Of a stretch of 64,000 bases of DNA, positions 1 to 64,000 are shown piece by piece. Source of the stretch: Dechloromonas aromatica (nom. nud.). GTDB lineage: Bacteria > Pseudomonadota > Gammaproteobacteria > Burkholderiales > Rhodocyclaceae. Location of the stretch: NCBI GenBank assembly GCA_017848965.1, contig JAFIHA010000024.1, positions 86,111 to 150,110 of the forward strand. Direction: 5' to 3'. The notes beneath the pieces were generated by a model. It searched no databases. It saw only the letters and a program-made list of their open reading frames with translations, and was not told the origin of the DNA. Numbering within the stretch: position 1 is the stretch's first letter; the number at the start of each line of letters is the position of its first letter. Position numbers and translations under genes: made by a program.

Positions 1-1211
1 AGGCCGATCGAGAAGGTCTTGCCCGGAGCGCCATAGCCGCCGTGGCCGCGGTGGACGCTGCGGGCGATCCACAGGTAGTGGCGGCCGTCGGGCATGGCAG
101 CAAGCTGGGTGAGGATCCTGCCGGGCTGGGCGAAGGCTTCATAGACGTTCCACAGCGGACAGGTGCCGCCGATGCGCGAAAAGTGGAAGTCGGTCGCTGA
201 CTGGCGCTTCGAAATGTTGCCGGCGCGATCGACGCGGATGAAGAAGAAGGGGACGCCGGGGGCCTGCGGGCGTTGCAGCGTGGACAGCCGATGGCAGGCG
301 GTTTCGTAACCGACGCCGAAGCTGCGGCCGAGTTGCTCGATGTCGTAGCGGCAGGCTTCGGCGCTTTCCAGATAGCGGCCGTAGGGCAGCAGCAAGGCGC
401 CGGCGAAGTAGCTGGCCAGTCCGATGCGTGCCAGGCGCCGGGTTTCCTCGTCGTCCGGGGCGGCGCCGGCGGCCAGTTCGTCGATCAGTTCGCCGGCTTC
501 GAGCCGGGCCAGTTGGGTTGCCATGTGGAAGGCCTGCTGGCCGCTGCTGAGCGACGCCGACAGGCTCAGACGGCGGGCTTTCTCGTCGAAATCCCGCAGC
601 AGCCCGCGATCATTGTCGTCGGTGCTGACCAGGATGCCGTGCCGCTCGCTCAGGCGGCGGGCGAGGCCGTTGCCGGTGTCGCCGGGGCGCAGTTGCCAGT
701 CGGCGAAGCAGCGCTCGGCGAGTTCGTCGAGTTCGGCGACATGGTTGTGGCGGCGGTAGAAGAAATCGCGCACCGCTTCGAAAGGCATCGGTCGCGGCAG
801 TGTCTCGGCCTGCCGGTCAAGGCCGAGACGGCTCGCCCAGATCGCTTCGCGTTCGCGTGCCTCGTGCAGTTGCCGGCCCTGTTGCAGCAGCAGGCGGGCG
901 ACGCCGGGCAAGCGGCTGGCCAGTTCGCGGATTTCCGCCAGCCCCGGTGCATCGTCGTTCGGCGCATCGGCGAAGAGGTCGCGCAGTTCGCTGATCAGGC
1001 GCGCTTCGTCGTCCTCGGAAAAGAGCTGGACATCGATGCCGAAAGCCGCGTTCAGGCGCAACAGCACCGACACCGTCAGCGGCCGCTGGTTCTGTTCGAG
1101 CTGGTTCAGGTAGCTCGGCGACAGACCGAGCGCCTGCGCCAGCGCGACCTGCGTCATCTGGCGTTCCTCGCGCAGACGCTTCAGGCGCAGGCCCATGAAG
1201 GTTTTTTTCAC
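1..1211 (-). CDS. ScfR/RamB-type short-chain acyl-CoA regulator (partial)
   Basis: Cytoplasmic XRE-family regulator, cut by the left window edge; about 403 residues are visible. The N-terminus reads MKKTFMGLRLKRLREE followed by a helix-turn-helix with LSPSYLNQLEQNQRPL (residues about 8-62). The middle and C-terminal parts match the DUF955/DUF2083 architecture of short-chain fatty acyl regulators, which in relatives control propionate/2-methylcitrate or glyoxylate genes. I chose the GTG at 1211 because AGGAAT precedes it and relatives begin a few residues before FMG; the ATG at 1196 is the alternative. It faces away from a GntR gene across an operator-like region. The family is clear; the target genes are inferred. 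Confidence 0.88.
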   Translation of the reverse strand, partial: MKKTFMGLRLKRLREERQMTQVALAQALGLSPSYLNQLEQNQRPLTVSVLLRLNAAFGIDVQLFSEDDEARLISELRDLFADAPNDDAPGLAEIRELASRLPGVARLLLQQGRQLHEAREREAIWASRLGLDRQAETLPRPMPFEAVRDFFYRRHNHVAELDELAERCFADWQLRPGDTGNGLARRLSERHGILVSTDDNDRGLLRDFDEKARRLSLSASLSSGQQAFHMATQLARLEAGELIDELAAGAAPDDEETRRLARIGLASYFAGALLLPYGRYLESAEACRYDIEQLGRSFGVGYETACHRLSTLQRPQAPGVPFFFIRVDRAGNISKRQSATDFHFSRIGGTCPLWNVYEAFAQPGRILTQLAAMPDGRHYLWIARSVHRGHGGYGAPGKTFSIG

Positions 1212-1370
1212 AAGGATTCCTCAGCGAATTCGCAAAATTCGCAAACGCGTGCTGCTTGTTTCGCAAAGTCACGCCATTTCAGTGGTTTATGAATTTTTTG
1301 TGATGCGTATATTGCAAAAAACCGGCGCCGCCGGCAAGTCAATCTTCATCATCCTTTCGGGAGATCATGC
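1212..1370. promoter_or_regulatory. Divergent promoter with three TTCGCAAA repeats
   Basis: Between the ScfR-type gene and the small ORF at 1371, TTCGCAAA occurs at 1229-1236, 1238-1245 and 1260-1267, and a related TTGCAAAA at 1312-1319. RamB/ScfR regulators are known to bind TTTGCAAA-like motifs, so these are probable autoregulatory operators. TATATT at 1308-1313 is a possible -10 for the rightward unit. The assignment rests on motif similarity only. Confidence 0.6.
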
Positions 1371-1481
1371 ATGTTCGTCAATCCCTACCTCTATTTTGAA
1401 GAACTCTTCCCTTCGCCGCCGCCAAGCCCGCCGGATGAGGCGGTGGTGCAAGCGGAAAGCGACGCGTCATGTGCGGATTGA
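1371..1481 (+). CDS. Small proline-rich ORF (36 aa), unknown
   Basis: Starts MFVNPYLYFEELFPSPPP, ends SDASCAD, and has a good ribosome binding site (GGGAG about 6 nt upstream). It overlaps the start of the GntR gene (1469) by 13 nt in another frame, so translational coupling is likely. It is acidic, proline-rich and without a membrane segment. I do not recognise a family. It could be a leader peptide for the regulator or a genuine small protein. Confidence 0.45.
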   Translation: MFVNPYLYFEELFPSPPPSPPDEAVVQAESDASCAD

Positions 1482-2134
1482 GTCGCCAGACGGCTGCCGA
1501 TTTGCCCGGTTTCGGCGGTCTGGCCTTGTACGAGGGCATCGCCGATTCGCTGCGCGAACGCATCTTCGCCCATCGACTGGCGCCAGGCAGCCCGGTCGAC
1601 GAGGTGGCACTGGCCCGCCATTACGGCGTCAGCCGGACGCCGGTACGCGAGGCGGTGAAGGTATTGGCCAGCGAAGGCCTGCTCGAGGTCGTGCCTTATC
1701 GTGGTTGCCGGGTGGCTCGCATCGCCGGCGACGATCTTGCCGCGGCGCTCGACGTCGTCGAACTCATCGCGCGTCACGCGCTGCTTCGCCTGCTCGGGCA
1801 AGCCGAGGCAGCGGGGCGCATGCGGCTGAGTCAGGCTGCTGCGGCGGGTAGCTGGGCGGGGTTTTGCCACATCGCCGTTGAACTGCTCGCCCAGCCGCCG
1901 TTGGTGGCGGTCAGCCGCAACCTGCACCAGCAACTGCAGCTCTGCCTCGGGCCGGCGCTGGCGCACGCCGACCAGGGCGGGTCGCCGGCGCAGCGCGCCG
2001 CCCTGTGCCAGGCCATCGAACGGGCCGACCCGGCGGCGGTGCTGGCGGCGTATCATGAGTTGGCGGCTGATTTTCGCGTCAGTCTGCTCGGCGCCTGCGA
2101 TGAACAACAGCGGGAGATCGCGGTTTCTGGTTGA
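1469..2134 (+). CDS. GntR family transcriptional regulator (FCD type)
   Basis: 221-residue cytoplasmic repressor-type protein. The N-terminal winged helix is evident in DEVALARHYGVSRTPVREAV (residues about 43-62), followed by LASEGLLEVVPYRGCRVA, which is typical of the FadR/VanR subfamily. The C-terminal half is helical and FCD-like, although the usual histidine metal ligands are not obvious. It overlaps the small upstream ORF and lies divergent from the ScfR-type regulator, so the two probably control a shared acyl-CoA or organic-acid pathway outside the window. The effector is unknown. Confidence 0.85.
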   Translation: MCGLSRQTAADLPGFGGLALYEGIADSLRERIFAHRLAPGSPVDEVALARHYGVSRTPVREAVKVLASEGLLEVVPYRGCRVARIAGDDLAAALDVVELIARHALLRLLGQAEAAGRMRLSQAAAAGSWAGFCHIAVELLAQPPLVAVSRNLHQQLQLCLGPALAHADQGGSPAQRAALCQAIERADPAAVLAAYHELAADFRVSLLGACDEQQREIAVSG

Positions 2135-2205
2135 CGGGGGGCGCTTAGGGCGAAAATACTTGCGGTTTGGCGTCAGCTTTTTCGCCCCTTCCTCCTGTCA
2201 CTCCC

Positions 2206-5200
2206 ATGACCGACGATCTTTTCCCGCTGCCGCCGATAATTGAAACCGCCCCGTCATGCGACATCCAGGGCTTGTCCGCCGACACCCACAAGGTGGCTCT
2301 GGCCGGCGCGCTGTTGTGGTCGTACTGCACCCGGACCCAGGTCCATGAGCTGCTGTCGCTGCTGGAGTTCAAGAACGCGGCCGGACGCAACTTCACCGGC
2401 GAGCAGGTCAAGACGGCGTTCCAGGAACTGAACCAGCGCCAGTTGCTTGACGAACACGCGCAACGTCCCGGTTATTTCCGGCTGGTCGATTCATTGCGTG
2501 TTCCGCTCTACCGGCAACTGCTCGAACTCAAGGGAGGGCGGCGACTGGTCGACCTGATTTGTCGCGTCCATCAATTCGATTTGCGCCGAATTTGGTTCAG
2601 CAGCTTTCGTGGCAAACCGTCGGCCAGCATTGCCCTGCTGCGCGCCATGCTGTTGGCGGGGGCCGGGCGGGAGGAGATCGCGCCGCTGGCCGAGGTGCTC
2701 AACGAGGAGCAGAACTGGTGGCAACTGGCGGCGGAGGCGGTTCTATTGCCCTTTGACGGCGAGAGCTTCGAACGTCTCGATCCCTACTGGCAATCCGAAA
2801 TGGCCAACCGGGCGGTCATTTCGCTCAGCAAGCTTTGGTCGAGTGCTTTCCTGCCGGTGGTCGACTGGGCCTGGGCGCGATTGCAGTCCCGGCCGGAAAG
2901 CCTGGCCCCCCACCTGCGCATGGCACTCGCCGATCTCGCGCTGCAGCGCGGCGATCAAGCCTTGCTCGAACAGGCGCTGCACGGTATCGACGGTGCCGGT
3001 TGCGATGTCCTGCGGGCGGCGAAGCTGATTGCCGATGGCCAATGGGCCAGCGGGCAACAGGCCTTCGAGCTTGCCCTCAAGCGTGGCCAGGCCGAGATGG
3101 GCGTGCGCAAACGAGTGTTTCCGGACTCGGTCGCCTGGCTTTACCCACTCGCCCTGCTGGCGCAGGGCGGTCCGAAGCAACTCGAACTGGCGCGCAAATT
3201 CTGCGTCGGCGAAGCCGGCACGCGAACGCCCAGCGCGCACGACGATTGGGGGCGCTGGGTCAATGCGATCGATGCCCGACTGGGCAACGCGCCGCTGGTA
3301 CCGGGCGCGTTTTCGCTGCAGGACAACGGCTACGAGCCATATTCGCTGGTGCTTTTCTGGAAGGTCATGCTGGCCGCCTGGCTTGGCAGCGAAGCGCTGG
3401 GCAGGGCCAAGGCCGGCAAGGCGCTGGTTTTCGACGGTCTGCGCCGCCGTCTGCAGGAGTGCGGATTCAAGCGCCTGCTCGGTATGCTCGACGCCGCCGA
3501 AACCGTGCTTGGCGGCGACGAGCCGCCGGCCGGATTCTTTGTCGCCGGCAAGGGCGAGCGCTGGCGCGAAGTGCTCGGCGCCCTGCAGGCGCTGGCGGGC
3601 GAAGGCGCCTCAGCCGCCAAGGGCAAGGACGACGCCGAAAAGACCCGCATCCTGTGGACCTTGAGCATCGGCAAGCAGGGCGAATTGCTCGACATCAAGC
3701 CCCTTGAGCAGAAACGCGGCAGCCGTGGCTGGAGCACGCCGAAGGCGCTGCCGCTCGGCCGCCTGGCGGCCAACCAGGCGCTGTCGCCGGCCGACGCTCG
3801 CGTCGCCCGCTGCCTGCGCGCCGATCGCTATTACGCCAAGCGTTTCAATATCGATCTGGCCGCTGCGATTGGCGCGCTGGTCGGCCACCCGGCGGTGGTC
3901 CTGGAAAAGGCGCCGGGGCAGTTGGTCGATCTGGTCGAAACGCCGCCCGAGTTCGAAGCTGTCCGCCAGGGCGACAAGATCGTCATGCGCATCAACCCGC
4001 CCCTGCGCGCGGAGGATACCGAGAGCTATTACCTGGATGCGGAAGCCAAACGCGACGCCGAGGCGCTGCGCCTGATCACCTTGTTGCCTGACGGCGCGCA
4101 GCGCGTCCGGCTGGTGCGCTATACGGCGGCGCAAAAACGCGCCGCGCAACTGGTGTCCGGGCGCTTTGCGGTGCCGGCGAAGGCCGAGGGCGCGCAGGCC
4201 GAACTCGACAAGACGCTGCAGGCGCTGGCCGGGCATTTCCAGGTACAGGCCGATGCGGCGCAGGCTTCGCGGCAGGTGGCGGCGGAAACGCGCCTGCGGG
4301 CGGAACTGGCACCGGTCGGCGAAGCCCTGTCGTTGCGCCTGGTCGCCGCTCCCTTCGGCGCCGATGGCCCGCGCTTGCCGGTGGGCAGCGGCCGGGTCCG
4401 GCTGATGGCGGCGATCGGCGGCGAAACCCTGGGTACCGAGCGCGATCTGGCGGCGGAAAGGAAACATCTGGAAAGTCTGCTCGACGCTTTTCCTTACCTT
4501 GAAGAGATCGGCGATCCGGCGGCCGGCGAGTGGCTGATCGAAGACCCGGAGCTGGCGCTCGGGCTGGTCGAGGGCCTGCCGGCGCAGGCCGCCATCGCCG
4601 CCATCGACTGGCCGAAGGGCAAGAGCGTCCGCGTCATCAGCGTCGATCCCGGCAAGCTCGGCATCACCGTCAACAAGGAGCGCGACTGGTTCCGCGTCGC
4701 CGGTCAGGCGGCGCTTGATGAAGGCCTCGTCGTGCAACTCTCCAGCCTGCTTGCCGCCGCCCGCGACAAGAGCCGCTTCATTCCGATCGGCGACGGCGTC
4801 TATGCCGCGTTGACCCGCTCGCTGAAACAGAAACTGCTCGATCTGGCGGCGGTCGCCGAAGTCGACAAGCAGGGCAGCAAGGTGCCGCAGATCGCCGCCG
4901 CCTGGCTCGACGACGTGCTCGACGGCACCGGGCTGGAGGCCGGGGCCGATTTCCGCCAGGCCATCGACCGCCTGCGCGCCGCGCAGAACATCCTGCCGAA
5001 GCTGCCGAAATCCCTGCAGGCCGAGCTGCGCCCTTACCAGGAGGAGGGCTACCAGTGGGCGATGCGCCTCGCCGCCGCCGGCATGGGCGGCTGCCTGGCC
5101 GACGACATGGGGCTGGGCAAGACCCTGCAGGCGCTCGCCGTCATGCTCGAACGGGCGAAAGGCGGCGCCACCCTGGTCGTCGCGCCGACTTCGGTGTGCG

Positions 5201-6405
5201 GCAACTGGCTGGCCGAGGCGCTGCGTTTCGCGCCCAGCCTGAACGCCCGCATCTACAGCGAGGCCGGCGACGCCGAACGCGAACAGTTGATCGACCAGGC
5301 CGGTCCCCAGGATGTGCTGATCGTCTCCTACACCCTGCTGCAACTGGCCCAGGAACGCTTTGCCGGCCGCTCATGGCACACCGTCGTCGCCGACGAGGCG
5401 CAGGCGATCAAGAACGCGGCGACCAAGCGTTCGCAGGCGGTCTTCGAACTGCCGGCCGATTTTCGCCTGGCCCTCTCGGGAACGCCGGTGGAAAACCGGC
5501 TGGCCGAACTGTGGTCGATCATGCGCTTCGCCAACCCCGGCCTGCTCGGCAGCAGCGGCCGCTTCAACGAACGCTTCGCCGGCCCCATCGAACGCAACCG
5601 CGACCGCGACGCCCAGCACGTCCTGAAACGCTTGATCGCCCCCTTCGTCCTGCGCCGCACCAAGGCGCAGGTGCTGCAGGATCTGCCGCCGCGTACCGAG
5701 TTGATCCTCTCGGTCGCTCCGGAGTCCGCCGAGGCGGCGCACTACGAAGCGTTGCGCCGGCAGGCGATCGACGAGGTCGGGACGCTCGATGCCCAGGCCG
5801 GGCAGGCGCGTTTCAACATCCTGGCGCAACTGACCAAGCTGCGCCGCGCCGCCTGCGATCCGCGCCTGGTCAGCCCGGAATTCGGCATCGTCGGCGCCAA
5901 GGTGCAGGCCTTCGCCGAACTGGCCGCCGAACTCACCGCCAACGGCCACAAGACCCTGGTCTTCAGCCAGTTCGTCGATTTCCTGCAGATCCTGCGCGCG
6001 CCGCTCGACGCCGCCGGCATCAGCTACCAGTACCTGGACGGCGCGACGCCGGCCGCCGAACGCAGCAAGCGCGTCGCCGCCTTCCAGGCCGGCGACAGCG
6101 ACCTCTTCCTGATCAGCCTGAAAGCCGGCGGTTTCGGCCTCAACCTGACCGCCGCCGACTACGTGGTGATCACCGATCCCTGGTGGAATCCGGCCGCCGA
6201 GGACCAGGCGATGGGTCGCGCCCACCGCCTCGGCCAGCTACGGCCGGTGACCGTCTATCGTCTGGTCAGCAAGGGCAGCATCGAGGAACGCATCGTCGAT
6301 CTGCACCACGACAAGCGGGCGCTGGCCGACAGCATCCTCGACGAGGGCGACGCCTCGACGCTGCCGTCGACGGAAGACCTGGTGGCGCTGATCCGGGGCG
6401 AGTAG
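2206..6405 (+). CDS. SNF2/RapA-type DEAD/DEAH helicase
   Basis: About 1399 residues. The C-terminal third is a SWI2/SNF2 ATPase: Walker A in DDMGLGKTLQ (residue about 966), motif II DEAQ (about 1062), motif III LALSGTPVENRL, and the second RecA lobe with LKAGGFGLNLTAADYV and DPWWNPAAEDQAMGRAHRLGQ. The long N-terminal region has no motif I can name but is collinear with large bacterial SNF2 proteins. Such proteins remodel nucleic-acid-protein complexes or assist RNA polymerase recycling. The start is uncertain: ATG 2206 (MTDDLFPLPP) is preferred over an in-frame TTG at 2167; neither has a strong Shine-Dalgarno. Confidence 0.9.
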   Translation: MTDDLFPLPPIIETAPSCDIQGLSADTHKVALAGALLWSYCTRTQVHELLSLLEFKNAAGRNFTGEQVKTAFQELNQRQLLDEHAQRPGYFRLVDSLRVPLYRQLLELKGGRRLVDLICRVHQFDLRRIWFSSFRGKPSASIALLRAMLLAGAGREEIAPLAEVLNEEQNWWQLAAEAVLLPFDGESFERLDPYWQSEMANRAVISLSKLWSSAFLPVVDWAWARLQSRPESLAPHLRMALADLALQRGDQALLEQALHGIDGAGCDVLRAAKLIADGQWASGQQAFELALKRGQAEMGVRKRVFPDSVAWLYPLALLAQGGPKQLELARKFCVGEAGTRTPSAHDDWGRWVNAIDARLGNAPLVPGAFSLQDNGYEPYSLVLFWKVMLAAWLGSEALGRAKAGKALVFDGLRRRLQECGFKRLLGMLDAAETVLGGDEPPAGFFVAGKGERWREVLGALQALAGEGASAAKGKDDAEKTRILWTLSIGKQGELLDIKPLEQKRGSRGWSTPKALPLGRLAANQALSPADARVARCLRADRYYAKRFNIDLAAAIGALVGHPAVVLEKAPGQLVDLVETPPEFEAVRQGDKIVMRINPPLRAEDTESYYLDAEAKRDAEALRLITLLPDGAQRVRLVRYTAAQKRAAQLVSGRFAVPAKAEGAQAELDKTLQALAGHFQVQADAAQASRQVAAETRLRAELAPVGEALSLRLVAAPFGADGPRLPVGSGRVRLMAAIGGETLGTERDLAAERKHLESLLDAFPYLEEIGDPAAGEWLIEDPELALGLVEGLPAQAAIAAIDWPKGKSVRVISVDPGKLGITVNKERDWFRVAGQAALDEGLVVQLSSLLAAARDKSRFIPIGDGVYAALTRSLKQKLLDLAAVAEVDKQGSKVPQIAAAWLDDVLDGTGLEAGADFRQAIDRLRAAQNILPKLPKSLQAELRPYQEEGYQWAMRLAAAGMGGCLADDMGLGKTLQALAVMLERAKGGATLVVAPTSVCGNWLAEALRFAPSLNARIYSEAGDAEREQLIDQAGPQDVLIVSYTLLQLAQERFAGRSWHTVVADEAQAIKNAATKRSQAVFELPADFRLALSGTPVENRLAELWSIMRFANPGLLGSSGRFNERFAGPIERNRDRDAQHVLKRLIAPFVLRRTKAQVLQDLPPRTELILSVAPESAEAAHYEALRRQAIDEVGTLDAQAGQARFNILAQLTKLRRAACDPRLVSPEFGIVGAKVQAFAELAAELTANGHKTLVFSQFVDFLQILRAPLDAAGISYQYLDGATPAAERSKRVAAFQAGDSDLFLISLKAGGFGLNLTAADYVVITDPWWNPAAEDQAMGRAHRLGQLRPVTVYRLVSKGSIEERIVDLHHDKRALADSILDEGDASTLPSTEDLVALIRGE

Positions 6406-6414
6406 GGAGCGGGG

Positions 6415-6435
6415 GGCGGCGGGAATCCCGCCGCC
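6415..6435. terminator. Convergent hairpin between SNF2 and btuB genes
   Basis: A perfect 9-bp stem, GGCGGCGGG / CCCGCCGCC, with a 3-nt loop lies between the two convergent stop codons. It has no strong U-tract on either side, so it is at best a bidirectional, possibly Rho-assisted terminator. Confidence 0.5.
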
Positions 6436-6442
6436 GGTTTCC

Positions 6443-8305
6443 TTACTTCGGGCTGTAACGCAGGCCGACGAAGGCGTTCATGCCGGGGGTGTTGTAGCCG
6501 AGCACGGTTTCGTACTTCTTGTCGAACAGGTTGTTCAGGCGGGCCTCGATCGCCAGTTCGCTGTTGATCGCGTAGCGCGCCGTCAGGTTGACCAGGCCGT
6601 AGCCGCCCATGCGCCCGGTTTCGGTGTTGGTGTTGTAGCGCTTGCCGACGCCGAGCACTTCGACGCCGGTTTCGAGCGGTCCCCAGTTGCGGTTGACGCC
6701 GAGCATCGCCTTGTTGCGCGCGCGCCGGCCCAGTTCGAAATCGTTGTCGGTGTTCTTCGCATCCAGCCAGTCGTAGCTGGCGCGCAGGTTCCAGACGCCG
6801 AAATGGCCGGCGTAGCTCAGCGTCGCGCCTTCGAGGCGGGCCTTGCTGACGTTCTCGTAAGTGCCGACCCAGGTGACCGGGTCGGAAACCCAGTCGATCA
6901 GGTTGCTGACCCGGTTGTGGTACCAGGTGGCGCTCAGCGCGTGTACGCCGTTGTCCCAGCTCAGCCCGATCTCGCGATTGCGCGATTTCTCCGGCTTGAG
7001 GTCGGGGTTGCCATTGCCCCAGGGCGAGGTCATGAACAACTGGTAGACCGACGGTGCCTTGAAGGCGGTGCCGTAACTGGCGTGGGCGCGCAGTTCGCGG
7101 CTCAGGCGGTAGCCGTAGGAGACACCCCAGGTGTTTTCGCCGCCGAATTCGGAATGGTCGTCGTGGCGCGCGTTGAGCTGCCAGCTATGGTCGCCGAGGT
7201 TGGCGGTCCAGCCGGCAAGGAAGGAGTCGTTGTCGACTTCCGGGCGGCTGGCGTAGCCGCTGGCCGGGCTGATTTCCTGTTCGTGGCGTTCGGCCGCCAG
7301 CAGCAGCTTGCCGAGCGGCAGCGTGATGTCGTTCTGCCAGCTCAATTGCCGGTTGCGCGTGTTCTGCCGGGTGACCACTTCGAGTGCCACCGGCCAGGCC
7401 CAGGCATCCCAGTAATACGACTTCTGCCGGTCCTCGGCTTCGCCGTACTGCAGACGGCTGGTCCAGGCATCGCTCAGACGGTTGCGGCTGAAGAGCTGCC
7501 ATTGTTCGGTGGTGAAACGGGCGCGGTCGTCGTAATCGCCGGTGGCTGGCTGGTTGCCGCTGTCGTAGTGAACGACACCGTCGTTGCGCCGCCAGGTGCC
7601 GCCGATTTCGTGGCCGGCGGCGGGAATGAAGGAGAGCGCGGCGCTGCCGCCGGTGTTGCGGTAGGCGTCGTCGTCGGCATCGTGGTTGCTGGCGTGGCGC
7701 TGCGCCGAAAAACCGTCGCTGGCGCGGTGGTTGGCCTCGACGCGGAAGCGCCAGCGTTCGTCACCGCCGCTGACGCCGGCACTGGCTTCGCGGGTGTTGT
7801 CGCTGCCGTAGCCGACGAAGCCGTCGGCGCGCAGGCCCGGCGCGCCGCGCCGGGTGATGATGTGGATCACGCCGCCGAGCGCGTCGGCGCCATAGAGCGT
7901 GGCCGCCGGGCCGCGCAGGATTTCGATGCGCTCGACGTCGGCGAGCGGGATGAAACGCAGCGGCGAGCCGGAGAGGTCGGCCGAGTTGATGGCGATGCCG
8001 TCGACCAGCACCTTGGTCTGGTTCGAGTTGCTGCCGCGGATGTAGAAGCTGGTCGTGGTGCCGGGGCCGCCGTTGCTTGCGGTCTGGATGCCGGGCTGCC
8101 GGGCGAGCAACTCGGTCACGGTGTCCTGGCCGTTGCGCTCGATTTCAGCGCGGTCGATCACCGTGACGTCGGCGAGCACTTCGGCGATGCGGCTTTCCTG
8201 GCGGGTGGCGGTGACGACGACGGTGTCGAGATCGGTGGCAGCCTGGACGCTGCCGGCGAATAGCGGCAACAGCAGCGCTGCGCCGGGCTTGAGACGGATG
8301 TGCAT
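6443..8305 (-). CDS. btuB: TonB-dependent vitamin B12 receptor BtuB
   Basis: 620-residue outer-membrane receptor for cobalamin/corrinoids. A signal peptide (MHIRLKPGAALLLPLFAGSVQA) is followed by a TonB box in DTVVVTATR, a plug domain with VERIEILRGPAATLYGADALGGVIHI, and a beta-barrel ending in a short C-terminal segment LRYSPK. BtuB-type assignment rests on the plug sequence and on the cobalamin riboswitch directly upstream on the same strand. The start at 8305 places the signal peptide correctly; an in-frame extension to 8398 would add residues encoded in the leader. It supplies corrinoid to the periplasm, where the BtuF-like protein at 15798 could act. Confidence 0.92.
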   Translation of the reverse strand: MHIRLKPGAALLLPLFAGSVQAATDLDTVVVTATRQESRIAEVLADVTVIDRAEIERNGQDTVTELLARQPGIQTASNGGPGTTTSFYIRGSNSNQTKVLVDGIAINSADLSGSPLRFIPLADVERIEILRGPAATLYGADALGGVIHIITRRGAPGLRADGFVGYGSDNTREASAGVSGGDERWRFRVEANHRASDGFSAQRHASNHDADDDAYRNTGGSAALSFIPAAGHEIGGTWRRNDGVVHYDSGNQPATGDYDDRARFTTEQWQLFSRNRLSDAWTSRLQYGEAEDRQKSYYWDAWAWPVALEVVTRQNTRNRQLSWQNDITLPLGKLLLAAERHEQEISPASGYASRPEVDNDSFLAGWTANLGDHSWQLNARHDDHSEFGGENTWGVSYGYRLSRELRAHASYGTAFKAPSVYQLFMTSPWGNGNPDLKPEKSRNREIGLSWDNGVHALSATWYHNRVSNLIDWVSDPVTWVGTYENVSKARLEGATLSYAGHFGVWNLRASYDWLDAKNTDNDFELGRRARNKAMLGVNRNWGPLETGVEVLGVGKRYNTNTETGRMGGYGLVNLTARYAINSELAIEARLNNLFDKKYETVLGYNTPGMNAFVGLRYSPK

Positions 8306-8414
8306 GATTTTCCCCTGCCGGCAGGCGTCCCCGCATGCCGGTGTGTGATGAAAAGAAAGTGCACGGGGGAGATGGGCTGGATCAACCGGCACCACCACCC
8401 CGTGGTCCTTTCGC

Positions 8415-8610
8415 TTGCGTCACAGGCCGGTCTCCGGGCTCGCAAGTCTTGACGCGCCGCCTTCCCGGGATCAACCCAGTGGCTCGATGGCGCGCCCGCA
8501 CTTGCTTACCGTTGCGGGGGCAGCAGCGGAATTGCCTCGTTCGAGGCGCACCGCTTTCCCGTTTCACCGTCGCGAGGAATTTCGCGAGCGGCACCTGAAA
8601 CGGGCGTAAT
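8415..8610 (-). ncRNA. Cobalamin riboswitch upstream of btuB
   Basis: Read on the minus strand it has, in order, GGTGCC (8595-8590), CCCCGCAACGG, the B12-box core GCCACTGG (8483-8476), GGGAAGGCGG, and the 3' GAGCCCGGAGACCGGCC. These are the conserved blocks of the AdoCbl-class riboswitch in the expected order and spacing. It lies about 110 nt before btuB and should repress it when cobalamin is abundant. Confidence 0.92.
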
Positions 8611-8742
8611 TATAGCGGAGCGGGAGGCGCGACGGCGCGTGGGCGATGCAACTGGTCGAAACGCACTGTGGCTGTGCGCGGCGCGCATGGCCGCGCGGCA
8701 CTGAGCTATGATGCCCGTCAGGATCGATCATTCCGCGAGCCC

Positions 8743-10626
8743 ATGTCAGCTTTTTCCGCCATCCTGCGTTCGTGTGCCGCCATTCTCGTCTTCCTCGCGG
8801 GAATGGCAGGCTTTGGCGCGCAGGCGGCGAAGCCGCCGGAAGCGAGCATCCTGTTCATCAATTCCTACCATCGCGGCTATTCGTGGAGCGACGGCATCGA
8901 GGACGGTTTTCGCGAGCGCCTTGTCGCTTCCAACAGGAAAATCGAACTCTCGGTCGAGTACCTCGACAGCCGCCGCTTCAGCTACGGCGCCCAGGTCGAA
9001 CCGCTGGCACAGGCGATGGCGGTCAAGTACGCCGATTACCAGCCCGATGTGGTGGTGGTCGCCGACAATGCCGCCTTCGATTTCGCCATCCGCTATCGCG
9101 ATCGCCTGTTTCCGCAGCGGCCGATCGTATTCGGCGGGTATAACAATTTCCGCCCGGCGGTGATCGAGGGGATCGCCAACATCACCGGCGTCAATGAGGA
9201 AGTTGCCATTGGCGACACCGTGAATATGGCGCTCCGCGTGCATCCGCGCACCCGCACCCTGGCTTTCATCGTTTCCACCGGCGATGCCAGCAGCAAGCGC
9301 ATCGGTGAAGTGGCCGAGGAAACGGTGTTTCCCGAACTGCGCAAACGCTTCGATGTGGTCGTCCTCAAGGATGCCTCGATCGAGGAAATCCACCAGCGTC
9401 TGGCCAAGCTGCCGGCCGACAGCCTGCTTTTCCTGAGCGGTCAGGTAAGCGACAAGAGCGGCAGCCGCACCCTGTCGCCGGCCGAGAACGGGCGGCGGAT
9501 CACCGCCGGCAGTCCGTTTCCGGCCTACACCTTCTGGGATTTCCATCTCGGTGCCGGTGCCCTGGGCGGCCACATCATCCCGCCCGACGAGCAGGGACGG
9601 ACGATGGCCGGGATAGCCTTGCGCGTTCTCGACGGAACGCCGGCCGACAGCATTCCGGTGGTCATGACCACGCCGACCCGGGATGTCTTCGATTACCCGG
9701 TGATGCAGCGCTTCGGTGTCAGCGAGGCCGATCTGCCGCCCGGTGCCGTGATCATCGACCGGCCGGTCTCGCTCTGGGAAAGCCATCGCTGGCAGATCGT
9801 CGGCGTGACCGGCTTGCTGCTCGTGGAAACCCTGCTGGTCGGCCTGTTGCTGCACATCGCGCGCGGTCGCCGCCGGGCGATGGCGGCGCTGACCCAGGCC
9901 AAGGAAGCGGCGGAAGTCGCCAGCGTCGCCAAGAACGCCTTCCTGGCCAACATGAGCCACGAAATGCGCACGCCGCTCAACCATATCGTCGGCATGCTGA
10001 CGCTGTTGCGCCGCGAACCCCTGTCGGAGAAACAGTCGGAACGTCTGGAGAAGATCGGCGCGGCCTGTCAGAAACTGACCGGCAGCATCGTCGCCGTGCT
10101 CGAATTGACCCGCCTGGAAGCCGACAAGCTCGAACTGGCGAGGCAGCCCTTCGACGGCGACGAAGTGATTCGCGGCGCGGTCGCGGAAATCCGGGCCGAA
10201 GCCGAGGCCAGGCAACTCGAACTGGTCGTCGATGCGGCGCCGATGCCGTCCGGGCTGCTCGGCAATGTCGCCTACATCAAGCTGGCGCTGCACAACTACC
10301 TGGCCAACGCCTTGCGGTTCACTCCATCGGGCAGCATCACCGTTCGCAGCAGCGTGCTGGCGCAGGGGGCGGAGACGGTGCTGGTACGTTTCGCGGTCGA
10401 GGATACCGGGATCGGCATCGCCGAAGCCGACCAGCAGCGCCTGTTCAACGTCTTCGAACAGGTCGACAACTCGTCGACGCGCCAGTACGGCGGGCTCGGC
10501 GCCGGTCTGGCGATCACCCGCAAGATCGCCCGGCTGATGGGCGGCGATGCCGGCTGTGAAAGCCGGCTGGGCGAGGGCAGTACCTTCTGGTTCACCGTGG
10601 TCCTCAGCAAGGCCGCCGCCGTGTGA
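8743..10626 (+). CDS. Membrane sensor histidine kinase with ABC-substrate-binding-like sensor
   Basis: 627 residues. It has a signal/anchor segment (about 1-28), a periplasmic domain of the ABC sugar-binding-like (DUF534) type (about 34-330, beginning EASILFINSYHRGYSWSDG), a transmembrane helix near 352-370 (VTGLLLVETLLVGLLLHIA), HisKA with SHEMRTPL (His about 406) and HATPase with NYLANALRF, DTGIGI and GLGAGLAI. There is no receiver domain and no adjacent response regulator, so the partner is elsewhere. The ligand is unknown. Start ATG 8743 gives a proper export signal; a longer reading from 8668 is unlikely. Confidence 0.87.
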   Translation: MSAFSAILRSCAAILVFLAGMAGFGAQAAKPPEASILFINSYHRGYSWSDGIEDGFRERLVASNRKIELSVEYLDSRRFSYGAQVEPLAQAMAVKYADYQPDVVVVADNAAFDFAIRYRDRLFPQRPIVFGGYNNFRPAVIEGIANITGVNEEVAIGDTVNMALRVHPRTRTLAFIVSTGDASSKRIGEVAEETVFPELRKRFDVVVLKDASIEEIHQRLAKLPADSLLFLSGQVSDKSGSRTLSPAENGRRITAGSPFPAYTFWDFHLGAGALGGHIIPPDEQGRTMAGIALRVLDGTPADSIPVVMTTPTRDVFDYPVMQRFGVSEADLPPGAVIIDRPVSLWESHRWQIVGVTGLLLVETLLVGLLLHIARGRRRAMAALTQAKEAAEVASVAKNAFLANMSHEMRTPLNHIVGMLTLLRREPLSEKQSERLEKIGAACQKLTGSIVAVLELTRLEADKLELARQPFDGDEVIRGAVAEIRAEAEARQLELVVDAAPMPSGLLGNVAYIKLALHNYLANALRFTPSGSITVRSSVLAQGAETVLVRFAVEDTGIGIAEADQQRLFNVFEQVDNSSTRQYGGLGAGLAITRKIARLMGGDAGCESRLGEGSTFWFTVVLSKAAAV

Positions 10627-10628
10627 AG

Positions 10629-10656
10629 GGCAAGGGCCGCGGCGGCGGCCCTTGCC
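10629..10656. terminator. Convergent hairpin
   Basis: A perfect 11-bp stem, GGCAAGGGCCG / CGGCCCTTGCC, with a 6-nt loop lies between the kinase stop and the stop of the convergent acyl-CoA ligase gene. No U-run follows on either strand. Confidence 0.5.
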
Positions 10657-10663
10657 TGGCTGC

Positions 10664-12301
10664 TTACTCGATGGCGAGCACCGATTTCGCCTGCTGGCGG
10701 AGAACGTATTTCTGGATCTTGCCGGTCGAGGTCTTCGGCAGGACGCCGAAGGCGACCTGCTTCGGCACCTTGAAGCGGGCCAGGTGGCCGCGGCAATGCT
10801 CGATGATGTCGGCCTCGCTGCAGTCGGCGCCGGCCTTCAGCTCGATGAAGGCGGCCGGCACTTCGCCCCATTTCTCGTCCGGCTTGGCGACGACGGCGGC
10901 GGCGATCACCGCCGGGTGGCGGTAGAGGACGTCCTCGACTTCGAGCGAGGAGATATTCTCGCCGCCGGAGATGATGATGTCCTTGGAACGGTCCTTGATC
11001 TTGACGTAGCCGTCGCTATGCACCACCGCCAGGTCGCCGGTGTGGAACCAGCCGCCGGCGAAGGCTTCCTCGGAGGCCTTTTCGTTCTTCAGGTAGCCCT
11101 TCATCACCAGGTTGCCGCGGAACATGATCTCGCCCATCGTCTCGCCGTCCCAGGGTACCGGCTGCAGGGACACCGGGTCGAGCACGGCGATCGCTTCCTG
11201 CATGTGGTAGCGCACGCCCTGGCGGCCGTTGCGGGCGGCCTGCAGGTCGATCGGCAGGCGCTCCCATTCCGGCTGCTTGGCGCAGACCGAGGCCGGGCCG
11301 TAGGTTTCGGTGAGGCCGTAGACGTGGGTGATGTTGAAGCCCATGTTCTGGGCGCCCTCGATGATCGCCGCCGGGGGCGCGGCACCGGCGATCAGGCCGT
11401 TGACCGTCTGTTCGATGCCGGTCTTGAGCTCGGCCGGGGCGTTGATCAGCATGCCGTAGACGATCGGTGCGCCGCACATGTGGGTCACCTTGTGTTCCTT
11501 GATCAGGCCGAAGATCAGCGTCGGATCGACCTTGCGCAGGCAGACGTTGGTGCCGGCGTTGGCGGCCAGTGTCCATGGGAAGCACCAGCCGTTGCAATGG
11601 AACATCGGCAGCGTCCACAGATAGACCGAGTGCGGTGGCATGCCCCAGGAGATGATGTTGGAAGCGGCGTTCAGGTAGGCGCCGCGATGGTGATAGACGA
11701 CGCCTTTCGGGTTGCCGGTGGTGCCCGAGGTGTAGTTGAGGGTGATCGGGTCCCATTCGTCGGCCGGCAGTTCCCAGGCGAATTCCGGGTCGCCGTTGTC
11801 GATGAAGGTTTCGTAGTCGATTTCGCCGAGCGCTTCGCCGCCGGTGAACTCGGGGTCGAGGCTGTCGATGACCAGCGGCTTCGGCCCTTCGAGCAGGGCC
11901 AGGGCGTCCTTGATCACAGCCGAGAACTCGGGGTCGGTGATCAGCACCTTGGCTTCGCCGTGGGTCAGCATGAAGGCGATGGCTTCGGCGTCGAGGCGGG
12001 TGTTCAGGGTGTTGAGGACGGCGCCGCTCATCGGCACTCCGAAATGGCATTCGAACATGGCGTTGCTGTTGGGCAGCATCGCCGCCACCGTGTCGCCCTT
12101 GCCGATGCCGCGCTGCTGCAGGGCCGAGGCGAGCTGGCGGCAGCGCGCGTAGCTGTCCTTCCAGGTGTAGCGCTGGGCGCCCTGGATCACGGAAATCCGC
12201 TTCGGGTAGATGAAGGCCGAGCGTTCGAGGAAAGTGAGTGGGGAAAGCGGGATGTAATTGGCCGGATTCTTGTCGAGTCCATTGGCGTAGGGGTTGGTCA
12301 C
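10664..12301 (-). CDS. AMP-dependent fatty acyl-CoA synthetase
   Basis: 545-residue ANL-superfamily ligase that activates a carboxylic acid to acyl-AMP and then acyl-CoA. Motifs: P-loop [19 protein letters not shown]5 [11 protein letters not shown]7 [11 protein letters not shown]8 [20 protein letters not shown], and the catalytic lysine region [14 protein letters not shown] near the C-terminus. It resembles medium-chain or methylmercaptopropionate-type ligases, but the substrate cannot be read from sequence. The start is GTG 12301 with AGGAG 8 nt upstream; an ATG further upstream falls in the AT-rich promoter. Confidence 0.9.
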
Positions 12302-12569
12302 GTGCTGTCTCCTGCGTGCGTTGATGGGTTGGTGGTGATTAACAATGAGTAAACTGCGATTTATAGCGGAAGACATTCAATTGTTGCAATGCAAAAATTT
12401 GTTTAATAAACAATGAATTGTTGCAATTAATCATTGCGAATCAAATTACGCAAAATCGTGACAAGGAAACACTTCGAGGCTATTTACTACAGCTAGTGAA
12501 AATTTCGATGTTTGATACTAAATATGGTGTCTGTTGCTTGACTGAGGGAGGCGGCGGGGCTAGACTTTG
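12302..12569. promoter_or_regulatory. AT-rich divergent intergenic region with paired ATTGTTGCAAT
   Basis: No gene seen. The 11-mer ATTGTTGCAAT occurs at 12380-12390 and 12417-12427, 37 bp apart, inside an unusually AT-rich stretch just upstream of the acyl-CoA ligase. The spacing and partial dyad symmetry suggest operator sites for a regulator of the ligase. The promoter for the nrd leader must also lie in this interval. Confidence 0.45.
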
Positions 12570-12775
12570 CCGCGTTGATGGTTCCCGCAAGGGATCAAAA
12601 GGGAATCCGGTGCCAGGCTGTCTGCCTGAAATCCGGGGCTGCCCCCGCAACTGTCATCGGCGAGCGTTCCACCCATCTTTGCCACTGGTTTCGTACCGGG
12701 AAGGCGGTGGAAAGCGTTGAACCGAGAGCCAGGAGACCTGCCGCAACGTCCTTCCAACCAACGATGGGGCGGGGT
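12570..12775 (+). ncRNA. Cobalamin riboswitch upstream of nrdA
   Basis: Conserved AdoCbl riboswitch blocks occur in order: GGGAATCCGGTGCC (12601-12614), CCCCGCAACTGT (from 12642), GCCACTGG (12681-12688), GGGAAGGCGG (from 12698) and GAGCCAGGAGACCTGCC (from 12725). About 135 nt of expression platform separate it from the nrdA start. It should shut off the downstream B12-independent ribonucleotide reductase operon when cobalamin is plentiful. Confidence 0.93.
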
Positions 12776-12910
12776 GTCCCTGGCGAAAGGTATGAGCGTG
12801 ACGGTTTTTTTGTTGTTTTCGGGAGTTGAGCGCAGCCGGCTGTTGCCGGATGGCATGCTTCCGGCCGTCACCCGCTGCCCCGGCTCCGCCCCCCGAACCG
12901 GAGCAAGCTC

Positions 12911-15659
<2,749 letters not shown>

Positions 15660-15688
<29 letters not shown>

Positions 15689-15802
15689 AGCCAGCCAAGC
15701 TTATTCGACGGATTGCGGCGCAGGCTAACCCGGCGCGCCGGGTTAAGCGAGCGAAGGCGAGCGGCCGTAGCCACAATCCGGAGTGCGAGGCTTGCCAATG
15801 AA
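15660..15802. repeat. 30-bp direct repeats of the nrdA tail around a palindromic insert
   Basis: The last 29 nt of nrdA plus one base (15660-15689) recur at 15773-15802 with one mismatch. Between them lies a perfect 20-bp palindrome at 15726-15745 and a further CGGATTG / CAATCCG pair (15709-15715, 15774-15780). The btuF-like start codon sits inside the second copy. This looks like a short REP-like or duplication-generating insertion at the nrdA/btuF junction. Confidence 0.7.
15685..15801 (+). CDS. 38-aa basic ORF ending in a copy of the NrdA cysteine tail
   Basis: The ORF starts MKPAKLIRRIAAQANPARRV and ends SHNPECEACQ, repeating the NrdA C-terminal residues. Its ATG overlaps the nrdA stop (ATGA) and its stop overlaps the next gene's ATG (ATGA), so it would be translated by coupling in an nrdA-ORF-btuF chain. 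It is strongly basic apart from the tail. It may be only a by-product of the repeat insertion described at 15660-15802. No known family is recognised. Confidence 0.4.
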
Positions 15803-16607
15803 ATTCCCCCTCAAAACCTGGCTTCCCCTCGCCCTGGCGCTGCTCGCCAATCTCGCCCAGGCGGCCGATTGTCCGCGCATCATCAGCCAGTCGCCCTACA
15901 TCAGCCGGGCGCTGGACTGGCTGGGGCGGGGCGATTGCATCGTCGGCGTCAGCCGTTACGACCGGCTGCCGCTCGCGCATACCGGCGGCGTCAAGGACCC
16001 GGACGCCGCGGCGATGGCCGATCTGGAGCCCGATGTCGTCATCTATTCCGAATGGACCGCCGAGGCAACCGTCGAGTCGGCGACGCCGCCCGGTGCGCGG
16101 GCCATTCGGGTCGGCGGCTTTCGCGGCATGGCGGGGGTCGAGGCCATGTTGCGCGAGGTCGGGCAGGCGGCCGGGGTGGCCGACACCGAGCGGCGCGTCG
16201 CGCAGTTTTCCCGCGACTGGCGGCAGGCCGCGGCGCGCGTCGATGGCCGCCAGCGCCGGGTGCTGATTCTTTCCGCCTGCGGCGAGTCGCCGTATTCCTT
16301 CGGGCGCGGCAGCACGCTGTTCGAGGTGTTTTCCGCCGCCGGCTTCGACGTCGTGGCCGATCACGAGCAGATACGCAACTTCAATCCGCGGACGCCGCAG
16401 GGCGATGTCGCGGCGTGGATCAGCGAGCGGCGACCCGATCTGCTCTTCGCGCTGCAGGACCACAAGGCAGGCAGTTGCAACCCGGCGATCGCCAGACCCG
16501 GCATCCCCATCCTGCCGCTCACCGGCGAGTACTTCACCCATCCCGGCCCGGAACTGCTCAAGGGGCTGGAAGAGCTACGCCGGACGATGGCCGAGTTCGG
16601 CGCTTGA
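15798..16607 (+). CDS. BtuF-like periplasmic corrinoid-binding protein
   Basis: 269 residues with a signal peptide (MKFPLKTWLPLALALLANLAQA). The mature protein has the class III (TroA/BtuF) fold signature: PRIISQSPYISRALDWLG, GGVKDPDAAAMADLEPDVVI, and RVLILSACGESPYSFGRGS. No BtuC or BtuD gene is nearby. It sits between nrdA and an exported CbiZ fusion behind a cobalamin riboswitch, which supports a corrinoid rather than an iron-siderophore ligand. It may act as a scavenging or presenting protein for the next gene's enzyme. Ligand identity is inference. Confidence 0.8.
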   Translation: MKFPLKTWLPLALALLANLAQAADCPRIISQSPYISRALDWLGRGDCIVGVSRYDRLPLAHTGGVKDPDAAAMADLEPDVVIYSEWTAEATVESATPPGARAIRVGGFRGMAGVEAMLREVGQAAGVADTERRVAQFSRDWRQAAARVDGRQRRVLILSACGESPYSFGRGSTLFEVFSAAGFDVVADHEQIRNFNPRTPQGDVAAWISERRPDLLFALQDHKAGSCNPAIARPGIPILPLTGEYFTHPGPELLKGLEELRRTMAEFGA

Positions 16608-16665
16608 GGTCGAAGGTGGTTTCCAGGGTTAAGCTTGCCGCCTTTTCGTGTCACGAGAGATTGCA

Positions 16666-18288
16666 ATGAAACCTTTGCTCGCCCTTTTGCTGCGTTCGGC
16701 GCTTGTTTTGCTGCTGGCGCGGTCCGCCATCGTGCCGGCCGCCGACCTCGACCTGCCGGCCGAACTCGCCGTCAGCGCCGAAGTCCGCCGTGGCGAGCGC
16801 GACGGCTTGTGGGAGAAGACGCTGCTCGTGCGCTTTGCCGGCGAGCGGCGGGTGTTGTCGACCAGCGACGGCATGCTCAGCGCCCGGGCGGCGATCAACC
16901 ATGCCGCCCATCCTTTCCTCTGGCACCGCCTGGGCAGCGACAGCAAGAGCTACGCGCTGGGCGTGCGCGATGCGCTGGCGGCGCAGCTGGAACTGCCGCC
17001 GGCCGCCGTCGCGCAGATGTCCACGGCGGCCGACATGGACCACCTCGCCGTCGCCACGCGGACCCACGGGCCGCTGACGGTGACCGTGCTGGCCACCGCC
17101 GGCGCGCGCAGCAACGCCATCCGCACCGGCGTCGATGCCGGCGCCTACATCGAAGGTCTGGACGACGAGAAGAAGCCGGCGGGCACCATCAACATCCTGG
17201 TGTTGAGCAATATCGAACTGAGCGACGCGGCGCTCGCCCGCGCGCTGATCACCGTCACCGAAGGCAAGACGGCGGCGCTCGAAGACCTCAAGGTGGCGAG
17301 CAGCTATACCAAGGACGTGCAGGCGACCGGTACCGGTACCGACAGCATCATCGTCGTCTCCGGCAGCGCCGCGCCGCGCGCCACCTACACCGGTGGCCAC
17401 AGCCGCATCGGCGAGCTGATCGGCAAGGCCACCTACGCCGCGGTGGTCGAGGCGCTGGGCAAGCAGAACGGCTACTACCTGCCCGGCGCACGCCGCTTTG
17501 GCGATGCCCCGGCCGGCCCGGCCAAGCGCGCCGGCGACCTGCGCATCGCGCTGCTCCATCTCGACCCGGTGCCCGGCGACATCGCCGGCAACCGCGCCCG
17601 CATCGAAGCCGGCATCCGCGACGCGGTGCGCCACGGCGCCGACTGGGTGGTGACGCCGGAACTGGCCGAAACCGGCTACAACTTCGCCAAACGCATCGGC
17701 AGCGACTGGGTGCATCCCTTCCCGAGCAACTGGCTGCACGGCCTCACCGCCGTCGCCCGCGACAACGGCGTCGCGCTCTTCGTCGGCGTTGCCGAGCGCG
17801 ACCCGGCGACGCAGAAGCTGCACAACAGCGTCGCCGTCATCGACCGCAGCGGCAAGCTGCTCGGCAGCTACCGCAAGCAGCGCCCGGTTGGCGGCGCCGA
17901 AGCCTGGTCGGTGGCCGGTGGGGAAGGGCAGCCCTTCCTCGTTGATGGCCTGCGCGTCGGCACATTGATCTGCGCCGATGCCTGGCGCCCGGAACCGGCC
18001 GCCCAGCTTGCCGCGCGCGGCGCGCAAATCCTGCTCTCGCCGGCCAACTGGCCGCCGGTCGAAGGCATGGGGCCGGGCGACGTCTGGGAAAAACGCTCGC
18101 GCCAGACCGGCCTGCCGCTGGTCGTCGTCAATCGCGGCGGCAAGGAACCGGAACTCGATTTCTCGCGCGGCGAGAGCGCCGTCGCCATCGACGGCCGCCG
18201 CGTCTTCACCTTCACCGCCGCCGAGGGCGGCATTTTCTACGTGGACTGGGATCGCCACCGGCGCTTCCGGTCCGTCCGCACCGACTGA
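16666..18288 (+). CDS. Exported CbiZ (adenosylcobinamide amidohydrolase)-nitrilase fusion
   Basis: 540 residues: signal peptide (about 1-26), CbiZ domain (about 55-265) and carbon-nitrogen hydrolase domain (about 290-535). CbiZ hallmarks are TAGARSNAIRTG, GTINILVLSNIELS, TEGKTAALEDL, TGTGTDSIIVV and GGHSRIGELIG. CbiZ enzymes hydrolyse the aminopropanol amide of adenosylcobinamide/pseudo-B12 to adenosylcobyric acid. The nitrilase domain has an intact Glu-Lys-Cys triad: E332 in TPELAE, K404 in SYRKQ, C436 in LICADAW. The start at 16666 (GAGAG upstream) gives the signal peptide. Canonical CbiZ is cytosolic, so export and the nitrilase partner are unusual. The gene lies between btuF-like and nrdB. 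The second domain's substrate is unknown; a corrinoid side-chain amide is a guess. Confidence 0.88.
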   Translation: MKPLLALLLRSALVLLLARSAIVPAADLDLPAELAVSAEVRRGERDGLWEKTLLVRFAGERRVLSTSDGMLSARAAINHAAHPFLWHRLGSDSKSYALGVRDALAAQLELPPAAVAQMSTAADMDHLAVATRTHGPLTVTVLATAGARSNAIRTGVDAGAYIEGLDDEKKPAGTINILVLSNIELSDAALARALITVTEGKTAALEDLKVASSYTKDVQATGTGTDSIIVVSGSAAPRATYTGGHSRIGELIGKATYAAVVEALGKQNGYYLPGARRFGDAPAGPAKRAGDLRIALLHLDPVPGDIAGNRARIEAGIRDAVRHGADWVVTPELAETGYNFAKRIGSDWVHPFPSNWLHGLTAVARDNGVALFVGVAERDPATQKLHNSVAVIDRSGKLLGSYRKQRPVGGAEAWSVAGGEGQPFLVDGLRVGTLICADAWRPEPAAQLAARGAQILLSPANWPPVEGMGPGDVWEKRSRQTGLPLVVVNRGGKEPELDFSRGESAVAIDGRRVFTFTAAEGGIFYVDWDRHRRFRSVRTD

Positions 18289-18304
18289 CCACGAGGTTCA
18301 TGCC

Positions 18305-19432
18305 ATGAATGCTGCCTACCGCTTCGACGACTGGGAAACCCCCGCTGCCGCACCGCAAAATCCTGCGGTCGACGCCAAAATTGCGCCAAAAATCGAGGTC
18401 GACCGCGGCATTTTGCCCGCCGCCGCGCTGGCGCCGGTCAACGCCGCCGACAAGCGCATCGTCAACGGCAAGGCCGACATCAACCAGCTGGCGCCGTTCA
18501 AGTACCCCTGGGCCTGGGAGTTCTTCCTCAAGGCCAACCGCAACCACTGGACGCCGCTCGAAATCAGCATGGCGCAGGACGTGCACGACTACCACCACAA
18601 GCTCAGCCCGGCCGAGCGCCACGTTTTCGAGAACGTGCTCGCCTACCTGACCACCTCCGACATCCTCGCCATGCGCAACATCGGCCTGGCCGTCATGGAG
18701 AAGATGACCGCGCCCGAACTGCAGATCTACCAGGCCCGCCAGGTCTATGAAGAAGCGCTGCACACCTGGACCTACCAGCACTGCATCGAGAACATCGGCC
18801 TCGACCAGCAGGAAATCTACAACCGCTACCGCGTCGTGCCGCAAATCCACGGCAAGATCGCGCTCTCCAACCGACGGCTGGAAAAAGCGTTGCGTTCCGA
18901 CCTCGACCTCACCGACCGCGCCAACCTGCACGAATTCGCGCTCTCCTACTTCTTCTTCGCGGTGATCTTCGAAGGCTGCTGGTTCTACAACGGCTTCACG
19001 CCCATCTTCGCGCTGCAACGGCGCGGCCTGATGAAAGGCGCCGCCGAGCAACTGCAATACATCATGCGCGACGAAGTCCTGCACTGCGCCTTCGGCATCC
19101 GCGTCGTGCGCGAACTGTTGAAGGAAGAGGGCCTGGAACTCGACCCGCAGGCGCTGCGCACCCTATGGGACGAAGCCGAAGCCGCCGAACGCGCCTACGC
19201 CAGCTACATCCTGCGCGACCCCATCCTCGGCTACAACGCCGACCTGCACGTCCAGCAATTCCGCTTCGTCGCCAACCGGCGGGCGCGACAAGTGGGCGTC
19301 GAGGAACCCTTCCCCGGCGCCGAGAACGTCCTGCCCTGGCTGGACGAACAGGCCAACCTGAGGAAGGAAAAGAACTTCTTCGAGACGCGGGTGACGGAAT
19401 ACCAGACGGGTGGGGCGCTGGCTTGGGATTGA
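18305..19432 (+). CDS. nrdB: Class Ia ribonucleoside-diphosphate reductase, beta subunit
   Basis: 375 residues. Diiron-site and radical segments are visible: YEEALHTWTYQHC contains the Glu-x-x-His ligand pair and the tyrosine expected to carry the radical, FEGCWFYNG supplies a Glu, and MRDEVLHCAFG supplies the second Glu-x-x-His. The N-terminal 65 residues are a variable extension. A GAGG site lies 8 nt before ATG 18305. It is the last gene of the riboswitch-controlled operon and partners NrdA at 12911; the 2.6-kb separation by corrinoid genes is unusual. Confidence 0.94.
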   Translation: MNAAYRFDDWETPAAAPQNPAVDAKIAPKIEVDRGILPAAALAPVNAADKRIVNGKADINQLAPFKYPWAWEFFLKANRNHWTPLEISMAQDVHDYHHKLSPAERHVFENVLAYLTTSDILAMRNIGLAVMEKMTAPELQIYQARQVYEEALHTWTYQHCIENIGLDQQEIYNRYRVVPQIHGKIALSNRRLEKALRSDLDLTDRANLHEFALSYFFFAVIFEGCWFYNGFTPIFALQRRGLMKGAAEQLQYIMRDEVLHCAFGIRVVRELLKEEGLELDPQALRTLWDEAEAAERAYASYILRDPILGYNADLHVQQFRFVANRRARQVGVEEPFPGAENVLPWLDEQANLRKEKNFFETRVTEYQTGGALAWD

Positions 19433-19656
19433 GGTCCCAGGTGGTGGCCTGCTTTCCACACTGGTAGCGCACTGACCGGCGAAGGTCGGTCGGGTGCGCG
19501 CTCGGCGACGATAAATCGCGGGCAGGGCGCCTGGCACGGAAAGTGTATGAAGTAATTTATTTTCATCATACTTAATGCGATAATTCTTGCATCGGTAATG
19601 CTATACAGTCGCATTTGCGATGTTATAACATCACGTTTTGCCATCCGGAAACTGCA
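19433..19656 (+). promoter_or_regulatory. Promoter region with Zur-like palindrome
   Basis: A perfect 14-bp palindrome, GATGTTATAACATC, lies at 19619-19632, 25 bp before the TonB receptor ATG. Its TGTTATAACA core resembles proteobacterial Zur boxes. A second inverted repeat, GTATGA / TCATAC, spans 19545-19572. The position close to the start codon fits repression. A zinc (or other metal) regulator is inferred from motif resemblance. Confidence 0.5.
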
Positions 19657-21765
19657 ATGCACGTCAAATTCACCCGCAAACCCCTGGTCGCCGCCCTGAT
19701 GCTGGCTGGTCTTGGCGGCGCCTGGGCCCAGGAGGCCGAGCGTCAGCTGTCGGAAATCAGTGTCGTCGGTCGCGGCGAAGGCCAGGCCTACTATCATGAA
19801 GAGAGCGGCGTCGCCCGTTCGGAAACGCCGCTGCGCGAACTGCCGCAGTCGGTGCGGGTGATTCCCCGGCAACTGATCGACGACATCGGCGCCGTCCGCC
19901 TCGAGGAAGCCTACGATTACGTCAGCGGTGTCACCCGCCAGAACAGCTTCGGCGGCTTGTGGGACAACTTCGCGATCCGCGGCTTCGCCGGCAACGAGAA
20001 CACCGGACCGAACTTCCTGCGCAACGGCTTCGCCGGAAACCGCGGCTACAACGCCCCGCGCGACATGGCCAACGTCGACCGCATCGAAGTCCTCAAGGGG
20101 CCGTCGGCGGCGCTCTACGGCGCCAGCGAACCGGGCGGCATCCTCAACGTGGTGACCAAGAAGCCGCAGTTCAAGGCCGGCAATTCGCTGGAAGTCTATG
20201 CCGGCAGCTACGACAGCTACCGTACTTCCTTCGATTCGACCGGTCCGCTGAGCGACAACCTGGCCTACCGCCTGAACGTCGCCGTCGAGGACAAGGGCAG
20301 CTTCCGCGACCACATCGACAGCCAGCGCTACCTGGTGGCGCCGTCCTTCACCTGGGTGCTGTCGCCGAACACGCTGCTCAATTACGACCTCGAACTGCTG
20401 CGCCACAAGGCGCCGATGGATCGCGGCGTGGTCGCGGTCGGCGGCCGCACCGGCAGCATCTCGCGCGAAACCTTCCTTGGCGAACCGGGTGACGGCGACA
20501 TCACCATCGACAACCAGACGCACCAGCTGACGCTCGAGCACGAGTTCTCCAGCGACTGGAAGGCCAAGGCCGGGCTGGCTTACCGGACGACCGACCTGGA
20601 AGGCTATTCGACCGAAGTGCGGCCGAGCAATCCGCTGCTCTTCGTGCCGCCCGGCTCGCGCAACGTCAATCGCGAGCGTCGCTACCGCAACTACGATTCC
20701 GAGGATGTCTCCTTCCAGGGCGAGGTGCACGGCAAGTTCACCACCGGCAGCCTCAAGCACGAACTGCTGACCGGCCTCGACAGCTACCGCTTCTCGCTCG
20801 ACTCGGTGATGATGCGGGTGCGTCCGGCCGATTACTCGATCGACATCGACAACCCGGTCTATGGCCAGCCGCTGCCGACGCCGACGGCGAACACCGATAC
20901 CCTGGAAAAGCAGCGCGCCACCGGCGTCTTCCTGCAGGACCAGATCCACCTCGCGGAAGACTGGCGCCTGCTGCTCGGCGTCCGTCACGACCGCTTCCAC
21001 CAGACCATCGACAACCGTCGCACCGGCCTGCGCAGCAAGCAGTCTGAAGGCAAGACGACGCCGCGCGTCGGCCTGACCTGGCTGCTCAGCCCGACCGTCT
21101 CGCTCTATGCCCTGGCCAGCGAATCGTTCCGGCCGAACACCGGCAGCAGCTTCGCCGGTGCCGCGTTTGCGCCGGAAGAAGGGCGGGCCAAGGAGGTCGG
21201 GATCAAGTACGAATCGGCCGACAAGCGCTACGGCGGCACGCTTTCGCTCTTCGACATCGACAAGAAGAACGTGCTGACCAACGATCCGGCCAATGCCGGC
21301 TTCTCGCTGGCGGCCGGCGAGGCGCGCAGTCGCGGCGTGGAAATCGACGTTTCCGGGCAGTTGACCGCAAAACTCCGCGTCACCGCCAACTACGCCTACA
21401 CCGACGCCGAGATCACCAAGGACAACAACGCGGCCCTGGTCGGCGCCCGCCTGCTCAACGTGCCCAAGCACAGCGGCAGTGTCCTGGCGATGTACGAGGA
21501 CGGCTTCGCCGCCGGTCGCTACGGCGTCGGCGCTGGCGCCACCCATGTCGGCAAGCGCGCCGGCAACGCGCTCGCCACCTTCGATCTGCCGGCCTACACG
21601 ACGGCGCGCCTGATGGCCTACTGGAAACCGAGCCAGAACCTGCGTTTCTCGCTCGACGTCGAAAACCTCTTCGACAAGACCTATTACGCCAGTTCGTACG
21701 ACGTCGCCTGGGTCACGCCGGGCACGCCGCGCACGATCACGCTCGGCATGCAGACCCGGTTCTGA
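19657..21765 (+). CDS. TonB-dependent metallophore/siderophore receptor
   Basis: 702-residue outer-membrane receptor. The signal peptide ends at GGAWAQ. The plug domain includes ETPLRELPQSVRVIPRQLIDD and RIEVLKGPSAALYGASEPGGILNVVTKKP, which are typical of ferrichrome-type receptors, and the barrel ends in a terminal Phe (GMQTRF). Its stop precedes a Dpp/Opp-type binding protein by 3 nt, so receptor and ABC importer form one operon. The combination suggests uptake of a metal-chelate (opine or peptide metallophore) rather than a classical Fec/Fhu system. Start ATG 19657 is chosen over a TTG at 19615 because it gives a normal signal peptide and leaves the palindrome untranslated. Confidence 0.88.
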   Translation: MHVKFTRKPLVAALMLAGLGGAWAQEAERQLSEISVVGRGEGQAYYHEESGVARSETPLRELPQSVRVIPRQLIDDIGAVRLEEAYDYVSGVTRQNSFGGLWDNFAIRGFAGNENTGPNFLRNGFAGNRGYNAPRDMANVDRIEVLKGPSAALYGASEPGGILNVVTKKPQFKAGNSLEVYAGSYDSYRTSFDSTGPLSDNLAYRLNVAVEDKGSFRDHIDSQRYLVAPSFTWVLSPNTLLNYDLELLRHKAPMDRGVVAVGGRTGSISRETFLGEPGDGDITIDNQTHQLTLEHEFSSDWKAKAGLAYRTTDLEGYSTEVRPSNPLLFVPPGSRNVNRERRYRNYDSEDVSFQGEVHGKFTTGSLKHELLTGLDSYRFSLDSVMMRVRPADYSIDIDNPVYGQPLPTPTANTDTLEKQRATGVFLQDQIHLAEDWRLLLGVRHDRFHQTIDNRRTGLRSKQSEGKTTPRVGLTWLLSPTVSLYALASESFRPNTGSSFAGAAFAPEEGRAKEVGIKYESADKRYGGTLSLFDIDKKNVLTNDPANAGFSLAAGEARSRGVEIDVSGQLTAKLRVTANYAYTDAEITKDNNAALVGARLLNVPKHSGSVLAMYEDGFAAGRYGVGAGATHVGKRAGNALATFDLPAYTTARLMAYWKPSQNLRFSLDVENLFDKTYYASSYDVAWVTPGTPRTITLGMQTRF

Positions 21766-21768
21766 GCG

Positions 21769-23337
21769 ATGGCTGCCGATTCCTTCGTGCCGCGCCGCCG
21801 GGCGCTGCTGCTCGGCCTCGGCGCCTTGCCGCTGGCCGCCTGCCGGCCGCAAGGCGACTTGCCGGCGGCGGTCGAGGCCGACGGGCAGACGCTGCGTCTG
21901 GTCGGGCCGTGGGAAATCACCGGCCTCGACCCCTCGCGGGCCGGCTACCTGTTCTCGCGTACCGAGATCAGCGAGACCCTGGTTGATCTCGACGATCAGG
22001 GCCACTACGTCGCCGGCCTGGCCAGCGAATGGTCGGTTTCGGCCGACCGCTTGCACTGGCGTTTCCGCCTGCGGCCGGGCGCCCGTTTCCACGACGGTAG
22101 CCCGGTCAGTGGCGCGGCGGTGCGCCAGGCGCTGGCGTTTGCCCGGGTCAAGCCGGGCGGTCTGGGCATGGTGCCGATCGAGCGCATCGAAGCCGGCGAG
22201 TTCACGGTCGACCTGCATTTGCGGCAGATTTTCGAACCGCTGCCGGCGGTGCTCGCCCACAGCAGCACGCAGATCCTGGCGCCCGAGTGCTACGGCGCCA
22301 GCGGCTCGGTCCGCCGCATCGTCGGCAGCGGGCCGTACAAGCTGAGCCTGCTCGAAGCGCCGCAGCGCTTCGCCGCCGAAGTCGCCGAGACCTGGGATGG
22401 CCCGGCGCCGGCGATCCGTCGCCTGCATTACCTCGCCGTCGGGCGCGGCGAAAGCCGCGCGCTGATGGCCGAAAGCGGCCAGGCCGATGTCGTCTACGGC
22501 CTCGACCCGGCCAGTTGGCAGCGCCTGCGCGGCAACCCGCGGCTGCAGGTGCAGGCGGTGCATCTGCCGCGCACCATCTACCTCAAGCTCAACGCCGGCC
22601 ATCCGCTGTTGGCCCGCCGTGAAGTCCGCGAAGCGATCAGTCTGGCCATCGACCGCGCCGGCATCGCCCGCGCCGTGCTGCGTGACGAAAGCGCCGCCGC
22701 CAGCCAGTTGCTGCCGCCGGTGCTGCCCGACTGGCACGATCCGGCGCTGGCGCCGCTGGCGACCGACCTGGCCCGTGCCGGCCAGCTGCTCGACGGTCTC
22801 GGCTGGGCCAGGGGCGCCGACGGTATCCGCCGCGACGGGCAGGGCGAGCGCCTGGCGCTGAAATTGCAGACCTTTCCCGACCGCCCGGAATTGCCGGTGG
22901 TCGCAGCCGCCATTCAGGAACAGATGCGCCAGCTCGGCATTGCCGTCGAAGTGGCGATCGGCAACTCCAGCGATATCCCGGCCGGGCATCGCAACGGTAC
23001 GCTGGAGATGGCGCTGGGGGCACGCAACTACGCCAGCATTGCTGATCCGTCGGTGACGCTGCTGCAGGATTTCGGCAGCGCGGGCGGCGACTGGGGCGCC
23101 ATGGGCTGGTCCGATCCGGCACTGGTCAGCGCGCTGGCGTCGCTGCAGGGATCGGGCGAGGCGGCAGCGCGTGCCGCCTTGCGCCGCCAGGTGACGACCA
23201 CTTTGCAGGGCGAACTGCCGGTCATCCCGGTCGCCTGGAACCGGCTGGTCGCGGCCGTCCAGCCCGGGCTCGCCGGCTTCAGCCTGGACCCCTTCGAACG
23301 TTCCTACCGGATCAGCCGGATGCGCTGGCAATCATGA
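21769..23337 (+). CDS. Peptide/nickel-type ABC transporter substrate-binding lipoprotein
   Basis: 522 residues, SBP family 5 (OppA/DppA/NikA). The N-terminus has arginines and a lipobox, LPLAAC, with the lipidated Cys at about 25. Family motifs: EISETLVDLDDQGHYVAGLASEWSV early and LHWRFRLRPGARFHDGSPV at about 85-105. It captures the periplasmic ligand delivered by the preceding TonB receptor. The 4-nt overlap with the permease gene (stop at 23337, next start at 23334) confirms an operon. The ligand is unknown. Confidence 0.9.
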   Translation: MAADSFVPRRRALLLGLGALPLAACRPQGDLPAAVEADGQTLRLVGPWEITGLDPSRAGYLFSRTEISETLVDLDDQGHYVAGLASEWSVSADRLHWRFRLRPGARFHDGSPVSGAAVRQALAFARVKPGGLGMVPIERIEAGEFTVDLHLRQIFEPLPAVLAHSSTQILAPECYGASGSVRRIVGSGPYKLSLLEAPQRFAAEVAETWDGPAPAIRRLHYLAVGRGESRALMAESGQADVVYGLDPASWQRLRGNPRLQVQAVHLPRTIYLKLNAGHPLLARREVREAISLAIDRAGIARAVLRDESAAASQLLPPVLPDWHDPALAPLATDLARAGQLLDGLGWARGADGIRRDGQGERLALKLQTFPDRPELPVVAAAIQEQMRQLGIAVEVAIGNSSDIPAGHRNGTLEMALGARNYASIADPSVTLLQDFGSAGGDWGAMGWSDPALVSALASLQGSGEAAARAALRRQVTTTLQGELPVIPVAWNRLVAAVQPGLAGFSLDPFERSYRISRMRWQS

Positions 23338-24293
23338 ATGCACAAACCCTGATTTCTTTCGGCCGCAGCCTGCTGCCGGTGCTGCTGCGGCGCGGCGGCC
23401 AGGCGCTGGCGGTCGGCGTGCTGGTCGGCATGCTCAGTTTCCTGATGATGCGCTGGTTGCCCGGCGATTTCGCCTACCGCATCGCCGCCGGCCGCTATGG
23501 CTACGACCTGGTCAGCGCCGAAGCTGCCGAGGCGGTGCGCCGCGAACTGGCACTCGATGCGCCGTGGTACGTGGCGCTGGCCGGCTGGTGGCAGCAATTG
23601 CTGGCCTTCGACCTCGGCAACTCGCTGGTCATCGGTACGCCGGTAATCGACGAAATCCGCCACCAGCTCGGCCATACGCTGATGCTGGCCGGCGCCGCGC
23701 TCGGCCTGTCGCTGCTCATCGGCCTGCCGCTCGGCGTCGCTGCCGGCCTGCGCCCGGGCGGCTGGGCCGACCGTCTCGGTCTCTTGGTGTCGGTGGCGCT
23801 GCGCGCCTTTCCGCCTTTCCTGCTCGGGCTGCTGATGGTCATCGTCTTCGCCGGCGCCGACCTGCCGGCGGCCGGACACGGGGAAGCCGCCAACCTGTTC
23901 CTGCCGGCGCTGACACTGGCGCTCGGCCTGGCCGCCGGCTCGTCGCGCATCGTCCGCGAGGCGATCCGCAACGTGCTCGCCAGCGAGCATTACGCCTTCG
24001 CACAGACCAAGGGCCTGCCGCTGTCGCTGGCGGTGTGGCGCCACGCACTGCGCAACATGGCGCTGCCGGTGGTCGCCTATCTCGGCGTCCAGCTGGTTTT
24101 CGTCATCGAAGGCGTGGTCATCCTGGAAACCCTGTTCGCCTGGCCCGGCATCGGTCATGCACTGGTGCACGCGGTGTTCTGGCGCGACGTGCCGATGATC
24201 CAGGGCACCTGCCTGATGCTGGCGCTGTGCTTCGTCCTGTTGAACGCGCTGGTCGACCTGCTTTGCCTGGCGCTCGATCCGCGCCATCGCTGA
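23334..24293 (+). CDS. ABC transporter permease, DppB type
   Basis: 319 residues with about six membrane helices. The BPD permease signature is present around EAIRNVLASEHYAFAQTKG (residues about 206-226), and the N-terminus resembles DppB/OppB with its periplasmic loop before the second helix. It forms a heterodimeric channel with the next gene product. Its start overlaps the binding-protein stop. Confidence 0.9.
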   Translation: MNAQTLISFGRSLLPVLLRRGGQALAVGVLVGMLSFLMMRWLPGDFAYRIAAGRYGYDLVSAEAAEAVRRELALDAPWYVALAGWWQQLLAFDLGNSLVIGTPVIDEIRHQLGHTLMLAGAALGLSLLIGLPLGVAAGLRPGGWADRLGLLVSVALRAFPPFLLGLLMVIVFAGADLPAAGHGEAANLFLPALTLALGLAAGSSRIVREAIRNVLASEHYAFAQTKGLPLSLAVWRHALRNMALPVVAYLGVQLVFVIEGVVILETLFAWPGIGHALVHAVFWRDVPMIQGTCLMLALCFVLLNALVDLLCLALDPRHR

Positions 24294-24304
24294 ATGAACC
24301 GCCC

Positions 24305-25093
24305 ATGAAGCTGACTACCCTGCATCGCATCGGCTGGCTGCTGCTCGCCGCCGTCGCCGTCTTCGCCGCCTTCGGGCCGGCGCTCACCGGTACCGATCCC
24401 TTCGCCCAGGACCTGCGCGCCTTCCTGCAGGCGCCCGGCCTGGCGCATCCGCTCGGCACCGACCACCTCGGCCGCAGCATGCTTGCCCGGCTTGCCGATG
24501 CCGCCCAACTCTCGCTCGGGCTGGCCGCGCTGAGCGTGCTATCGGCGGCGATTCCGGGCACCGTGCTCGGCATCCTCGCGGCCTGGTACGGCGGCGCGCT
24601 GGAAAAAGTGCTGCTGTTCATCTCCGACTCGGTACTGGCGCTGCCCGGCCTGCTGCTGGTGCTGCTGCTGGCGACACTGGCGCCGGGCGAGTTCTGGCCG
24701 CTTTACCTGGGCCTGTCGCTGGCCTTCTGGGTCGAGTACTTCCGCGTCGTTCGCGCCAGCGCCCGGACGCTGTTCGCCTCGCCCGGCGTCGAGGCCTCGC
24801 TGCTGCTCGGTTTCGGTCTCGGCTACATCGTCCGCCGTCACGTCTGGCCGGAACTGGCGCCGGTGGTGCGGACGCTGGCCAGCTTCGGCCTGGCCGCCGC
24901 GGTGCTGGCGATGGCCGCGCTCGGCTTCGTCGGCGTCGGCGTCAAGCCGCCGCGCCCGGAGCTTGGCGTGATGATGACCGAGCTGCTGCCGTACTACCAG
25001 GAAGCCCCCTGGCTGATCGCCGCGCCGGTCGGCCTGCTGGCGACGACCTTGCTGGCGCTGATCCTGATCCAGCACGAGGAGAAGAACGCATGA
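24305..25093 (+). CDS. ABC transporter permease, DppC type
   Basis: 262 residues. The N-terminal motif HPLGTDHLGRSMLARL is diagnostic of DppC/OppC permeases. About six helices follow, with the coupling segment VRASARTLFASPGVEASLLLG. The stop overlaps the ATPase start by 4 nt. ATG 24305 is the first start after the dppB-type stop (11 nt away). Confidence 0.9.
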   Translation: MKLTTLHRIGWLLLAAVAVFAAFGPALTGTDPFAQDLRAFLQAPGLAHPLGTDHLGRSMLARLADAAQLSLGLAALSVLSAAIPGTVLGILAAWYGGALEKVLLFISDSVLALPGLLLVLLLATLAPGEFWPLYLGLSLAFWVEYFRVVRASARTLFASPGVEASLLLGFGLGYIVRRHVWPELAPVVRTLASFGLAAAVLAMAALGFVGVGVKPPRPELGVMMTELLPYYQEAPWLIAAPVGLLATTLLALILIQHEEKNA

Positions 25094-26490
25094 AGCGCAT
25101 CCTGGCGGTTGACGGGCTGAGCGTTCGCGCCGGCGACAACGCGCTGCTGCGCGACGTGAGTTTCGCGCTGGCGCCGGGCGAGGCGCTGACCCTGGTCGGC
25201 CAGAGCGGCGCCGGCAAATCGCTGCTGGCGCAGGCGATCATGGGCAATCTGCCGGATGCCTTGCAGGCGGCCGGTACGGTCGAGGTTGCCGGCGTCGCCT
25301 CGGCCGCCGCCGACCACCACACGCGCCGGCCGCTGTGGGGTCGCCAGCTCGGCCTGCTGCCGCAGGAGCCCTGGCTGGCGCTCGACCCGACCATGCGCAT
25401 CCTGGCCCAGGTCGAGGAAACCTATCGCCATGTCCGCCGCGACGGCAACGCCGCCAACGCCCGCCAGCGGGCGCGCGAGGCGCTGGCCGGCCTCGGCCTG
25501 CAGGACAAGGCCGGGCATTATCCGCACCAGATTTCGGGCGGCATGGCCCAGCGTGTCGCCTTCGCCGCGGTCTACGCCGGTGGCGCGCCGATCCTGATCG
25601 CCGACGAACCGACCAAGGGCCTCGACCGGCGCATGCGCGACGAGGTCGTCACCTTGCTGCGCGAGGCCCTGCTCGAAGGCTGTGCGCTGCTCACGGTGAC
25701 CCACGACCTGGAAGTCGCCGAGGCCCTCGGCGGCCGCCTGGCGGTGATCGAACAGGGGCGGATCGTCGAATCCGGTGCCACGACGACGGTGATGCAGGCG
25801 CCGCAGCATCCCTACACCCAGGCGCTGCTCGCTGCCCAGCCGCGCAACTGGCCGGCAGAGCCGGCGCCGGCCAGCGGCCAGCCGCTGCTGACGGCGCAGG
25901 GCCTGGCCAAGGCTTTCGGCCGGCAGCGGCTGTTCGCCGGTATCGATCTCTGTGTCCATGCCGGCGAGCGGCTGGCGCTGACCGGCCCGAGCGGCTGCGG
26001 CAAGACGACGCTGGGCAACATCCTGCTCGGCGTGCTCAAGCCCGACGCCGGCCGTGTCGTCAGCCATGCGGCGCGCCCGTTCGCCTTCCAGAAGTTGTAC
26101 CAGGACCCGGTCGCTGCCTTCCCGGCGCGGCAGACGCTGCGGCAAACCTTCGCCGACCTGTGCCGCCTGCACCGCCTCGACCCCGGCGCGGCGGCGCCGC
26201 TGCTCGCCGAGCTCGGCCTCGACGCCGCCTTGCTCGACCGCCTGCCGGGCGAAGTTTCGGGCGGCGAACTGCAGCGCATCGCGATCGCCCGCATCCTGCT
26301 GCTTAAGCCGCAACTGGTTTTTGCCGACGAGCCGACCTCGCGCCTCGACGCGATCACCCAGAAGCAGACCATGGCCGTGCTTCTGCGCGCCCTTGAGCGC
26401 AGCGGCGCGGCGCTGGTCCTGGTCACCCACGACGATGCTTTGGCCGAACGGGTTGCCGGACGGCGCCTGGCTATCGACACGGCGTACTGA
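25090..26490 (+). CDS. Fused double ABC ATPase (DppD-DppF type)
   Basis: 466 residues holding two complete nucleotide-binding domains in one chain. The first has Walker A GQSGAGKS, signature ISGGMAQR and Walker B ILIADEPTKGLD; the second has GPSGCGKT, VSGGELQR and LVFADEPTSRLD. Separate DppD and DppF subunits are more common, but fused forms occur (YejF type). It energises the permeases encoded upstream and is the last gene of the receptor-importer operon. Confidence 0.92.
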   Translation: MKRILAVDGLSVRAGDNALLRDVSFALAPGEALTLVGQSGAGKSLLAQAIMGNLPDALQAAGTVEVAGVASAAADHHTRRPLWGRQLGLLPQEPWLALDPTMRILAQVEETYRHVRRDGNAANARQRAREALAGLGLQDKAGHYPHQISGGMAQRVAFAAVYAGGAPILIADEPTKGLDRRMRDEVVTLLREALLEGCALLTVTHDLEVAEALGGRLAVIEQGRIVESGATTTVMQAPQHPYTQALLAAQPRNWPAEPAPASGQPLLTAQGLAKAFGRQRLFAGIDLCVHAGERLALTGPSGCGKTTLGNILLGVLKPDAGRVVSHAARPFAFQKLYQDPVAAFPARQTLRQTFADLCRLHRLDPGAAAPLLAELGLDAALLDRLPGEVSGGELQRIAIARILLLKPQLVFADEPTSRLDAITQKQTMAVLLRALERSGAALVLVTHDDALAERVAGRRLAIDTAY

Positions 26491-26806
26491 ACGCGTTATG
26501 TGGCTGTGTGAGCGGAGCCTGTTTGCCGGATTGGGCGAGGAAGATGAATCGTCGGCCTGAAAATGCCGGGTGGCGGCTTTAAGAAACTGACGCGCCTGCC
26601 GACGAAAGGGAAACACTGCGCCGGCAATACAAATCCGGCAAACCCTGTAACTGCAATGAATTTGACAATGGAATTTGGTGGCGATTTTGGGGAGAAATCG
26701 TCATTGGCCGCTTCTGGCTGCGGGCTGCCATTGGGATGAGACCGGATTTCGCCAAAGCGGAATATCTGGCACGGAGGTCGGCAAGGAAACTCCTCAGGCA
26801 GATCAT
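26491..26806. other. Gene-free interval
   Basis: 316 bp with no ORF that I can support and no clear terminator. Its right end meets the LysR 3' repeat at 26807, which looks like the left border of the inserted nucleotidyltransferase module. Confidence 0.5.
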
Positions 26807-27175
26807 TCACCGCTCCCCAACCAGCGCCGCCCTCAGCAATTCAATGAACGCCGTCGTCCGGCTTGGTATCAGCCGGCGGCCGGGGGTGACGCACCAGAGC
26901 GTGACCGAGGGCAGGGACCAGTCCGGGAGGATGCGCTGGAGCAGGCCGCGTTCGACCCAGGGGCGGGCCATGCGCTCGTCGAGGCCGACGATGCCGAGGC
27001 CGTGCGCGGCCATTTCGCGTTGCAGGCCGGGTGAGTTGGCGGCGAGCGGGCCGTTGGGCAGGCCTTCCCAGTGTTCGCTGCCGCGCGTCAGGCGCCAGGG
27101 CTGGGCGCTGCCGTTGCCGCCGATCAATTGCAGGGCGTGGTGCTGCATCAGCTCGGGCGGCGTTTGCGGCTCGCC
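26807..27175 (-). pseudogene. LysR C-terminal fragment (duplicate of the 28328 gene)
   Basis: This 369-bp segment encodes the last ~123 residues of the LysR regulator at 28328-29230 with few substitutions (LQLIGGNGSAQPWRLTRG here versus GSALPWRLTRG there). Similarity begins at the shared stop codon and stops abruptly at 27175. The DNA-binding N-terminus is missing, so it is a remnant. It lies at the far side of the nucleotidyltransferase pair from the intact gene, consistent with insertion or duplication at the LysR 3' end. Confidence 0.85.
26807..27175 (+). repeat. Direct repeat, copy 1 (LysR 3' end)
   Basis: The same-orientation partner of 28328-28696, with a constant offset of 1521 bp and scattered mismatches by eye. 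The two copies bracket a two-gene module. Confidence 0.85.
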
Positions 27176-27258
27176 TTGGAGCGCGAGATTCTGTTGCCAC
27201 ACGTTGTCTGATGGCTAAGCGCTAAAATCAGCCATTCCACATCGCGCCGCAGATCAAT

Positions 27259-27843
27259 ATGACCCCGATGTACCGCGCAATCCTGCAGCTATTTGCGAAT
27301 CTTGCAGCGGATCTTGCCGCACGTAATCTCCCTGAGCATTCAGTGCATGCGTATGTTTTCGGCGGTTGTGCCGTGCATATGCACACACGGTCCAGGGCGA
27401 GTTCCGATGTCGATGTGGAGTTTGACTACGATGCCATGGTCAAGGTGTCGGAGGTTCGTCTGGTACTCGAGCAGTTGCCGCCGGTGGATTATGACGACCC
27501 AGTCACTGGTCCATCTCAACTGATCTGGGATGCCAACTTCAACACCACCTTTGGTCCGCTGCACGAGGATTACCAGGCGCGTGCCCAAGAGATCGAGCGG
27601 GCGCCCGGTTCTCCGGTCGTCGTGTGGCTGCCGGGTGCCGAAGACCTTGCCCTGTCGAAACTCGGTCGCTTTGCGGATGTCGACCAGAATGACATTCTCG
27701 AACTGCTGTCGCTGCCCGAATCAAGTTGGGAGCTGTTCGAGTCGCTGGCACGGGATGTCAGCGGCTACTATGTCGGCCCGCCGCTTGATTCTAAAATCGC
27801 TTACATTCGAAAACGCCTAGAAAAACACAGGAAGAAACCGTGA
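27259..27843 (+). CDS. Nucleotidyltransferase-fold protein (DUF6036-like)
   Basis: 194 residues, cytoplasmic. The motif GGCAVHMHTRSRASSDVDVEF (around residues 34-53) matches the minimal nucleotidyltransferase pattern Gly-Gly...Ser-x-Asp-x-Asp, with the two aspartates as metal ligands. The C-terminal part (LPGAEDLALSKLGRFADVDQNDILEL) resembles DUF6036/AbiEii-type proteins, which occur in toxin-antitoxin-like pairs. Its stop overlaps the next gene's GTG by 4 nt. Base composition is less GC-rich than the neighbours, and repeats flank it, suggesting acquisition. Biochemical function is not established. Confidence 0.7.
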   Translation: MTPMYRAILQLFANLAADLAARNLPEHSVHAYVFGGCAVHMHTRSRASSDVDVEFDYDAMVKVSEVRLVLEQLPPVDYDDPVTGPSQLIWDANFNTTFGPLHEDYQARAQEIERAPGSPVVVWLPGAEDLALSKLGRFADVDQNDILELLSLPESSWELFESLARDVSGYYVGPPLDSKIAYIRKRLEKHRKKP

Positions 27844-28286
27844 CCGCTCGTAAATCCGAATTCGAAAAGCTCCTCGGCCGAGTGGTGAGCCAAGGTGTCG
27901 CTCGTGCTGATTCTGGGTTGCTACGCGAGGTCGCCGAAAAGCTCTGGTATGGTCGCAGCGTGCCCAATCTTTCGAAATTTCCCGAGCCCGAGCGCCGTGA
28001 AGCGGGCTATCTGCTTGATCGCCTGGCGCGCGTGAATGTGATGGCGGTGGCGCGCAAGCAGAAAGTGTTGGCGGCTTTGACTCCCTATAAGCCATCCACT
28101 CCCGATTTGCAGGTCGGGCACAGAGACGTATTGGCCGTCACCTGGGGTGCCCGCGAAGAGCTGACACCACGTATGGCCGAACTTTTGCCGTACCAGACGC
28201 GAACCTACGAAGCAGAGAGGAAGGCGCACGCAAAGAGGCTGCGGGCGCAGGCGGCCAAAGGGGTTTCGCCGGGCAAAAAGCCGTAG
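27840..28286 (+). CDS. Uncharacterised partner of the nucleotidyltransferase
   Basis: 148 residues. The GTG start overlaps the previous stop (GTGA). The protein is basic and helical, with no signal peptide or membrane segment. It has no HEPN Arg-x4-6-His motif that I can see. The C-terminus is Lys/Arg-rich (KAHAKRLRAQAAKGV). I do not recognise the family. Tight coupling with the nucleotidyltransferase suggests an antitoxin or regulatory partner. Confidence 0.6.
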   Translation: MTARKSEFEKLLGRVVSQGVARADSGLLREVAEKLWYGRSVPNLSKFPEPERREAGYLLDRLARVNVMAVARKQKVLAALTPYKPSTPDLQVGHRDVLAVTWGAREELTPRMAELLPYQTRTYEAERKAHAKRLRAQAAKGVSPGKKP

Positions 28287-28327
28287 CGTTCGCGCTGGCC
28301 GGCAAAGTAAACCCTCTGTCGGATCGC

Positions 28328-28696
28328 TCACCGCTCCCCCGTCAGCGCCGCCCTCAGCAATTCGATGAACGCCGTTGTCCTGCTAGGTATCAGGCGGCGG
28401 CCGGGGGTGACGCACCAGAGGGTGACCGAGGGCAGGGACCAGTCCGGGAGGATGCGCTGAAGTAGGCCGCGTTCGATCCAGGGGCGGGCCATGCGGTCGT
28501 CGAGGCCGACGATGCCGAGGCCGTGCGCGGCCATTTCGCGTTGCAGGCCGGGGGAGTTGGCGGCGAGTGGGCCGTTGGGCAGGCCTTCCCAGTGTTCGTT
28601 GCCGCGCGTCAGGCGCCAGGGTAGGGCGCTGCCGTTGCCGCCGATCAGTTGCAGGGCGTGGTGCTGCATCAGCTCGGGCGGCGTCTGCGGTTCGCC
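28328..28696 (+). repeat. Direct repeat, copy 2 (inside intact LysR gene)
   Basis: The 3' part of the intact LysR gene, repeated at 26807-27175. See that entry. Confidence 0.85.
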
Positions 28697-29230
28697 GTAG
28701 CGCTTGAGGTAGGCCGGGCTGGCGTAGAGGCCGTTGGCCATTTCGCAGAGCTGGCGGGCGACCAGCGTGGCGTCGTCGGGCAGGTGGGCGGCGGCGCGGA
28801 TGGCGAGGTCGAAGCGTTCGGCGAGCAGGTCGACGCGGCGCGGTGAGAGGTCGAGTTCCAGACGGACCTCCGGGTAGCGGGTGGCGTAGTCGAGCAGGAT
28901 GGGCGTCAGGTCGAGTTCGCGGAAGTCGGGCGGCATCGACACGCGCAGCACGCCGCGCGGCGTTCCCTGCCGATACTGGGCGATGGCGGCGGCGGCTTCG
29001 GTTTCTTCCTGCAGGCGGCGGGCGTGGTCGAGGATGCGTTCGCCGAATTCGGTGATGGTCAGGCGGCGCGTGCTGCGCGTCAGCAGGCGTTCGCCGAGGC
29101 GGCTTTCGAGGGCGCTCAGGCGGCGCGACAGCGTCGATTTGGGCAGGCCGACGCGCTCGGCGGCGCGGGCGAAGCTGCCGCTGTCCACGACGTGGGCGAA
29201 GAGGATGAGGTCGTTGGCGTCGAGTTCCAT
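28328..29230 (-). CDS. LysR family transcriptional regulator
   Basis: 300 residues. The N-terminal winged helix-turn-helix reads SGSFARAAERVGLPKSTLSRRLSALESRLGERLL (split over residues about 15-50), followed by the LysR substrate-binding domain. It is divergent from the azoreductase gene (155 bp apart), the usual arrangement for a LysR activator of azoR/pirin genes. Its 3' end is duplicated 1.5 kb away. Confidence 0.9.
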   Translation of the reverse strand: MELDANDLILFAHVVDSGSFARAAERVGLPKSTLSRRLSALESRLGERLLTRSTRRLTITEFGERILDHARRLQEETEAAAAIAQYRQGTPRGVLRVSMPPDFRELDLTPILLDYATRYPEVRLELDLSPRRVDLLAERFDLAIRAAAHLPDDATLVARQLCEMANGLYASPAYLKRYGEPQTPPELMQHHALQLIGGNGSALPWRLTRGNEHWEGLPNGPLAANSPGLQREMAAHGLGIVGLDDRMARPWIERGLLQRILPDWSLPSVTLWCVTPGRRLIPSRTTAFIELLRAALTGER

Positions 29231-29384
29231 GGCGGCTTATTGTTCCATTGATGGAACGATGATACTCATTCCGACGGCTTCCGGTGCTGAAATTGCGTCA
29301 ATAGAATGGGCTCCATGGTGACGGCGCGCTTGATCCGCAAGCCAAAGCCGAACCGAACCCAAGCAATCACCTGGAGAAGCCATC

Positions 29385-29984
29385 ATGAAGATCCTGCAAA
29401 TCAACGCCAGCGCCCGTTCTGCCGGGGCCAATTCCACCCGCCTGGCCGATGCCATCAGCGCCCGCCTGCTCGCCCGCAACCCCGGCGCGACGGTCGAGCT
29501 GCGCGACCTCGCCGCGCAGCCGCATCCGGTGCTCGACGAGCCGGCGCTGGGCGCCTTGTTCACCCCGGCCGAGCAGCGCACGCCGGAGCAGGCTGCCCGC
29601 GTTGCGCTCGACGATGCGCTGATCGCCCAGGTGCAGGCGGTCGATGTGATCGTGCTTGGCGTGCCGATGTACAACTTCGGCGTGCCCGTGCAACTGAAGA
29701 CCTGGATCGACGCCATCGCCCGCGCCGGCGTCACCTTCCGCTACACCGCCAACGGGCCGGAAGGGCTGCTCAAGGGCAAGAAGGTCTATGTCGCGCTGGC
29801 CCGCGGCGGCCTTTACCGCGATACGCCGGCCGATTCGCAGGTGCCTTACCTGAAGAGCGTGCTCGCCTTCCTCGGCATGACCGACGTCGAGTTCATCTAC
29901 GCCGAAGGCCTGGCGATGGGCGCCGACTCGGCCAGCAGGGCTTTTGCCGAAGCCGCGGCACGGATCGAGGAAGTCGTGGTCTGA
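29385..29984 (+). CDS. azoR: FMN-dependent NADH-azoreductase
   Basis: 199-residue flavodoxin-fold quinone/azo reductase. The FMN phosphate-binding stretch is [17 protein letters not shown] near the N-terminus, and [19 protein letters not shown] matches the AzoR signature. It reduces quinones and azo compounds with NADH. A pirin gene follows 48 bp downstream and a LysR regulator is divergent upstream. Confidence 0.92.
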
Positions 29985-30032
29985 TTGCTGACCACGCCGC
30001 CAATCGCCCCAACCCCAATGGAGACTGATGCC

Positions 30033-30914
30033 ATGACTGCAACGCTATCCACCGTCCTGCAAAGCCGCCAAGTAGAGCGCCTGGTGCAGGGCAAGCAGAC
30101 CTCGGACGGCGCCGGGGTGCGCCTGACCCGCGTGCTGACGCAGAACCTGCAACGCCGGCTCGACCCCTTCCTGATGCTCGACGCCTTCCGCAACGAGAAC
30201 CCGGAGGACTACATCGGCGGCTTTCCCGATCACCCGCACCGCGGCTTCGAGGCCGTCACCTACATGCTCGCCGGGCGCATGCGCCACCACGACACCGCTG
30301 GCAACGCCGGCCTGCTCGGGCCGGGCGGTGCGCAGTGGATGACGGCGGGCAGCGGCCTGATCCATTCCGAACTGCCGGAACAGGAAGAGGGGCTGATGGA
30401 AGGCTTCCAGCTCTGGCTCAACCTGCCGGCGCGCGACAAGATGATCGCCCCCAGCTACCGCGACATCCCGCCGGAACAGATTCCCGAGGCGACCACGGCG
30501 GCGGGCGTGCGCGTGCGCATCATCGCCGGCAGCAGCCAGGGCGTGGCCGGTGCCGTGCAGCGCGAGGCAACGCAGCCGCTCTACCTGGACGTGCATCTGC
30601 CGGCCGGCGGGCGTTTTGAACAGGCGATCCCGGCCGGGCACAACGCCTTCGTCTATGTCTATCGCGGCAGCGTCGAGGTCGGCGGCACGGTAGTGGAGGA
30701 CCGCCACATGGCCATCTTCGCCAACGACGGTGGCGACGGCGTTACGCTGGCGGCGAGCGAAGAGGCCCGCGCGCTGATCGTCGCCGGCCAGCCGCTGGGC
30801 GAACCCATCGCCCAGTACGGCCCCTTCGTGATGAATACCGGTGCCGAGATCGAGCAGACGCTGCGCGACTACCGCGACGGCAAGTTCGAGGCGGCGGTGG
30901 TGCAATCCTTGTGA
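30033..30914 (+). CDS. Pirin family protein
   Basis: 293 residues, double-stranded beta-helix (cupin). Metal ligands are in HPHRGFEAVTYML and further along in HSE of GSGLIHSE. Bacterial pirins include quercetinase-like dioxygenases and regulators. Start ATG 30033 (GGAG 10 nt upstream) is preferred over upstream in-frame starts at 30018 and 29985. It is co-transcribed with azoR. Confidence 0.9.
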   Translation: MTATLSTVLQSRQVERLVQGKQTSDGAGVRLTRVLTQNLQRRLDPFLMLDAFRNENPEDYIGGFPDHPHRGFEAVTYMLAGRMRHHDTAGNAGLLGPGGAQWMTAGSGLIHSELPEQEEGLMEGFQLWLNLPARDKMIAPSYRDIPPEQIPEATTAAGVRVRIIAGSSQGVAGAVQREATQPLYLDVHLPAGGRFEQAIPAGHNAFVYVYRGSVEVGGTVVEDRHMAIFANDGGDGVTLAASEEARALIVAGQPLGEPIAQYGPFVMNTGAEIEQTLRDYRDGKFEAAVVQSL

Positions 30915-30974
30915 ACCCTCCGGCGGGGCCGGGGTCGTAAGCCGGTTCCCGCACCTTCCTGAAAGCCCGCCCGC

Positions 30975-31895
30975 ATGGACCTCGCCCAGATTACCGAATC
31001 GCTCCAGCGCGACGCCGTCTGGGTGGTCTTCCTCAACGTCCTCGCGCAGCAGGGCGGCCTGCCGGTGCCGGCGGTGCCGACGCTGCTGCTCGCCGGCAGC
31101 CTGGCGCTGTCGTCCGGGCAACTGGCGGCCATGCTCGCCGCCGCCATCCTCGCCTCGGTGCTCGCCGATGCGCTCTGGTACCTGGCCGGGCGTGCCTTCG
31201 GCTACCGTGTGCTGGCCGGGCTGTGCCGGCTGTCGATCAATCCGGCTTCCTGCGTCAGCCAGACCGAATCGCGCTTTGTCCGCTGGGGGCTGGGCTCGCT
31301 GGTGGTCGCCAAGTTCGTGCCGGGGTTTTCCACGGTGGCGCCGCCGATTGCCGGCGCGCTGCGCATGAGCCTGCCCGGCTTCGTCCTCGCATCCGCCGCC
31401 GGCGCCGCCTTGTGGGCCGGTTTGGCGCTGGTCGCCGGCTGGGTGCTGCGCAGCGAAGTGCAGGCGGTGATCGCCGCGCTCGACCGCAATGCCGCCGGCA
31501 CGCTACTCGTCGTCGCCGCCGTGATCGGTCTCTGGCTGGGCTGGAAGCTGTGGCAGAAATACCGCTTCCGCCGCCTGTCGGCGGTGCCGCACATCAGCAT
31601 CGGCGAACTGCTCGCCGCGCTCGACTCAAACCAGCCGCCGCTTGTGCTCGACCTGCGCGGCGCCATCATGGTTGCCGAAACCGGCCCCATCCCCGGCGCC
31701 GTCGTCGCCGAGCACGACCGCCTGTTCGAAGCGGTGGGCGACTGGCCACGGCACCAGCCCATCGTCACCCTCTGCCATTGCCCGGAAGACGCCGGCGCCA
31801 TCCAGGCCGCCAACCGTCTGCTCGATGCCGGCTATCGCTCGGTACGGCCGCTGCTCGGTGGTTACGATGCGTGGCGGGCGGGCAAGGCTTGCTGA
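30975..31895 (+). CDS. DedA family membrane protein with C-terminal rhodanese domain
   Basis: 306 residues. An N-terminal VTT/DedA membrane domain (about 1-200) has GLPVPAVPTLLLAG and KFVPGFSTVAPPIAGALRM; a cytoplasmic rhodanese domain (about 210-305) follows, with LDLRGAIMVAETGPIPGA and an active-site-type loop around LCHCPEDAGAIQAA. DedA proteins affect membrane lipid flipping and proton-motive force. The fusion suggests coupling to sulfur or redox signalling, but the role is not established. It converges on the ctaA gene with a 1-bp gap. Confidence 0.85.
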   Translation: MDLAQITESLQRDAVWVVFLNVLAQQGGLPVPAVPTLLLAGSLALSSGQLAAMLAAAILASVLADALWYLAGRAFGYRVLAGLCRLSINPASCVSQTESRFVRWGLGSLVVAKFVPGFSTVAPPIAGALRMSLPGFVLASAAGAALWAGLALVAGWVLRSEVQAVIAALDRNAAGTLLVVAAVIGLWLGWKLWQKYRFRRLSAVPHISIGELLAALDSNQPPLVLDLRGAIMVAETGPIPGAVVAEHDRLFEAVGDWPRHQPIVTLCHCPEDAGAIQAANRLLDAGYRSVRPLLGGYDAWRAGKAC

Positions 31896-31896
31896 G

Positions 31897-33015
31897 TCAG
31901 AACTGCTGTTGAACTGACGTTTTCGCTGCTTGGGGCGTTTGATCTTCCCGGCGAAGGTCTGCCGATGCTTGCCTTGCTCCGAGCGCACGCGTTTCACCCG
32001 AAGGCGACCAGCCGCTGCCGGCCGGGCTCGGGCTGCGCTGGAGCAGGATGTTGATGGCCAGCGTCGCGGTCAGCAGGGCGGCGGCGCCCAGGGTATGGAG
32101 GACGGCGACGGGCAGCGGCAGCGAGAGCAGGACATTGCCCAGGCCGAGGCCGATTTGCAGCGCAAGCAGGCCGAGCAGCAGGCCGCCCCAGCGCCGCCAG
32201 CGGCGATGGCCGGTACGGATCAGCGAAACCGCCAGCGCGCCGACGATCAGCGCCACCGCCAGCGCGCCCAGGCGATGGCTCCAGTGGATGGCGGTCAGGC
32301 TGGCCAGCGGCAGCAACTGGCCGTCCGCGGTCTGGCCGAGTTCGCGGTGCAGGCTGAAGGCATGGTCAAACTCCATCTCCGGCCGCCATTGCCCCTGGCA
32401 GGTCGGGAAATCGGCGCAGGCGAGGGCCGCGTAGTTGCTGCTGACCCAACCGCCCAGCGCGATCTGCAACACGATGAGCAGCAAGGCGCCGCCGGCCAGC
32501 AGCCGCAGGGCGCGGCCGGCGGGCGCTTCGCCGCTTCTTTCGCGCCGGGCGAAGAGCATGCCGGCGAGCAGCGAGAGCGTGGCCATGCCGCCGAGCAGAT
32601 GCAGCATGACGATGACCGGCTTGAGCAGATAGGTCACGGTCCACATGCCGAGCGCCGCCTGCAGGCAGACGATCAGCAGCAGGGCGGTGGGCAGCGCCGG
32701 CGACTGGTGTTGGCGGCATTCCCGGCGCCAGGCGAGGATGCACAGCGTCAGCACGAGCAGGCCGAGGCTGCCGGCCAGGTAGCGGTGCAGCATCTCCTTC
32801 CAGGCCTTGCCGGTTTCCAGCGGGCGTTCCGGGTAGGCCTGCGCCGCCGCCAGTTGCTCGGCCGGCGCGTCGGGGACGCCCAGCCAGTGGCCATAACAGC
32901 CCGGCCAGTCGGGGCAGCCGAGGCCGGCATCGGACAGGCGCACGTAGGCGCCAAGGGCGATGACGGCAAAGGCGAGCAGGGTGGCGAGCAGGAGCAGGCG
33001 GTGGAAGAGACGCAC
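31897..33015 (-). CDS. ctaA: Heme A synthase (COX15/CtaA)
   Basis: About 372 residues with eight membrane helices; converts heme O to heme A. Family motifs: LGAYVRLSDAGLGCPDWPGCYGHW, MLHRYLAGSLG, LGGWVSSNYAALACADFPTCQG and IHWSHRLGALA. A hydrophilic C-terminal tail of about 45 residues is longer than usual. The start is uncertain: GTG 33015 lies just after the ctaB stop, while a TTG at 33039 would overlap it; neither has a good Shine-Dalgarno. Confidence 0.92.
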   Translation of the reverse strand: MRLFHRLLLLATLLAFAVIALGAYVRLSDAGLGCPDWPGCYGHWLGVPDAPAEQLAAAQAYPERPLETGKAWKEMLHRYLAGSLGLLVLTLCILAWRRECRQHQSPALPTALLLIVCLQAALGMWTVTYLLKPVIVMLHLLGGMATLSLLAGMLFARRERSGEAPAGRALRLLAGGALLLIVLQIALGGWVSSNYAALACADFPTCQGQWRPEMEFDHAFSLHRELGQTADGQLLPLASLTAIHWSHRLGALAVALIVGALAVSLIRTGHRRWRRWGGLLLGLLALQIGLGLGNVLLSLPLPVAVLHTLGAAALLTATLAINILLQRSPSPAGSGWSPSGETRALGARQASADLRREDQTPQAAKTSVQQQF

Positions 33016-33022
33016 GGTGTTA

Positions 33023-33916
33023 TCAGAACAGGCGGTCAATGAACAAGGCGGCGAAGAGCAGGGTCAGGTAGAGGATGGAATAGCGGAAGGTGCGCCGCGC
33101 CAGGGCGTCGCTGTAGTTGCGGCAGAGCGCGATGGCGTAGCCGAGGAAGACGAGGTCGAGCAGGCTGATGGCGATCAGGTAGAACGTGCCGCTCATGCCC
33201 AGCGACACCGGGATCAGGCTGGCGGCGGCGAGCATCACGGTGTACCAGAGGATGTGCTGGCAGGTGAAGGCGATGCCGTGGGTGACCGGCAGCATGGGCA
33301 GGCCGGAGCGGGCGTAGTCGTCGCGCCGGTAGCAGGCCAGCGCCCAGAAGTGGGGCGGCGTCCACAGGAAGATGATGAGGAAGAGGACCAGCGGTTCGGC
33401 CGAGACCACGCCGGTCATCGCCGTCCACCCGAGCAGCGGCGGCATGGCGCCGGAAGCGCCGCCGATAACGATGTTCATCGGCGTCGCCGGTTTGAGGAGC
33501 AGGGTGTAGATGACGGTGTAGCCGACGAAGGTAGCCAGGGTCAGCCACATGGTCAGGTCGTTGATGTAGGTGTGCAGCAGCCAGAGGCCGGCGGCGCCGA
33601 GGGCGGTGGCCAGGCTGAGCGTTTCCAGCGGCGAGATGTCGCCACGGGCGGTGGCGCGCCAACTGGTACGCGCCATCTTGGCATCGACCGTGCGCTCGAC
33701 CAGGCAATTCATCGCGGCGGCGGCGAAGGAGACCAGCGCAATGCCCAGCGCGGCGACGATGAAACGCAAGAGCGGCGGGAAATCCGGCGTCGCCAGGCAC
33801 ATCCCGATCATCGCGGTGAACACGATCAGGCTGTTGACCCGCGGCTTGCACAGGTGGCCGAAGGCGGCTAGACGTTGGCCGAGACTCAGGGGGGAGACGG
33901 TGGCGGCGGTGTGCAT
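33023..33916 (-). CDS. ctaB: Protoheme IX farnesyltransferase (heme O synthase)
   Basis: 297-residue UbiA-family prenyltransferase with multiple membrane helices. The signature CLVERTVDAKMARTS corresponds to the N-x-x-x-D-x-x-x-D substrate-binding loop, and a second motif RRDDYARSGLPMLPV follows. It makes heme O, the substrate of the adjacent CtaA. It starts 10 bp after the SCO-like gene stop in the oxidase locus. Confidence 0.94.
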   Translation of the reverse strand: MHTAATVSPLSLGQRLAAFGHLCKPRVNSLIVFTAMIGMCLATPDFPPLLRFIVAALGIALVSFAAAAMNCLVERTVDAKMARTSWRATARGDISPLETLSLATALGAAGLWLLHTYINDLTMWLTLATFVGYTVIYTLLLKPATPMNIVIGGASGAMPPLLGWTAMTGVVSAEPLVLFLIIFLWTPPHFWALACYRRDDYARSGLPMLPVTHGIAFTCQHILWYTVMLAAASLIPVSLGMSGTFYLIAISLLDLVFLGYAIALCRNYSDALARRTFRYSILYLTLLFAALFIDRLF

Positions 33917-33926
33917 GGCGGTTCTC

Positions 33927-34481
33927 CTAGCCGGCGTATTTGAGCAGGCGGTCGAGGTCGGCGCGCAGGCCTTGCGGGCTGGCGTCGGGCGGATAGGTCA
34001 TGATGATCCGGCCTTGCGGATCGACCAGCAGCAGCGGATCGGCGATGTCGGCCAGGGTGTCCGGCGGCGCGCTGAGCAGCAGCAGGTCGGGTTGGCTGGC
34101 GCGCACGCCGGGCAGCGCGGGGTCGTCGGCCTGCCCGGTGAGCAGCGCGCGGCCCAGGCGGCCCATGTTTTTGTAGAGGGCGACGTGGACGCGGCGCATT
34201 TCGTCGAGGCGCTGCAGGCAATCGGCGGCGCAGGGGCCGCGGACGTGCAGAACCAGTTGCCATTTTTCGGCGTTTTTTTCGGTTGACCGCAGGATTTCTG
34301 CCGGCAGCGGGCGGGGCGGCTTGAGCAGGTGGCCGTGGTGCGTCACCCGCGACGGGTGCCAGCCGCCGAAGTAGAGCGCGGCGGCGATGACGAAGGGCAG
34401 GGCGAGCAGGCCGACGATCAGGGCCAGGGTCAGGCGGCCTTGGCGTTGGTCGGGCGGGGTGGGGAGGGCGACGCTGTTCAT
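33927..34481 (-). CDS. Membrane-anchored SCO-like oxidase assembly protein
   Basis: 184 residues: one N-terminal helix (LALIVGLLALPFVIAAALYFGG) and a periplasmic domain with a thioredoxin-like outline. A Cys-x3-Cys pair, GPCAADC, and the C-terminal LLLVDPQGRIIMTYPPDA resemble degenerate SCO proteins found in betaproteobacterial cox loci. Its ATG overlaps the SURF1 stop (ATGA). A role in copper or thiol handling for CuA is inferred. Confidence 0.75.
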   Translation of the reverse strand: MNSVALPTPPDQRQGRLTLALIVGLLALPFVIAAALYFGGWHPSRVTHHGHLLKPPRPLPAEILRSTEKNAEKWQLVLHVRGPCAADCLQRLDEMRRVHVALYKNMGRLGRALLTGQADDPALPGVRASQPDLLLLSAPPDTLADIADPLLLVDPQGRIIMTYPPDASPQGLRADLDRLLKYAG

Positions 34482-35245
34482 GGTCGGCGGATCAGGAAAT
34501 AGCCCCAGATGCCGAGGCTGGCGATGGCAAAACCGAACCATTGCAAGGCGTAGCTGCGGTGGCGGTCGGCGCGTTCGTCCGGGCGCGGCCAGTCGCGCAC
34601 GTAGCCGCCCGCCGCAGTCGGGTCGAGCTGGACGACCAGGCCTTGCAGCGGGTAGGGCACGGCCGAGCGGAAGCGTTCGAGGTCGAGGTTCTGCCAGACC
34701 GGCGCCCAGCCGCTGGTCGGCTGCGCCGCCAGGTTGAAGAAACGCTGCGCGGGCAGCACGGCGATGCCGCTCACTTCGATTTCGCCGGCCGGCACCTCGG
34801 CGACGGGCTGCTGGCGATGATCGGCCGGCGCCGGCAACCAGCCGCGATTGAGCAGCACATGCATGGTCGATCCGGAAAGCCGCAAGGGGGTGATGACGTG
34901 ATAGCCGGCTTGCTCCCGATACGGGCGGTTGTCGATCAGCACCTGGTGGGCGGCGTCGTAGCTGCCGCGCAGGATGACCCGGCGATGGCGCAGGGCGTCG
35001 ATGTCGGCGGGCGTCGTCGGCATGGCGATGGCGGCGTCGTGGCTGCGGCTGTCGAGTTCGATCTGCAGCGCCGTCTTGCTTTCGGCCTTGCGCCATTGCC
35101 ACAGGCCGAGCGAAACGAAGGCCGGCAGCAGCAGCGCCAGCAACAGTCCGCCGAGGATCGCCACCTGCTTGCGGCTGGCCCTTGCCGGCGCGCTCGGGCG
35201 GCGCGCATACTGGGCCGTGGCAACTGACCCGGAGGCGTCGTCCAT
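34478..35245 (-). CDS. SURF1 family cytochrome oxidase biogenesis protein
   Basis: 255 residues with N- and C-terminal helices and a central loop, the SURF1 pattern: SLGLWQWRKAESK after helix 1, VLIDNRPYREQAGYHVITPL and VLLNRGWLP, then YALQWFGFAIASLGIWGYF at the end. It helps heme A insertion into CoxA. The ATG at 35245 overlaps head-to-head with the ATG of the oppositely oriented twin-helix gene at 35244; an upstream ATG at 35281 would overlap further. Confidence 0.9.
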   Translation of the reverse strand: MDDASGSVATAQYARRPSAPARASRKQVAILGGLLLALLLPAFVSLGLWQWRKAESKTALQIELDSRSHDAAIAMPTTPADIDALRHRRVILRGSYDAAHQVLIDNRPYREQAGYHVITPLRLSGSTMHVLLNRGWLPAPADHRQQPVAEVPAGEIEVSGIAVLPAQRFFNLAAQPTSGWAPVWQNLDLERFRSAVPYPLQGLVVQLDPTAAGGYVRDWPRPDERADRHRSYALQWFGFAIASLGIWGYFLIRRP

Positions 35246-35444
35246 GCTCAGGATTGTGGTGGTTTTGCTGTTGCTTGGCATCGTCGGCAGCCTGTTCTCC
35301 GGGCTCTTCCTGCTCTATCGCGATCGCGGCCAGGGCGAACGCACGGTACGCGCGCTGACCCTGCGCATCGGCCTGTCCATCGCGCTCTTCCTGTTGCTGC
35401 TCGGCAGTTTCCGGTTTGGCTTCATTCCCGGTTACACCCAATAA
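35244..35444 (+). CDS. Twin-transmembrane protein (DUF2909 type)
   Basis: 66 residues: two hydrophobic helices (MLRIVVVLLLLGIVGSLFSGLFLLY and a second near 44-60) joined by a basic loop, ending FGFIPGYTQ. Small twin-helix proteins of this type recur in betaproteobacterial cytochrome oxidase loci, usually transcribed against the operon as here. It overlaps the coxC 3' end by 13 bp and the SURF1 start codon. Function unknown. Confidence 0.75.
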   Translation: MLRIVVVLLLLGIVGSLFSGLFLLYRDRGQGERTVRALTLRIGLSIALFLLLLGSFRFGFIPGYTQ

Positions 35445-36304
35445 ACGAAGACAAAAAGGATCAGCCAGACCACGTCGACAAAGTGCCAGTACCAGGCCAC
35501 CGCCTCGAAGGCGAAGTGGCGCTCGGCGCTGAAGTGGCCGGCCAGGCTGCGCAGCAGGATCACCGCCAGCATGACGGTGCCGAGCGTGACGTGGAAACCG
35601 TGGAAGCCGGTGAGCATGAAGAAGGTCGCGCCGTAGGCGCCGGCGCCCATGGTCAGGCCCAGTTCGGTGTAGGCGTGGTGGTATTCGTAAGCCTGGAAGC
35701 CGAGGAAGATGGCGCCGAGCAGGACCGTCGCCGCCAGCCCGGCGACCAGTTGCCGGCGCCGGTCGCGCAACAGGGCCCAATGCGCCCAGGTGACGGTGGC
35801 GCCGGAACTGAGCAGCAGCGCGGTGTTCAAGGCCGGGATGCCCCAGGCGCCCATCGGCGTGAACGGCGCGCCCTGCGGGCCGCTGGTCGGCCAGGTGCCG
35901 GCGAAGTCGGGCCACAGGGTGACGCCGTGCACCGCCATCATCTCGCCCAGGCGTGGCACCGAGATCACCCGCATGTAGAACAGGGCGCCGAAGAACGCGG
36001 CAAAGAACATCACTTCGGTGGCGATGAACCAGATCATGCCGTAGCGGAAGGAGCGGTCTTCCCAGTCGCGGTAGGCGCCGCTCTGCGATTCGGCGATGAC
36101 GTGGCCGAACCAGCCGAACAGCACATAGACGATGACCGCCGCGCCGGCCAGCATGACCCACTGGCCGGGGCCGGCGTCGTTCATCGTCTGCACGAAGCCG
36201 AGCGCCAGCAGGAACATGCCGGCGGACAGGATCACCGGGTACAGGCTGGGCTGCGGAACGAAGTAGTGCGCGCCGTGGCCGGCGTGGGCTGGAGCGTTTT
36301 TCAT
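35432..36304 (-). CDS. ctaE: Cytochrome c oxidase subunit III
   Basis: 290 residues with seven membrane helices. Typical subunit III segments: WFIATEVMFFAAFFGALFY, LLLSSGATVTWAHWAL and the C-terminal WYWHFVDVVWLILFVFVYW. The ATG at 36304 overlaps the CtaG stop (ATGA). Confidence 0.95.
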   Translation of the reverse strand: MKNAPAHAGHGAHYFVPQPSLYPVILSAGMFLLALGFVQTMNDAGPGQWVMLAGAAVIVYVLFGWFGHVIAESQSGAYRDWEDRSFRYGMIWFIATEVMFFAAFFGALFYMRVISVPRLGEMMAVHGVTLWPDFAGTWPTSGPQGAPFTPMGAWGIPALNTALLLSSGATVTWAHWALLRDRRRQLVAGLAATVLLGAIFLGFQAYEYHHAYTELGLTMGAGAYGATFFMLTGFHGFHVTLGTVMLAVILLRSLAGHFSAERHFAFEAVAWYWHFVDVVWLILFVFVYWV

Positions 36305-36903
36305 CTTGCCTCCGCGGTGCGGGTAAGGGTCCGGCGTTGGCCGTCGATGCTGAAAAAGGCGTAGGACAGGGTGATGTGGCGGATGTCGGCGGCGACTTCC
36401 TTCTTGACGATGAAGGCCAGCGGCATCTCGCGCGCTTCGCCGGGGCCGAGGGTCTGCTGGGTGAAGCAGAAGCACTCGATCTTGTCGAAATGCTGTGCCG
36501 CCTGGCCGGGCGTGACGCTGGGCACGGCCTGGCCGGTGACTGCCCGGTCCGAAGTGTTGCGCACCAGATAGGCGATCTGCTGCAGTTCGCCGGGGTGGAT
36601 GTCGAGGTGGGTGAGCAGCGGTCGCATTTCCCAGGGCAGGCCGGGCATCACCGTGCCGGTGAATTCGACGCGGATGCTGCGGCCAGTATCGACGGCGGCG
36701 GCCGGCGCGGCGCTGGCGCTGAGGCCGCCGACGGTAAAGCCGCGCCCTGGTCCGGCGGTCTTGCCGTTGAAGCCGGTGGCCTCGCAGAGCACGTTGTAGA
36801 GCGGCACCAGCGCAAAGGCGAAGGCAAAGGCGCCGGCCACCAGCAACAGCAGACGGCCGATCAGGCGGCGGTGGCTGGCGGGAGCGGCGGGCACCTGTTC
36901 CAT
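36301..36903 (-). CDS. ctaG: Cytochrome c oxidase assembly protein CtaG/COX11
   Basis: 200 residues. An N-terminal helix (LLLLVAGAFAFAFALVPLYNVLCEATG) is followed by a periplasmic copper-binding domain with the diagnostic CFCF motif in KIECFCFTQQTLGPGE. It delivers CuB to subunit I. It sits 4 bp downstream of the small 59-aa gene and is coupled to ctaE. Confidence 0.95.
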   Translation of the reverse strand: MEQVPAAPASHRRLIGRLLLLVAGAFAFAFALVPLYNVLCEATGFNGKTAGPGRGFTVGGLSASAAPAAAVDTGRSIRVEFTGTVMPGLPWEMRPLLTHLDIHPGELQQIAYLVRNTSDRAVTGQAVPSVTPGQAAQHFDKIECFCFTQQTLGPGEAREMPLAFIVKKEVAADIRHITLSYAFFSIDGQRRTLTRTAEAR

Positions 36904-36907
36904 GGCG

Positions 36908-37087
36908 CTAACGCGGGATCAACAGCCCGAGCAGGTAGATGGCCAGCACGGCGGCGCCCAGCCACCAGCCGAGGCGGCGGGAGGCGGCGCGGCGGGCGGA
37001 CAGGTCGGCCGGGGAAAACGCCGCTGCGTTGGCGGATGGGGGGGCGGGGGGCATCGGCTCTCCGATCTGAAAGTTGCCCGGTTTCAT
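36908..37087 (-). CDS. Small cytochrome oxidase-associated membrane protein
   Basis: 59 residues with a single C-terminal helix (LGWWLGAAVLAIYLLGLLIPR). Its ATG overlaps the coxA stop (ATGA), and it lies between coxA and ctaG, where betaproteobacteria often carry such a short protein. A Met at position 12 is an alternative start. Role in oxidase assembly is inferred from position. Confidence 0.75.
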   Translation of the reverse strand: MKPGNFQIGEPMPPAPPSANAAAFSPADLSARRAASRRLGWWLGAAVLAIYLLGLLIPR

Positions 37088-38682
37088 TTGATCACCGGCT
37101 GGGTTTCCCAACTGTGGTGGGGCGGCGGCGAGGACAACTCCCACTCCAGCCCTTCGGCGCCTTCCCAGACGCGGCCATCGACCTTGGGTCCGCCGCGCAC
37201 GCAGCACCAGATGTTCCAGGCAAAGATCAACTGACTGAGGCCGAGGATGAAGGCGCCGACCGTCGACATGGCGTTGAATTCGGCGAACTGCAGCGCATAG
37301 TCGGGAATGCGCCGGGGCATGCCGGCGAGGCCGAGGAAGAACTGCGGCATGAAGGTCAGGTTGAAGGAAATCACCGTCAGCCAGAAATGCAGCTTGCCGA
37401 GCTTTTCGCTGTACATGTGGCCGGTCCATTTCGGCAGCCAGTAATAGACGCCGGTCATCACGCCCATGATGCCGCCGGCGAACAGCGCGTAATGGAAGTG
37501 GGCGACGACGAAATAGCTGTGGTGATACTGGGCGTCCGCCGCGACGTCGGCGAGGATCAGCCCGGTCAGGCCGGCGATGCCGAACAGCACGATGAAGACG
37601 ACGGCGAACAGCATCGGCGTCTCGAAGCTCATCGCCCCCTTCCACATGGTGGCGATCCAGCAGAAGAAGAGCACGGCCAGCGGCAGCGAGATGGCCATGG
37701 TGCTGAACATGAAGTAGAAAAGCGCCGGCACCGGCAGGCCGGCGGTGAAGAAGTGGTGTGCCCAGACCACGACCGAGAGCAGGCCGATGGCGATGAAGCT
37801 GTAGACCTGCGCCTTGTAGCCGTAGGTCGGCTTGCGCGAGAAGGTGGCCAGCACATGCGGCATCAGCCCCCACACCGGCAGCAGCAGGATGTACACCTCG
37901 GGATGGCCGAAGAACCAGAACAGGTGCTGGAAGAGGATGGGGTCGCCGCCGCCGGCCGCGTCGAAGAAATGGGTGCCGAAATGGCGGTCGGTGAGCAGCA
38001 TGGTGACCGCGCCGGCCAGCACCGGCAGCGTGGCGATCAGCAAAAAGGCGGTGATCAGCCAGCCCCAGGCGAAGAGCGGCAGCTTCATCATGGTCATGCC
38101 GGGGGCGCGCATGTTGAAGATGGTGACGATGATGTTGATCGACCCCATGATCGACGAGATGCCCAGGATATGCACGGCGAGGATGGCGAAATCGACGCCC
38201 ATGCCGCCCTGCACCGAGAGCGGCGCGTAGAAGGTCCAGCCGGTGGCAATGGCGCCGTCGCCGATGCCGAACAGGGCCAGCGTGAACGGCAGGGTGAGCA
38301 GGATGGCGGCCGGCGGCAGCAGCCAGAAGCCCCAGTTGTTGAGGCGCGGCAGCGCCATGTCGGGGGCGCCGATCATCAGCGGCAGCATCCAGTTGGCGAA
38401 GCCGGTGGCGGCCGGCATCAGCGCCGCGAAGATCATCACCAGCGCATGCACGCCGATCAGCTGGTTGAAGAACTCGGGTTGCATCAACTGCAGGCCGGGC
38501 TGGAAGAGCTCGGCACGCACGGCGAGGATCATCAGCCCGCCGACGAAGAACATGATCAGCGAAAAGGTCAGGTACATCGTGCCGATGTCCTTGTGGTTGG
38601 TCGTCGTCAGCCAGCGCATCAGGCCGCCGGGGTAGTGCCCGGCGTCGTGCGGGGTGGGCTGCGTGGTGGTGGCTGTATTCAT
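37084..38682 (-). CDS. ctaD: Cytochrome c oxidase subunit I
   Basis: 532 residues with twelve helices. Recognisable parts: TTNHKDIGTMYLTFSLIMFF, the CuB/heme a3 region HLFWFFGHPEVYILLLPVWG (His-Pro-Glu-Val-Tyr cross-link site) and WAHHFFTAGLP, the K-channel area, and SYFVVAHFHYALFAGG with heme histidines. It is the catalytic core of the aa3 oxidase. It starts 10 bp after the subunit II stop. Confidence 0.97.
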   Translation of the reverse strand: MNTATTTQPTPHDAGHYPGGLMRWLTTTNHKDIGTMYLTFSLIMFFVGGLMILAVRAELFQPGLQLMQPEFFNQLIGVHALVMIFAALMPAATGFANWMLPLMIGAPDMALPRLNNWGFWLLPPAAILLTLPFTLALFGIGDGAIATGWTFYAPLSVQGGMGVDFAILAVHILGISSIMGSINIIVTIFNMRAPGMTMMKLPLFAWGWLITAFLLIATLPVLAGAVTMLLTDRHFGTHFFDAAGGGDPILFQHLFWFFGHPEVYILLLPVWGLMPHVLATFSRKPTYGYKAQVYSFIAIGLLSVVVWAHHFFTAGLPVPALFYFMFSTMAISLPLAVLFFCWIATMWKGAMSFETPMLFAVVFIVLFGIAGLTGLILADVAADAQYHHSYFVVAHFHYALFAGGIMGVMTGVYYWLPKWTGHMYSEKLGKLHFWLTVISFNLTFMPQFFLGLAGMPRRIPDYALQFAEFNAMSTVGAFILGLSQLIFAWNIWCCVRGGPKVDGRVWEGAEGLEWELSSPPPHHSWETQPVIK

Positions 38683-38692
38683 CGCTCGACTC

Positions 38693-39925
38693 CTAGCGCA
38701 GGGCCTTGATCTGGGCGGGCTGGACCATGTCGCCCTGTTGGTTGCCGAAGCTGTTGCGTTCAAAGGTGATGACGGCGGCCAGTTCGACGTCCGACAGCGT
38801 GTTGCGGAAGGCCTGCATGGCGGTGCCGGCCTTGCCGTTCATCACCCGGTCCACGTGGCCGTCCTTGGCGGGTTTGCCGTTCATGTCGAAGAGCGGGCCG
38901 GCGATCACCTTGCTGCCGGCCAGTGCCGGGAAGGCCGGGGGCAGGCCCTGGCCCTCGCTCTGGTGGCAGGCGACGCACTGTTTCTCGTACACCTCCTTGC
39001 CGGCGGCGATCAGTTCGTCCTTGCTCCAGGTCCGCTCGCTGCTGCCGGCCGCTGCCTTGGCCTCGGCCTTCTTGCTGTCCACCCAGGCCAGATATTCCGG
39101 CTCGGGCACGGCATGCACCACCACCGGCATGAAGCCGTGATCCTTGCCGCACAGCTCGGCGCACTGGCCGCGGTAGATACCGGGCTTCTCGATCAGCACC
39201 CAGGTCTCGCGCAGGAAGCCGGGGATGGCGTCGCGCTTGACGCCGAATTGCGGCACCCACCAGGTATGGATGACATCGGTCGACGTCAGCAGCACGCGCA
39301 CCTTCTTGCCTACCGGCAGCACCACCGGCTGGTCGACTTCCAGCAGGTAATGCTCGCCCTTGGCCTCGGCATTGGCGATCTGGTCACGCGGCGTGGCCAG
39401 GGTGCTGATGAACTTGATGCCGGCCTCGGGGTATTCGTACTGCCATTTCCACTGCATGCCGGTGACCTTGAGCACCATGTCGGCCCGCGTCTGGGTGTCC
39501 TCCATGTTGATCACCGCCTTGACCGCCGGGATGCCCATCAGCACGAAGTCGATGAAGAGCAGGATGGCAAACGGCACCAGCGCCCAGAACCACTGCAGGG
39601 CGCCGCGCGGCCCGGAGAACCTGGCCGCCTGATGACCGACGCTTTTGCGATGGCGGATCATCGAATAGATCATGATTGCGAACACCACGACGAACAGCAC
39701 GGTGATGATCAGCATGAATTCGTTGTGGATGTGCAGCGTCTCCCGCGCGATCGGCGTGACCGGCTCCGGGAAGTTGAAACTGTAGGCCGCCTGTGCGACA
39801 CCCGGCAGCCATGCCGGGGCGAGGGGGGCGAGGCGCCGAAGGTGGCGCCAGGTCAGCAGGCTTGAAGACGAAATTCCGGCGCAGCAATGCGCCGTCTCTC
39901 GCAAAAAATGCGCTGTGATCGTCAT
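38693..39925 (-). CDS. ctaC: Cytochrome c oxidase subunit II with fused cytochrome c domain
   Basis: 410 residues. After an export signal (about 1-47) come two helices and the cupredoxin domain; CuA ligands are in TDVIHTWWVPQ and GQCAELCGKDHGFM. A C-terminal class I cytochrome c domain follows (about 305-410) with the heme site CVACH. This caa3-like layout feeds electrons from soluble cytochrome c. GGGGGAG lies 7 nt before ATG 39925. Confidence 0.95.
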   Translation of the reverse strand: MTITAHFLRETAHCCAGISSSSLLTWRHLRRLAPLAPAWLPGVAQAAYSFNFPEPVTPIARETLHIHNEFMLIITVLFVVVFAIMIYSMIRHRKSVGHQAARFSGPRGALQWFWALVPFAILLFIDFVLMGIPAVKAVINMEDTQTRADMVLKVTGMQWKWQYEYPEAGIKFISTLATPRDQIANAEAKGEHYLLEVDQPVVLPVGKKVRVLLTSTDVIHTWWVPQFGVKRDAIPGFLRETWVLIEKPGIYRGQCAELCGKDHGFMPVVVHAVPEPEYLAWVDSKKAEAKAAAGSSERTWSKDELIAAGKEVYEKQCVACHQSEGQGLPPAFPALAGSKVIAGPLFDMNGKPAKDGHVDRVMNGKAGTAMQAFRNTLSDVELAAVITFERNSFGNQQGDMVQPAQIKALR

Positions 39926-40017
39926 CCCGGCTCCCCCCTTCCGACAACCTGCTTTGCCATCTGAAGCGATATTTTTTAATTAGTTCCGTATTATTTAACT
40001 CAATGACACCTACACCC

Positions 40018-40599
40018 ATGAAGCGCTACCGCTTGTTCCTGCTCAATGTCGCCCTGTTCCTGTTGCTGGGATGCCAGCCGGAACCGGTGAGCTTTCGCAA
40101 CACCGACATCACCGGCGCCAGCTTCGGCAGGGATTTCTCGCTCACCGATCACCACGGCCGGTCGCGCACCCTGGCCGATTTCCGGGGGCGGGCGGTGATT
40201 GTCTTCTTTGGCTACACCTCCTGCCCCGACATCTGCCCGACCACCCTGGCCCGGCTGGCCGAGGCGATGAAGGAACTTGGGGAAGACAGCAAGCGGGTGC
40301 AGGTGCTGTTCATCACCCTGGACCCCGAGCGCGACACGCTGGCCCAACTGAAAACCTATGTTGCCTGGTTCCACCCCGATTTCCTCGGCCTGCGCGGCGA
40401 GCCGGCGCAGATCCAGGAACTGGTCAAGGAATACCGCGTCTTTGCCAGCCGTCACGCGGTGGAAGGTGCGCTCGGCTACGTCGTCGACCACTCCAGCGGC
40501 GCTTATGTTTACGACCCGGCCGGCAGGCTGCGGCTCCATGTGCGCGACCCGAACAGCGTCCAGGACCTGGTGGCGGATCTGCGCGTCTTGCTGCATTAG
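40018..40599 (+). CDS. SCO1/SenC/PrrC family copper chaperone
   Basis: About 193 residues, divergent from the cox operon across 92 bp. A lipobox-like LLLGC follows a short hydrophobic segment, so it is probably a lipoprotein. Copper ligands: TSCPDICPT (Cys-x3-Cys) and the distal His in VVDHSSGAYVYD. It metallates the CuA site of subunit II. An in-frame ATG at 40003 is an alternative start. Confidence 0.92.
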   Translation: MKRYRLFLLNVALFLLLGCQPEPVSFRNTDITGASFGRDFSLTDHHGRSRTLADFRGRAVIVFFGYTSCPDICPTTLARLAEAMKELGEDSKRVQVLFITLDPERDTLAQLKTYVAWFHPDFLGLRGEPAQIQELVKEYRVFASRHAVEGALGYVVDHSSGAYVYDPAGRLRLHVRDPNSVQDLVADLRVLLH

Positions 40600-40923
40600 C
40601 CATGCGCGTCTAGCAGTTCTGCTTCTTCGCCAACCGTCAGGCGTGCAAGGTCGGGGTGTGTCTTTCCGGAGCAGAAAACGTCTTGTCCCGACTTCACCAA
40701 CAGGCCAGAGAGAGGACGGAAGGGGAGATATTCGAGAGCAGGGGGGCGGCCTTGAGGTCAAGGTGGATGGCATGCCGAGCGTCCTGGTGTGTATGATGCT
40801 TGGGTTTGTGCGTTTGGCATGAGTTTCCGGTGTTCTTGTATGTCATGGGAAATGAAGTGCCCTGATGTTTTCCTGGGGCTTGCTTGCCAATTCATTCCCC
40901 CCTTTCCCTGGAGGCGTGACCTC
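40600..40923. other. Intergenic region, no gene seen
   Basis: 324 bp between the SCO gene and the hydroxylase, with no ORF I can support. Base composition becomes less GC-rich toward the right, marking the left border of the unusual 41-50 kb region. Confidence 0.45.
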
Positions 40924-41478
40924 GTGATACCGTCCGTACTTCGCCTGCCGTTGAATTTTGCGCCCAACCGCCTGCAGGCTGATTTGGCGCATCTGCAATC
41001 GCAACAGTGGTTGCCTCATTTCAATACCCGCATCTATGACGGCGACTGGAGCGGCTTGCCCCTGCGCGCCGTGCCCGGTAGCGTCATCCCGATGTATTCG
41101 GACCCGCAGGCCGAAACCTGGGAAGACACCCCGCTGCTGCAAAGCTGCGACTACTTTCCGGAAGTGCTGGCGACTTTCCAGTGCCCTCTGTTGGCGGTGC
41201 GTTTGCTCAGACTGGGTGCGGGCTCAGTCATCAAGGAACACCGCGATCCGATGCTGAGCCCGGAACATGGTGAAGTGCGCATCCATGTCGTGGTGGCGAC
41301 GAACCCCGATGTGGAGTGTCGTATCGACGGGGTCAGTTATCGTTGGGCGGCCGGCGAATGCTGGTACGGGAACTTCACCTTGCCGCATAGTTTCACCAAT
41401 CGTGGTACGACCGAGCGCTTGCATATCGTGCTCGATTGCAAGCTCAACGATTGGTTGCGCGGTTTGCTTGAGGCCTGA
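40924..41478 (+). CDS. Aspartyl/asparaginyl beta-hydroxylase-like 2OG oxygenase
   Basis: 184 residues. Fe(II)/2-oxoglutarate oxygenase motifs of the Asp_Arg_Hydrox family are present: IKEHRDPMLSPEHGEVRIHVVV (first His and substrate Arg/His), then GECWYGNFTLPHSFTNRGTTERLHIVLD (second His and 2OG-binding Arg). The GTG start (40924) has GGAGG about 9 nt upstream; upstream in-frame ATGs lack one. It is followed after 4 bp by a Nif11-like small gene and then a sulfotransferase, suggesting a peptide- or protein-modifying unit. The target is unknown. Confidence 0.82.
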   Translation: MIPSVLRLPLNFAPNRLQADLAHLQSQQWLPHFNTRIYDGDWSGLPLRAVPGSVIPMYSDPQAETWEDTPLLQSCDYFPEVLATFQCPLLAVRLLRLGAGSVIKEHRDPMLSPEHGEVRIHVVVATNPDVECRIDGVSYRWAAGECWYGNFTLPHSFTNRGTTERLHIVLDCKLNDWLRGLLEA

Positions 41479-41482
41479 GCAG

Positions 41483-41701
41483 ATGGACGGAAGCAGCGAA
41501 GAGGCAATTCAGGCCCTGCGTCGAGTCGTGCATGACGATCCCGTCCGGCAAGCGCGCCTGTTTGCCTTGACCGATGCCAGCGAGTTTGTTGCCGCCGTGT
41601 TGCAAATAGCGCAATCCCAAGGGATCGGGCTACAGGAAGAAGCCGTGTGGCAGGCGATGCGCAGCGGTCGCCGCGCCTGGTCCGACAGAAAGCGGCCATG
41701 A
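41483..41701 (+). CDS. Nif11-like small protein (possible RiPP precursor or carrier)
   Basis: 72 residues. The stretch HDDPVRQARLFALTDASEF and the following helix AAVLQIAQSQGIGLQEEAVWQAM fit the Nif11 leader pattern (DP...Q.RL...TD..EFV......G). There is no Gly-Gly cleavage motif and no Cys/Ser/Thr-rich core; the C-terminus is basic (SGRRAWSDRKRP). It sits between the hydroxylase and sulfotransferase genes, overlapping the latter by ATGA. It may be a substrate, a recognition partner of these enzymes, or a stand-alone regulator. Confidence 0.65.
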   Translation: MDGSSEEAIQALRRVVHDDPVRQARLFALTDASEFVAAVLQIAQSQGIGLQEEAVWQAMRSGRRAWSDRKRP

Positions 41702-42666
41702 CGGACATGGACAGGCTCGCCGGTTGGATACCGCTGTTCTTGTCGATGCGCGACGCCAAGGCGCAAGTGGATTGGGGCTACATGGGAGCGGAGCGATTCA
41801 CCGAGCCGTTCTGTCATGACACATTGGCCAGGCTGGCGGCTCGGCCATTCAACCAGTTGTTGCGCCAGCAGAGCAGTTTGGAGCTGTTGCTGGAACGCGC
41901 ATCGAGCCATCCCGGCCTGCCGCTGCAAGGTATGGTGTTTCACCTGAGCCGTTGTGGCTCGACCCTGGTGGCGCAATGGCTCTCGGCGCTCACCGATAGC
42001 GTGGTGCTGTCAGAGCCGGAAGCTGTGGATAGCTTGTTGCAATGGCCCGCCCCGGCGGCGGGGGCGGAAACAATTCGCGCCTTGCTCGCCGCACTGGGTC
42101 AGCCGCGCCGCGTTGCTGATCGTCGCCTGTTTCTGAAAACCGATTGCTGGCATACCGCCCACATCGATCGCTTGCTGGCGGCCTATCCCGATACGCCCTG
42201 GATTTTTCTCTACCGCGATCCGCTGGAGGTACTGGTGTCGCATCAGAGAATGCCGGGCTGGCATCTGGTACCGGGCTCGATGAAAGCCCACGGCCTGCAG
42301 CCGCCCGATGAACTGATGAGCCAGCCGCTCGGACATGGCGCTTGGGTGCTGTCCGTCATTCTCGAACAGGCCAGGCATGCCATGCAGCATCACGGTAACG
42401 GTTTGCTGATCAATTACGACGAATTGCCCGATGCCCTGGAGAACCGACTGGCCGCCCACCTCGGCATCGATCTGGCGAGGCAGGATGTGGAGAGCCTGCG
42501 CGCGCTAACCGGGCGTAGCGCCAAGCGGGCTTACATGGCTTTTCAACCCGATGGCGCCGACAAACGCGCTGCCGCCGATTCTGCTGTGCTCGAAATGGTG
42601 GAACGCTGGCTGATCGAGCCCTATCAATCTCTGGAGAAAATCCGCAAGGAGAAGGGCTCTGCCTGA
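41698..42666 (+). CDS. PAPS-dependent sulfotransferase family protein
   Basis: 322 residues, cytoplasmic. The 5'-phosphosulfate-binding loop is seen in FHLSRCGSTLVAQWL (about residue 82), and the 3'-phosphate region in PWIFLYRDPLEVLVSHQR. It transfers sulfate to hydroxyl groups of a small molecule or peptide. The start ATG overlaps the Nif11-like stop (ATGA), so the three genes 40924-42666 form one unit. Substrate unknown. Confidence 0.82.
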   Translation: MTDMDRLAGWIPLFLSMRDAKAQVDWGYMGAERFTEPFCHDTLARLAARPFNQLLRQQSSLELLLERASSHPGLPLQGMVFHLSRCGSTLVAQWLSALTDSVVLSEPEAVDSLLQWPAPAAGAETIRALLAALGQPRRVADRRLFLKTDCWHTAHIDRLLAAYPDTPWIFLYRDPLEVLVSHQRMPGWHLVPGSMKAHGLQPPDELMSQPLGHGAWVLSVILEQARHAMQHHGNGLLINYDELPDALENRLAAHLGIDLARQDVESLRALTGRSAKRAYMAFQPDGADKRAAADSAVLEMVERWLIEPYQSLEKIRKEKGSA

Positions 42667-42935
42667 GGCGGGGTAAAGGGCGTGACGTGGAGAAGATATT
42701 CGATCGCATGCACACGGAACGCGGCCTGTGCCCGCTCTCGTCGCCGGAAGTCCGCGGGAACTGTGCTAGCGTAGCGTGGAAACCTTGGCTCTTGCATCAC
42801 TTGGCGGGACACGATCATCAAACCCATCGATAAATGAAGAATACGAAATTGGCATGCGAAATCCCTGATTCCGATTGGGCTCTTGAGTATGGTCTAACCG
42901 AGGTTTCTTAAATTGCTAGCGTGTGTCTTGTCCCC
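42667..42935. other. Intergenic region
   Basis: 269 bp. It contains a 25-codon ATG ORF (42834-42911, beginning MKNTKLACEIPDSDW) with no ribosome binding site, which I do not call. The promoter of the kinase gene presumably lies here. Confidence 0.35.
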
Positions 42936-43853
42936 ATGAGCCCATTTCGTAGTTACCGCATCCATGGCCTGACAGTTCTCTCAGCCTTGGAGCTTCCAGA
43001 ACTGTTTGAGGCGCCGATCGATATCCCGGCGGATGTCTTTGTCGATCTTGGCGAAATTTCCGAGCGATTGCCGTCGATTGCCGATCAAGGTCCGATGTGG
43101 CAGGCCGGCGAGGGGCGCTTTCTTCTGGAGGTGCCGGAGGTCGCCCGCTATCTGGTCACGGATGGCAAGCAAGTTCGAATCGACCCCGAGCCTGGCGTGG
43201 CGCCCGGCGATATCCGCTTGTATCTGCTCGGCGCGGTGCTGGGGGTTGTGCTGCACCAACGCGGTCTGTTGGCCCTGCATGCCGGCGCTGTCGAGGTGAA
43301 CGGTCAGGCCGTGGCGTTCGCAGGGAATTCCGGTGCCGGCAAGTCCACCCTGGTGGCACATTTGCGCCAACGCGGTCATCGTCTCATCGGCGACGATCTG
43401 CTGGCGATAAGTTTGGATCGTGAAGGCCAGCCCTGGGCCCAGCCCAGCTTCGCCCGCATCAAGCTCTGGGCAGACGCCCTGTGCCACATCCGCCACGAAC
43501 CCGAGCGACTGGTGCGCGATCATTCCCGTCTGGAGAAATTTCATCTGGCGGTGGAAGAGGATCACCGCGACCTGCCCCTGCCTCTGGCACGGGTTTATCT
43601 TCTGGAGGAAAACCGCCTCGACGATGGCGTCGTCATTGAGCCGTTGCGCGGTCTGGATGCCGTCAATGCTTTGGCGCAAATTACCTACAGGCCCCAGCAT
43701 GTCAAGGCGCTGGGGCTGGGGCAGTGGCAATTCCAGCAGTGTAGTCGAACCGCGAACCGCATCCAGGTACTACGGTTATGCCGCCCCAAATCTCTCGCTC
43801 GCATGGAAGAGGTATTGGATCGTGTGGCGCTGGCGTGGCGTCAGGATGCCTGA
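42936..43853 (+). CDS. HPr-kinase-like serine kinase (lasso-peptide kinase type)
   Basis: 305 residues. A P-loop GNSGAGKSTLVAHL (about residue 130) and an HprK-like acidic motif HRLIGDDLLAI follow an N-terminal domain with LLALHAGAVEVNGQAVAFAG. This short form without the HprK N-domain is the type found in lasso peptide clusters, where it phosphorylates the C-terminal Ser of the precursor (paeninodin type). It converges on the asparagine-synthetase-like cyclase gene. Start ATG 42936 matches family N-termini, though no clear Shine-Dalgarno is seen. Confidence 0.82.
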   Translation: MSPFRSYRIHGLTVLSALELPELFEAPIDIPADVFVDLGEISERLPSIADQGPMWQAGEGRFLLEVPEVARYLVTDGKQVRIDPEPGVAPGDIRLYLLGAVLGVVLHQRGLLALHAGAVEVNGQAVAFAGNSGAGKSTLVAHLRQRGHRLIGDDLLAISLDREGQPWAQPSFARIKLWADALCHIRHEPERLVRDHSRLEKFHLAVEEDHRDLPLPLARVYLLEENRLDDGVVIEPLRGLDAVNALAQITYRPQHVKALGLGQWQFQQCSRTANRIQVLRLCRPKSLARMEEVLDRVALAWRQDA

Positions 43854-43858
43854 AGATT

Positions 43859-43887
43859 TGGGGCGACAGCAAGGAATTGGCGCCCCA
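43859..43887. terminator. Convergent hairpin
   Basis: TGGGGCG / CGCCCCA 7-bp stem with a 15-nt loop between the kinase stop and the convergent cyclase stop. No U-run; weak call. Confidence 0.35.
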
Positions 43888-43897
43888 TTCGCACCAT

Positions 43898-45835
43898 TCA
43901 TTCGTTCCCTCCTTCCATCTTGCGGATGAACATTCCGACCGAGAGACCACGCAATAATTTGAGTTTGTATTCGCTGATCACCTCCGGCCGGGTCCAGCCC
44001 GTCGTGGGCCAATCGTCCAGGGCCTGGCGCATCGCTTTCAAATCCAGCAGGCGGGCCGCCGTCGGCGAAGCTTCCAGCCGATCCAGCTCGGCCGCCATTT
44101 CGTCCCGCTCCCGGCCTGCTGTCTCATACCAGTCGGCGGATTGCAGCCCCTTGCTTCGGGCGTACAGGATTTCCGGCGGTAGCCGGTCGCCGTATGCACG
44201 GTGCAGCAGCCAGCGCATCTGTCCATTGCGCAGGAACTGGTTTTCAGGGATGGCCAGGCAGAATTCCAGCAAGCGTACGTCGGCGGTGGGGTCGCGCTCG
44301 ACGACGCCGGCCTGGGCCAAGGCGTCGAGATAGCTGTCACCCAGATCAACTCGGTAAAGCACCATGAGACGGGCAGCCCGGCCGTCGTGCCAAGGGCGGT
44401 AGCTGAGCCGGAGCTTGCCCTTCTCAGCCCTGGCGCGAATATCCAGAGCATGGGCGACATCAGGATGCAGTGCGGAGAGTCTGAACAGGCCAGAGAGATC
44501 GCCTCGCCGCTGTCGGCTGAGTCTGGACCAAAGCCATTCGGGCATGAACGGCCCCAGCGATTGGCTCAGGATCGATTTCCAGCCCATGGCGCCTTGTCGC
44601 TGCAAGGCGCGGGACTCGCGCAACCAGGCCCAGGGCCGGCCTTGCCGTAACAATGCCGGTAATAACATGCGGCCATCGAAAGACAATCCCATATTGCCCC
44701 ATTGCCCGGTCAGAACGACCCGTGCCCCTCGCGCCTCCGCTGCGTTGCGGATGGCGTTGATCCACAGGGCATTGCTTGGATTAAGCAGCGGTCTTGAGGT
44801 GTGTTGGGAATGCCGGTCAAGCTCGCTTAAATGCCGCTCGTCGGTACGAATCAGAATGTGATCCATATTCGGGTGGCGTACCGCCAGCGCGGCGGCGGCG
44901 GGGCCTTCGTCGGCGTGGCGCCCCCTGGGGGTGGGGCCGTCAAATCCCTCCCTGGGGACATGCGTGAAGGCCAGCAATTTCTTGTTTCGTTCCGCCAGTA
45001 TGGGGGCTGCCACGGCACATACGGAGCTGCTGTCGAAGCCGGAACTGAGATGCGCCCCTATTTCTCCCCGTGCCCGTAGTCGGCAACGGACAGCGGTTTC
45101 CATGTGTTCTCTGAAGGCTTCGACGTAATCCTCGTCTTGTGGAAGCTCAATGCGGCGTTCCGCAGAGAAACGGTGGTAACAGGTCGTACGTACGCTGCCG
45201 TTTTGCATGATCAAGTGGTGTCCCGGTTCCAGGCGCTGGATGCCCAGAAAGCAACTCGATGGGCCAACCCAGGGGATCAGGGCCAAATATTCCGCCAGAC
45301 GTTCCTGATCCAATTCCCGAGGGATTTGCGGTAGCGCATGCAAGGCCTGGGCAGCGGAGGCGAAGGCGAAAAATCCCTTGCCCTGATGCCAGTAGAGGGG
45401 GCGCATGCCCATCGGGTCACGGGCCAGGAACAGGCATTCCGTCAAGGGTGACCAGACGGCGAAAGCGAAATCCCCCAACAGGTGCCGGGGGGATTCTTCA
45501 CCCCAGGCCTCATAGGCGGACAGCACCAGGGCGCTGTCTGCCATGTTCCGTACCTGAGCGGAAGGGATTCGCAGTTTCTGGGCCAGTTCATCCCGATTGT
45601 CCAGGCGTCCGGAAAAGACCAGTACTGGCTTGTTGCCGCCGTTGTTCAAGGGCTGACGATCGAAAACGTCTTCCGGCGTGAAGCGGCGTAAGCTACAAAC
45701 CAAGGCGGCTTGATTGCGCCGCCAGGCGCGGCTGACTTCCGGTCGGTAAATTGCCAAGGCTTGTAGCAGACGCTCGGTGTCATCCTGGCTGATGGCGTCC
45801 CCTTGTCTCCTGATGATTCCGGCAATTGTGCTCAT
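43898..45835 (-). CDS. Asparagine synthetase-like macrolactam synthetase (lasso cyclase type)
   Basis: 645 residues. The N-terminal Ntn-hydrolase-like domain begins MSTIAGIIRR, so the nucleophilic Cys2 of true glutamine-dependent AsnB is absent. The C-terminal synthetase domain keeps the ATP-pyrophosphatase loop as HLSSGFDSSSV and downstream VLTGQWGNMGLS. Loss of glutaminase with retention of adenylation is the hallmark of lasso cyclases (protein C), which activate an Asp/Glu side chain for ring closure. It is divergent from the putative precursor at 45984 and near a PqqD/RRE gene and an HprK-like kinase. It could instead serve another amide-forming pathway. Confidence 0.85.
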   Translation of the reverse strand: MSTIAGIIRRQGDAISQDDTERLLQALAIYRPEVSRAWRRNQAALVCSLRRFTPEDVFDRQPLNNGGNKPVLVFSGRLDNRDELAQKLRIPSAQVRNMADSALVLSAYEAWGEESPRHLLGDFAFAVWSPLTECLFLARDPMGMRPLYWHQGKGFFAFASAAQALHALPQIPRELDQERLAEYLALIPWVGPSSCFLGIQRLEPGHHLIMQNGSVRTTCYHRFSAERRIELPQDEDYVEAFREHMETAVRCRLRARGEIGAHLSSGFDSSSVCAVAAPILAERNKKLLAFTHVPREGFDGPTPRGRHADEGPAAAALAVRHPNMDHILIRTDERHLSELDRHSQHTSRPLLNPSNALWINAIRNAAEARGARVVLTGQWGNMGLSFDGRMLLPALLRQGRPWAWLRESRALQRQGAMGWKSILSQSLGPFMPEWLWSRLSRQRRGDLSGLFRLSALHPDVAHALDIRARAEKGKLRLSYRPWHDGRAARLMVLYRVDLGDSYLDALAQAGVVERDPTADVRLLEFCLAIPENQFLRNGQMRWLLHRAYGDRLPPEILYARSKGLQSADWYETAGRERDEMAAELDRLEASPTAARLLDLKAMRQALDDWPTTGWTRPEVISEYKLKLLRGLSVGMFIRKMEGGNE

Positions 45836-45983
45836 GGTTGGGGGTCAATGCGTGGGTTGGGTGTGATCGTCGCCAGGCAATATCCTCGGCATAATATTGC
45901 TTGTCTCGGTCAGCGTTTGGTCGATAAAATCGGTAGCGTAGCATTCTTATTCATCATTCATTCTGGTTTGGAGGTCATCCGTC
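45836..45983. promoter_or_regulatory. Divergent promoter with GCAATAT/ATATTGC inverted repeat
   Basis: Between the cyclase and the putative precursor an inverted repeat, GCAATAT (45877-45883) / ATATTGC (45894-45900), has its centre near the middle of the interval and could be a shared operator. A strong ribosome binding site GGAGG sits 9 nt before the precursor ATG. Regulator unknown. Confidence 0.45.
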
Positions 45984-46136
45984 ATGCAAGAGCAAGAAAC
46001 AGTTGATGTCATGGTTCAAGAAGCCATCGTTGAAGGCCGCAAGGAATGGCAAGCCCCGAAGCTGCGCTCCTCCAGGATCGATCTCAGTACGCAAGCTGAC
46101 TTGGCTGGTTCTGATGACGGTGGTTTGCTGTCCTGA
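45984..46136 (+). CDS. Putative lasso-type RiPP precursor peptide (50 aa)
   Basis: 50 residues from a well-placed ATG with a GGAGG site. The leader contains EWQAPKL, matching the Tyr/Trp-x-x-Pro-x-Leu motif bound by PqqD-type RRE proteins. Then comes DLSTQ and a possible core ADLAGSDDGGLLS. Thr at -2 before the core fits the lasso pattern. Asp7 or Asp8 could close a ring with Ala1. The C-terminal Ser fits phosphorylation by the HprK-like kinase at 42936. It is divergent from the cyclase gene and ends before a shared terminator. The tail after the ring would be very short (5-6 residues). Core boundaries are inference. Confidence 0.68.
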   Translation: MQEQETVDVMVQEAIVEGRKEWQAPKLRSSRIDLSTQADLAGSDDGGLLS

Positions 46137-46220
46137 TTCGATACGGCAACAGGGCGCGGTGCGGTGATTCGCCTCATAAGCTGATTCTTGCACTTGCCTT
46201 TCCGCGCCTCTAGGTGATGT

Positions 46221-46250
46221 AAAAAAAGCCCCTGCCTTGGCTGGGGCTTT
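46221..46250. terminator. Bidirectional intrinsic terminator
   Basis: AAAGCCCC / GGGGCTTT hairpin with an A-run on the left and a TTT on the right. It lies between the rightward precursor gene and the leftward MdpB genes and would serve both. Confidence 0.8.
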
Positions 46251-46270
46251 GTCGTTATCATGCCGTTGGA

Positions 46271-46807
46271 TCAGTTACGAGAAGGCCAAACTCCCTCCAG
46301 CGCGATACAGAAACGCAGCACCATGTAAGGCTGCATGTTGGCGTGAGGCTGACTACCGCCGGTGACACCGACAGCCTGTGGACTCATATAGACGGGATTG
46401 GCCGTGTCATTCGTGTCATAGAGTTCCGTCCCGGCACCATTTTGACGGAAGACCCCCGGATAATTGCCGGTGGGGGCCGCCGTCTCGGTGACTTCACGCT
46501 CGAAGGATAGCGTGTGGTTGTGGTTGGCCATTTGGCTCTGGTTCAGGGTGACCGTGTAGTCGCCGCCGGTGGAGCCATAGGCTCGGGGAGTGAGCCCCGG
46601 ACCGCTACCTTGGCCCATCGGCAAGCGACCCATGAGGTTGGGCAGGTTGAAGTTGGTCCTGCCATCCCCTCCGAAGGTGGTGCCAACGATGGCGTAGAGC
46701 GCTTGGTACTGGGCGAGTGACATCTGCTGCCCGTTACAGTCCGCCCAGTTGTAGGGGGGGTAGGTGTAGGGGTAAATGTGGATTTCCCCGATGAATGGTT
46801 CAGCCAT
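46271..46807 (-). CDS. MdpB-like tail-collar protein 1
   Basis: 178 residues of the microcystin-dependent protein/phage tail collar family: start MAEPFIGEIHIYPYTYPPYNWADCNGQ, collar motif FGGDGRTNFNLPNLMGRLPMG, the ANHNH segment, and the conserved C-terminus PHANMQPYMVLRFCIALEGVWPSRN. A GGAGA site precedes ATG 46807. It is the last of three paralogues transcribed leftwards into the terminator at 46221. Family function is unknown; these proteins are secreted or tail-fibre-like without a phage context. Confidence 0.85.
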   Translation of the reverse strand: MAEPFIGEIHIYPYTYPPYNWADCNGQQMSLAQYQALYAIVGTTFGGDGRTNFNLPNLMGRLPMGQGSGPGLTPRAYGSTGGDYTVTLNQSQMANHNHTLSFEREVTETAAPTGNYPGVFRQNGAGTELYDTNDTANPVYMSPQAVGVTGGSQPHANMQPYMVLRFCIALEGVWPSRN

Positions 46808-46819
46808 GGTGGTCTCCGT

Positions 46820-47347
46820 TCAATTCCGGCTCGGATATTCACCCTGCAGCGCCACGATGAAGCTGAGGGCCATGTAGGGCATCATGTTGGCATGGGCTTG
46901 GTTGCCTCCCACCATGCTCAAGGTATCGCTCGGGGCCGCGACGGGTTTGTCGAAAGTCGCCTGGGTCTCGTACAGGGTGTTGCCGGCTCCGACATTGGCC
47001 AATACGTTGCCGTTGGGAGACGGCAAGCTGGCAAGATCGGTATTGGCCATCCAGGCATGGTTGTGCTGGGGCAGATTGGCCGTGAGCACGGTAACGGTTT
47101 CCGTGCCGGAAGCGGACCCTAAGAGGCGTGGGGTCAAGCCGGTGCCGGTGCCGAAGTGGATGGGTACCCGGCCGCGCAGATCAGGCAGGCCTAAGGTCTG
47201 CACGCCATCGCCACCGTAGATCGTGCCAAACAGGCTGAAGAGGACTTGGTATTGAGAAATCGGGACTGTCTGCCCGAAACACATCGACCAATTCACCGGT
47301 GCGTAGTTACCCGCGAATAGCCGAATTTCACCTACAAATGCATCCAT
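46820..47347 (-). CDS. MdpB-like tail-collar protein 2
   Basis: 175 residues. MDAFVGEIRLFAGNYAPVNWSMCFGQ at the start, collar motif YGGDGVQTLGLPDLRGRVPIHFG, LPQHNH, and C-terminus HANMMPYMALSFIVALQGEYPSRN. It shares the end SRN with its neighbours but is diverged, so the three are old paralogues. GGAAC lies before ATG 47347. Confidence 0.85.
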   Translation of the reverse strand: MDAFVGEIRLFAGNYAPVNWSMCFGQTVPISQYQVLFSLFGTIYGGDGVQTLGLPDLRGRVPIHFGTGTGLTPRLLGSASGTETVTVLTANLPQHNHAWMANTDLASLPSPNGNVLANVGAGNTLYETQATFDKPVAAPSDTLSMVGGNQAHANMMPYMALSFIVALQGEYPSRN

Positions 47348-47362
47348 GGGAAGTTCCTTTCG

Positions 47363-47884
47363 TCAGTTGCGGCTGGGGTAATAACCCTGCATGGCGATAC
47401 AGAAATTGATTGCCAGGTAGGGCTGCATGTTGTTGTGGGGAGTGCCTTCCCCCACATTGGAGACCGACTGCTGCCCCATGACCGAAGCGCTGCCGCTGGC
47501 GTAGGGGGCATAGGCCGTTGCCTTTCCGGATGGCGTTTGCGCCAGATAGAAGGTGGCATTGGGAACCGCCAGATTGGCCACTTCGTTGGAGGCCTTCACC
47601 ATGTGGTTGTGAGCCGGCATGGTATTGATGGTGAGTGCCTCGGTTTCGCTTCCACCAATAGCGCCGCGCGTGGAAAACTGTGCGCTGTAATGCATCGGTG
47701 CCCGGCCTTGCAGGTTGGGCAGGGCAAAGGTGCTGCTGCCGTCGCCGCCAAAGCTGTTGTACAGCAGGCTAAACAGCGCCTGGTTTTGATTGACGGGCAA
47801 AATTGCCCCGTTGCAGAACGACCAGTTGTGGGGCGCGAAGTTGAACCCGAAAGTGCTGATCTGGCCGAGGAATGGATCCGCCAT
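47363..47884 (-). CDS. MdpB-like tail-collar protein 3
   Basis: 173 residues. MADPFLGQISTFGFNFAPHNWSFCNG, collar motif FGGDGSSTFALPNLQGRAPMHY, MPAHNH, and C-terminus PHNNMQPYLAINFCIAMQGYYPSRN. AGGAGA precedes ATG 47884. It is the first of the three-gene run downstream of a DUF6916 gene, a typical companion. Confidence 0.87.
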   Translation of the reverse strand: MADPFLGQISTFGFNFAPHNWSFCNGAILPVNQNQALFSLLYNSFGGDGSSTFALPNLQGRAPMHYSAQFSTRGAIGGSETEALTINTMPAHNHMVKASNEVANLAVPNATFYLAQTPSGKATAYAPYASGSASVMGQQSVSNVGEGTPHNNMQPYLAINFCIAMQGYYPSRN

Positions 47885-48161
47885 AGCATTTCTCCTGATG
47901 AGTTTGGAACGGTGGCGGGGGGATGGCAGCTCCATCAATAAAACCTCCGCCGGCTTGGTAAACGGCTTGGTGGCGTCGACATCGAGGACGTAATGCCAGC
48001 CCTCCACGCAAAACCACATTCACCGCGTGAGCCGTGCGTCGCGATAACCTCCCAGGCGATGCCGGGAAAGCCGTCGGCGCATCGTTTTTCATGGTGTGGC
48101 AAGAACAGCGACCAACTGCGTCAGTTTCGGGCATGCCATGATGCATGCCTTACAGGGAGGT
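47885..48161. other. Unassigned stretch, possible gene remnant
   Basis: 277 bp between DUF6916 and MdpB3. The minus strand has an open stretch in frame with MdpB3 (including FCVEGWHYVLDVDATKPF) without a good start site, which may be a decayed gene. No family recognised. Confidence 0.3.
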
Positions 48162-48464
48162 TCAGTTGAAGACTGCCTGGTAAATCATGGCCGTCTCTTC
48201 CCGGCCTACGGGGACCAGAAATATGGCGTGCTCAAAGTCACCCTCTGCGCTGAGCAGGTAAGTTCCTTGTTGCAGTGGCAGTTCGAGCGGGCCTTGAAAA
48301 ATTAGATGAAAGGGATCGCGGCCTCCCCTGAAACGGCCTTTGCGCTGGTAGGGGGTGACTTCAGTCAGTCGCAACAGGATGCCTCCTTGTTCCAGGGGGA
48401 GTTTGAACTCCTGGTCCAGCATGGGAAGGAAATTGTCGATGTCGAGCGCGGTTGGGGCGGTCAT
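48162..48464 (-). CDS. DUF6916 family protein
   Basis: 100 residues. The pattern HLIFQGPLELPLQQGTYLL and the end FLVPVGREETAMIYQAVFN match DUF6916, small beta-rich proteins found next to MdpB genes. Start ATG 48464 has AGGAGG 5-10 nt upstream; an extension to 48509 is unlikely. Function unknown; an accessory or structural partner of MdpB proteins is inferred. Confidence 0.75.
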   Translation of the reverse strand: MTAPTALDIDNFLPMLDQEFKLPLEQGGILLRLTEVTPYQRKGRFRGGRDPFHLIFQGPLELPLQQGTYLLSAEGDFEHAIFLVPVGREETAMIYQAVFN

Positions 48465-48561
48465 GTGTTCCTCCTGTATTGCGGTGATTGCCGACTTTGG
48501 AGATGTCATAGTAAGTTATCATAAACTTGTCTGGTCAAAGTTATGTACAGGGGACTAAATA

Positions 48562-49071
48562 ATGCTCGTGGGTAATTCACCCCTTCCCGACAATCTGGGC
48601 ATCCGCCCGGCGCGTCCGGAGGACAAGGGATTTATCGAATCCCTGTATCGGTCGACGCGGGACGATCTACGCCTGATCGATGCCGAGACGGATTTCATCG
48701 AGGAATTGATCGGCATGCAGCAGCGCGCCCAGGGGCAGGGCTACGGAGAGATGTTTCCGAATGCCATGTATTTCGTGGTGGAACACCTCAACGAGCGCAT
48801 CGGCCGTATCGTGGTGGACTTCGGCCCGAACGAGATTCGGCTGGTTGATCTGGCTTTCGTCCCTCAGGCACGAGGGCGCGGTTTTGGCGTCACGGTGATC
48901 AAGGCGATGCAGTTCGCCGCCGGACAGTCAAGGGCACCACTGACCCTGGCGGTGAACCGGACAAATGTCCGCGCTCGTCAACTCTATCTCTCTCTCGGAT
49001 TTCGTGTCGAACAGAGCGATGTGATGACAGAGTATATGGCGTGGTATCCAACCGCCGCCTTTATGCAATGA
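48562..49071 (+). CDS. GNAT family N-acetyltransferase
   Basis: 169 residues. The acetyl-CoA-binding motif A is seen in FVPQARGRGFGVTVIKAM, followed by LAVNRTNVRARQLYLSLGFRVEQSDVMTEYMAW at the C-terminus. GGGGA precedes ATG 48562. It is divergent from DUF6916 and leads into the PqqD gene 79 bp downstream. GNAT genes often accompany MdpB cassettes; the substrate is unknown. Confidence 0.85.
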   Translation: MLVGNSPLPDNLGIRPARPEDKGFIESLYRSTRDDLRLIDAETDFIEELIGMQQRAQGQGYGEMFPNAMYFVVEHLNERIGRIVVDFGPNEIRLVDLAFVPQARGRGFGVTVIKAMQFAAGQSRAPLTLAVNRTNVRARQLYLSLGFRVEQSDVMTEYMAWYPTAAFMQ

Positions 49072-49149
49072 GTGGTTTCCGTCGGAAAACGATTCAAGGA
49101 CATGGGGCTTGTTAACTGCGGCGGGAATTGACATGGGAGCAGTAGCTAG

Positions 49150-49437
49150 ATGATGAACGTCGAGTTGGACAGTGTCGTTGTTCAGGGACGCGAACAGATT
49201 TGTGCCGAGGTGGATGGCGAGGTAGTGATGATGAGCATCGCCCAAGGCAATTACTACGGTCTGGACAGTATCGGTGGGCGGGTTTGGGAACTCATCGCCG
49301 AACCGTGCAGCGTCAGGGAACTGTGCGACCGACTGGTCGTTGAGTTCGCTGTCGATCGAGCCACTTGCGAGGCAGATATCCTGTGTTTTCTCAACGATAT
49401 GGCAGCGCAGAAACTGATCGACACGCGGACGGATTGA
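49150..49437 (+). CDS. PqqD family / RiPP recognition element protein (lasso B1 type)
   Basis: 95 residues. The PqqD fold signature is clear: ICAEVDGEVVMMSIAQGNYYGLDSIGGRVWELI, then CSVRELCDRLVVEF and CEADILCFLNDMAAQKLI. This form, with YYGLDSIG, is the stand-alone RRE (protein B1) seen in lasso clusters, where it binds the leader Tyr-x-x-Pro motif. The expected B2 transglutaminase-like protease gene does not follow; a methyltransferase gene starts 3 nt after the stop instead. Confidence 0.85.
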   Translation: MMNVELDSVVVQGREQICAEVDGEVVMMSIAQGNYYGLDSIGGRVWELIAEPCSVRELCDRLVVEFAVDRATCEADILCFLNDMAAQKLIDTRTD

Positions 49438-49440
49438 TTC

Positions 49441-50427
49441 GTGGCCGTCGATCGTCTTGCTGAATTCCGGAATATCTGTGCCCCCTTGTTTTCCGAATCA
49501 GCCTTTCCCGGGGAGCAACTGGCAACTGCACACCAGTTGTTCGATCTGCTCAGTGGCATCGTCGGTTACGATGACACGGCACCCACCCGGACCGAGGTGA
49601 CGGATATCTTTCTGCCCACCGGTAAGGCTATTGCTTTCCAAGGCGCTGCGCGTTGCCTTTGGGAATATGCCCGCACCAGTAAATTTCTGCGCGGCGTGGA
49701 GGCGGCGTTACGCGAGGCGCAGCGACGTTTTCCCGGTCAACGCTTGCGCTTGCTGGAAGCCGGCTGCGGGCCGTTCGCCTTGTTGGCATTGCCCTTGGCA
49801 TGCCGCTTTGAGCCGGCCGAAGTGGGCTTCACCCTGCTCGATGTTCATGAACGCTCCCTGAGTGCGGCACGCCGCATTGTCGAGACGCTCGGGTTGGCCG
49901 ACTATGTCGAGGGCTACGTGCGAACCGACGCCGCCACTTGGCGTTGCCCGGAAGCGAAGCGGCCCCATGTGGTGGTCTCCGAAACGATGCAGAACGGCTT
50001 GAAGAACGAACCCCAGCTGGCGATTACCCGCAACCTTGCGCCGCAACGCCTGCCCGGTGGCTTGTTCTTGCCTGAGGCGGTGGCTCTGGATTTTTCGCTG
50101 CTCACCCATCACAGGGACAATAACGAGGTGCCAATATCGCGGAGCCATCCCGTTGCCACCGTGTTCGAACTGACGCCGGATAATCCTGAGGCGGCGCTTT
50201 CCGGTCGGATAACGTTACCGACACCCTTGCCCAGCAACGCTATTCCAGTCATCAACACGCGCATCCGGGTCTACGGCGATATTTGCCTGGATGAGAACGA
50301 GTGTAGTCTGACCATTCCCATCCCGATCAGAACGCTTCCGGTTTTGGCGGCGGGGCAGGTCCTGGATTACGCGTACTTGTGGCACCCGCGACCGAGGATG
50401 CACTTTTCAACGATGGCGACAGGCTGA
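49441..50427 (+). CDS. SAM-dependent methyltransferase (class I, PRMT-like outline)
   Basis: 328 residues. SAM motif I is RLLEAGCGPFALLALPLA (about residues 100-117), followed by GFTLLDVHERSLSAARRIVE. The later stretch SETMQNGLKNEPQLAITRNL and LPGGLFLPEAVALDFSL resembles arginine methyltransferase-type proteins. GTG start 49441 lies 3 nt after the PqqD stop, so co-translation with the RRE is likely. It may modify the peptide product; target residue unknown. Confidence 0.75.
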   Translation: MAVDRLAEFRNICAPLFSESAFPGEQLATAHQLFDLLSGIVGYDDTAPTRTEVTDIFLPTGKAIAFQGAARCLWEYARTSKFLRGVEAALREAQRRFPGQRLRLLEAGCGPFALLALPLACRFEPAEVGFTLLDVHERSLSAARRIVETLGLADYVEGYVRTDAATWRCPEAKRPHVVVSETMQNGLKNEPQLAITRNLAPQRLPGGLFLPEAVALDFSLLTHHRDNNEVPISRSHPVATVFELTPDNPEAALSGRITLPTPLPSNAIPVINTRIRVYGDICLDENECSLTIPIPIRTLPVLAAGQVLDYAYLWHPRPRMHFSTMATG

Positions 50428-50507
50428 GTTTTCAAGCGTTCAGGCGGGGTGATGGTTTCTGGCAGCGGGACGGTGTTCTTTGTGTCAGCGGCTGTTATCC
50501 GGGAGCT

Positions 50508-52157
50508 TCAATCCAGCCATGCGCCCAGATGGTTGGCAAGTGTTGTGCCCAAGTCATCGACCTGGCGCAGGCTGATTGAATTCCGGTAGTAACGGCCAAT
50601 CTGATGACCGATGCCGATGGCTCGCAGCTGGATATCGGTGTTTTTTTCCACCCAGGAAACGACTTGCTGCAGATGCTGGTCCAGATAACTGCGGGGGTTG
50701 GCCGTCAGCGTGGCTTTATCCATCGGAGCCCCATCGCTGACGACGATAAGCAGGCGGCGTGCTTCCGCCCTTCCTGTCAGGCGCTGGCAGGCCCACCACA
50801 GGGCCTCTCCATCGATGTTTTCCTTGAGCAAGTCTTCTTTCAACATCAACCCCAGGCTCAGTCGCGCACGTCGCCAAGGCGTATCCATGGATTTGTAGAC
50901 GATGTGGCGCAACGAGTTGAGGCGACCGGGGCTGGGAGGACTGCCCGCCTGGGCCCAGCGTTCCGCGGGGGTCCCGCCTTCCCAATCTGCCGTGGTGAAG
51001 CCCAATATTTCCACCTTGATGCCGCAGCGTTCCAGCGCGCGGGCCAGAATGTCGGCGCAGAGCGCGGCGACCGTGATGGGATGGCCGCGCATGGAGCCAG
51101 AGTTGTCAAACAGCAGGGTGACGCAGGTTTGGGGGAACAGCCCCTCTTCCTCGATCCGGAATATCTCGGTTCGGTTGGGGGCGGCCACCAGACGGGCCAG
51201 ACGGCTAGCGTCGAGCAGCCCCTCTTCCTGATCCAGAGACCAGTTGCGGCGTTGGCGTGCGAGCAGCAGGCGCTGCAACCTGTGGGCAAGCCGGGTTACC
51301 AGCCCGCGATAAGGCAGTAGTTCCCCATCGAGACGCAGACGCAAACGATTCAGTTCTGCAGCGTCGACGAGCTTGCGGGCATCTACCACACGGTCATGGG
51401 ACGAGTCGTAAACCTGGTAGTTGCGCATCAGAACCTCGGGTAGAGGTGGCGGTGCGGTGCCGGGGATGCTGTCCCGGGGCGACTCGGCGACCTGAGGCTC
51501 GCCGTCCGAATCTTCCTCATTGCCTTCAACCTGGCTGTTTTCCCCGGAAAACTCCTCATCTGCAGCGGGGACGGAATTCGGGTCTGGTCCGGATGGATCA
51601 AGGCTGGATGTGGCGGGAAATTTTTTTTCCAGTGCCAGGGCCAGGCTGCTGGCCCGATTGGCGAATTCGATCGGGTCGTCGATGTGCCGGGCAAGAAGGC
51701 TCAATGCCTTGGCGACTTCCTCCGGGCAACTTGTCGATTGCCCAAGAAAAATGCCATAGGCCCAGGCCCGCAAGCGATCTCGCGGGTTTGCCGGAAGCGC
51801 CGGGCGGAAGGCCAGATTGCTGGCAATGCCGGCTAGCCAGCGTGCACCCAGTGCTTCGGCGCGCGCTTCTTCGAGAGCATCGAACAGGCTGCCACCCAGT
51901 GCTCGCGGTCGGTTTTGCCGAGCCGTCTCGGGCAGTCGATAGCGGATGTGGCAAGCGGTGGCATCGGCGTTGCCACGTAGCGCACAGTGGCTGTCGACCA
52001 ATACCAGGTCGGCTTGCCCAGCCAAGGTACGGGCACAGGCGGCGTTGAGTGCCTGCTGTCTTGCCTCAGTAGAAGCTGGCGTTTCCCGACTCAAGAGGGA
52101 GTTCCTGATCAAAACAGCGTTGGAAGTATTCGGCGACCAGTGGCTTTTCAGCGTCAT
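50508..52157 (-). CDS. cobT: CobT-like von Willebrand A domain protein (cobaltochelatase subunit)
   Basis: 549 residues. It has an N-terminal helical part, an acidic central linker (EEFSGENSQVEGNEEDSDGE) and a C-terminal VWA domain with the MIDAS motif in LFDNSGSMRGHPI and VVSDGAPMDKATL. This is the CobT layout of the aerobic cobaltochelatase CobNST, in which CobS and CobT form an AAA+ chaperone for Co insertion into hydrogenobyrinate diamide. No CobN is in the window. The start is uncertain because ATG 52157 overlaps cobS by 92 bp; later TTG starts are possible. Confidence 0.82.
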   Translation of the reverse strand: MTLKSHWSPNTSNAVLIRNSLLSRETPASTEARQQALNAACARTLAGQADLVLVDSHCALRGNADATACHIRYRLPETARQNRPRALGGSLFDALEEARAEALGARWLAGIASNLAFRPALPANPRDRLRAWAYGIFLGQSTSCPEEVAKALSLLARHIDDPIEFANRASSLALALEKKFPATSSLDPSGPDPNSVPAADEEFSGENSQVEGNEEDSDGEPQVAESPRDSIPGTAPPPLPEVLMRNYQVYDSSHDRVVDARKLVDAAELNRLRLRLDGELLPYRGLVTRLAHRLQRLLLARQRRNWSLDQEEGLLDASRLARLVAAPNRTEIFRIEEEGLFPQTCVTLLFDNSGSMRGHPITVAALCADILARALERCGIKVEILGFTTADWEGGTPAERWAQAGSPPSPGRLNSLRHIVYKSMDTPWRRARLSLGLMLKEDLLKENIDGEALWWACQRLTGRAEARRLLIVVSDGAPMDKATLTANPRSYLDQHLQQVVSWVEKNTDIQLRAIGIGHQIGRYYRNSISLRQVDDLGTTLANHLGAWLD

Positions 52158-53064
52158 CGCACTTGTTCAGGAAAGTGAGCCGGAAAGCAGTGCTCAGACT
52201 GCCGAAGATACGGGTGTTTTCGGCCCAGCTGATTACCGTGCGGGGCGACATCACCGTCGATAACTCGCCATGCATGAAACTGGTACGGGTCAGGTCGGCC
52301 AGCGAGACCATGGCCGAGACCAGAGCGCGATTTTCCGGTGTGGCGTATTCCGGCATCCTGGACAGGACGATTTCGACCTCCTTGTCATGGGCAAGGTAAT
52401 TGAGCGTGGCGACGATGTGCCAGCGGTCGAGCTGGCCTTGATTGATCGGTTGGGTGCCGTGGTAAAGACCGCTGACATCGCCAAGGCCGACGGTATTGGC
52501 GGTGGCAAAGAGGCGGAAGGCCGGATGTGGGGTAATGACGCGGTTCTGGTCCAGCAAGGTGAGTTTTCCCTCCACCTCAAGCACGCGCTGGATGACGAAC
52601 ATCACGTCCGGGCGACCCGCGTCATATTCGTCGAAGATCAACGCGGTTGGGTGCTGCAAGGCCCAAGTAAGGATGCCGGGGCGGAACTCCGTGATCTGCT
52701 GGCCGTTGCTGACGACGATGGCGTCCTTGCCGACCAGGTCCATGCGCGATACGTGGCTATCCAGGTTGATCCGGAGGCACGGCCAGTTGAGCTGCGCCGC
52801 GACCTCCTCGATGTCGCTGGACTTGCCGGTGCCGTGGTATCCCTGCAGCATGACTCGCCGGTTGTGGGTGAAGCCGGCAACAATGGCGAGGGTGGTTTCC
52901 GGATCGAATTGATAGCTGTCATCGCGCAGGGGAACGTGTTCCGATCTGGTGGAAAAGGCTGGAACCCTGAGGTCGGAATCGATCCCGAATGTGTCGCGGA
53001 CAGACAGGGTGGTATCGGGCCCCGGCCAAAGGGGGGCGGCTGAAGCGTCTGCGGGAATGTTCAT
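52066..53064 (-). CDS. cobS: CobS-like AAA+ ATPase (cobaltochelatase subunit)
   Basis: 332 residues. Walker A GYHGTGKSSDIEEVAAQL, Walker B ALIFDEYDAGRPDV, sensor 1 RLFATANTVG, and the CobS-specific GLYHGTQPINQGQLDRW. Start ATG 53064 (MNIPADASAAP) is chosen because upstream codons to 53166 look untranslated. It overlaps CobT. It is a MoxR-like ATPase that works with CobT on a partner chelatase. Confidence 0.88.
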   Translation of the reverse strand: MNIPADASAAPLWPGPDTTLSVRDTFGIDSDLRVPAFSTRSEHVPLRDDSYQFDPETTLAIVAGFTHNRRVMLQGYHGTGKSSDIEEVAAQLNWPCLRINLDSHVSRMDLVGKDAIVVSNGQQITEFRPGILTWALQHPTALIFDEYDAGRPDVMFVIQRVLEVEGKLTLLDQNRVITPHPAFRLFATANTVGLGDVSGLYHGTQPINQGQLDRWHIVATLNYLAHDKEVEIVLSRMPEYATPENRALVSAMVSLADLTRTSFMHGELSTVMSPRTVISWAENTRIFGSLSTAFRLTFLNKCDDAEKPLVAEYFQRCFDQELPLESGNASFY

Positions 53065-53417
53065 GGGGTGATTTGCGTCTGGGGCAACGTGTCTTGCCTC
53101 GTGCATAACTTTGTAAGCGGAGACCGCCAGCTTGCGATAAATTTTTCTGGCGCGCAATGCCGTCAATGTGTTCGTGCGAACAATTCGGCGATTGTCACTG
53201 GCTCGTCTCCGGGGAGGTTTGAATGAGCCAATCGGGGAGCGATGGAAACCGGGTTGGCTGAAGTGTCAGCCAGACGGTCACGGCCAAACGCTGGCGCTTG
53301 TGTAAGAATCGCGCCGTCTGGCGCGACCAATGGAAACTACTCCTTCGTGGCCCGGTCCACGGAGAGGCGGAAGGCAATCCCGCCGCCATTGGTTGCCGTA
53401 GTCCGGAAGGTTTCATC
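53065..53417 (+). other. Structured leader region upstream of msrAB
   Basis: 353 bp without a gene of normal size. GGGGAGG precedes a 12-aa ORF (53223-53261, beginning MSQSGSDG) whose stop lies in the stem of a perfect hairpin TGGCTGA / TCAGCCA (53255-53272). A second perfect hairpin, TCGCGCC / GGCGCGA, is at 53309-53326. This could be a leader/attenuator-like region; weak evidence. Confidence 0.35.
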
Positions 53418-54773
53418 ATGATTTCGCAAACACTTGTCTTCAACGGCATCACTTTCGCGCTGGCTGCCGCGCTGCTGGTCGGCGCCTGCGGCGATGCCAC
53501 TTCTGCCGCCCAGGCGGTGAAGCCGAAAATGCCGGCGGTCACCGAGAGCGTCGTCCTCGGCATGGGCTGTTTCTGGGGCGCCGAGAAGCGGATGGCGGCG
53601 CTGCCCGGTGTGCTCGACGTGGAAAGCGGCTACGCCAACGGCGAGGTCGAAGGGACTTATGAGGCCGTGCTGGCGCAGGAAAAGCTGCGCCAGTGGGGGC
53701 GTTCGGACAAGCGCAACCACGCCGAAGTGGTCAAGGTGACTTTTGACCCGGCCAAGACCGATCTTGAGAAGGTGCTGATCCAGTTCTGGGAAAGTCACGA
53801 TCCGACGCAGGGCGACCGTCAGGGCAACGACGTCGGCAGCAACTACCGCAGCGCGGTCTATACGCAGAACGACGTCCAGCAGGCGCTGGCGCTGAAGACG
53901 CGCGATGTCTACCAGAAGGCTTTGCAGGCGGCCGGGCGTGGGGCGATCACCACCGAGATCGCGCCGCTGCAGAAGTACTACAGCGCCGAGGAATACCACC
54001 AGGATTACCTGGTCAAGAACCCGAACGGTTACTGCGGGCTGGGCGGTACCGGGGTCAAGTATCCGCAGGCCGGCGTTGCCGCGACGACGCCGATGCCGGC
54101 GGCCGCCGCCCAGGCGCCCCGGCTGGACGCGGCGAAGCTCGATTTCCAGCGCCAGTTGATCGTCTTCGAAGCCGAGGACTGCGCCTACTGCCGCAAGTTC
54201 AAGGCCGAAGTGCTCGACCGCTGGCAATCGCCGGTCGCCATCGCGCGCACGCTCAATCCGCAGCCGCCGGTCGGCTGGACGCTGGAGAAGGCATTGTTCG
54301 CGACGCCGACCATCGTCCTCTTCGAGAAGGGCAAGGAAGTGTCGCGCTATACCGGCTACAACGGCGACCAGGAACGCTTCTGGAAATGGCTGGGCTTCCA
54401 CCTGCTGACGCCGGCGCAGCAGAAGATCGCCTTCGAGCAGGGGACCGAGTATCCGGGTACCGGTTCGCACCTCGACGAGAAGCGGCCCGGCACCTTCGTC
54501 GATCCGATCACCGGCGCCGCGTTGTTCCGCAGCGACACCAAGTTCGACAGCGGCACCGGCTGGCCCAGCTTCTTCAATCCGCTGCCCGGCGCGCTGACCG
54601 AGCATGTCGATGTCAGCCACGGCATGCGCCGGGTCGAGGTGCGCAGCGCCAGCTCCGGTATCCACCTCGGCCACGTCTTCGACGACGGCCCGCCGCCGAC
54701 CGGCAAGCGCTACTGCATCAACGGCAACGTGCTGAAATTCGTTCCCGATCAGGTTAAGCAGGCGGGCAAGTAG
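53418..54773 (+). CDS. msrAB: MsrA-thioredoxin-like-MsrB methionine sulfoxide reductase fusion
   Basis: 451 residues with a lipoprotein-like signal (LLVGAC). MsrA domain (about 40-215) with GMGCFWGAEK and the recycling region YHQDYLVKNPNGYCGLGG. A middle thioredoxin-like segment (about 240-340) with ECAYC-type pair in EDCAYCRKF. MsrB domain (about 335-448) with SGTGWPSFFNP and catalytic Cys in KRYCINGNVLKF; the usual MsrB zinc CxxC pairs are missing. It repairs oxidised Met in envelope proteins. The thioredoxin-like part lies between the two reductase domains rather than at the N-terminus as in PilB. Confidence 0.9.
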   Translation: MISQTLVFNGITFALAAALLVGACGDATSAAQAVKPKMPAVTESVVLGMGCFWGAEKRMAALPGVLDVESGYANGEVEGTYEAVLAQEKLRQWGRSDKRNHAEVVKVTFDPAKTDLEKVLIQFWESHDPTQGDRQGNDVGSNYRSAVYTQNDVQQALALKTRDVYQKALQAAGRGAITTEIAPLQKYYSAEEYHQDYLVKNPNGYCGLGGTGVKYPQAGVAATTPMPAAAAQAPRLDAAKLDFQRQLIVFEAEDCAYCRKFKAEVLDRWQSPVAIARTLNPQPPVGWTLEKALFATPTIVLFEKGKEVSRYTGYNGDQERFWKWLGFHLLTPAQQKIAFEQGTEYPGTGSHLDEKRPGTFVDPITGAALFRSDTKFDSGTGWPSFFNPLPGALTEHVDVSHGMRRVEVRSASSGIHLGHVFDDGPPPTGKRYCINGNVLKFVPDQVKQAGK

Positions 54774-54839
54774 GCGGGCGGCGGCTGCCGGGTAAGGCGA
54801 GCCGCTACAATGGGCGGCTTTCGTCCCGCGGTCCCGTCC

Positions 54840-55808
54840 ATGAACCTCGTCATCGTCAGTCCTTTTCTCGGCGACGCCAACAACGGCAACTGGCGTACCG
54901 CCTGCCGCTGGCAGCGTCTGCTGGCCGGGGCAGGGCGCTTGCGCATCGTCCGCGATTGGCCGGATGCCGAAGCGGCCGCCGACCAGGCGATGATCGCCCT
55001 GCATGCCCGGCGTTCGGCGGCGGCCATTGCCGCCTGGCATGCTCGGCGCGGCAGTCACGGCCTGGCCGTGGTGCTGACCGGCACCGATCTGCACCGCGAC
55101 ATCGCCGTCGATCCCGCCGCCATCGCCTCGTTGTACGCCGCGCAGGCGCTGGTCGTCCTGCACGAGTGCGGCATCGCCAGCTTGCCGGCGGAAGTGCGTG
55201 GCAAGGCGCGGGTCATCCTGCAATCGGCGCCCGCCCGACGCACGCCGGCCAAGACCGGGCGCCATCTCAATGTCGTGGCGGTCGGCCATCTGCGCCCGGA
55301 AAAGTCCCCGGAGACACTGTTCGCCGCCGCCCGCCAACTGGCTGGAGCGCGCGATATCCACATCCGCCATCTCGGCGGCGTCCTCGATCCGGCGCTCGGT
55401 GCCGCCGCCGCGGCGACCATGGCCGACTGTCCCGCCTACCGCTGGCTCGGGGCGCAGCCCCATGCGGCGGCGCGGCGGGCGATCCAGCGGGCGCATCTGC
55501 TGGTCCATCCGAGCCGGATGGAAGGCGGCGCCAACGTCGTCATCGAAGCCATCACCTGCGGCACGCCGGTGCTCGCCTCGGCGGTGGACGGTAACATCGG
55601 CCTGCTCGGTGCCGATTATCCGGGCTATTTCCCCTGCGGCGACAGCGCCGCGCTGGCTGAATGCCTGCGCGAACTGCGGCGCAGCCAGGGTGCTGCCGAC
55701 GGCCTGCTGGTCCGGCTGCGGGCCGCGGTGGCGGCACGCGCCGAACTTTTCCAGCCGTCGCGCGAGCAGGCGGCCTTGCGCGAACTGGTACACCAACTCG
55801 CCGCCTGA
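54840..55808 (+). CDS. SenB-like selenosugar synthase (GT-B glycosyltransferase)
   Basis: 322 residues, cytoplasmic. ALHARRSAAAIAAWHARRG, VVLTGTDLHRDI, and the later AVGHLRPEKSPETLF and HPSRMEGGANVVIEAI match the TIGR04348 family, named SenB, which couples UDP-GlcNAc and selenophosphate to a selenosugar in selenoneine synthesis. No senA (EgtB-like) or selD/senC is adjacent, so it is an orphan here. Start ATG 54840; an upstream ATG at 54810 is in frame. Confidence 0.75.
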   Translation: MNLVIVSPFLGDANNGNWRTACRWQRLLAGAGRLRIVRDWPDAEAAADQAMIALHARRSAAAIAAWHARRGSHGLAVVLTGTDLHRDIAVDPAAIASLYAAQALVVLHECGIASLPAEVRGKARVILQSAPARRTPAKTGRHLNVVAVGHLRPEKSPETLFAAARQLAGARDIHIRHLGGVLDPALGAAAAATMADCPAYRWLGAQPHAAARRAIQRAHLLVHPSRMEGGANVVIEAITCGTPVLASAVDGNIGLLGADYPGYFPCGDSAALAECLRELRRSQGAADGLLVRLRAAVAARAELFQPSREQAALRELVHQLAA

Positions 55809-55886
55809 TGCCTGGGGTATGCCCGGGGTATACATCGACGGTCGCCGGTGAAAGAATGCTGGCGTTATGTTCTTTCGCCGCCGCCC

Positions 55887-57203
55887 ATGGATATCGTCAT
55901 TCTTGATGGTTGCGCCGCCAGTCATCCGGTCAGCCAGCAACTGCGGCAACTGGTCGCCGGGCGCGCTCTTTCGGTCAGCCACTTCGCCCTGGCCGGCATC
56001 AATCTGGCGCCATGCACCGGCGATTTCGATTGCTGGACGCGCACCCCGGGCATTTGCCGCACCCGCGATGCGGCGCAGGAGATCGCCTGCGCCATGCGCA
56101 ACGCTCGCCTGGTCATCTTCCTGTCGCCGGTCGTCTTTGGCGGTTACAGCGCCGATCTGAAAAAGGCCGTCGACCGCCTGATCGGCCTGGTGCATCCCTT
56201 CTTCACCAAGCGCGACGGCCTGACCCGGCATCGGCCGCGCTACCGGGATTACCCGCCGATGCTTTTCCTCGGCCTCAGCGACCGCAGCGACGACGCGACC
56301 TCGACGACTTTCCGCGAGTACGCCGGCGGTAACGCGATCAACCTGTTGGCTTCGCGCTATGTCTGCCGCATCGTCTCGCCGCAGGCCGACGACTGTCCTG
56401 CGCAACTCGCCGCCGCGCTGGACAGCGCGCTGGCCGCCGATGTCGGTGACGTCTTCCCGGCCCCCGCCGCCGACGCGCTCGCCGCAGTCTGCCGTGCCGA
56501 TCCCGGGCCGCCGCTGGCGGCGCCGGCAACGGCGGCGATTTTCATCGGCAGCGCCCGACCCAAGGGCGGCAGCACCTCGGAAGCGCTGGCGCGCGGGCTG
56601 GCGGCGGCGCTGGAGGATAAGGGAACGCGTTGCACGCTGCTGCACGCAGCCGCCTTCATCAAGCCCGGTGCGGCCGCCGAGCGGGCGCTGGCAACAATGC
56701 TGGCGGCCGATCTGCTGGTCGTCTCAGCGCCGCTCTACGTCGATGGTTTGCCCTACCTGACGACCCGCGCCCTCGAACGCCTCGGTCGGCAACTCGCGGC
56801 GCTTGACGTTGGGCCGCGCCGTCTGGTCGGCATCCTCAACTGCGGCTACCCGGAAGCTGTCCATAACCGCAGCGCGCTGCGCCAGTTACGGCATTTTGCC
56901 GAACAGCACGGACTGGCTTGGGGCGGGGGACTGGCGCTCGGTGCCGGAGAAATCATCCATGGTCGGCCGATCGACGATCACCCGCTGCTGCTGCGCCGGC
57001 CGATCCGCGCCTTACGCCTGGCCGGTGCCGCGCTCGGCGCCGGGCTGCCGGTACCCGAACCGGCGATCCATCTGATGACCCGGCTGTTGGTGCCGGCCGG
57101 TTTGTTCCGCCGGCTGGCGGCTATCCGCTGGGTCAGGGATGCGCGCGCCAATCACTTGCCGCGCGCGGCACTCGATCTGCAGCCGCATTCCGGCACTACC
57201 TGA
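55887..57203 (+). CDS. Tandem flavodoxin-fold NADPH-dependent FMN reductase
   Basis: 438 residues containing two flavodoxin-like domains. The first (about 1-185) begins MDIVILDGCAASHPVSQQL and carries a Cys cluster CTGDFDCWTRTPGICRTRD typical of FMN-reductase/iron-flavoprotein types. The second (about 200-400) has AIFIGSARPKGGSTSEALARGL, an FMN phosphate loop, and VSAPLYVDGLPYLTT. It lies 78 bp after the SenB-like gene on the same strand. Its substrate is unknown. Confidence 0.75.
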   Translation: MDIVILDGCAASHPVSQQLRQLVAGRALSVSHFALAGINLAPCTGDFDCWTRTPGICRTRDAAQEIACAMRNARLVIFLSPVVFGGYSADLKKAVDRLIGLVHPFFTKRDGLTRHRPRYRDYPPMLFLGLSDRSDDATSTTFREYAGGNAINLLASRYVCRIVSPQADDCPAQLAAALDSALAADVGDVFPAPAADALAAVCRADPGPPLAAPATAAIFIGSARPKGGSTSEALARGLAAALEDKGTRCTLLHAAAFIKPGAAAERALATMLAADLLVVSAPLYVDGLPYLTTRALERLGRQLAALDVGPRRLVGILNCGYPEAVHNRSALRQLRHFAEQHGLAWGGGLALGAGEIIHGRPIDDHPLLLRRPIRALRLAGAALGAGLPVPEPAIHLMTRLLVPAGLFRRLAAIRWVRDARANHLPRAALDLQPHSGTT

Positions 57204-57204
57204 A

Positions 57205-57405
57205 TCAGCCCGGATTGGTCGCGTAAGCGACACCGCCGGTCAGGCAGGCGTAGGTCGCAGGCAGGGCTCCGGGCAGCGACCAGCCGAACAACAGTTCCTC
57301 GGCATCGGCAACGCTGGCGCCGGAGCAGAGGATCTGTTCGGACAGGTGAGCGAAAGCGGCCAGCCGGATCCAGAACAGGGTTTCTTCGGTCAGTCGGGGG
57401 TCCAT
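57205..57405 (-). CDS. Small hypothetical protein (66 aa)
   Basis: Begins MDPRLTEETLFWIRLAAFAHLS with GGGAG 7 nt upstream. It has two moderately hydrophobic helices and ends YACLTGGVAYATNPG. It converges on the flavodoxin-fold gene with a 1-bp gap. I do not recognise a family. Confidence 0.5.
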   Translation of the reverse strand: MDPRLTEETLFWIRLAAFAHLSEQILCSGASVADAEELLFGWSLPGALPATYACLTGGVAYATNPG

Positions 57406-57578
57406 GATCATCTCCCGGGAAGCAGTGCGCACAATCATGCAACATCTGTTCCATCAGGAGTGATCGCAGCCACTAACGGAACACCAGGTCAAAACCGGCA
57501 CAAGCCAGGTGCGTGGCCGGCGTTTATCGCCGCCTGGCGGTGCGTGGACCGGGCCTGTTCACCGCCGGTGGCGGGTGG

Positions 57579-58052
57579 CTAGCGCTTGCCGGCAGTCTGC
57601 TGGCGGGAAAGCGCGTGCGGGCGCCAGGTTTCGTGACAGGCCATGCAGGCGTCCATGATTTCCCGGTAGTCGGCGTAGGCTTGCGGCCACTGTCCCTGGC
57701 TGGCGGCGACCGACAGGCGCTCGGTCGCGCTGTGGAAGACCTTGTCGTAGGCGGGCATCACATTCTTGAAGGCTTCCCGCTGTTCCGGGACCATGGCGGC
57801 GCCGGGGCCCTGGGCCGGTGCCGGGTGAGCGTCAAGGAGATGGGCGCCGAGTACCGTCATTTCCTTGTTCTCGGCCAGGATGCCATCGAGGATCATCGAC
57901 GTGGCGCGCTGCATGATCTGCATTAGCTGGGCAAAATTGATGTCGGCTTTGGCCTGGGCGGCAAAGGTGGCTGCGAAATCGTCATGGGCGGCCAGCCCCG
58001 GGCTGACGGTGATCAGGGCGGCGGCAAGCAGGGGAGGGAGGTGGCGATTCAT
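57579..58052 (-). CDS. Cytochrome c' family protein
   Basis: 157 residues with a cleavable signal peptide (MNRHLPPLLAAALITVSPGLA). A four-helix bundle is suggested by the helical pattern, with the C-terminal heme site CMACHETWRPHAL. Cytochromes c' bind NO or O2 in the periplasm. It is monocistronic or follows the hybrid kinase on the same strand. Confidence 0.8.
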   Translation of the reverse strand: MNRHLPPLLAAALITVSPGLAAHDDFAATFAAQAKADINFAQLMQIMQRATSMILDGILAENKEMTVLGAHLLDAHPAPAQGPGAAMVPEQREAFKNVMPAYDKVFHSATERLSVAASQGQWPQAYADYREIMDACMACHETWRPHALSRQQTAGKR

Positions 58053-58080
58053 GGTGTCTGTGTGATGAAAAAATAATTCA

Positions 58081-61020
58081 TCATACCTCTCTTGCTAGAT
58101 TAGCGTCTCCTTCTGTAGTGCTTTCGCGTTTGCCGGCGAGCGCCGAAACCATCATCGGTAGCTTGATTTCGAGCATGCTGAGGACGACTTCCGCTTCGTG
58201 AATCTCGCTGCGCCGCAGGGCTTGTTCGATGCGTTCGGCGAGATAGCGGATTTCGCCGGCGCCGAGGTTGGCGGCGGAACCCTTGAGGGCGTGGGCGAGT
58301 TGTTCGCCCTCGCGGAGCTGACCGGCGAGGATCAGTTCGCGCAGGCGGCTGGCATCGTCGGCGTGGGTGGCAATGAAGAGTTCGATGACCCGGCGGTAGG
58401 TGGCCAGCTTGCCGTGTACGGCGCGCAGCCCGGCGTCGACGTTGAGTCCTTCGATGCCGCCAAGCATCTGCTTGAGGCGGGCAATCTGATCTTGGACTTC
58501 GGGATCGGCGGCGCTGCTTGCGGCGGGAGCGGTCAGCGCTTGCGCCGGCAGCCAGCGCAGCATGGTGCTGTAGAGCTGCTCGGGATCGACCGGCTTCGCC
58601 ACGTGGTCGGCCATGCCGGCATTGAGGCAGGCCTGGCGGTCTTCGGCGAAGGCATTGGCGGTCATTGCCAGGATCGGCGTTTCGCTGGCGCCGGGCAGGC
58701 GATGGATCTGGATGGTGGCGGCGATGCCGTCGAGACGCGGCATCTGCATGTCCATCAGGATCAGGTCGTAGGTGTTTTTCCTGGCCAGTTCGACAGCAGC
58801 CAGGCCATCCTCGGCGAGGTCGACGGCGAGGCCGACCTCACGCAGCAATTCGAGTGCGACCTCCTGGTTGATCGGGTTGTCTTCCGCCAGCAGCACGCGG
58901 CGTCCCCGCAAACGGCCAAGATCAAGTGCGCTGACCGGCAGCGGCTGGGTGGTCGCTTCGCCGCTCAAGGATTCGAGGATCGCATCGTGCAAGGTTGAAG
59001 GGGTGACCGGCTTGCTCAGGCTGAGGCGGATGCCGGCATCGTGCAGTTGATCGGCCGGTTCGTCGCGGCCGTAAGCGGTGACCAGGATCATCAACGGCGG
59101 GCGCGGCAGATGCAGCGCCTGGATCTGTCGTGCCGTCTCGATGCCGTCGAGGCCGGGCATTTTCCAGTCAAGCAGGACGAGGTCGAAGGGCTGGCCGCGT
59201 TGTGCGGCGGCGGCGATTTGCTGGATCGCCTGCTGGCCGCCGCTGACGCTGGCGCCCTGCAACTGCAGCATGAGCAGCATGTCGACCAGCGCGTCGCGCG
59301 CTTCGTCGAGGTCGTCGACAACGAGGACGCGCAGGCGGCGCTCGATGCCGCGGCCCGCTTGGATCTGCGCAGCCGGACTCTGGGCGGGCTGGAAGGGAAT
59401 CTCCGCCCAGAAGGTGCTGCCCTGGTCCGGCGCGCTGGTGACGCCGACGCGGCCGCCCATCAATTCGGCGAGACGCCGGGAAATGGCCAGACCGAGACCG
59501 GTGCCGCCGAAGTTGCGGGTGGTCGACAGGTCGGCCTGCTCGAAGGGTTGGAACAGGCGCGACTGCTGCTCCGGGGTGATGCCGATGCCGGTATCGCTGA
59601 TTTCGAAACGGATGCGGATTTCCTCCGGCCGCGGAGCATCGACCTTGCGGGCGCGCAGGCTGACGACGCCGTGCTCGGTGAACTTGACCGCGTTGTTGGC
59701 GAAATTGAGCAGAATTTGGCCAAGCCGCATGCGGTCCCCGCTCAGCATCATGGGCAAGGCCGGATCGATGCGGGTGACGACTTCCAGGTTCTTGTCCGCC
59801 GCCTTGTCGCCGATCAGCACGTGGATGCTGCGGAACAGGCCATCGAGGTCGAAGTCGGTGTTTTCCAGGGCGAGCTTGCCGGATTCGATCTTCGAGAAAT
59901 CGAGGATGTCGTTGATGATGCCCAAGAGATGCTGGGCGGCGTCGCCGATCTTGTCGAGGTGTTCGAACTGCCGCGGCAGCACCGCGTCGCGCCGCATCAG
60001 GTGGGTGAGCCCGAGGATGGCGTTCATCGGCGTCCGGATTTCGTGCGACATGTTGGCCAGGAAAGCGCTCTTCGCCCGGTTGGCGGTTTCGGCGGCGAGC
60101 CGCGCCTGGTTCACTTCGGCGGTACGTTGTTCGACCAGGCTTTCCAGGTTCTGCTGGTAGTCACGCAATTGTTTCTCGGCGTCGTGGCGGTCGAGCAGGG
60201 CCTGGCGGAAATCCAGGACGGCCGCCGCCAGCGGTGCGATCTCGCCATGCTTGCGGCTTGCCAGGCGTTCGATCTCCGGTAGCGGCGCCGGGCTTTCGCG
60301 GCTCGCGGCGAGGCTCATCATGCCCTCGGCGAGCAGCGACATCCGGCGGCTGAAGTAGTTGGCGATCAGCAGCGCCAGCGCCAGCATGGCGAGCATGCCG
60401 GCGATGACGGTCAGGCGGACGCTGGCGAAGTGTCTGGCGAAGGCGCTGGTGGCCGCCTCGTTGCGTGCCTCGACGCGTTTGCCGAGAACGAGGGCGAGGT
60501 GGTGAGCATGTTCGGCAAAGGCGATGAAATGGGCGCGCGCCTGGTCGATGTGGCGGCTGGCGGTGCCGGGATCGATGGCGGCGATGTCGGAGGCCATCAC
60601 CACGTAATTGCGGTAGCCCTGAAAGTCCTCGATCAGGGCCTGCGCCTCGCGCTCCGGAATCACCAGGCGCCGCGTGTGTTCGGCGAGGTCGGTGACGCGG
60701 CGGTCGAGCGCCGCCATCTGGTCGACCAGGCTGGCATGGCTGCGGTAGAGCGCCGCTTCGGCCATTTTGCCGTCGCGGGCGAGGCCGAGGGTTTCGCTGA
60801 CTTTCAGTTGCTTGGCGGCGAGCGTTTCGCTGAGCGCGGTGGCTTCGTTGAGCAGGGCCAGCAGTTCGCGCTGTTCGGCGTTGTCGTCGGCCTGCTGCTG
60901 CTTCAGGCTGTACACCGTGCTCAGGTTGAAGATCATCGCGCTGCCGCCGACCAGCAACAGCGGCAGCAGGATGATCAGGGTCAGGGTGCGCCGAGCGCCG
61001 CGACGGAGGAAGTTTTCCAT
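58081..61020 (-). CDS. Hybrid sensor histidine kinase (BarA-like, two receivers and Hpt)
   Basis: 979 residues. It has an N-terminal helix, a periplasmic helical sensor (about 40-190), a second helix near 197-218, coiled coil, HisKA with SHEIRTPMNAILG, HATPase with DTGIGI and GTGLGLAIS, receiver 1 (LRVLVVDDLDEAR, DWKMPGLDG), receiver 2 (VLLAEDNPINQEV, MDMQMPRLDG) and a C-terminal Hpt with HALKGSAANLGAGE. It is a multistep phosphorelay kinase; the output regulator is not in the window. The signal is unknown. Confidence 0.92.
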   Translation of the reverse strand: MENFLRRGARRTLTLIILLPLLLVGGSAMIFNLSTVYSLKQQQADDNAEQRELLALLNEATALSETLAAKQLKVSETLGLARDGKMAEAALYRSHASLVDQMAALDRRVTDLAEHTRRLVIPEREAQALIEDFQGYRNYVVMASDIAAIDPGTASRHIDQARAHFIAFAEHAHHLALVLGKRVEARNEAATSAFARHFASVRLTVIAGMLAMLALALLIANYFSRRMSLLAEGMMSLAASRESPAPLPEIERLASRKHGEIAPLAAAVLDFRQALLDRHDAEKQLRDYQQNLESLVEQRTAEVNQARLAAETANRAKSAFLANMSHEIRTPMNAILGLTHLMRRDAVLPRQFEHLDKIGDAAQHLLGIINDILDFSKIESGKLALENTDFDLDGLFRSIHVLIGDKAADKNLEVVTRIDPALPMMLSGDRMRLGQILLNFANNAVKFTEHGVVSLRARKVDAPRPEEIRIRFEISDTGIGITPEQQSRLFQPFEQADLSTTRNFGGTGLGLAISRRLAELMGGRVGVTSAPDQGSTFWAEIPFQPAQSPAAQIQAGRGIERRLRVLVVDDLDEARDALVDMLLMLQLQGASVSGGQQAIQQIAAAAQRGQPFDLVLLDWKMPGLDGIETARQIQALHLPRPPLMILVTAYGRDEPADQLHDAGIRLSLSKPVTPSTLHDAILESLSGEATTQPLPVSALDLGRLRGRRVLLAEDNPINQEVALELLREVGLAVDLAEDGLAAVELARKNTYDLILMDMQMPRLDGIAATIQIHRLPGASETPILAMTANAFAEDRQACLNAGMADHVAKPVDPEQLYSTMLRWLPAQALTAPAASSAADPEVQDQIARLKQMLGGIEGLNVDAGLRAVHGKLATYRRVIELFIATHADDASRLRELILAGQLREGEQLAHALKGSAANLGAGEIRYLAERIEQALRRSEIHEAEVVLSMLEIKLPMMVSALAGKRESTTEGDANLAREV

Positions 61021-61027
61021 CGCCGCA

Positions 61028-61651
61028 TCACTTGAGCAGGCCGGGCCAGTCGGCCGGGTGGATGCTGGCGGCGTATTCGTAACCGGCGTTGCCGGTTTGC
61101 CGGAAGACGACGATGGTGCCTTCTGGTTTGACGAAGAAGCCGATCAGGTCGTCGAGATTGGGGGCGTGGGCGATGATCAGCGTGTTGCCGCCGGCTTTAA
61201 CCGGTTCGGCAAGCAGCTTTTTCAGGGCGGCGATCCGCGGCTGCTTTTGCTCGCTGGTCATGTTGGCCGAATACATCAGCGGTTCGCTGATTTCGAACGC
61301 TTCGCCGATCGCCAGTTGGGCCGATTCCCGGGTGCGGCACATCGGACTGACCAGCACGCGGTTGAGCGGCAGCTTCGCGCTGCGCAGATGGCGGCCGATG
61401 TCGCGCATCAGTTGGCGGCCGGCGTCGGAAAGCAGGCGCTGGGTCGAGCAGTCGTTGAGATCCACCGCCGGAAAACGGTCGGCGTGGCTGTTGTCGGTAT
61501 TGCCGTGACGCATGTAGAGGACGAAACCGCCGCTGCGGATCTGCTCGAAGAGTTCGCGTGTGATCGGTTGTTCGATAAAGGTCGGGGTATCGGCTGCGGC
61601 GACGGACAGCGAAAGCAGGATGCCGGACAACAGGCAAGTCAAGGTCTTCAT
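61028..61651 (-). CDS. Periplasmic histidine phosphatase (SixA/PGAM-like)
   Basis: 207 residues with a signal peptide (MKTLTCLLSGILLSLSVAAA). The RHG motif is in LYMRHGNTDNSHADRF, and the second catalytic His in TLIIAHAPNLDDL. It ends 8 bp before the hybrid kinase start. A phosphatase for an exported small phosphate ester is more likely than phosphorelay control, because the protein is exported. Confidence 0.85.
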   Translation of the reverse strand: MKTLTCLLSGILLSLSVAAADTPTFIEQPITRELFEQIRSGGFVLYMRHGNTDNSHADRFPAVDLNDCSTQRLLSDAGRQLMRDIGRHLRSAKLPLNRVLVSPMCRTRESAQLAIGEAFEISEPLMYSANMTSEQKQPRIAALKKLLAEPVKAGGNTLIIAHAPNLDDLIGFFVKPEGTIVVFRQTGNAGYEYAASIHPADWPGLLK

Positions 61652-61760
61652 GAATTTGCCTCCGCGGGGGTTTTTGTAAAGTTTTGTACATTAAAGCACC
61701 GCAAATGCTTATACGCCAGCGGTTTATGCGTTTGTAATTCCCCCGGCCGGCTCGGGCTTT

Positions 61761-63224
61761 TCAGGTGCCGCAGAAAGTCCGGTAGCTGTCGCTGAAGGCG
61801 GCGGGCGCCGGGGTGGCGTAGGCGGCGGCTGAAGGGCGGGCGTCGAACGGGGCGCGGACGACCTCGCGCAGGCGTTCGAACGGGGCGAAGTCGTTGCCGT
61901 CTACGGCGGCGTCGAGGGCGGCCTCGACCTGATGGTTGCGCGCGATGTACAGCGGGTTGGCGGTCCGCATCGCCGCCAGCAGCGCCGGCGGGCGCTGCGG
62001 CTGGCGGGCTTGCCAGCGGGCGAGCCAGGCGGTAAAGCGCGCTTCGCCAGCGATCAGGTCCGGCGTGCTGCCGGTGGCAAGCTCATAAAGCGCACGGAAG
62101 GCGAGGGTGAAATCGTTCATGCCGGCTTGCAGCAGGGCGAGGAAATCCTCGATCAGGCGGCGGTCATCGGCGGCGTCGCCGCGCTCGTCGATCCCCAGCT
62201 TGGCCCGGAAGACGTCCAGCCAGGCGGCGGCGTGGCGGTCCGGGAAGGCCTCGATGATATCCGTGGCAATGGCGACGGCCCGCTCCTGCTCGGCGTCGAG
62301 CAGTGGCAGCAGGGTTTCGGCGAAGCGAGCGAGGTTCCACTGCGCGATCGCCGCCTGGCGGCCGTAGGCGTAGCGGCCCTGGTGGTCGATCGAACTGAAG
62401 ACGGCGGCCGGGTCGTAGGCTTCGAGAAAGGCGCAGGGGCCGTAGTCGATCGTCTCGCCGGAGATCGTCATGTTGTCGGTGTTCATCACGCCGTGGATGA
62501 AGCCGACGCCGAGCCAGCGCGCGACCAGTTCGGCCTGCCGTTCGGCGACCGCCTGCAGCAGGTCGCGGTAGGGCTCGCCGCGGCTTTCCCGGGGGCCGCC
62601 ATGGCGGGCGATCACGTAATCGGCGAGGCGCCCGACCGCCGCCGCGCCGAGGTGCTGGGCCAGGAACTCGAAGGTGCCGACCCGGACGTGGCTGGCGGCG
62701 ACGCGGGTCAGCACGGCGCCGGGCAGCGCCCGTTCGCGGCGCACCGGATCGCCGGTGGCGACGACGGCAAGGGCGCGCGTGGTGGGAATGCCCAGCGCGT
62801 GCATCGCTTCGCCGATCAGCGCCTCGCGCAGCGCCGGACCGAGCGCGCACTTGCCGTCGCCGCCGCGCGAGAACGGGGTGCGCCCGGAACCCTTGAAAGC
62901 GATGTCGCGGCGGCGCCCCGCGCGGTCGATGACTTCGCCCAGCAACAACGCGCGGCCGTCGCCCAGTTGCGGCGAGAAACCGCCGAACTGGTGGCCGGCG
63001 TAAGCCTGGGCGACCGGCTCGGCGCCTTCTGGGACGCGGTTGCCGACCAGCGCGGTGACGCCGTCGGCGCTTGCCAGCGCCGCCGGGTCGGCGCCCAGTT
63101 CGATCGCCAGCTCGTGGTTCAGGAAACGCAGCGTCGGCTGCGAGGCTGCCGCCGGCGGCCAGCGGACGCAGAAATCGGCAAGTTCGCGGGCGTAGCTGTT
63201 GTCGAAGGTGAACAGGTCGTGCAT
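61761..63224 (-). CDS. selO: Protein adenylyltransferase SelO (YdiU)
   Basis: 487-residue pseudokinase-fold AMPylase. Characteristic segments: AYAGHQFGGFSPQLGDGRALLLGEV, DIAFKGSGRTPFSRGGDGK (nucleotide loop), GVMNTDNMTISGETIDYGPCAFL (metal/catalytic loop) and SSIDHQGRYAYGRQ. The C-terminus is YRTFCGT, keeping the redox Cys near the end (selenocysteine in some eukaryotes). It AMPylates proteins under oxidative stress. Confidence 0.94.
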   Translation of the reverse strand: MHDLFTFDNSYARELADFCVRWPPAAASQPTLRFLNHELAIELGADPAALASADGVTALVGNRVPEGAEPVAQAYAGHQFGGFSPQLGDGRALLLGEVIDRAGRRRDIAFKGSGRTPFSRGGDGKCALGPALREALIGEAMHALGIPTTRALAVVATGDPVRRERALPGAVLTRVAASHVRVGTFEFLAQHLGAAAVGRLADYVIARHGGPRESRGEPYRDLLQAVAERQAELVARWLGVGFIHGVMNTDNMTISGETIDYGPCAFLEAYDPAAVFSSIDHQGRYAYGRQAAIAQWNLARFAETLLPLLDAEQERAVAIATDIIEAFPDRHAAAWLDVFRAKLGIDERGDAADDRRLIEDFLALLQAGMNDFTLAFRALYELATGSTPDLIAGEARFTAWLARWQARQPQRPPALLAAMRTANPLYIARNHQVEAALDAAVDGNDFAPFERLREVVRAPFDARPSAAAYATPAPAAFSDSYRTFCGT

Positions 63225-63296
63225 GGACGGTATCCGGAAGGCGGCGCCGGTTCGACCGGGGGGCGCCGCCTTGGTTCCGCTTGCCGGCGCCGGGGA

Positions 63297-63656
63297 TCAG
63301 TCGGTCCTGGCGCCGCCATCCAGCCACGAACCGATCGATTCCTCGATCGCGCCATAGGGATAGGTGTCCACCGGTTCGATCCCGGCATCCGCCAGGCGCG
63401 ATTTCGGGCCGTCGCCGATGCGGGCGGCGAACAGCGCGCGGCAATCGGCGAGGGCGCGCAGGATGACCTCGCGCTTCTCCTCGTCGCCGTGGCCGCCCTG
63501 GCAATAGTGCTCGACCAGGCGTTTTTCCGAAAACACTGCTTGGCCAGCGTCGACGATGTAGATGCTGAATTCGTCGGCGTGACCGAAGTGCAGGTCGATC
63601 TGGCTCTGGTTCTTGGTGGCGACGGCGACGCGAAGTTGCTCCGGGGGCGTGCTCAT
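63297..63656 (-). CDS. NafY/NifX-type FeMo-cofactor-binding domain protein
   Basis: 119 residues with the dinitrogenase iron-molybdenum cofactor biosynthesis fold: LRVAVATKNQSQIDLHFGHADEFSIYIVD and the loop VEHYCQGGHGDEEKREVIL. The HFGH His is a cofactor ligand type in NifX/NafY. AGGAGA precedes ATG 63656. It lies just before a Nif11 gene, so the window edge probably borders a nif region. Confidence 0.85.
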   Translation of the reverse strand: MSTPPEQLRVAVATKNQSQIDLHFGHADEFSIYIVDAGQAVFSEKRLVEHYCQGGHGDEEKREVILRALADCRALFAARIGDGPKSRLADAGIEPVDTYPYGAIEESIGSWLDGGARTD

Positions 63657-63692
63657 GGTTCGTTCTCCTGGGACGTGGGGGCTGCCGTCAGC

Positions 63693-63860
63693 TTACATGG
63701 GGGTGATGCCATACGCGGCGTAGATGGCGCCCTGCGCCTTGCAGAAGTCTTCCATCGCGAATTCGAATCCTTCCTGCTTCAGGAATTCCCGGCCGGCTTG
63801 ACGAAAGGCATCATCGCCGCGCATGCGCTTGATGTAGGCGACAGCCGAGGCTACGGACAT
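63693..63860 (-). CDS. Nif11 family small protein, upstream region disrupted by IS
   Basis: 55 residues: MSVASAVAYIKRMRGDDAFRQAG, then FLKQEGFEFAMEDFCKAQGAIYAAYGITPM. This fits the short Nif11 proteins encoded near nifB and nafY in diazotrophs. Only 4 bp separate the ATG from the start of an IS element (63865), so the native ribosome binding site and promoter appear lost. Confidence 0.8.
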   Translation of the reverse strand: MSVASAVAYIKRMRGDDAFRQAGREFLKQEGFEFAMEDFCKAQGAIYAAYGITPM

Positions 63861-63864
63861 GCTA

Positions 63865-64000
63865 GGGGCTGTTCACATTTGCGGAATTGTGTTTACATCC
63901 TGTCTTTTGGATACAAGACATGGATCGCCGAATGCTCACCGATGACCAGTGGTCACGCATAGCGGATTTTCTGCCTGGGAAGTCCACAGACAGAGGACGC
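63865..64000 (+). mobile_element. IS5-family insertion sequence, left end (partial)
   Basis: GGGGCTGTTCACATTTG marks a plausible terminal inverted repeat just after TA, a likely target duplication. A transposase gene starts 55 bp in and runs off the right edge. The right end is outside the window. Confidence 0.75.
63920..64000 (+). CDS. IS5-family transposase, N-terminus (partial)
   Basis: 27 residues visible, MDRRMLTDDQWSRIADFLPG onward, matching the DUF4096 N-terminal domain of IS5/IS1031-group transposases. Cut by the window end. Confidence 0.82.
   Translation, partial: MDRRMLTDDQWSRIADFLPGKSTDRGR

Follow-up and report, generated by a model that had tools for sequence, protein, structure and literature searches.

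Genes of the locus

The window, which here means the whole 64-kb stretch of DNA analysed (positions 86111-150110 of contig C62, its right edge being the end of this 150110-base contig), belongs to a genome of 4.24 Mb in 68 contigs that is 99% complete. Its parts were called from Pfam and NCBIfam profile scans of the window proteins, and the precursor (A), RRE (B1), cyclase (C) and kinase (K) of a kinase-type lasso pathway, which an earlier note on this DNA had claimed, are supported by lasso-specific models and motifs. The lasso-type macrolactam cyclase is encoded on the minus strand (43898-45835). Its best NCBIfam model is the lasso isopeptide cyclase NF033535 (332 bits, 7e-99, below the 525-bit cut-off), against 183 bits for the asparagine synthase model; its N-terminus, MSTIAGI, has Ser at residue 2 instead of the glutaminase Cys, and its ATP-pyrophosphatase loop reads SSGFDS. 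The protein had been described as a glutaminase-dead asparagine synthetase, and this description holds.

The HprK-like kinase (42936-43853, plus strand) scores 33.1 bits with PF07475 (cut-off 33.3) and 42 bits with HprK_rel_A (cut-off 200). It keeps all of His-Lys-Asp-Asp, the kinase residues named in a review (PMC9266682), as do 18 of the 20 kinases aligned, and its earlier identification is borne out. The PqqD-type RRE (49150-49437, plus strand), also recognised before, exceeds the cut-off of the lasso PqqD model NF033536 (93.3 bits against 80) and matches the sequences of solved lasso RREs, namely PDB 9x90_B (6.5e-20) and TbiB1 5v1u_A (2.8e-15). The predicted precursor is a 50-residue peptide (45984-46136, plus strand) with GGAGG 9 bases before its ATG; it matches no Pfam or NCBIfam model, including no precursor model. 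The Trp-x-x-Pro-x-Leu leader motif claimed for it is present as WQAPKL and fits the consensus [Y/W]xxPx[L/V/I/A/F/Y] given in PMC13381572.

Beyond the precursor, three tail-collar proteins are encoded on the minus strand: MdpB 1 (46271-46807; PF07484, 84.8 bits), MdpB 2 (46820-47347; PF07484 match) and MdpB 3 (47363-47884; PF07484, 81 bits). They lie beside the genes of a DUF6916 protein (48162-48509, minus strand; PF21880, 82.9 bits) and a GNAT acetyltransferase (48562-49071, plus strand; PF13508 and PF00583). Promoter and terminator counts at the window showed no excess over the shuffled level.

Putative modification genes stand at both flanks. On the left, an AspH protein resembling aspartyl/asparaginyl beta-hydroxylases (40789-41478, plus strand, the start within the ORF being approximate; PF05118, 57.6 bits) is followed by a small ORF (41483-41701, plus strand) whose stop overlaps the ATG of a sulfotransferase-like protein, ST (41698-42666, plus strand; PF13469, 29.4 bits, cut-off 27). 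The small ORF, which we take to be Nif11-like, has no Pfam or NCBIfam match; by eye it resembles the N-terminal part of the longer ST proteins encoded at three other loci (L045, L046 and L050) and the C-terminus of an AspH-like protein at a fourth (L091). On the right, a probable class I SAM methyltransferase, MT (49441-50427, plus strand), matched nothing in Pfam or NCBIfam and no PDB sequence, and its predicted structure (pLDDT 43.6) was set aside. It is presumably of this class from the motif LEAGCGPF. In another genome, G613, an MT homologue is fused to AspH; the search model for MT was mixed with AspH through this fusion, and the apparent MT hit in L091 is AspH. Since the flanking MT and AspH are one ORF in G613, the cluster probably spans 40.8-50.4 kb. 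The earlier extent, 42936-50427, holds the named parts where they were placed but is probably too short at its left end, from which the cluster reaches back to 40.8 kb.

Precursor peptides and the predicted product

The predicted core of the window precursor is ADLAGSDDGGLLS, 13 residues with Thr(-2) before Ala1, Asp7 and Asp8 as candidate ring acids, and a C-terminal Ser13; ring and tail may divide as ADLAGSDD-GGLLS or ADLAGSD-DGGLLS. Its calculated mass is roughly 1189.5 Da when linear, 1171.5 Da after cyclisation and 1251.5 Da with ring and phosphate. Its register was set against other peptides encoded near related cyclases. Around 23 such cyclases, 60 small ORFs with the leader motif were collected, 20 of them ending in Ser; at 6 of these loci none was present. 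The register test took 18 peptides from 17 loci, chosen by leader motif and final Ser, and left out the 40 ORFs not ending in Ser and two L041 ORFs lying 8.6 and 4.4 kb from their cyclase. Because of this selection, the final Ser is no independent result. When the core was allowed to start 15, 16 or 17 residues after the leader Trp or Tyr, all 18 cyclase-adjacent peptides had Asp or Glu at ring position 7-9 (shuffle mean 9.96; a count reached by none of 2000 shuffles), and 12 of the 18 combined such an acid with Thr(-2) (shuffle mean 2.2; again 0/2000). The same 8+5 design is found in a second precursor of this genome, on contig C65 (AGGPGLTD-AGVLS; 23.6 bits to NF033524, cut-off 27), and can be read in a locus of Pseudomonas alcaligenes, L113 (AGGPGITD-AGFLS), and in L103, a locus of a Proteobacteria MAG (SGGRVGID-GASLS). 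Two Acidobacteriaceae candidates (L125 and L129) end in Gly and Ala.

Would so small a core form a threaded lasso? The earlier suggestion that the product may differ from known lasso peptides stands as a possibility, as the predicted tail of 5-6 residues may belong to an unthreaded ring. A branched cyclic phosphopeptide, or a linear polyphosphorylated peptide resembling the LPP family, would suit the very short tails predicted here (GGLLS and AGVLS) and in L103 and L113 (GASLS and AGFLS), and LPPs, as described in PMC13381572, share the RRE, the HprK-like kinase, the nucleotidyltransferase (NT) and the MsbA-like exporter. However, according to the same source LPPs lack a macrolactam cyclase, whereas a lasso-type cyclase is present both in the window and in L103, and the acid at position 7-9 in 18/18 peptides fits lasso rings as given in PMC9266682. 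We therefore regard a product other than a threaded lasso as rather doubtful, while keeping it as a serious alternative, and a phosphorylated lasso peptide as the preferred reading.

A tail-collar module beside lasso cyclases

The company of MdpB genes, and the split of the pathway among several transcription units, had been taken as a hint of a different mechanism. By themselves, scattered strands and MdpB neighbours give no such indication: the lasso cyclases of many genomes have MdpB genes close by, and L103 unites a near-complete, linked version. Across 13 cyclase-bearing genomes, 30 of 32 PF07484 hits are no more than about 10 kb away from a lasso-type cyclase; the cyclase of G085 is partial, and the other two hits are both in G453. 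Among 58 cyclase loci, counted after dropping duplicates L107 and L109, 16 have MdpB nearby, a minimum wherever a contig stops short, or 12 of 54 without the four loci fetched for MdpB or DUF6916 (L051, L053, L054 and L073). In addition, the three window MdpB proteins pair one-to-one with those of L103 (56, 59 and 52% for MdpB 1, 2 and 3).

Are MdpB, GNAT and DUF6916 then part of the pathway, or a common module of its own that came to lie next to lasso genes by chance? Taken from the side of DUF6916, which is present in 44 of 398 phylum genomes, 40 further loci contain MdpB in 37 cases and GNAT in 36 and a lasso cyclase in 1 (8/47 when the 7 DUF6916 sites at known lasso loci are added). The search that gave L103 found MdpB in 3 of its 37 loci. 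As DUF6916 loci mostly come with MdpB and rarely with a lasso cyclase, the module appears to be independent, joining lasso loci now and then. On a cyclase tree of 22 rows, the MdpB label is unclustered (400 of 500 shuffles as low), again as chance neighbours would be; against this, it requires 8 changes, at least 6 of them forced by well-supported branches, with the caveat that some rows scored as absent are on short contigs and that four of the present loci did not come from the cyclase search. Mere chance is further opposed by the collar hits near cyclases, by the pairing with L103 and by ST homologues, which occur at 7 of the 16 cyclase loci with MdpB and at none of the 42 without it (p 3.8e-5; L114 has a weak ST hit that falls below the cut). 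We thus consider chance neighbourhood a possible but somewhat unlikely account. MdpB as a constant component of lasso clusters was also considered and dropped, given the 3/37 loci that have it and the modules that mostly stand alone. MdpB-GNAT-DUF6916 is a module in its own right and is repeatedly met next to divergent lasso cyclases.

What the module does can be approached through its neighbours and folds. Two loci, L091 and L092, have MdpB together with AspH and ST and no lasso cyclase. Together with the tracking of ST with MdpB, they suggest that these two enzymes may function with MdpB. The window MdpB proteins share the collar domain (PF07484) with phage tail-collar proteins, and the sequence match of MdpB 1 to the T4 short tail fibre is weak (E 0.007); unlike T4-type collar proteins, they form a triplet with GNAT and DUF6916 beside a lasso pathway. 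The predicted structure of the DUF6916 protein is confident and beta-rich (pLDDT 87.7), and a fold search with this model gave no significant match, the best being at E 0.11 in the PDB (a lambda portal/neck entry) and at 0.018 among viral models. Kinship of the DUF6916 model to phage head-tail proteins is thus a lead only. A search of open-licence literature returned no paper on an MdpB-lasso partnership, nor any on lasso peptides with an unlinked leader peptidase. It is conceivable, and in our judgement unlikely, that MdpB and the phospho-lasso peptide make up one system, in which a trimeric, tail-tip-like MdpB would carry, present or sequester the peptide and would perhaps be a substrate of AspH, ST, MT and GNAT.

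The leader protease and a proposed pathway over two loci

Where is the leader protease? The earlier note had found no transglutaminase-like leader protease, and within the 64-kb window this is right: PF13471, the family of the protease B2, has no match there. It does not hold for the genome. The search for an unlinked B2 that the earlier note proposed returned a single PF13471 match, on contig C60, which scores 74.7 bits with the lasso B2 model NF033537 (cut-off 33) and keeps its Cys and His. Its neighbours are an ABC exporter (D), a PF14907 nucleotidyltransferase (NT) and a PqqD gene, while PF00733, the cyclase family, is absent from C60, all five of the genome's PF00733 matches being on other contigs. 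The PqqD gene preceding the C60 B2 is broken over two frames, so this B2 would depend on an RRE encoded at another place. Other lasso sets are present in the same genome. Contig C65 holds a second kinase-type set (PqqD, cyclase, precursor and kinase) with no nearby B2, and contig C28 has a PqqD-cyclase pair at its very end, the contig stopping inside a lasso set.

Comparison with other genomes links the two halves. The L103 locus unites kin of the window set (C 60%, K 57%, GNAT 66%, MT 54%, B1 49%, DUF6916 45% and ST 33%) with kin of the C60 set (B2 58%, D 61%, NT 51%). No AspH homologue was found in the L103 locus, and it carries ST2, present also in 17 other cyclase loci and absent from the window. 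In G656, an NT-D-B2-B1 set (B2 65%, D 62% and NT 48% to C60) adjoins a cyclase 48% identical to that of the window. In G613, an MdpB-type lasso locus without B2 lies on one contig and B2-D-NT on another (63, 60 and 44% to C60). The G613 B2 and D are two ORFs overlapping in different frames, and a fused B2-D was rejected on this ground. It is mainly these three arrangements that point to a B2 supplied in trans. Over a phylum sample of 398 genomes, PF13471 exceeds its cut-off in 49: in 9 of the 10 genomes with a window-type cyclase and in 40 of the 388 others (Fisher p 3e-8, linked B2 genes being counted too). A PF13471 match occurs in 12 of the 13 genomes having a cyclase hit.

The ordinary answer to the protease gap is therefore likely a B2 elsewhere in the genome. 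That no B2 is needed, because a host protease removes the leader or the cyclase closes a core released otherwise, seems quite improbable: the fetched stretches around the cyclases of the window, C65, G613 C3, G372 C3/C7, G198 and G240 C1 have no linked B2, and the 2019 pseudomycoidin paper by Zyubko reportedly announces synthesis without leader and leader peptidase in its title, but four of the five genomes with such loci (this one, G613, G240 and G372) carry an unlinked B2, the exception being G198, which is 96% complete and has none, and 30 of the 58 cyclase loci have a linked B2 although their stretches often end at contig ends.

Taken together, we think it probable that the window and C60 each encode a part of one paeninodin-type phospho-lasso pathway, with B2 acting in trans. 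Several observations weigh against this reading. The window cyclase scores below the NF033535 cut-off, and the kinase below those of its models. In addition, the B1 pieces on C60 are closer to the C28 RRE than to the window RRE; as RREs can be selective among precursors and among peptidases (PMC13381572), the C60 B2 may serve C28 and not the window. With an assembly of 68 contigs and C28 ending within a lasso set, another B2 may also be unseen. G198, with a B2-less locus and no B2, and the differences from L103 in ST2 and AspH count against it as well. Like the paeninodin-type systems (PadeK, ThcoK, SyanK and the bsf cluster), the pathway has a probable lasso cyclase, an HprK-like kinase with His-Lys-Asp-Asp, a separate RRE, a [Y/W]xxPx[L] leader and a C-terminal Ser. 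Unlike them, it has its B2, exporter and NT unlinked to the window and a 13-residue predicted core, and the window locus adds MdpB-GNAT-DUF6916 and the hydroxylase, sulfotransferase and methyltransferase genes. The kinase, and the NT by B2 and D on C60, also recall pseudomycoidin, a lasso peptide with kinase and nucleotidyltransferase (PMC8498205), although the NT here is unlinked to the cyclase; according to the same review, certain lasso clusters of Firmicutes have a gene for a sulfotransferase and one for an NT.

In the proposed pathway, B1 would bind the WQAPKL leader, and the kinase would phosphorylate the linear precursor at its C-terminal Ser. Cleavage after STQ would be the task of the C60 B2, and the cyclase would close the ring by adenylating Asp8 (or Asp7) and linking it to Ala1. 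The phosphate may be decorated by NT, and D is a candidate exporter of the product. A separate module, made up of MdpB, GNAT and DUF6916 and perhaps also of AspH, ST and MT, would be joined to this pathway.

Two features stay surprising, namely the recurrent tail-collar company and the tiny size predicted for the core. The phosphorylated cores of about 13 residues that the pathway predicts would serve as a probe of the lower size limit for threading. If the tie holds, MdpB-type collar proteins, for which no described role was found, would be linked repeatedly to a defined peptide pathway, and if the two do form one system, a phage-tail-derived tip would serve a ribosomal natural product. If the split pathway is right, a lasso locus that lacks a linked protease is not necessarily defective: a B2 can lie elsewhere and may serve several loci, and such loci would escape genome mining that insists on linkage.

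Genes flanking the window cluster

To the right of the kinase-type lasso cluster, two ORFs occupy positions 50508-53166 of the window on the minus strand. They are taken to encode a putative VWA-domain protein-like product and a putative MoxR-type ATPase-like product.

Further lasso and PqqD genes in the source genome

A second kinase-type lasso set, composed of genes for a PqqD protein, a cyclase, a precursor and a kinase, is located on another contig of the source genome (G000), C65 (L014:5916-9320). Its precursor, MEAQNKQVWEAPEL...AGGPGLTDAGVLS, scored 23.6 bits against the paeninodin model, under the cut-off of 27, and, as for the window set, no B2 leader protease was seen in the vicinity. 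Contig C28 encodes a third PqqD-cyclase pair, truncated by the contig end (L013:6066-8139). The PqqD of this pair is the closest relative of a PqqD gene that lies directly ahead of the B2 gene on contig C60 and is broken across two frames (L002:9602-9896). Two more PqqD-domain matches in the genome (G000:C17:106332 and G000:C4:9041) do not adjoin any match to the asparagine synthase family PF00733.

MdpB-type and lasso loci in other genomes

Loci L091 and L092 (about 8800-14400) contain genes for the tail-collar protein MdpB, DUF6916, GNAT, sulfotransferase-like and aspartyl/asparaginyl beta-hydroxylase-like proteins without a lasso cyclase. This set adjoins a gene for a 697-aa protein with a putatively RRE-like N-terminus. 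In Novispirillum itersonii (L128:4867-9668), six tandem MdpB genes, together with GNAT and DUF6916 genes, stand immediately ahead of a lasso cyclase.

An alphaproteobacterial MAG (L116:6088-11935) has a tandem pair of lasso-type cyclases with two Ser-ending candidates ahead of the first; the remaining models gave no match in the 16 kb covered at this locus. Candidate precursors with the leader motif end in Ser-Gly and Ser-Ala, not Ser, in Acidobacteriaceae (L125 and L129), and lasso loci of Halomonas and kin (L108, L110, L111 and L139) have two Ser-ending precursor candidates and at least two kinase genes.
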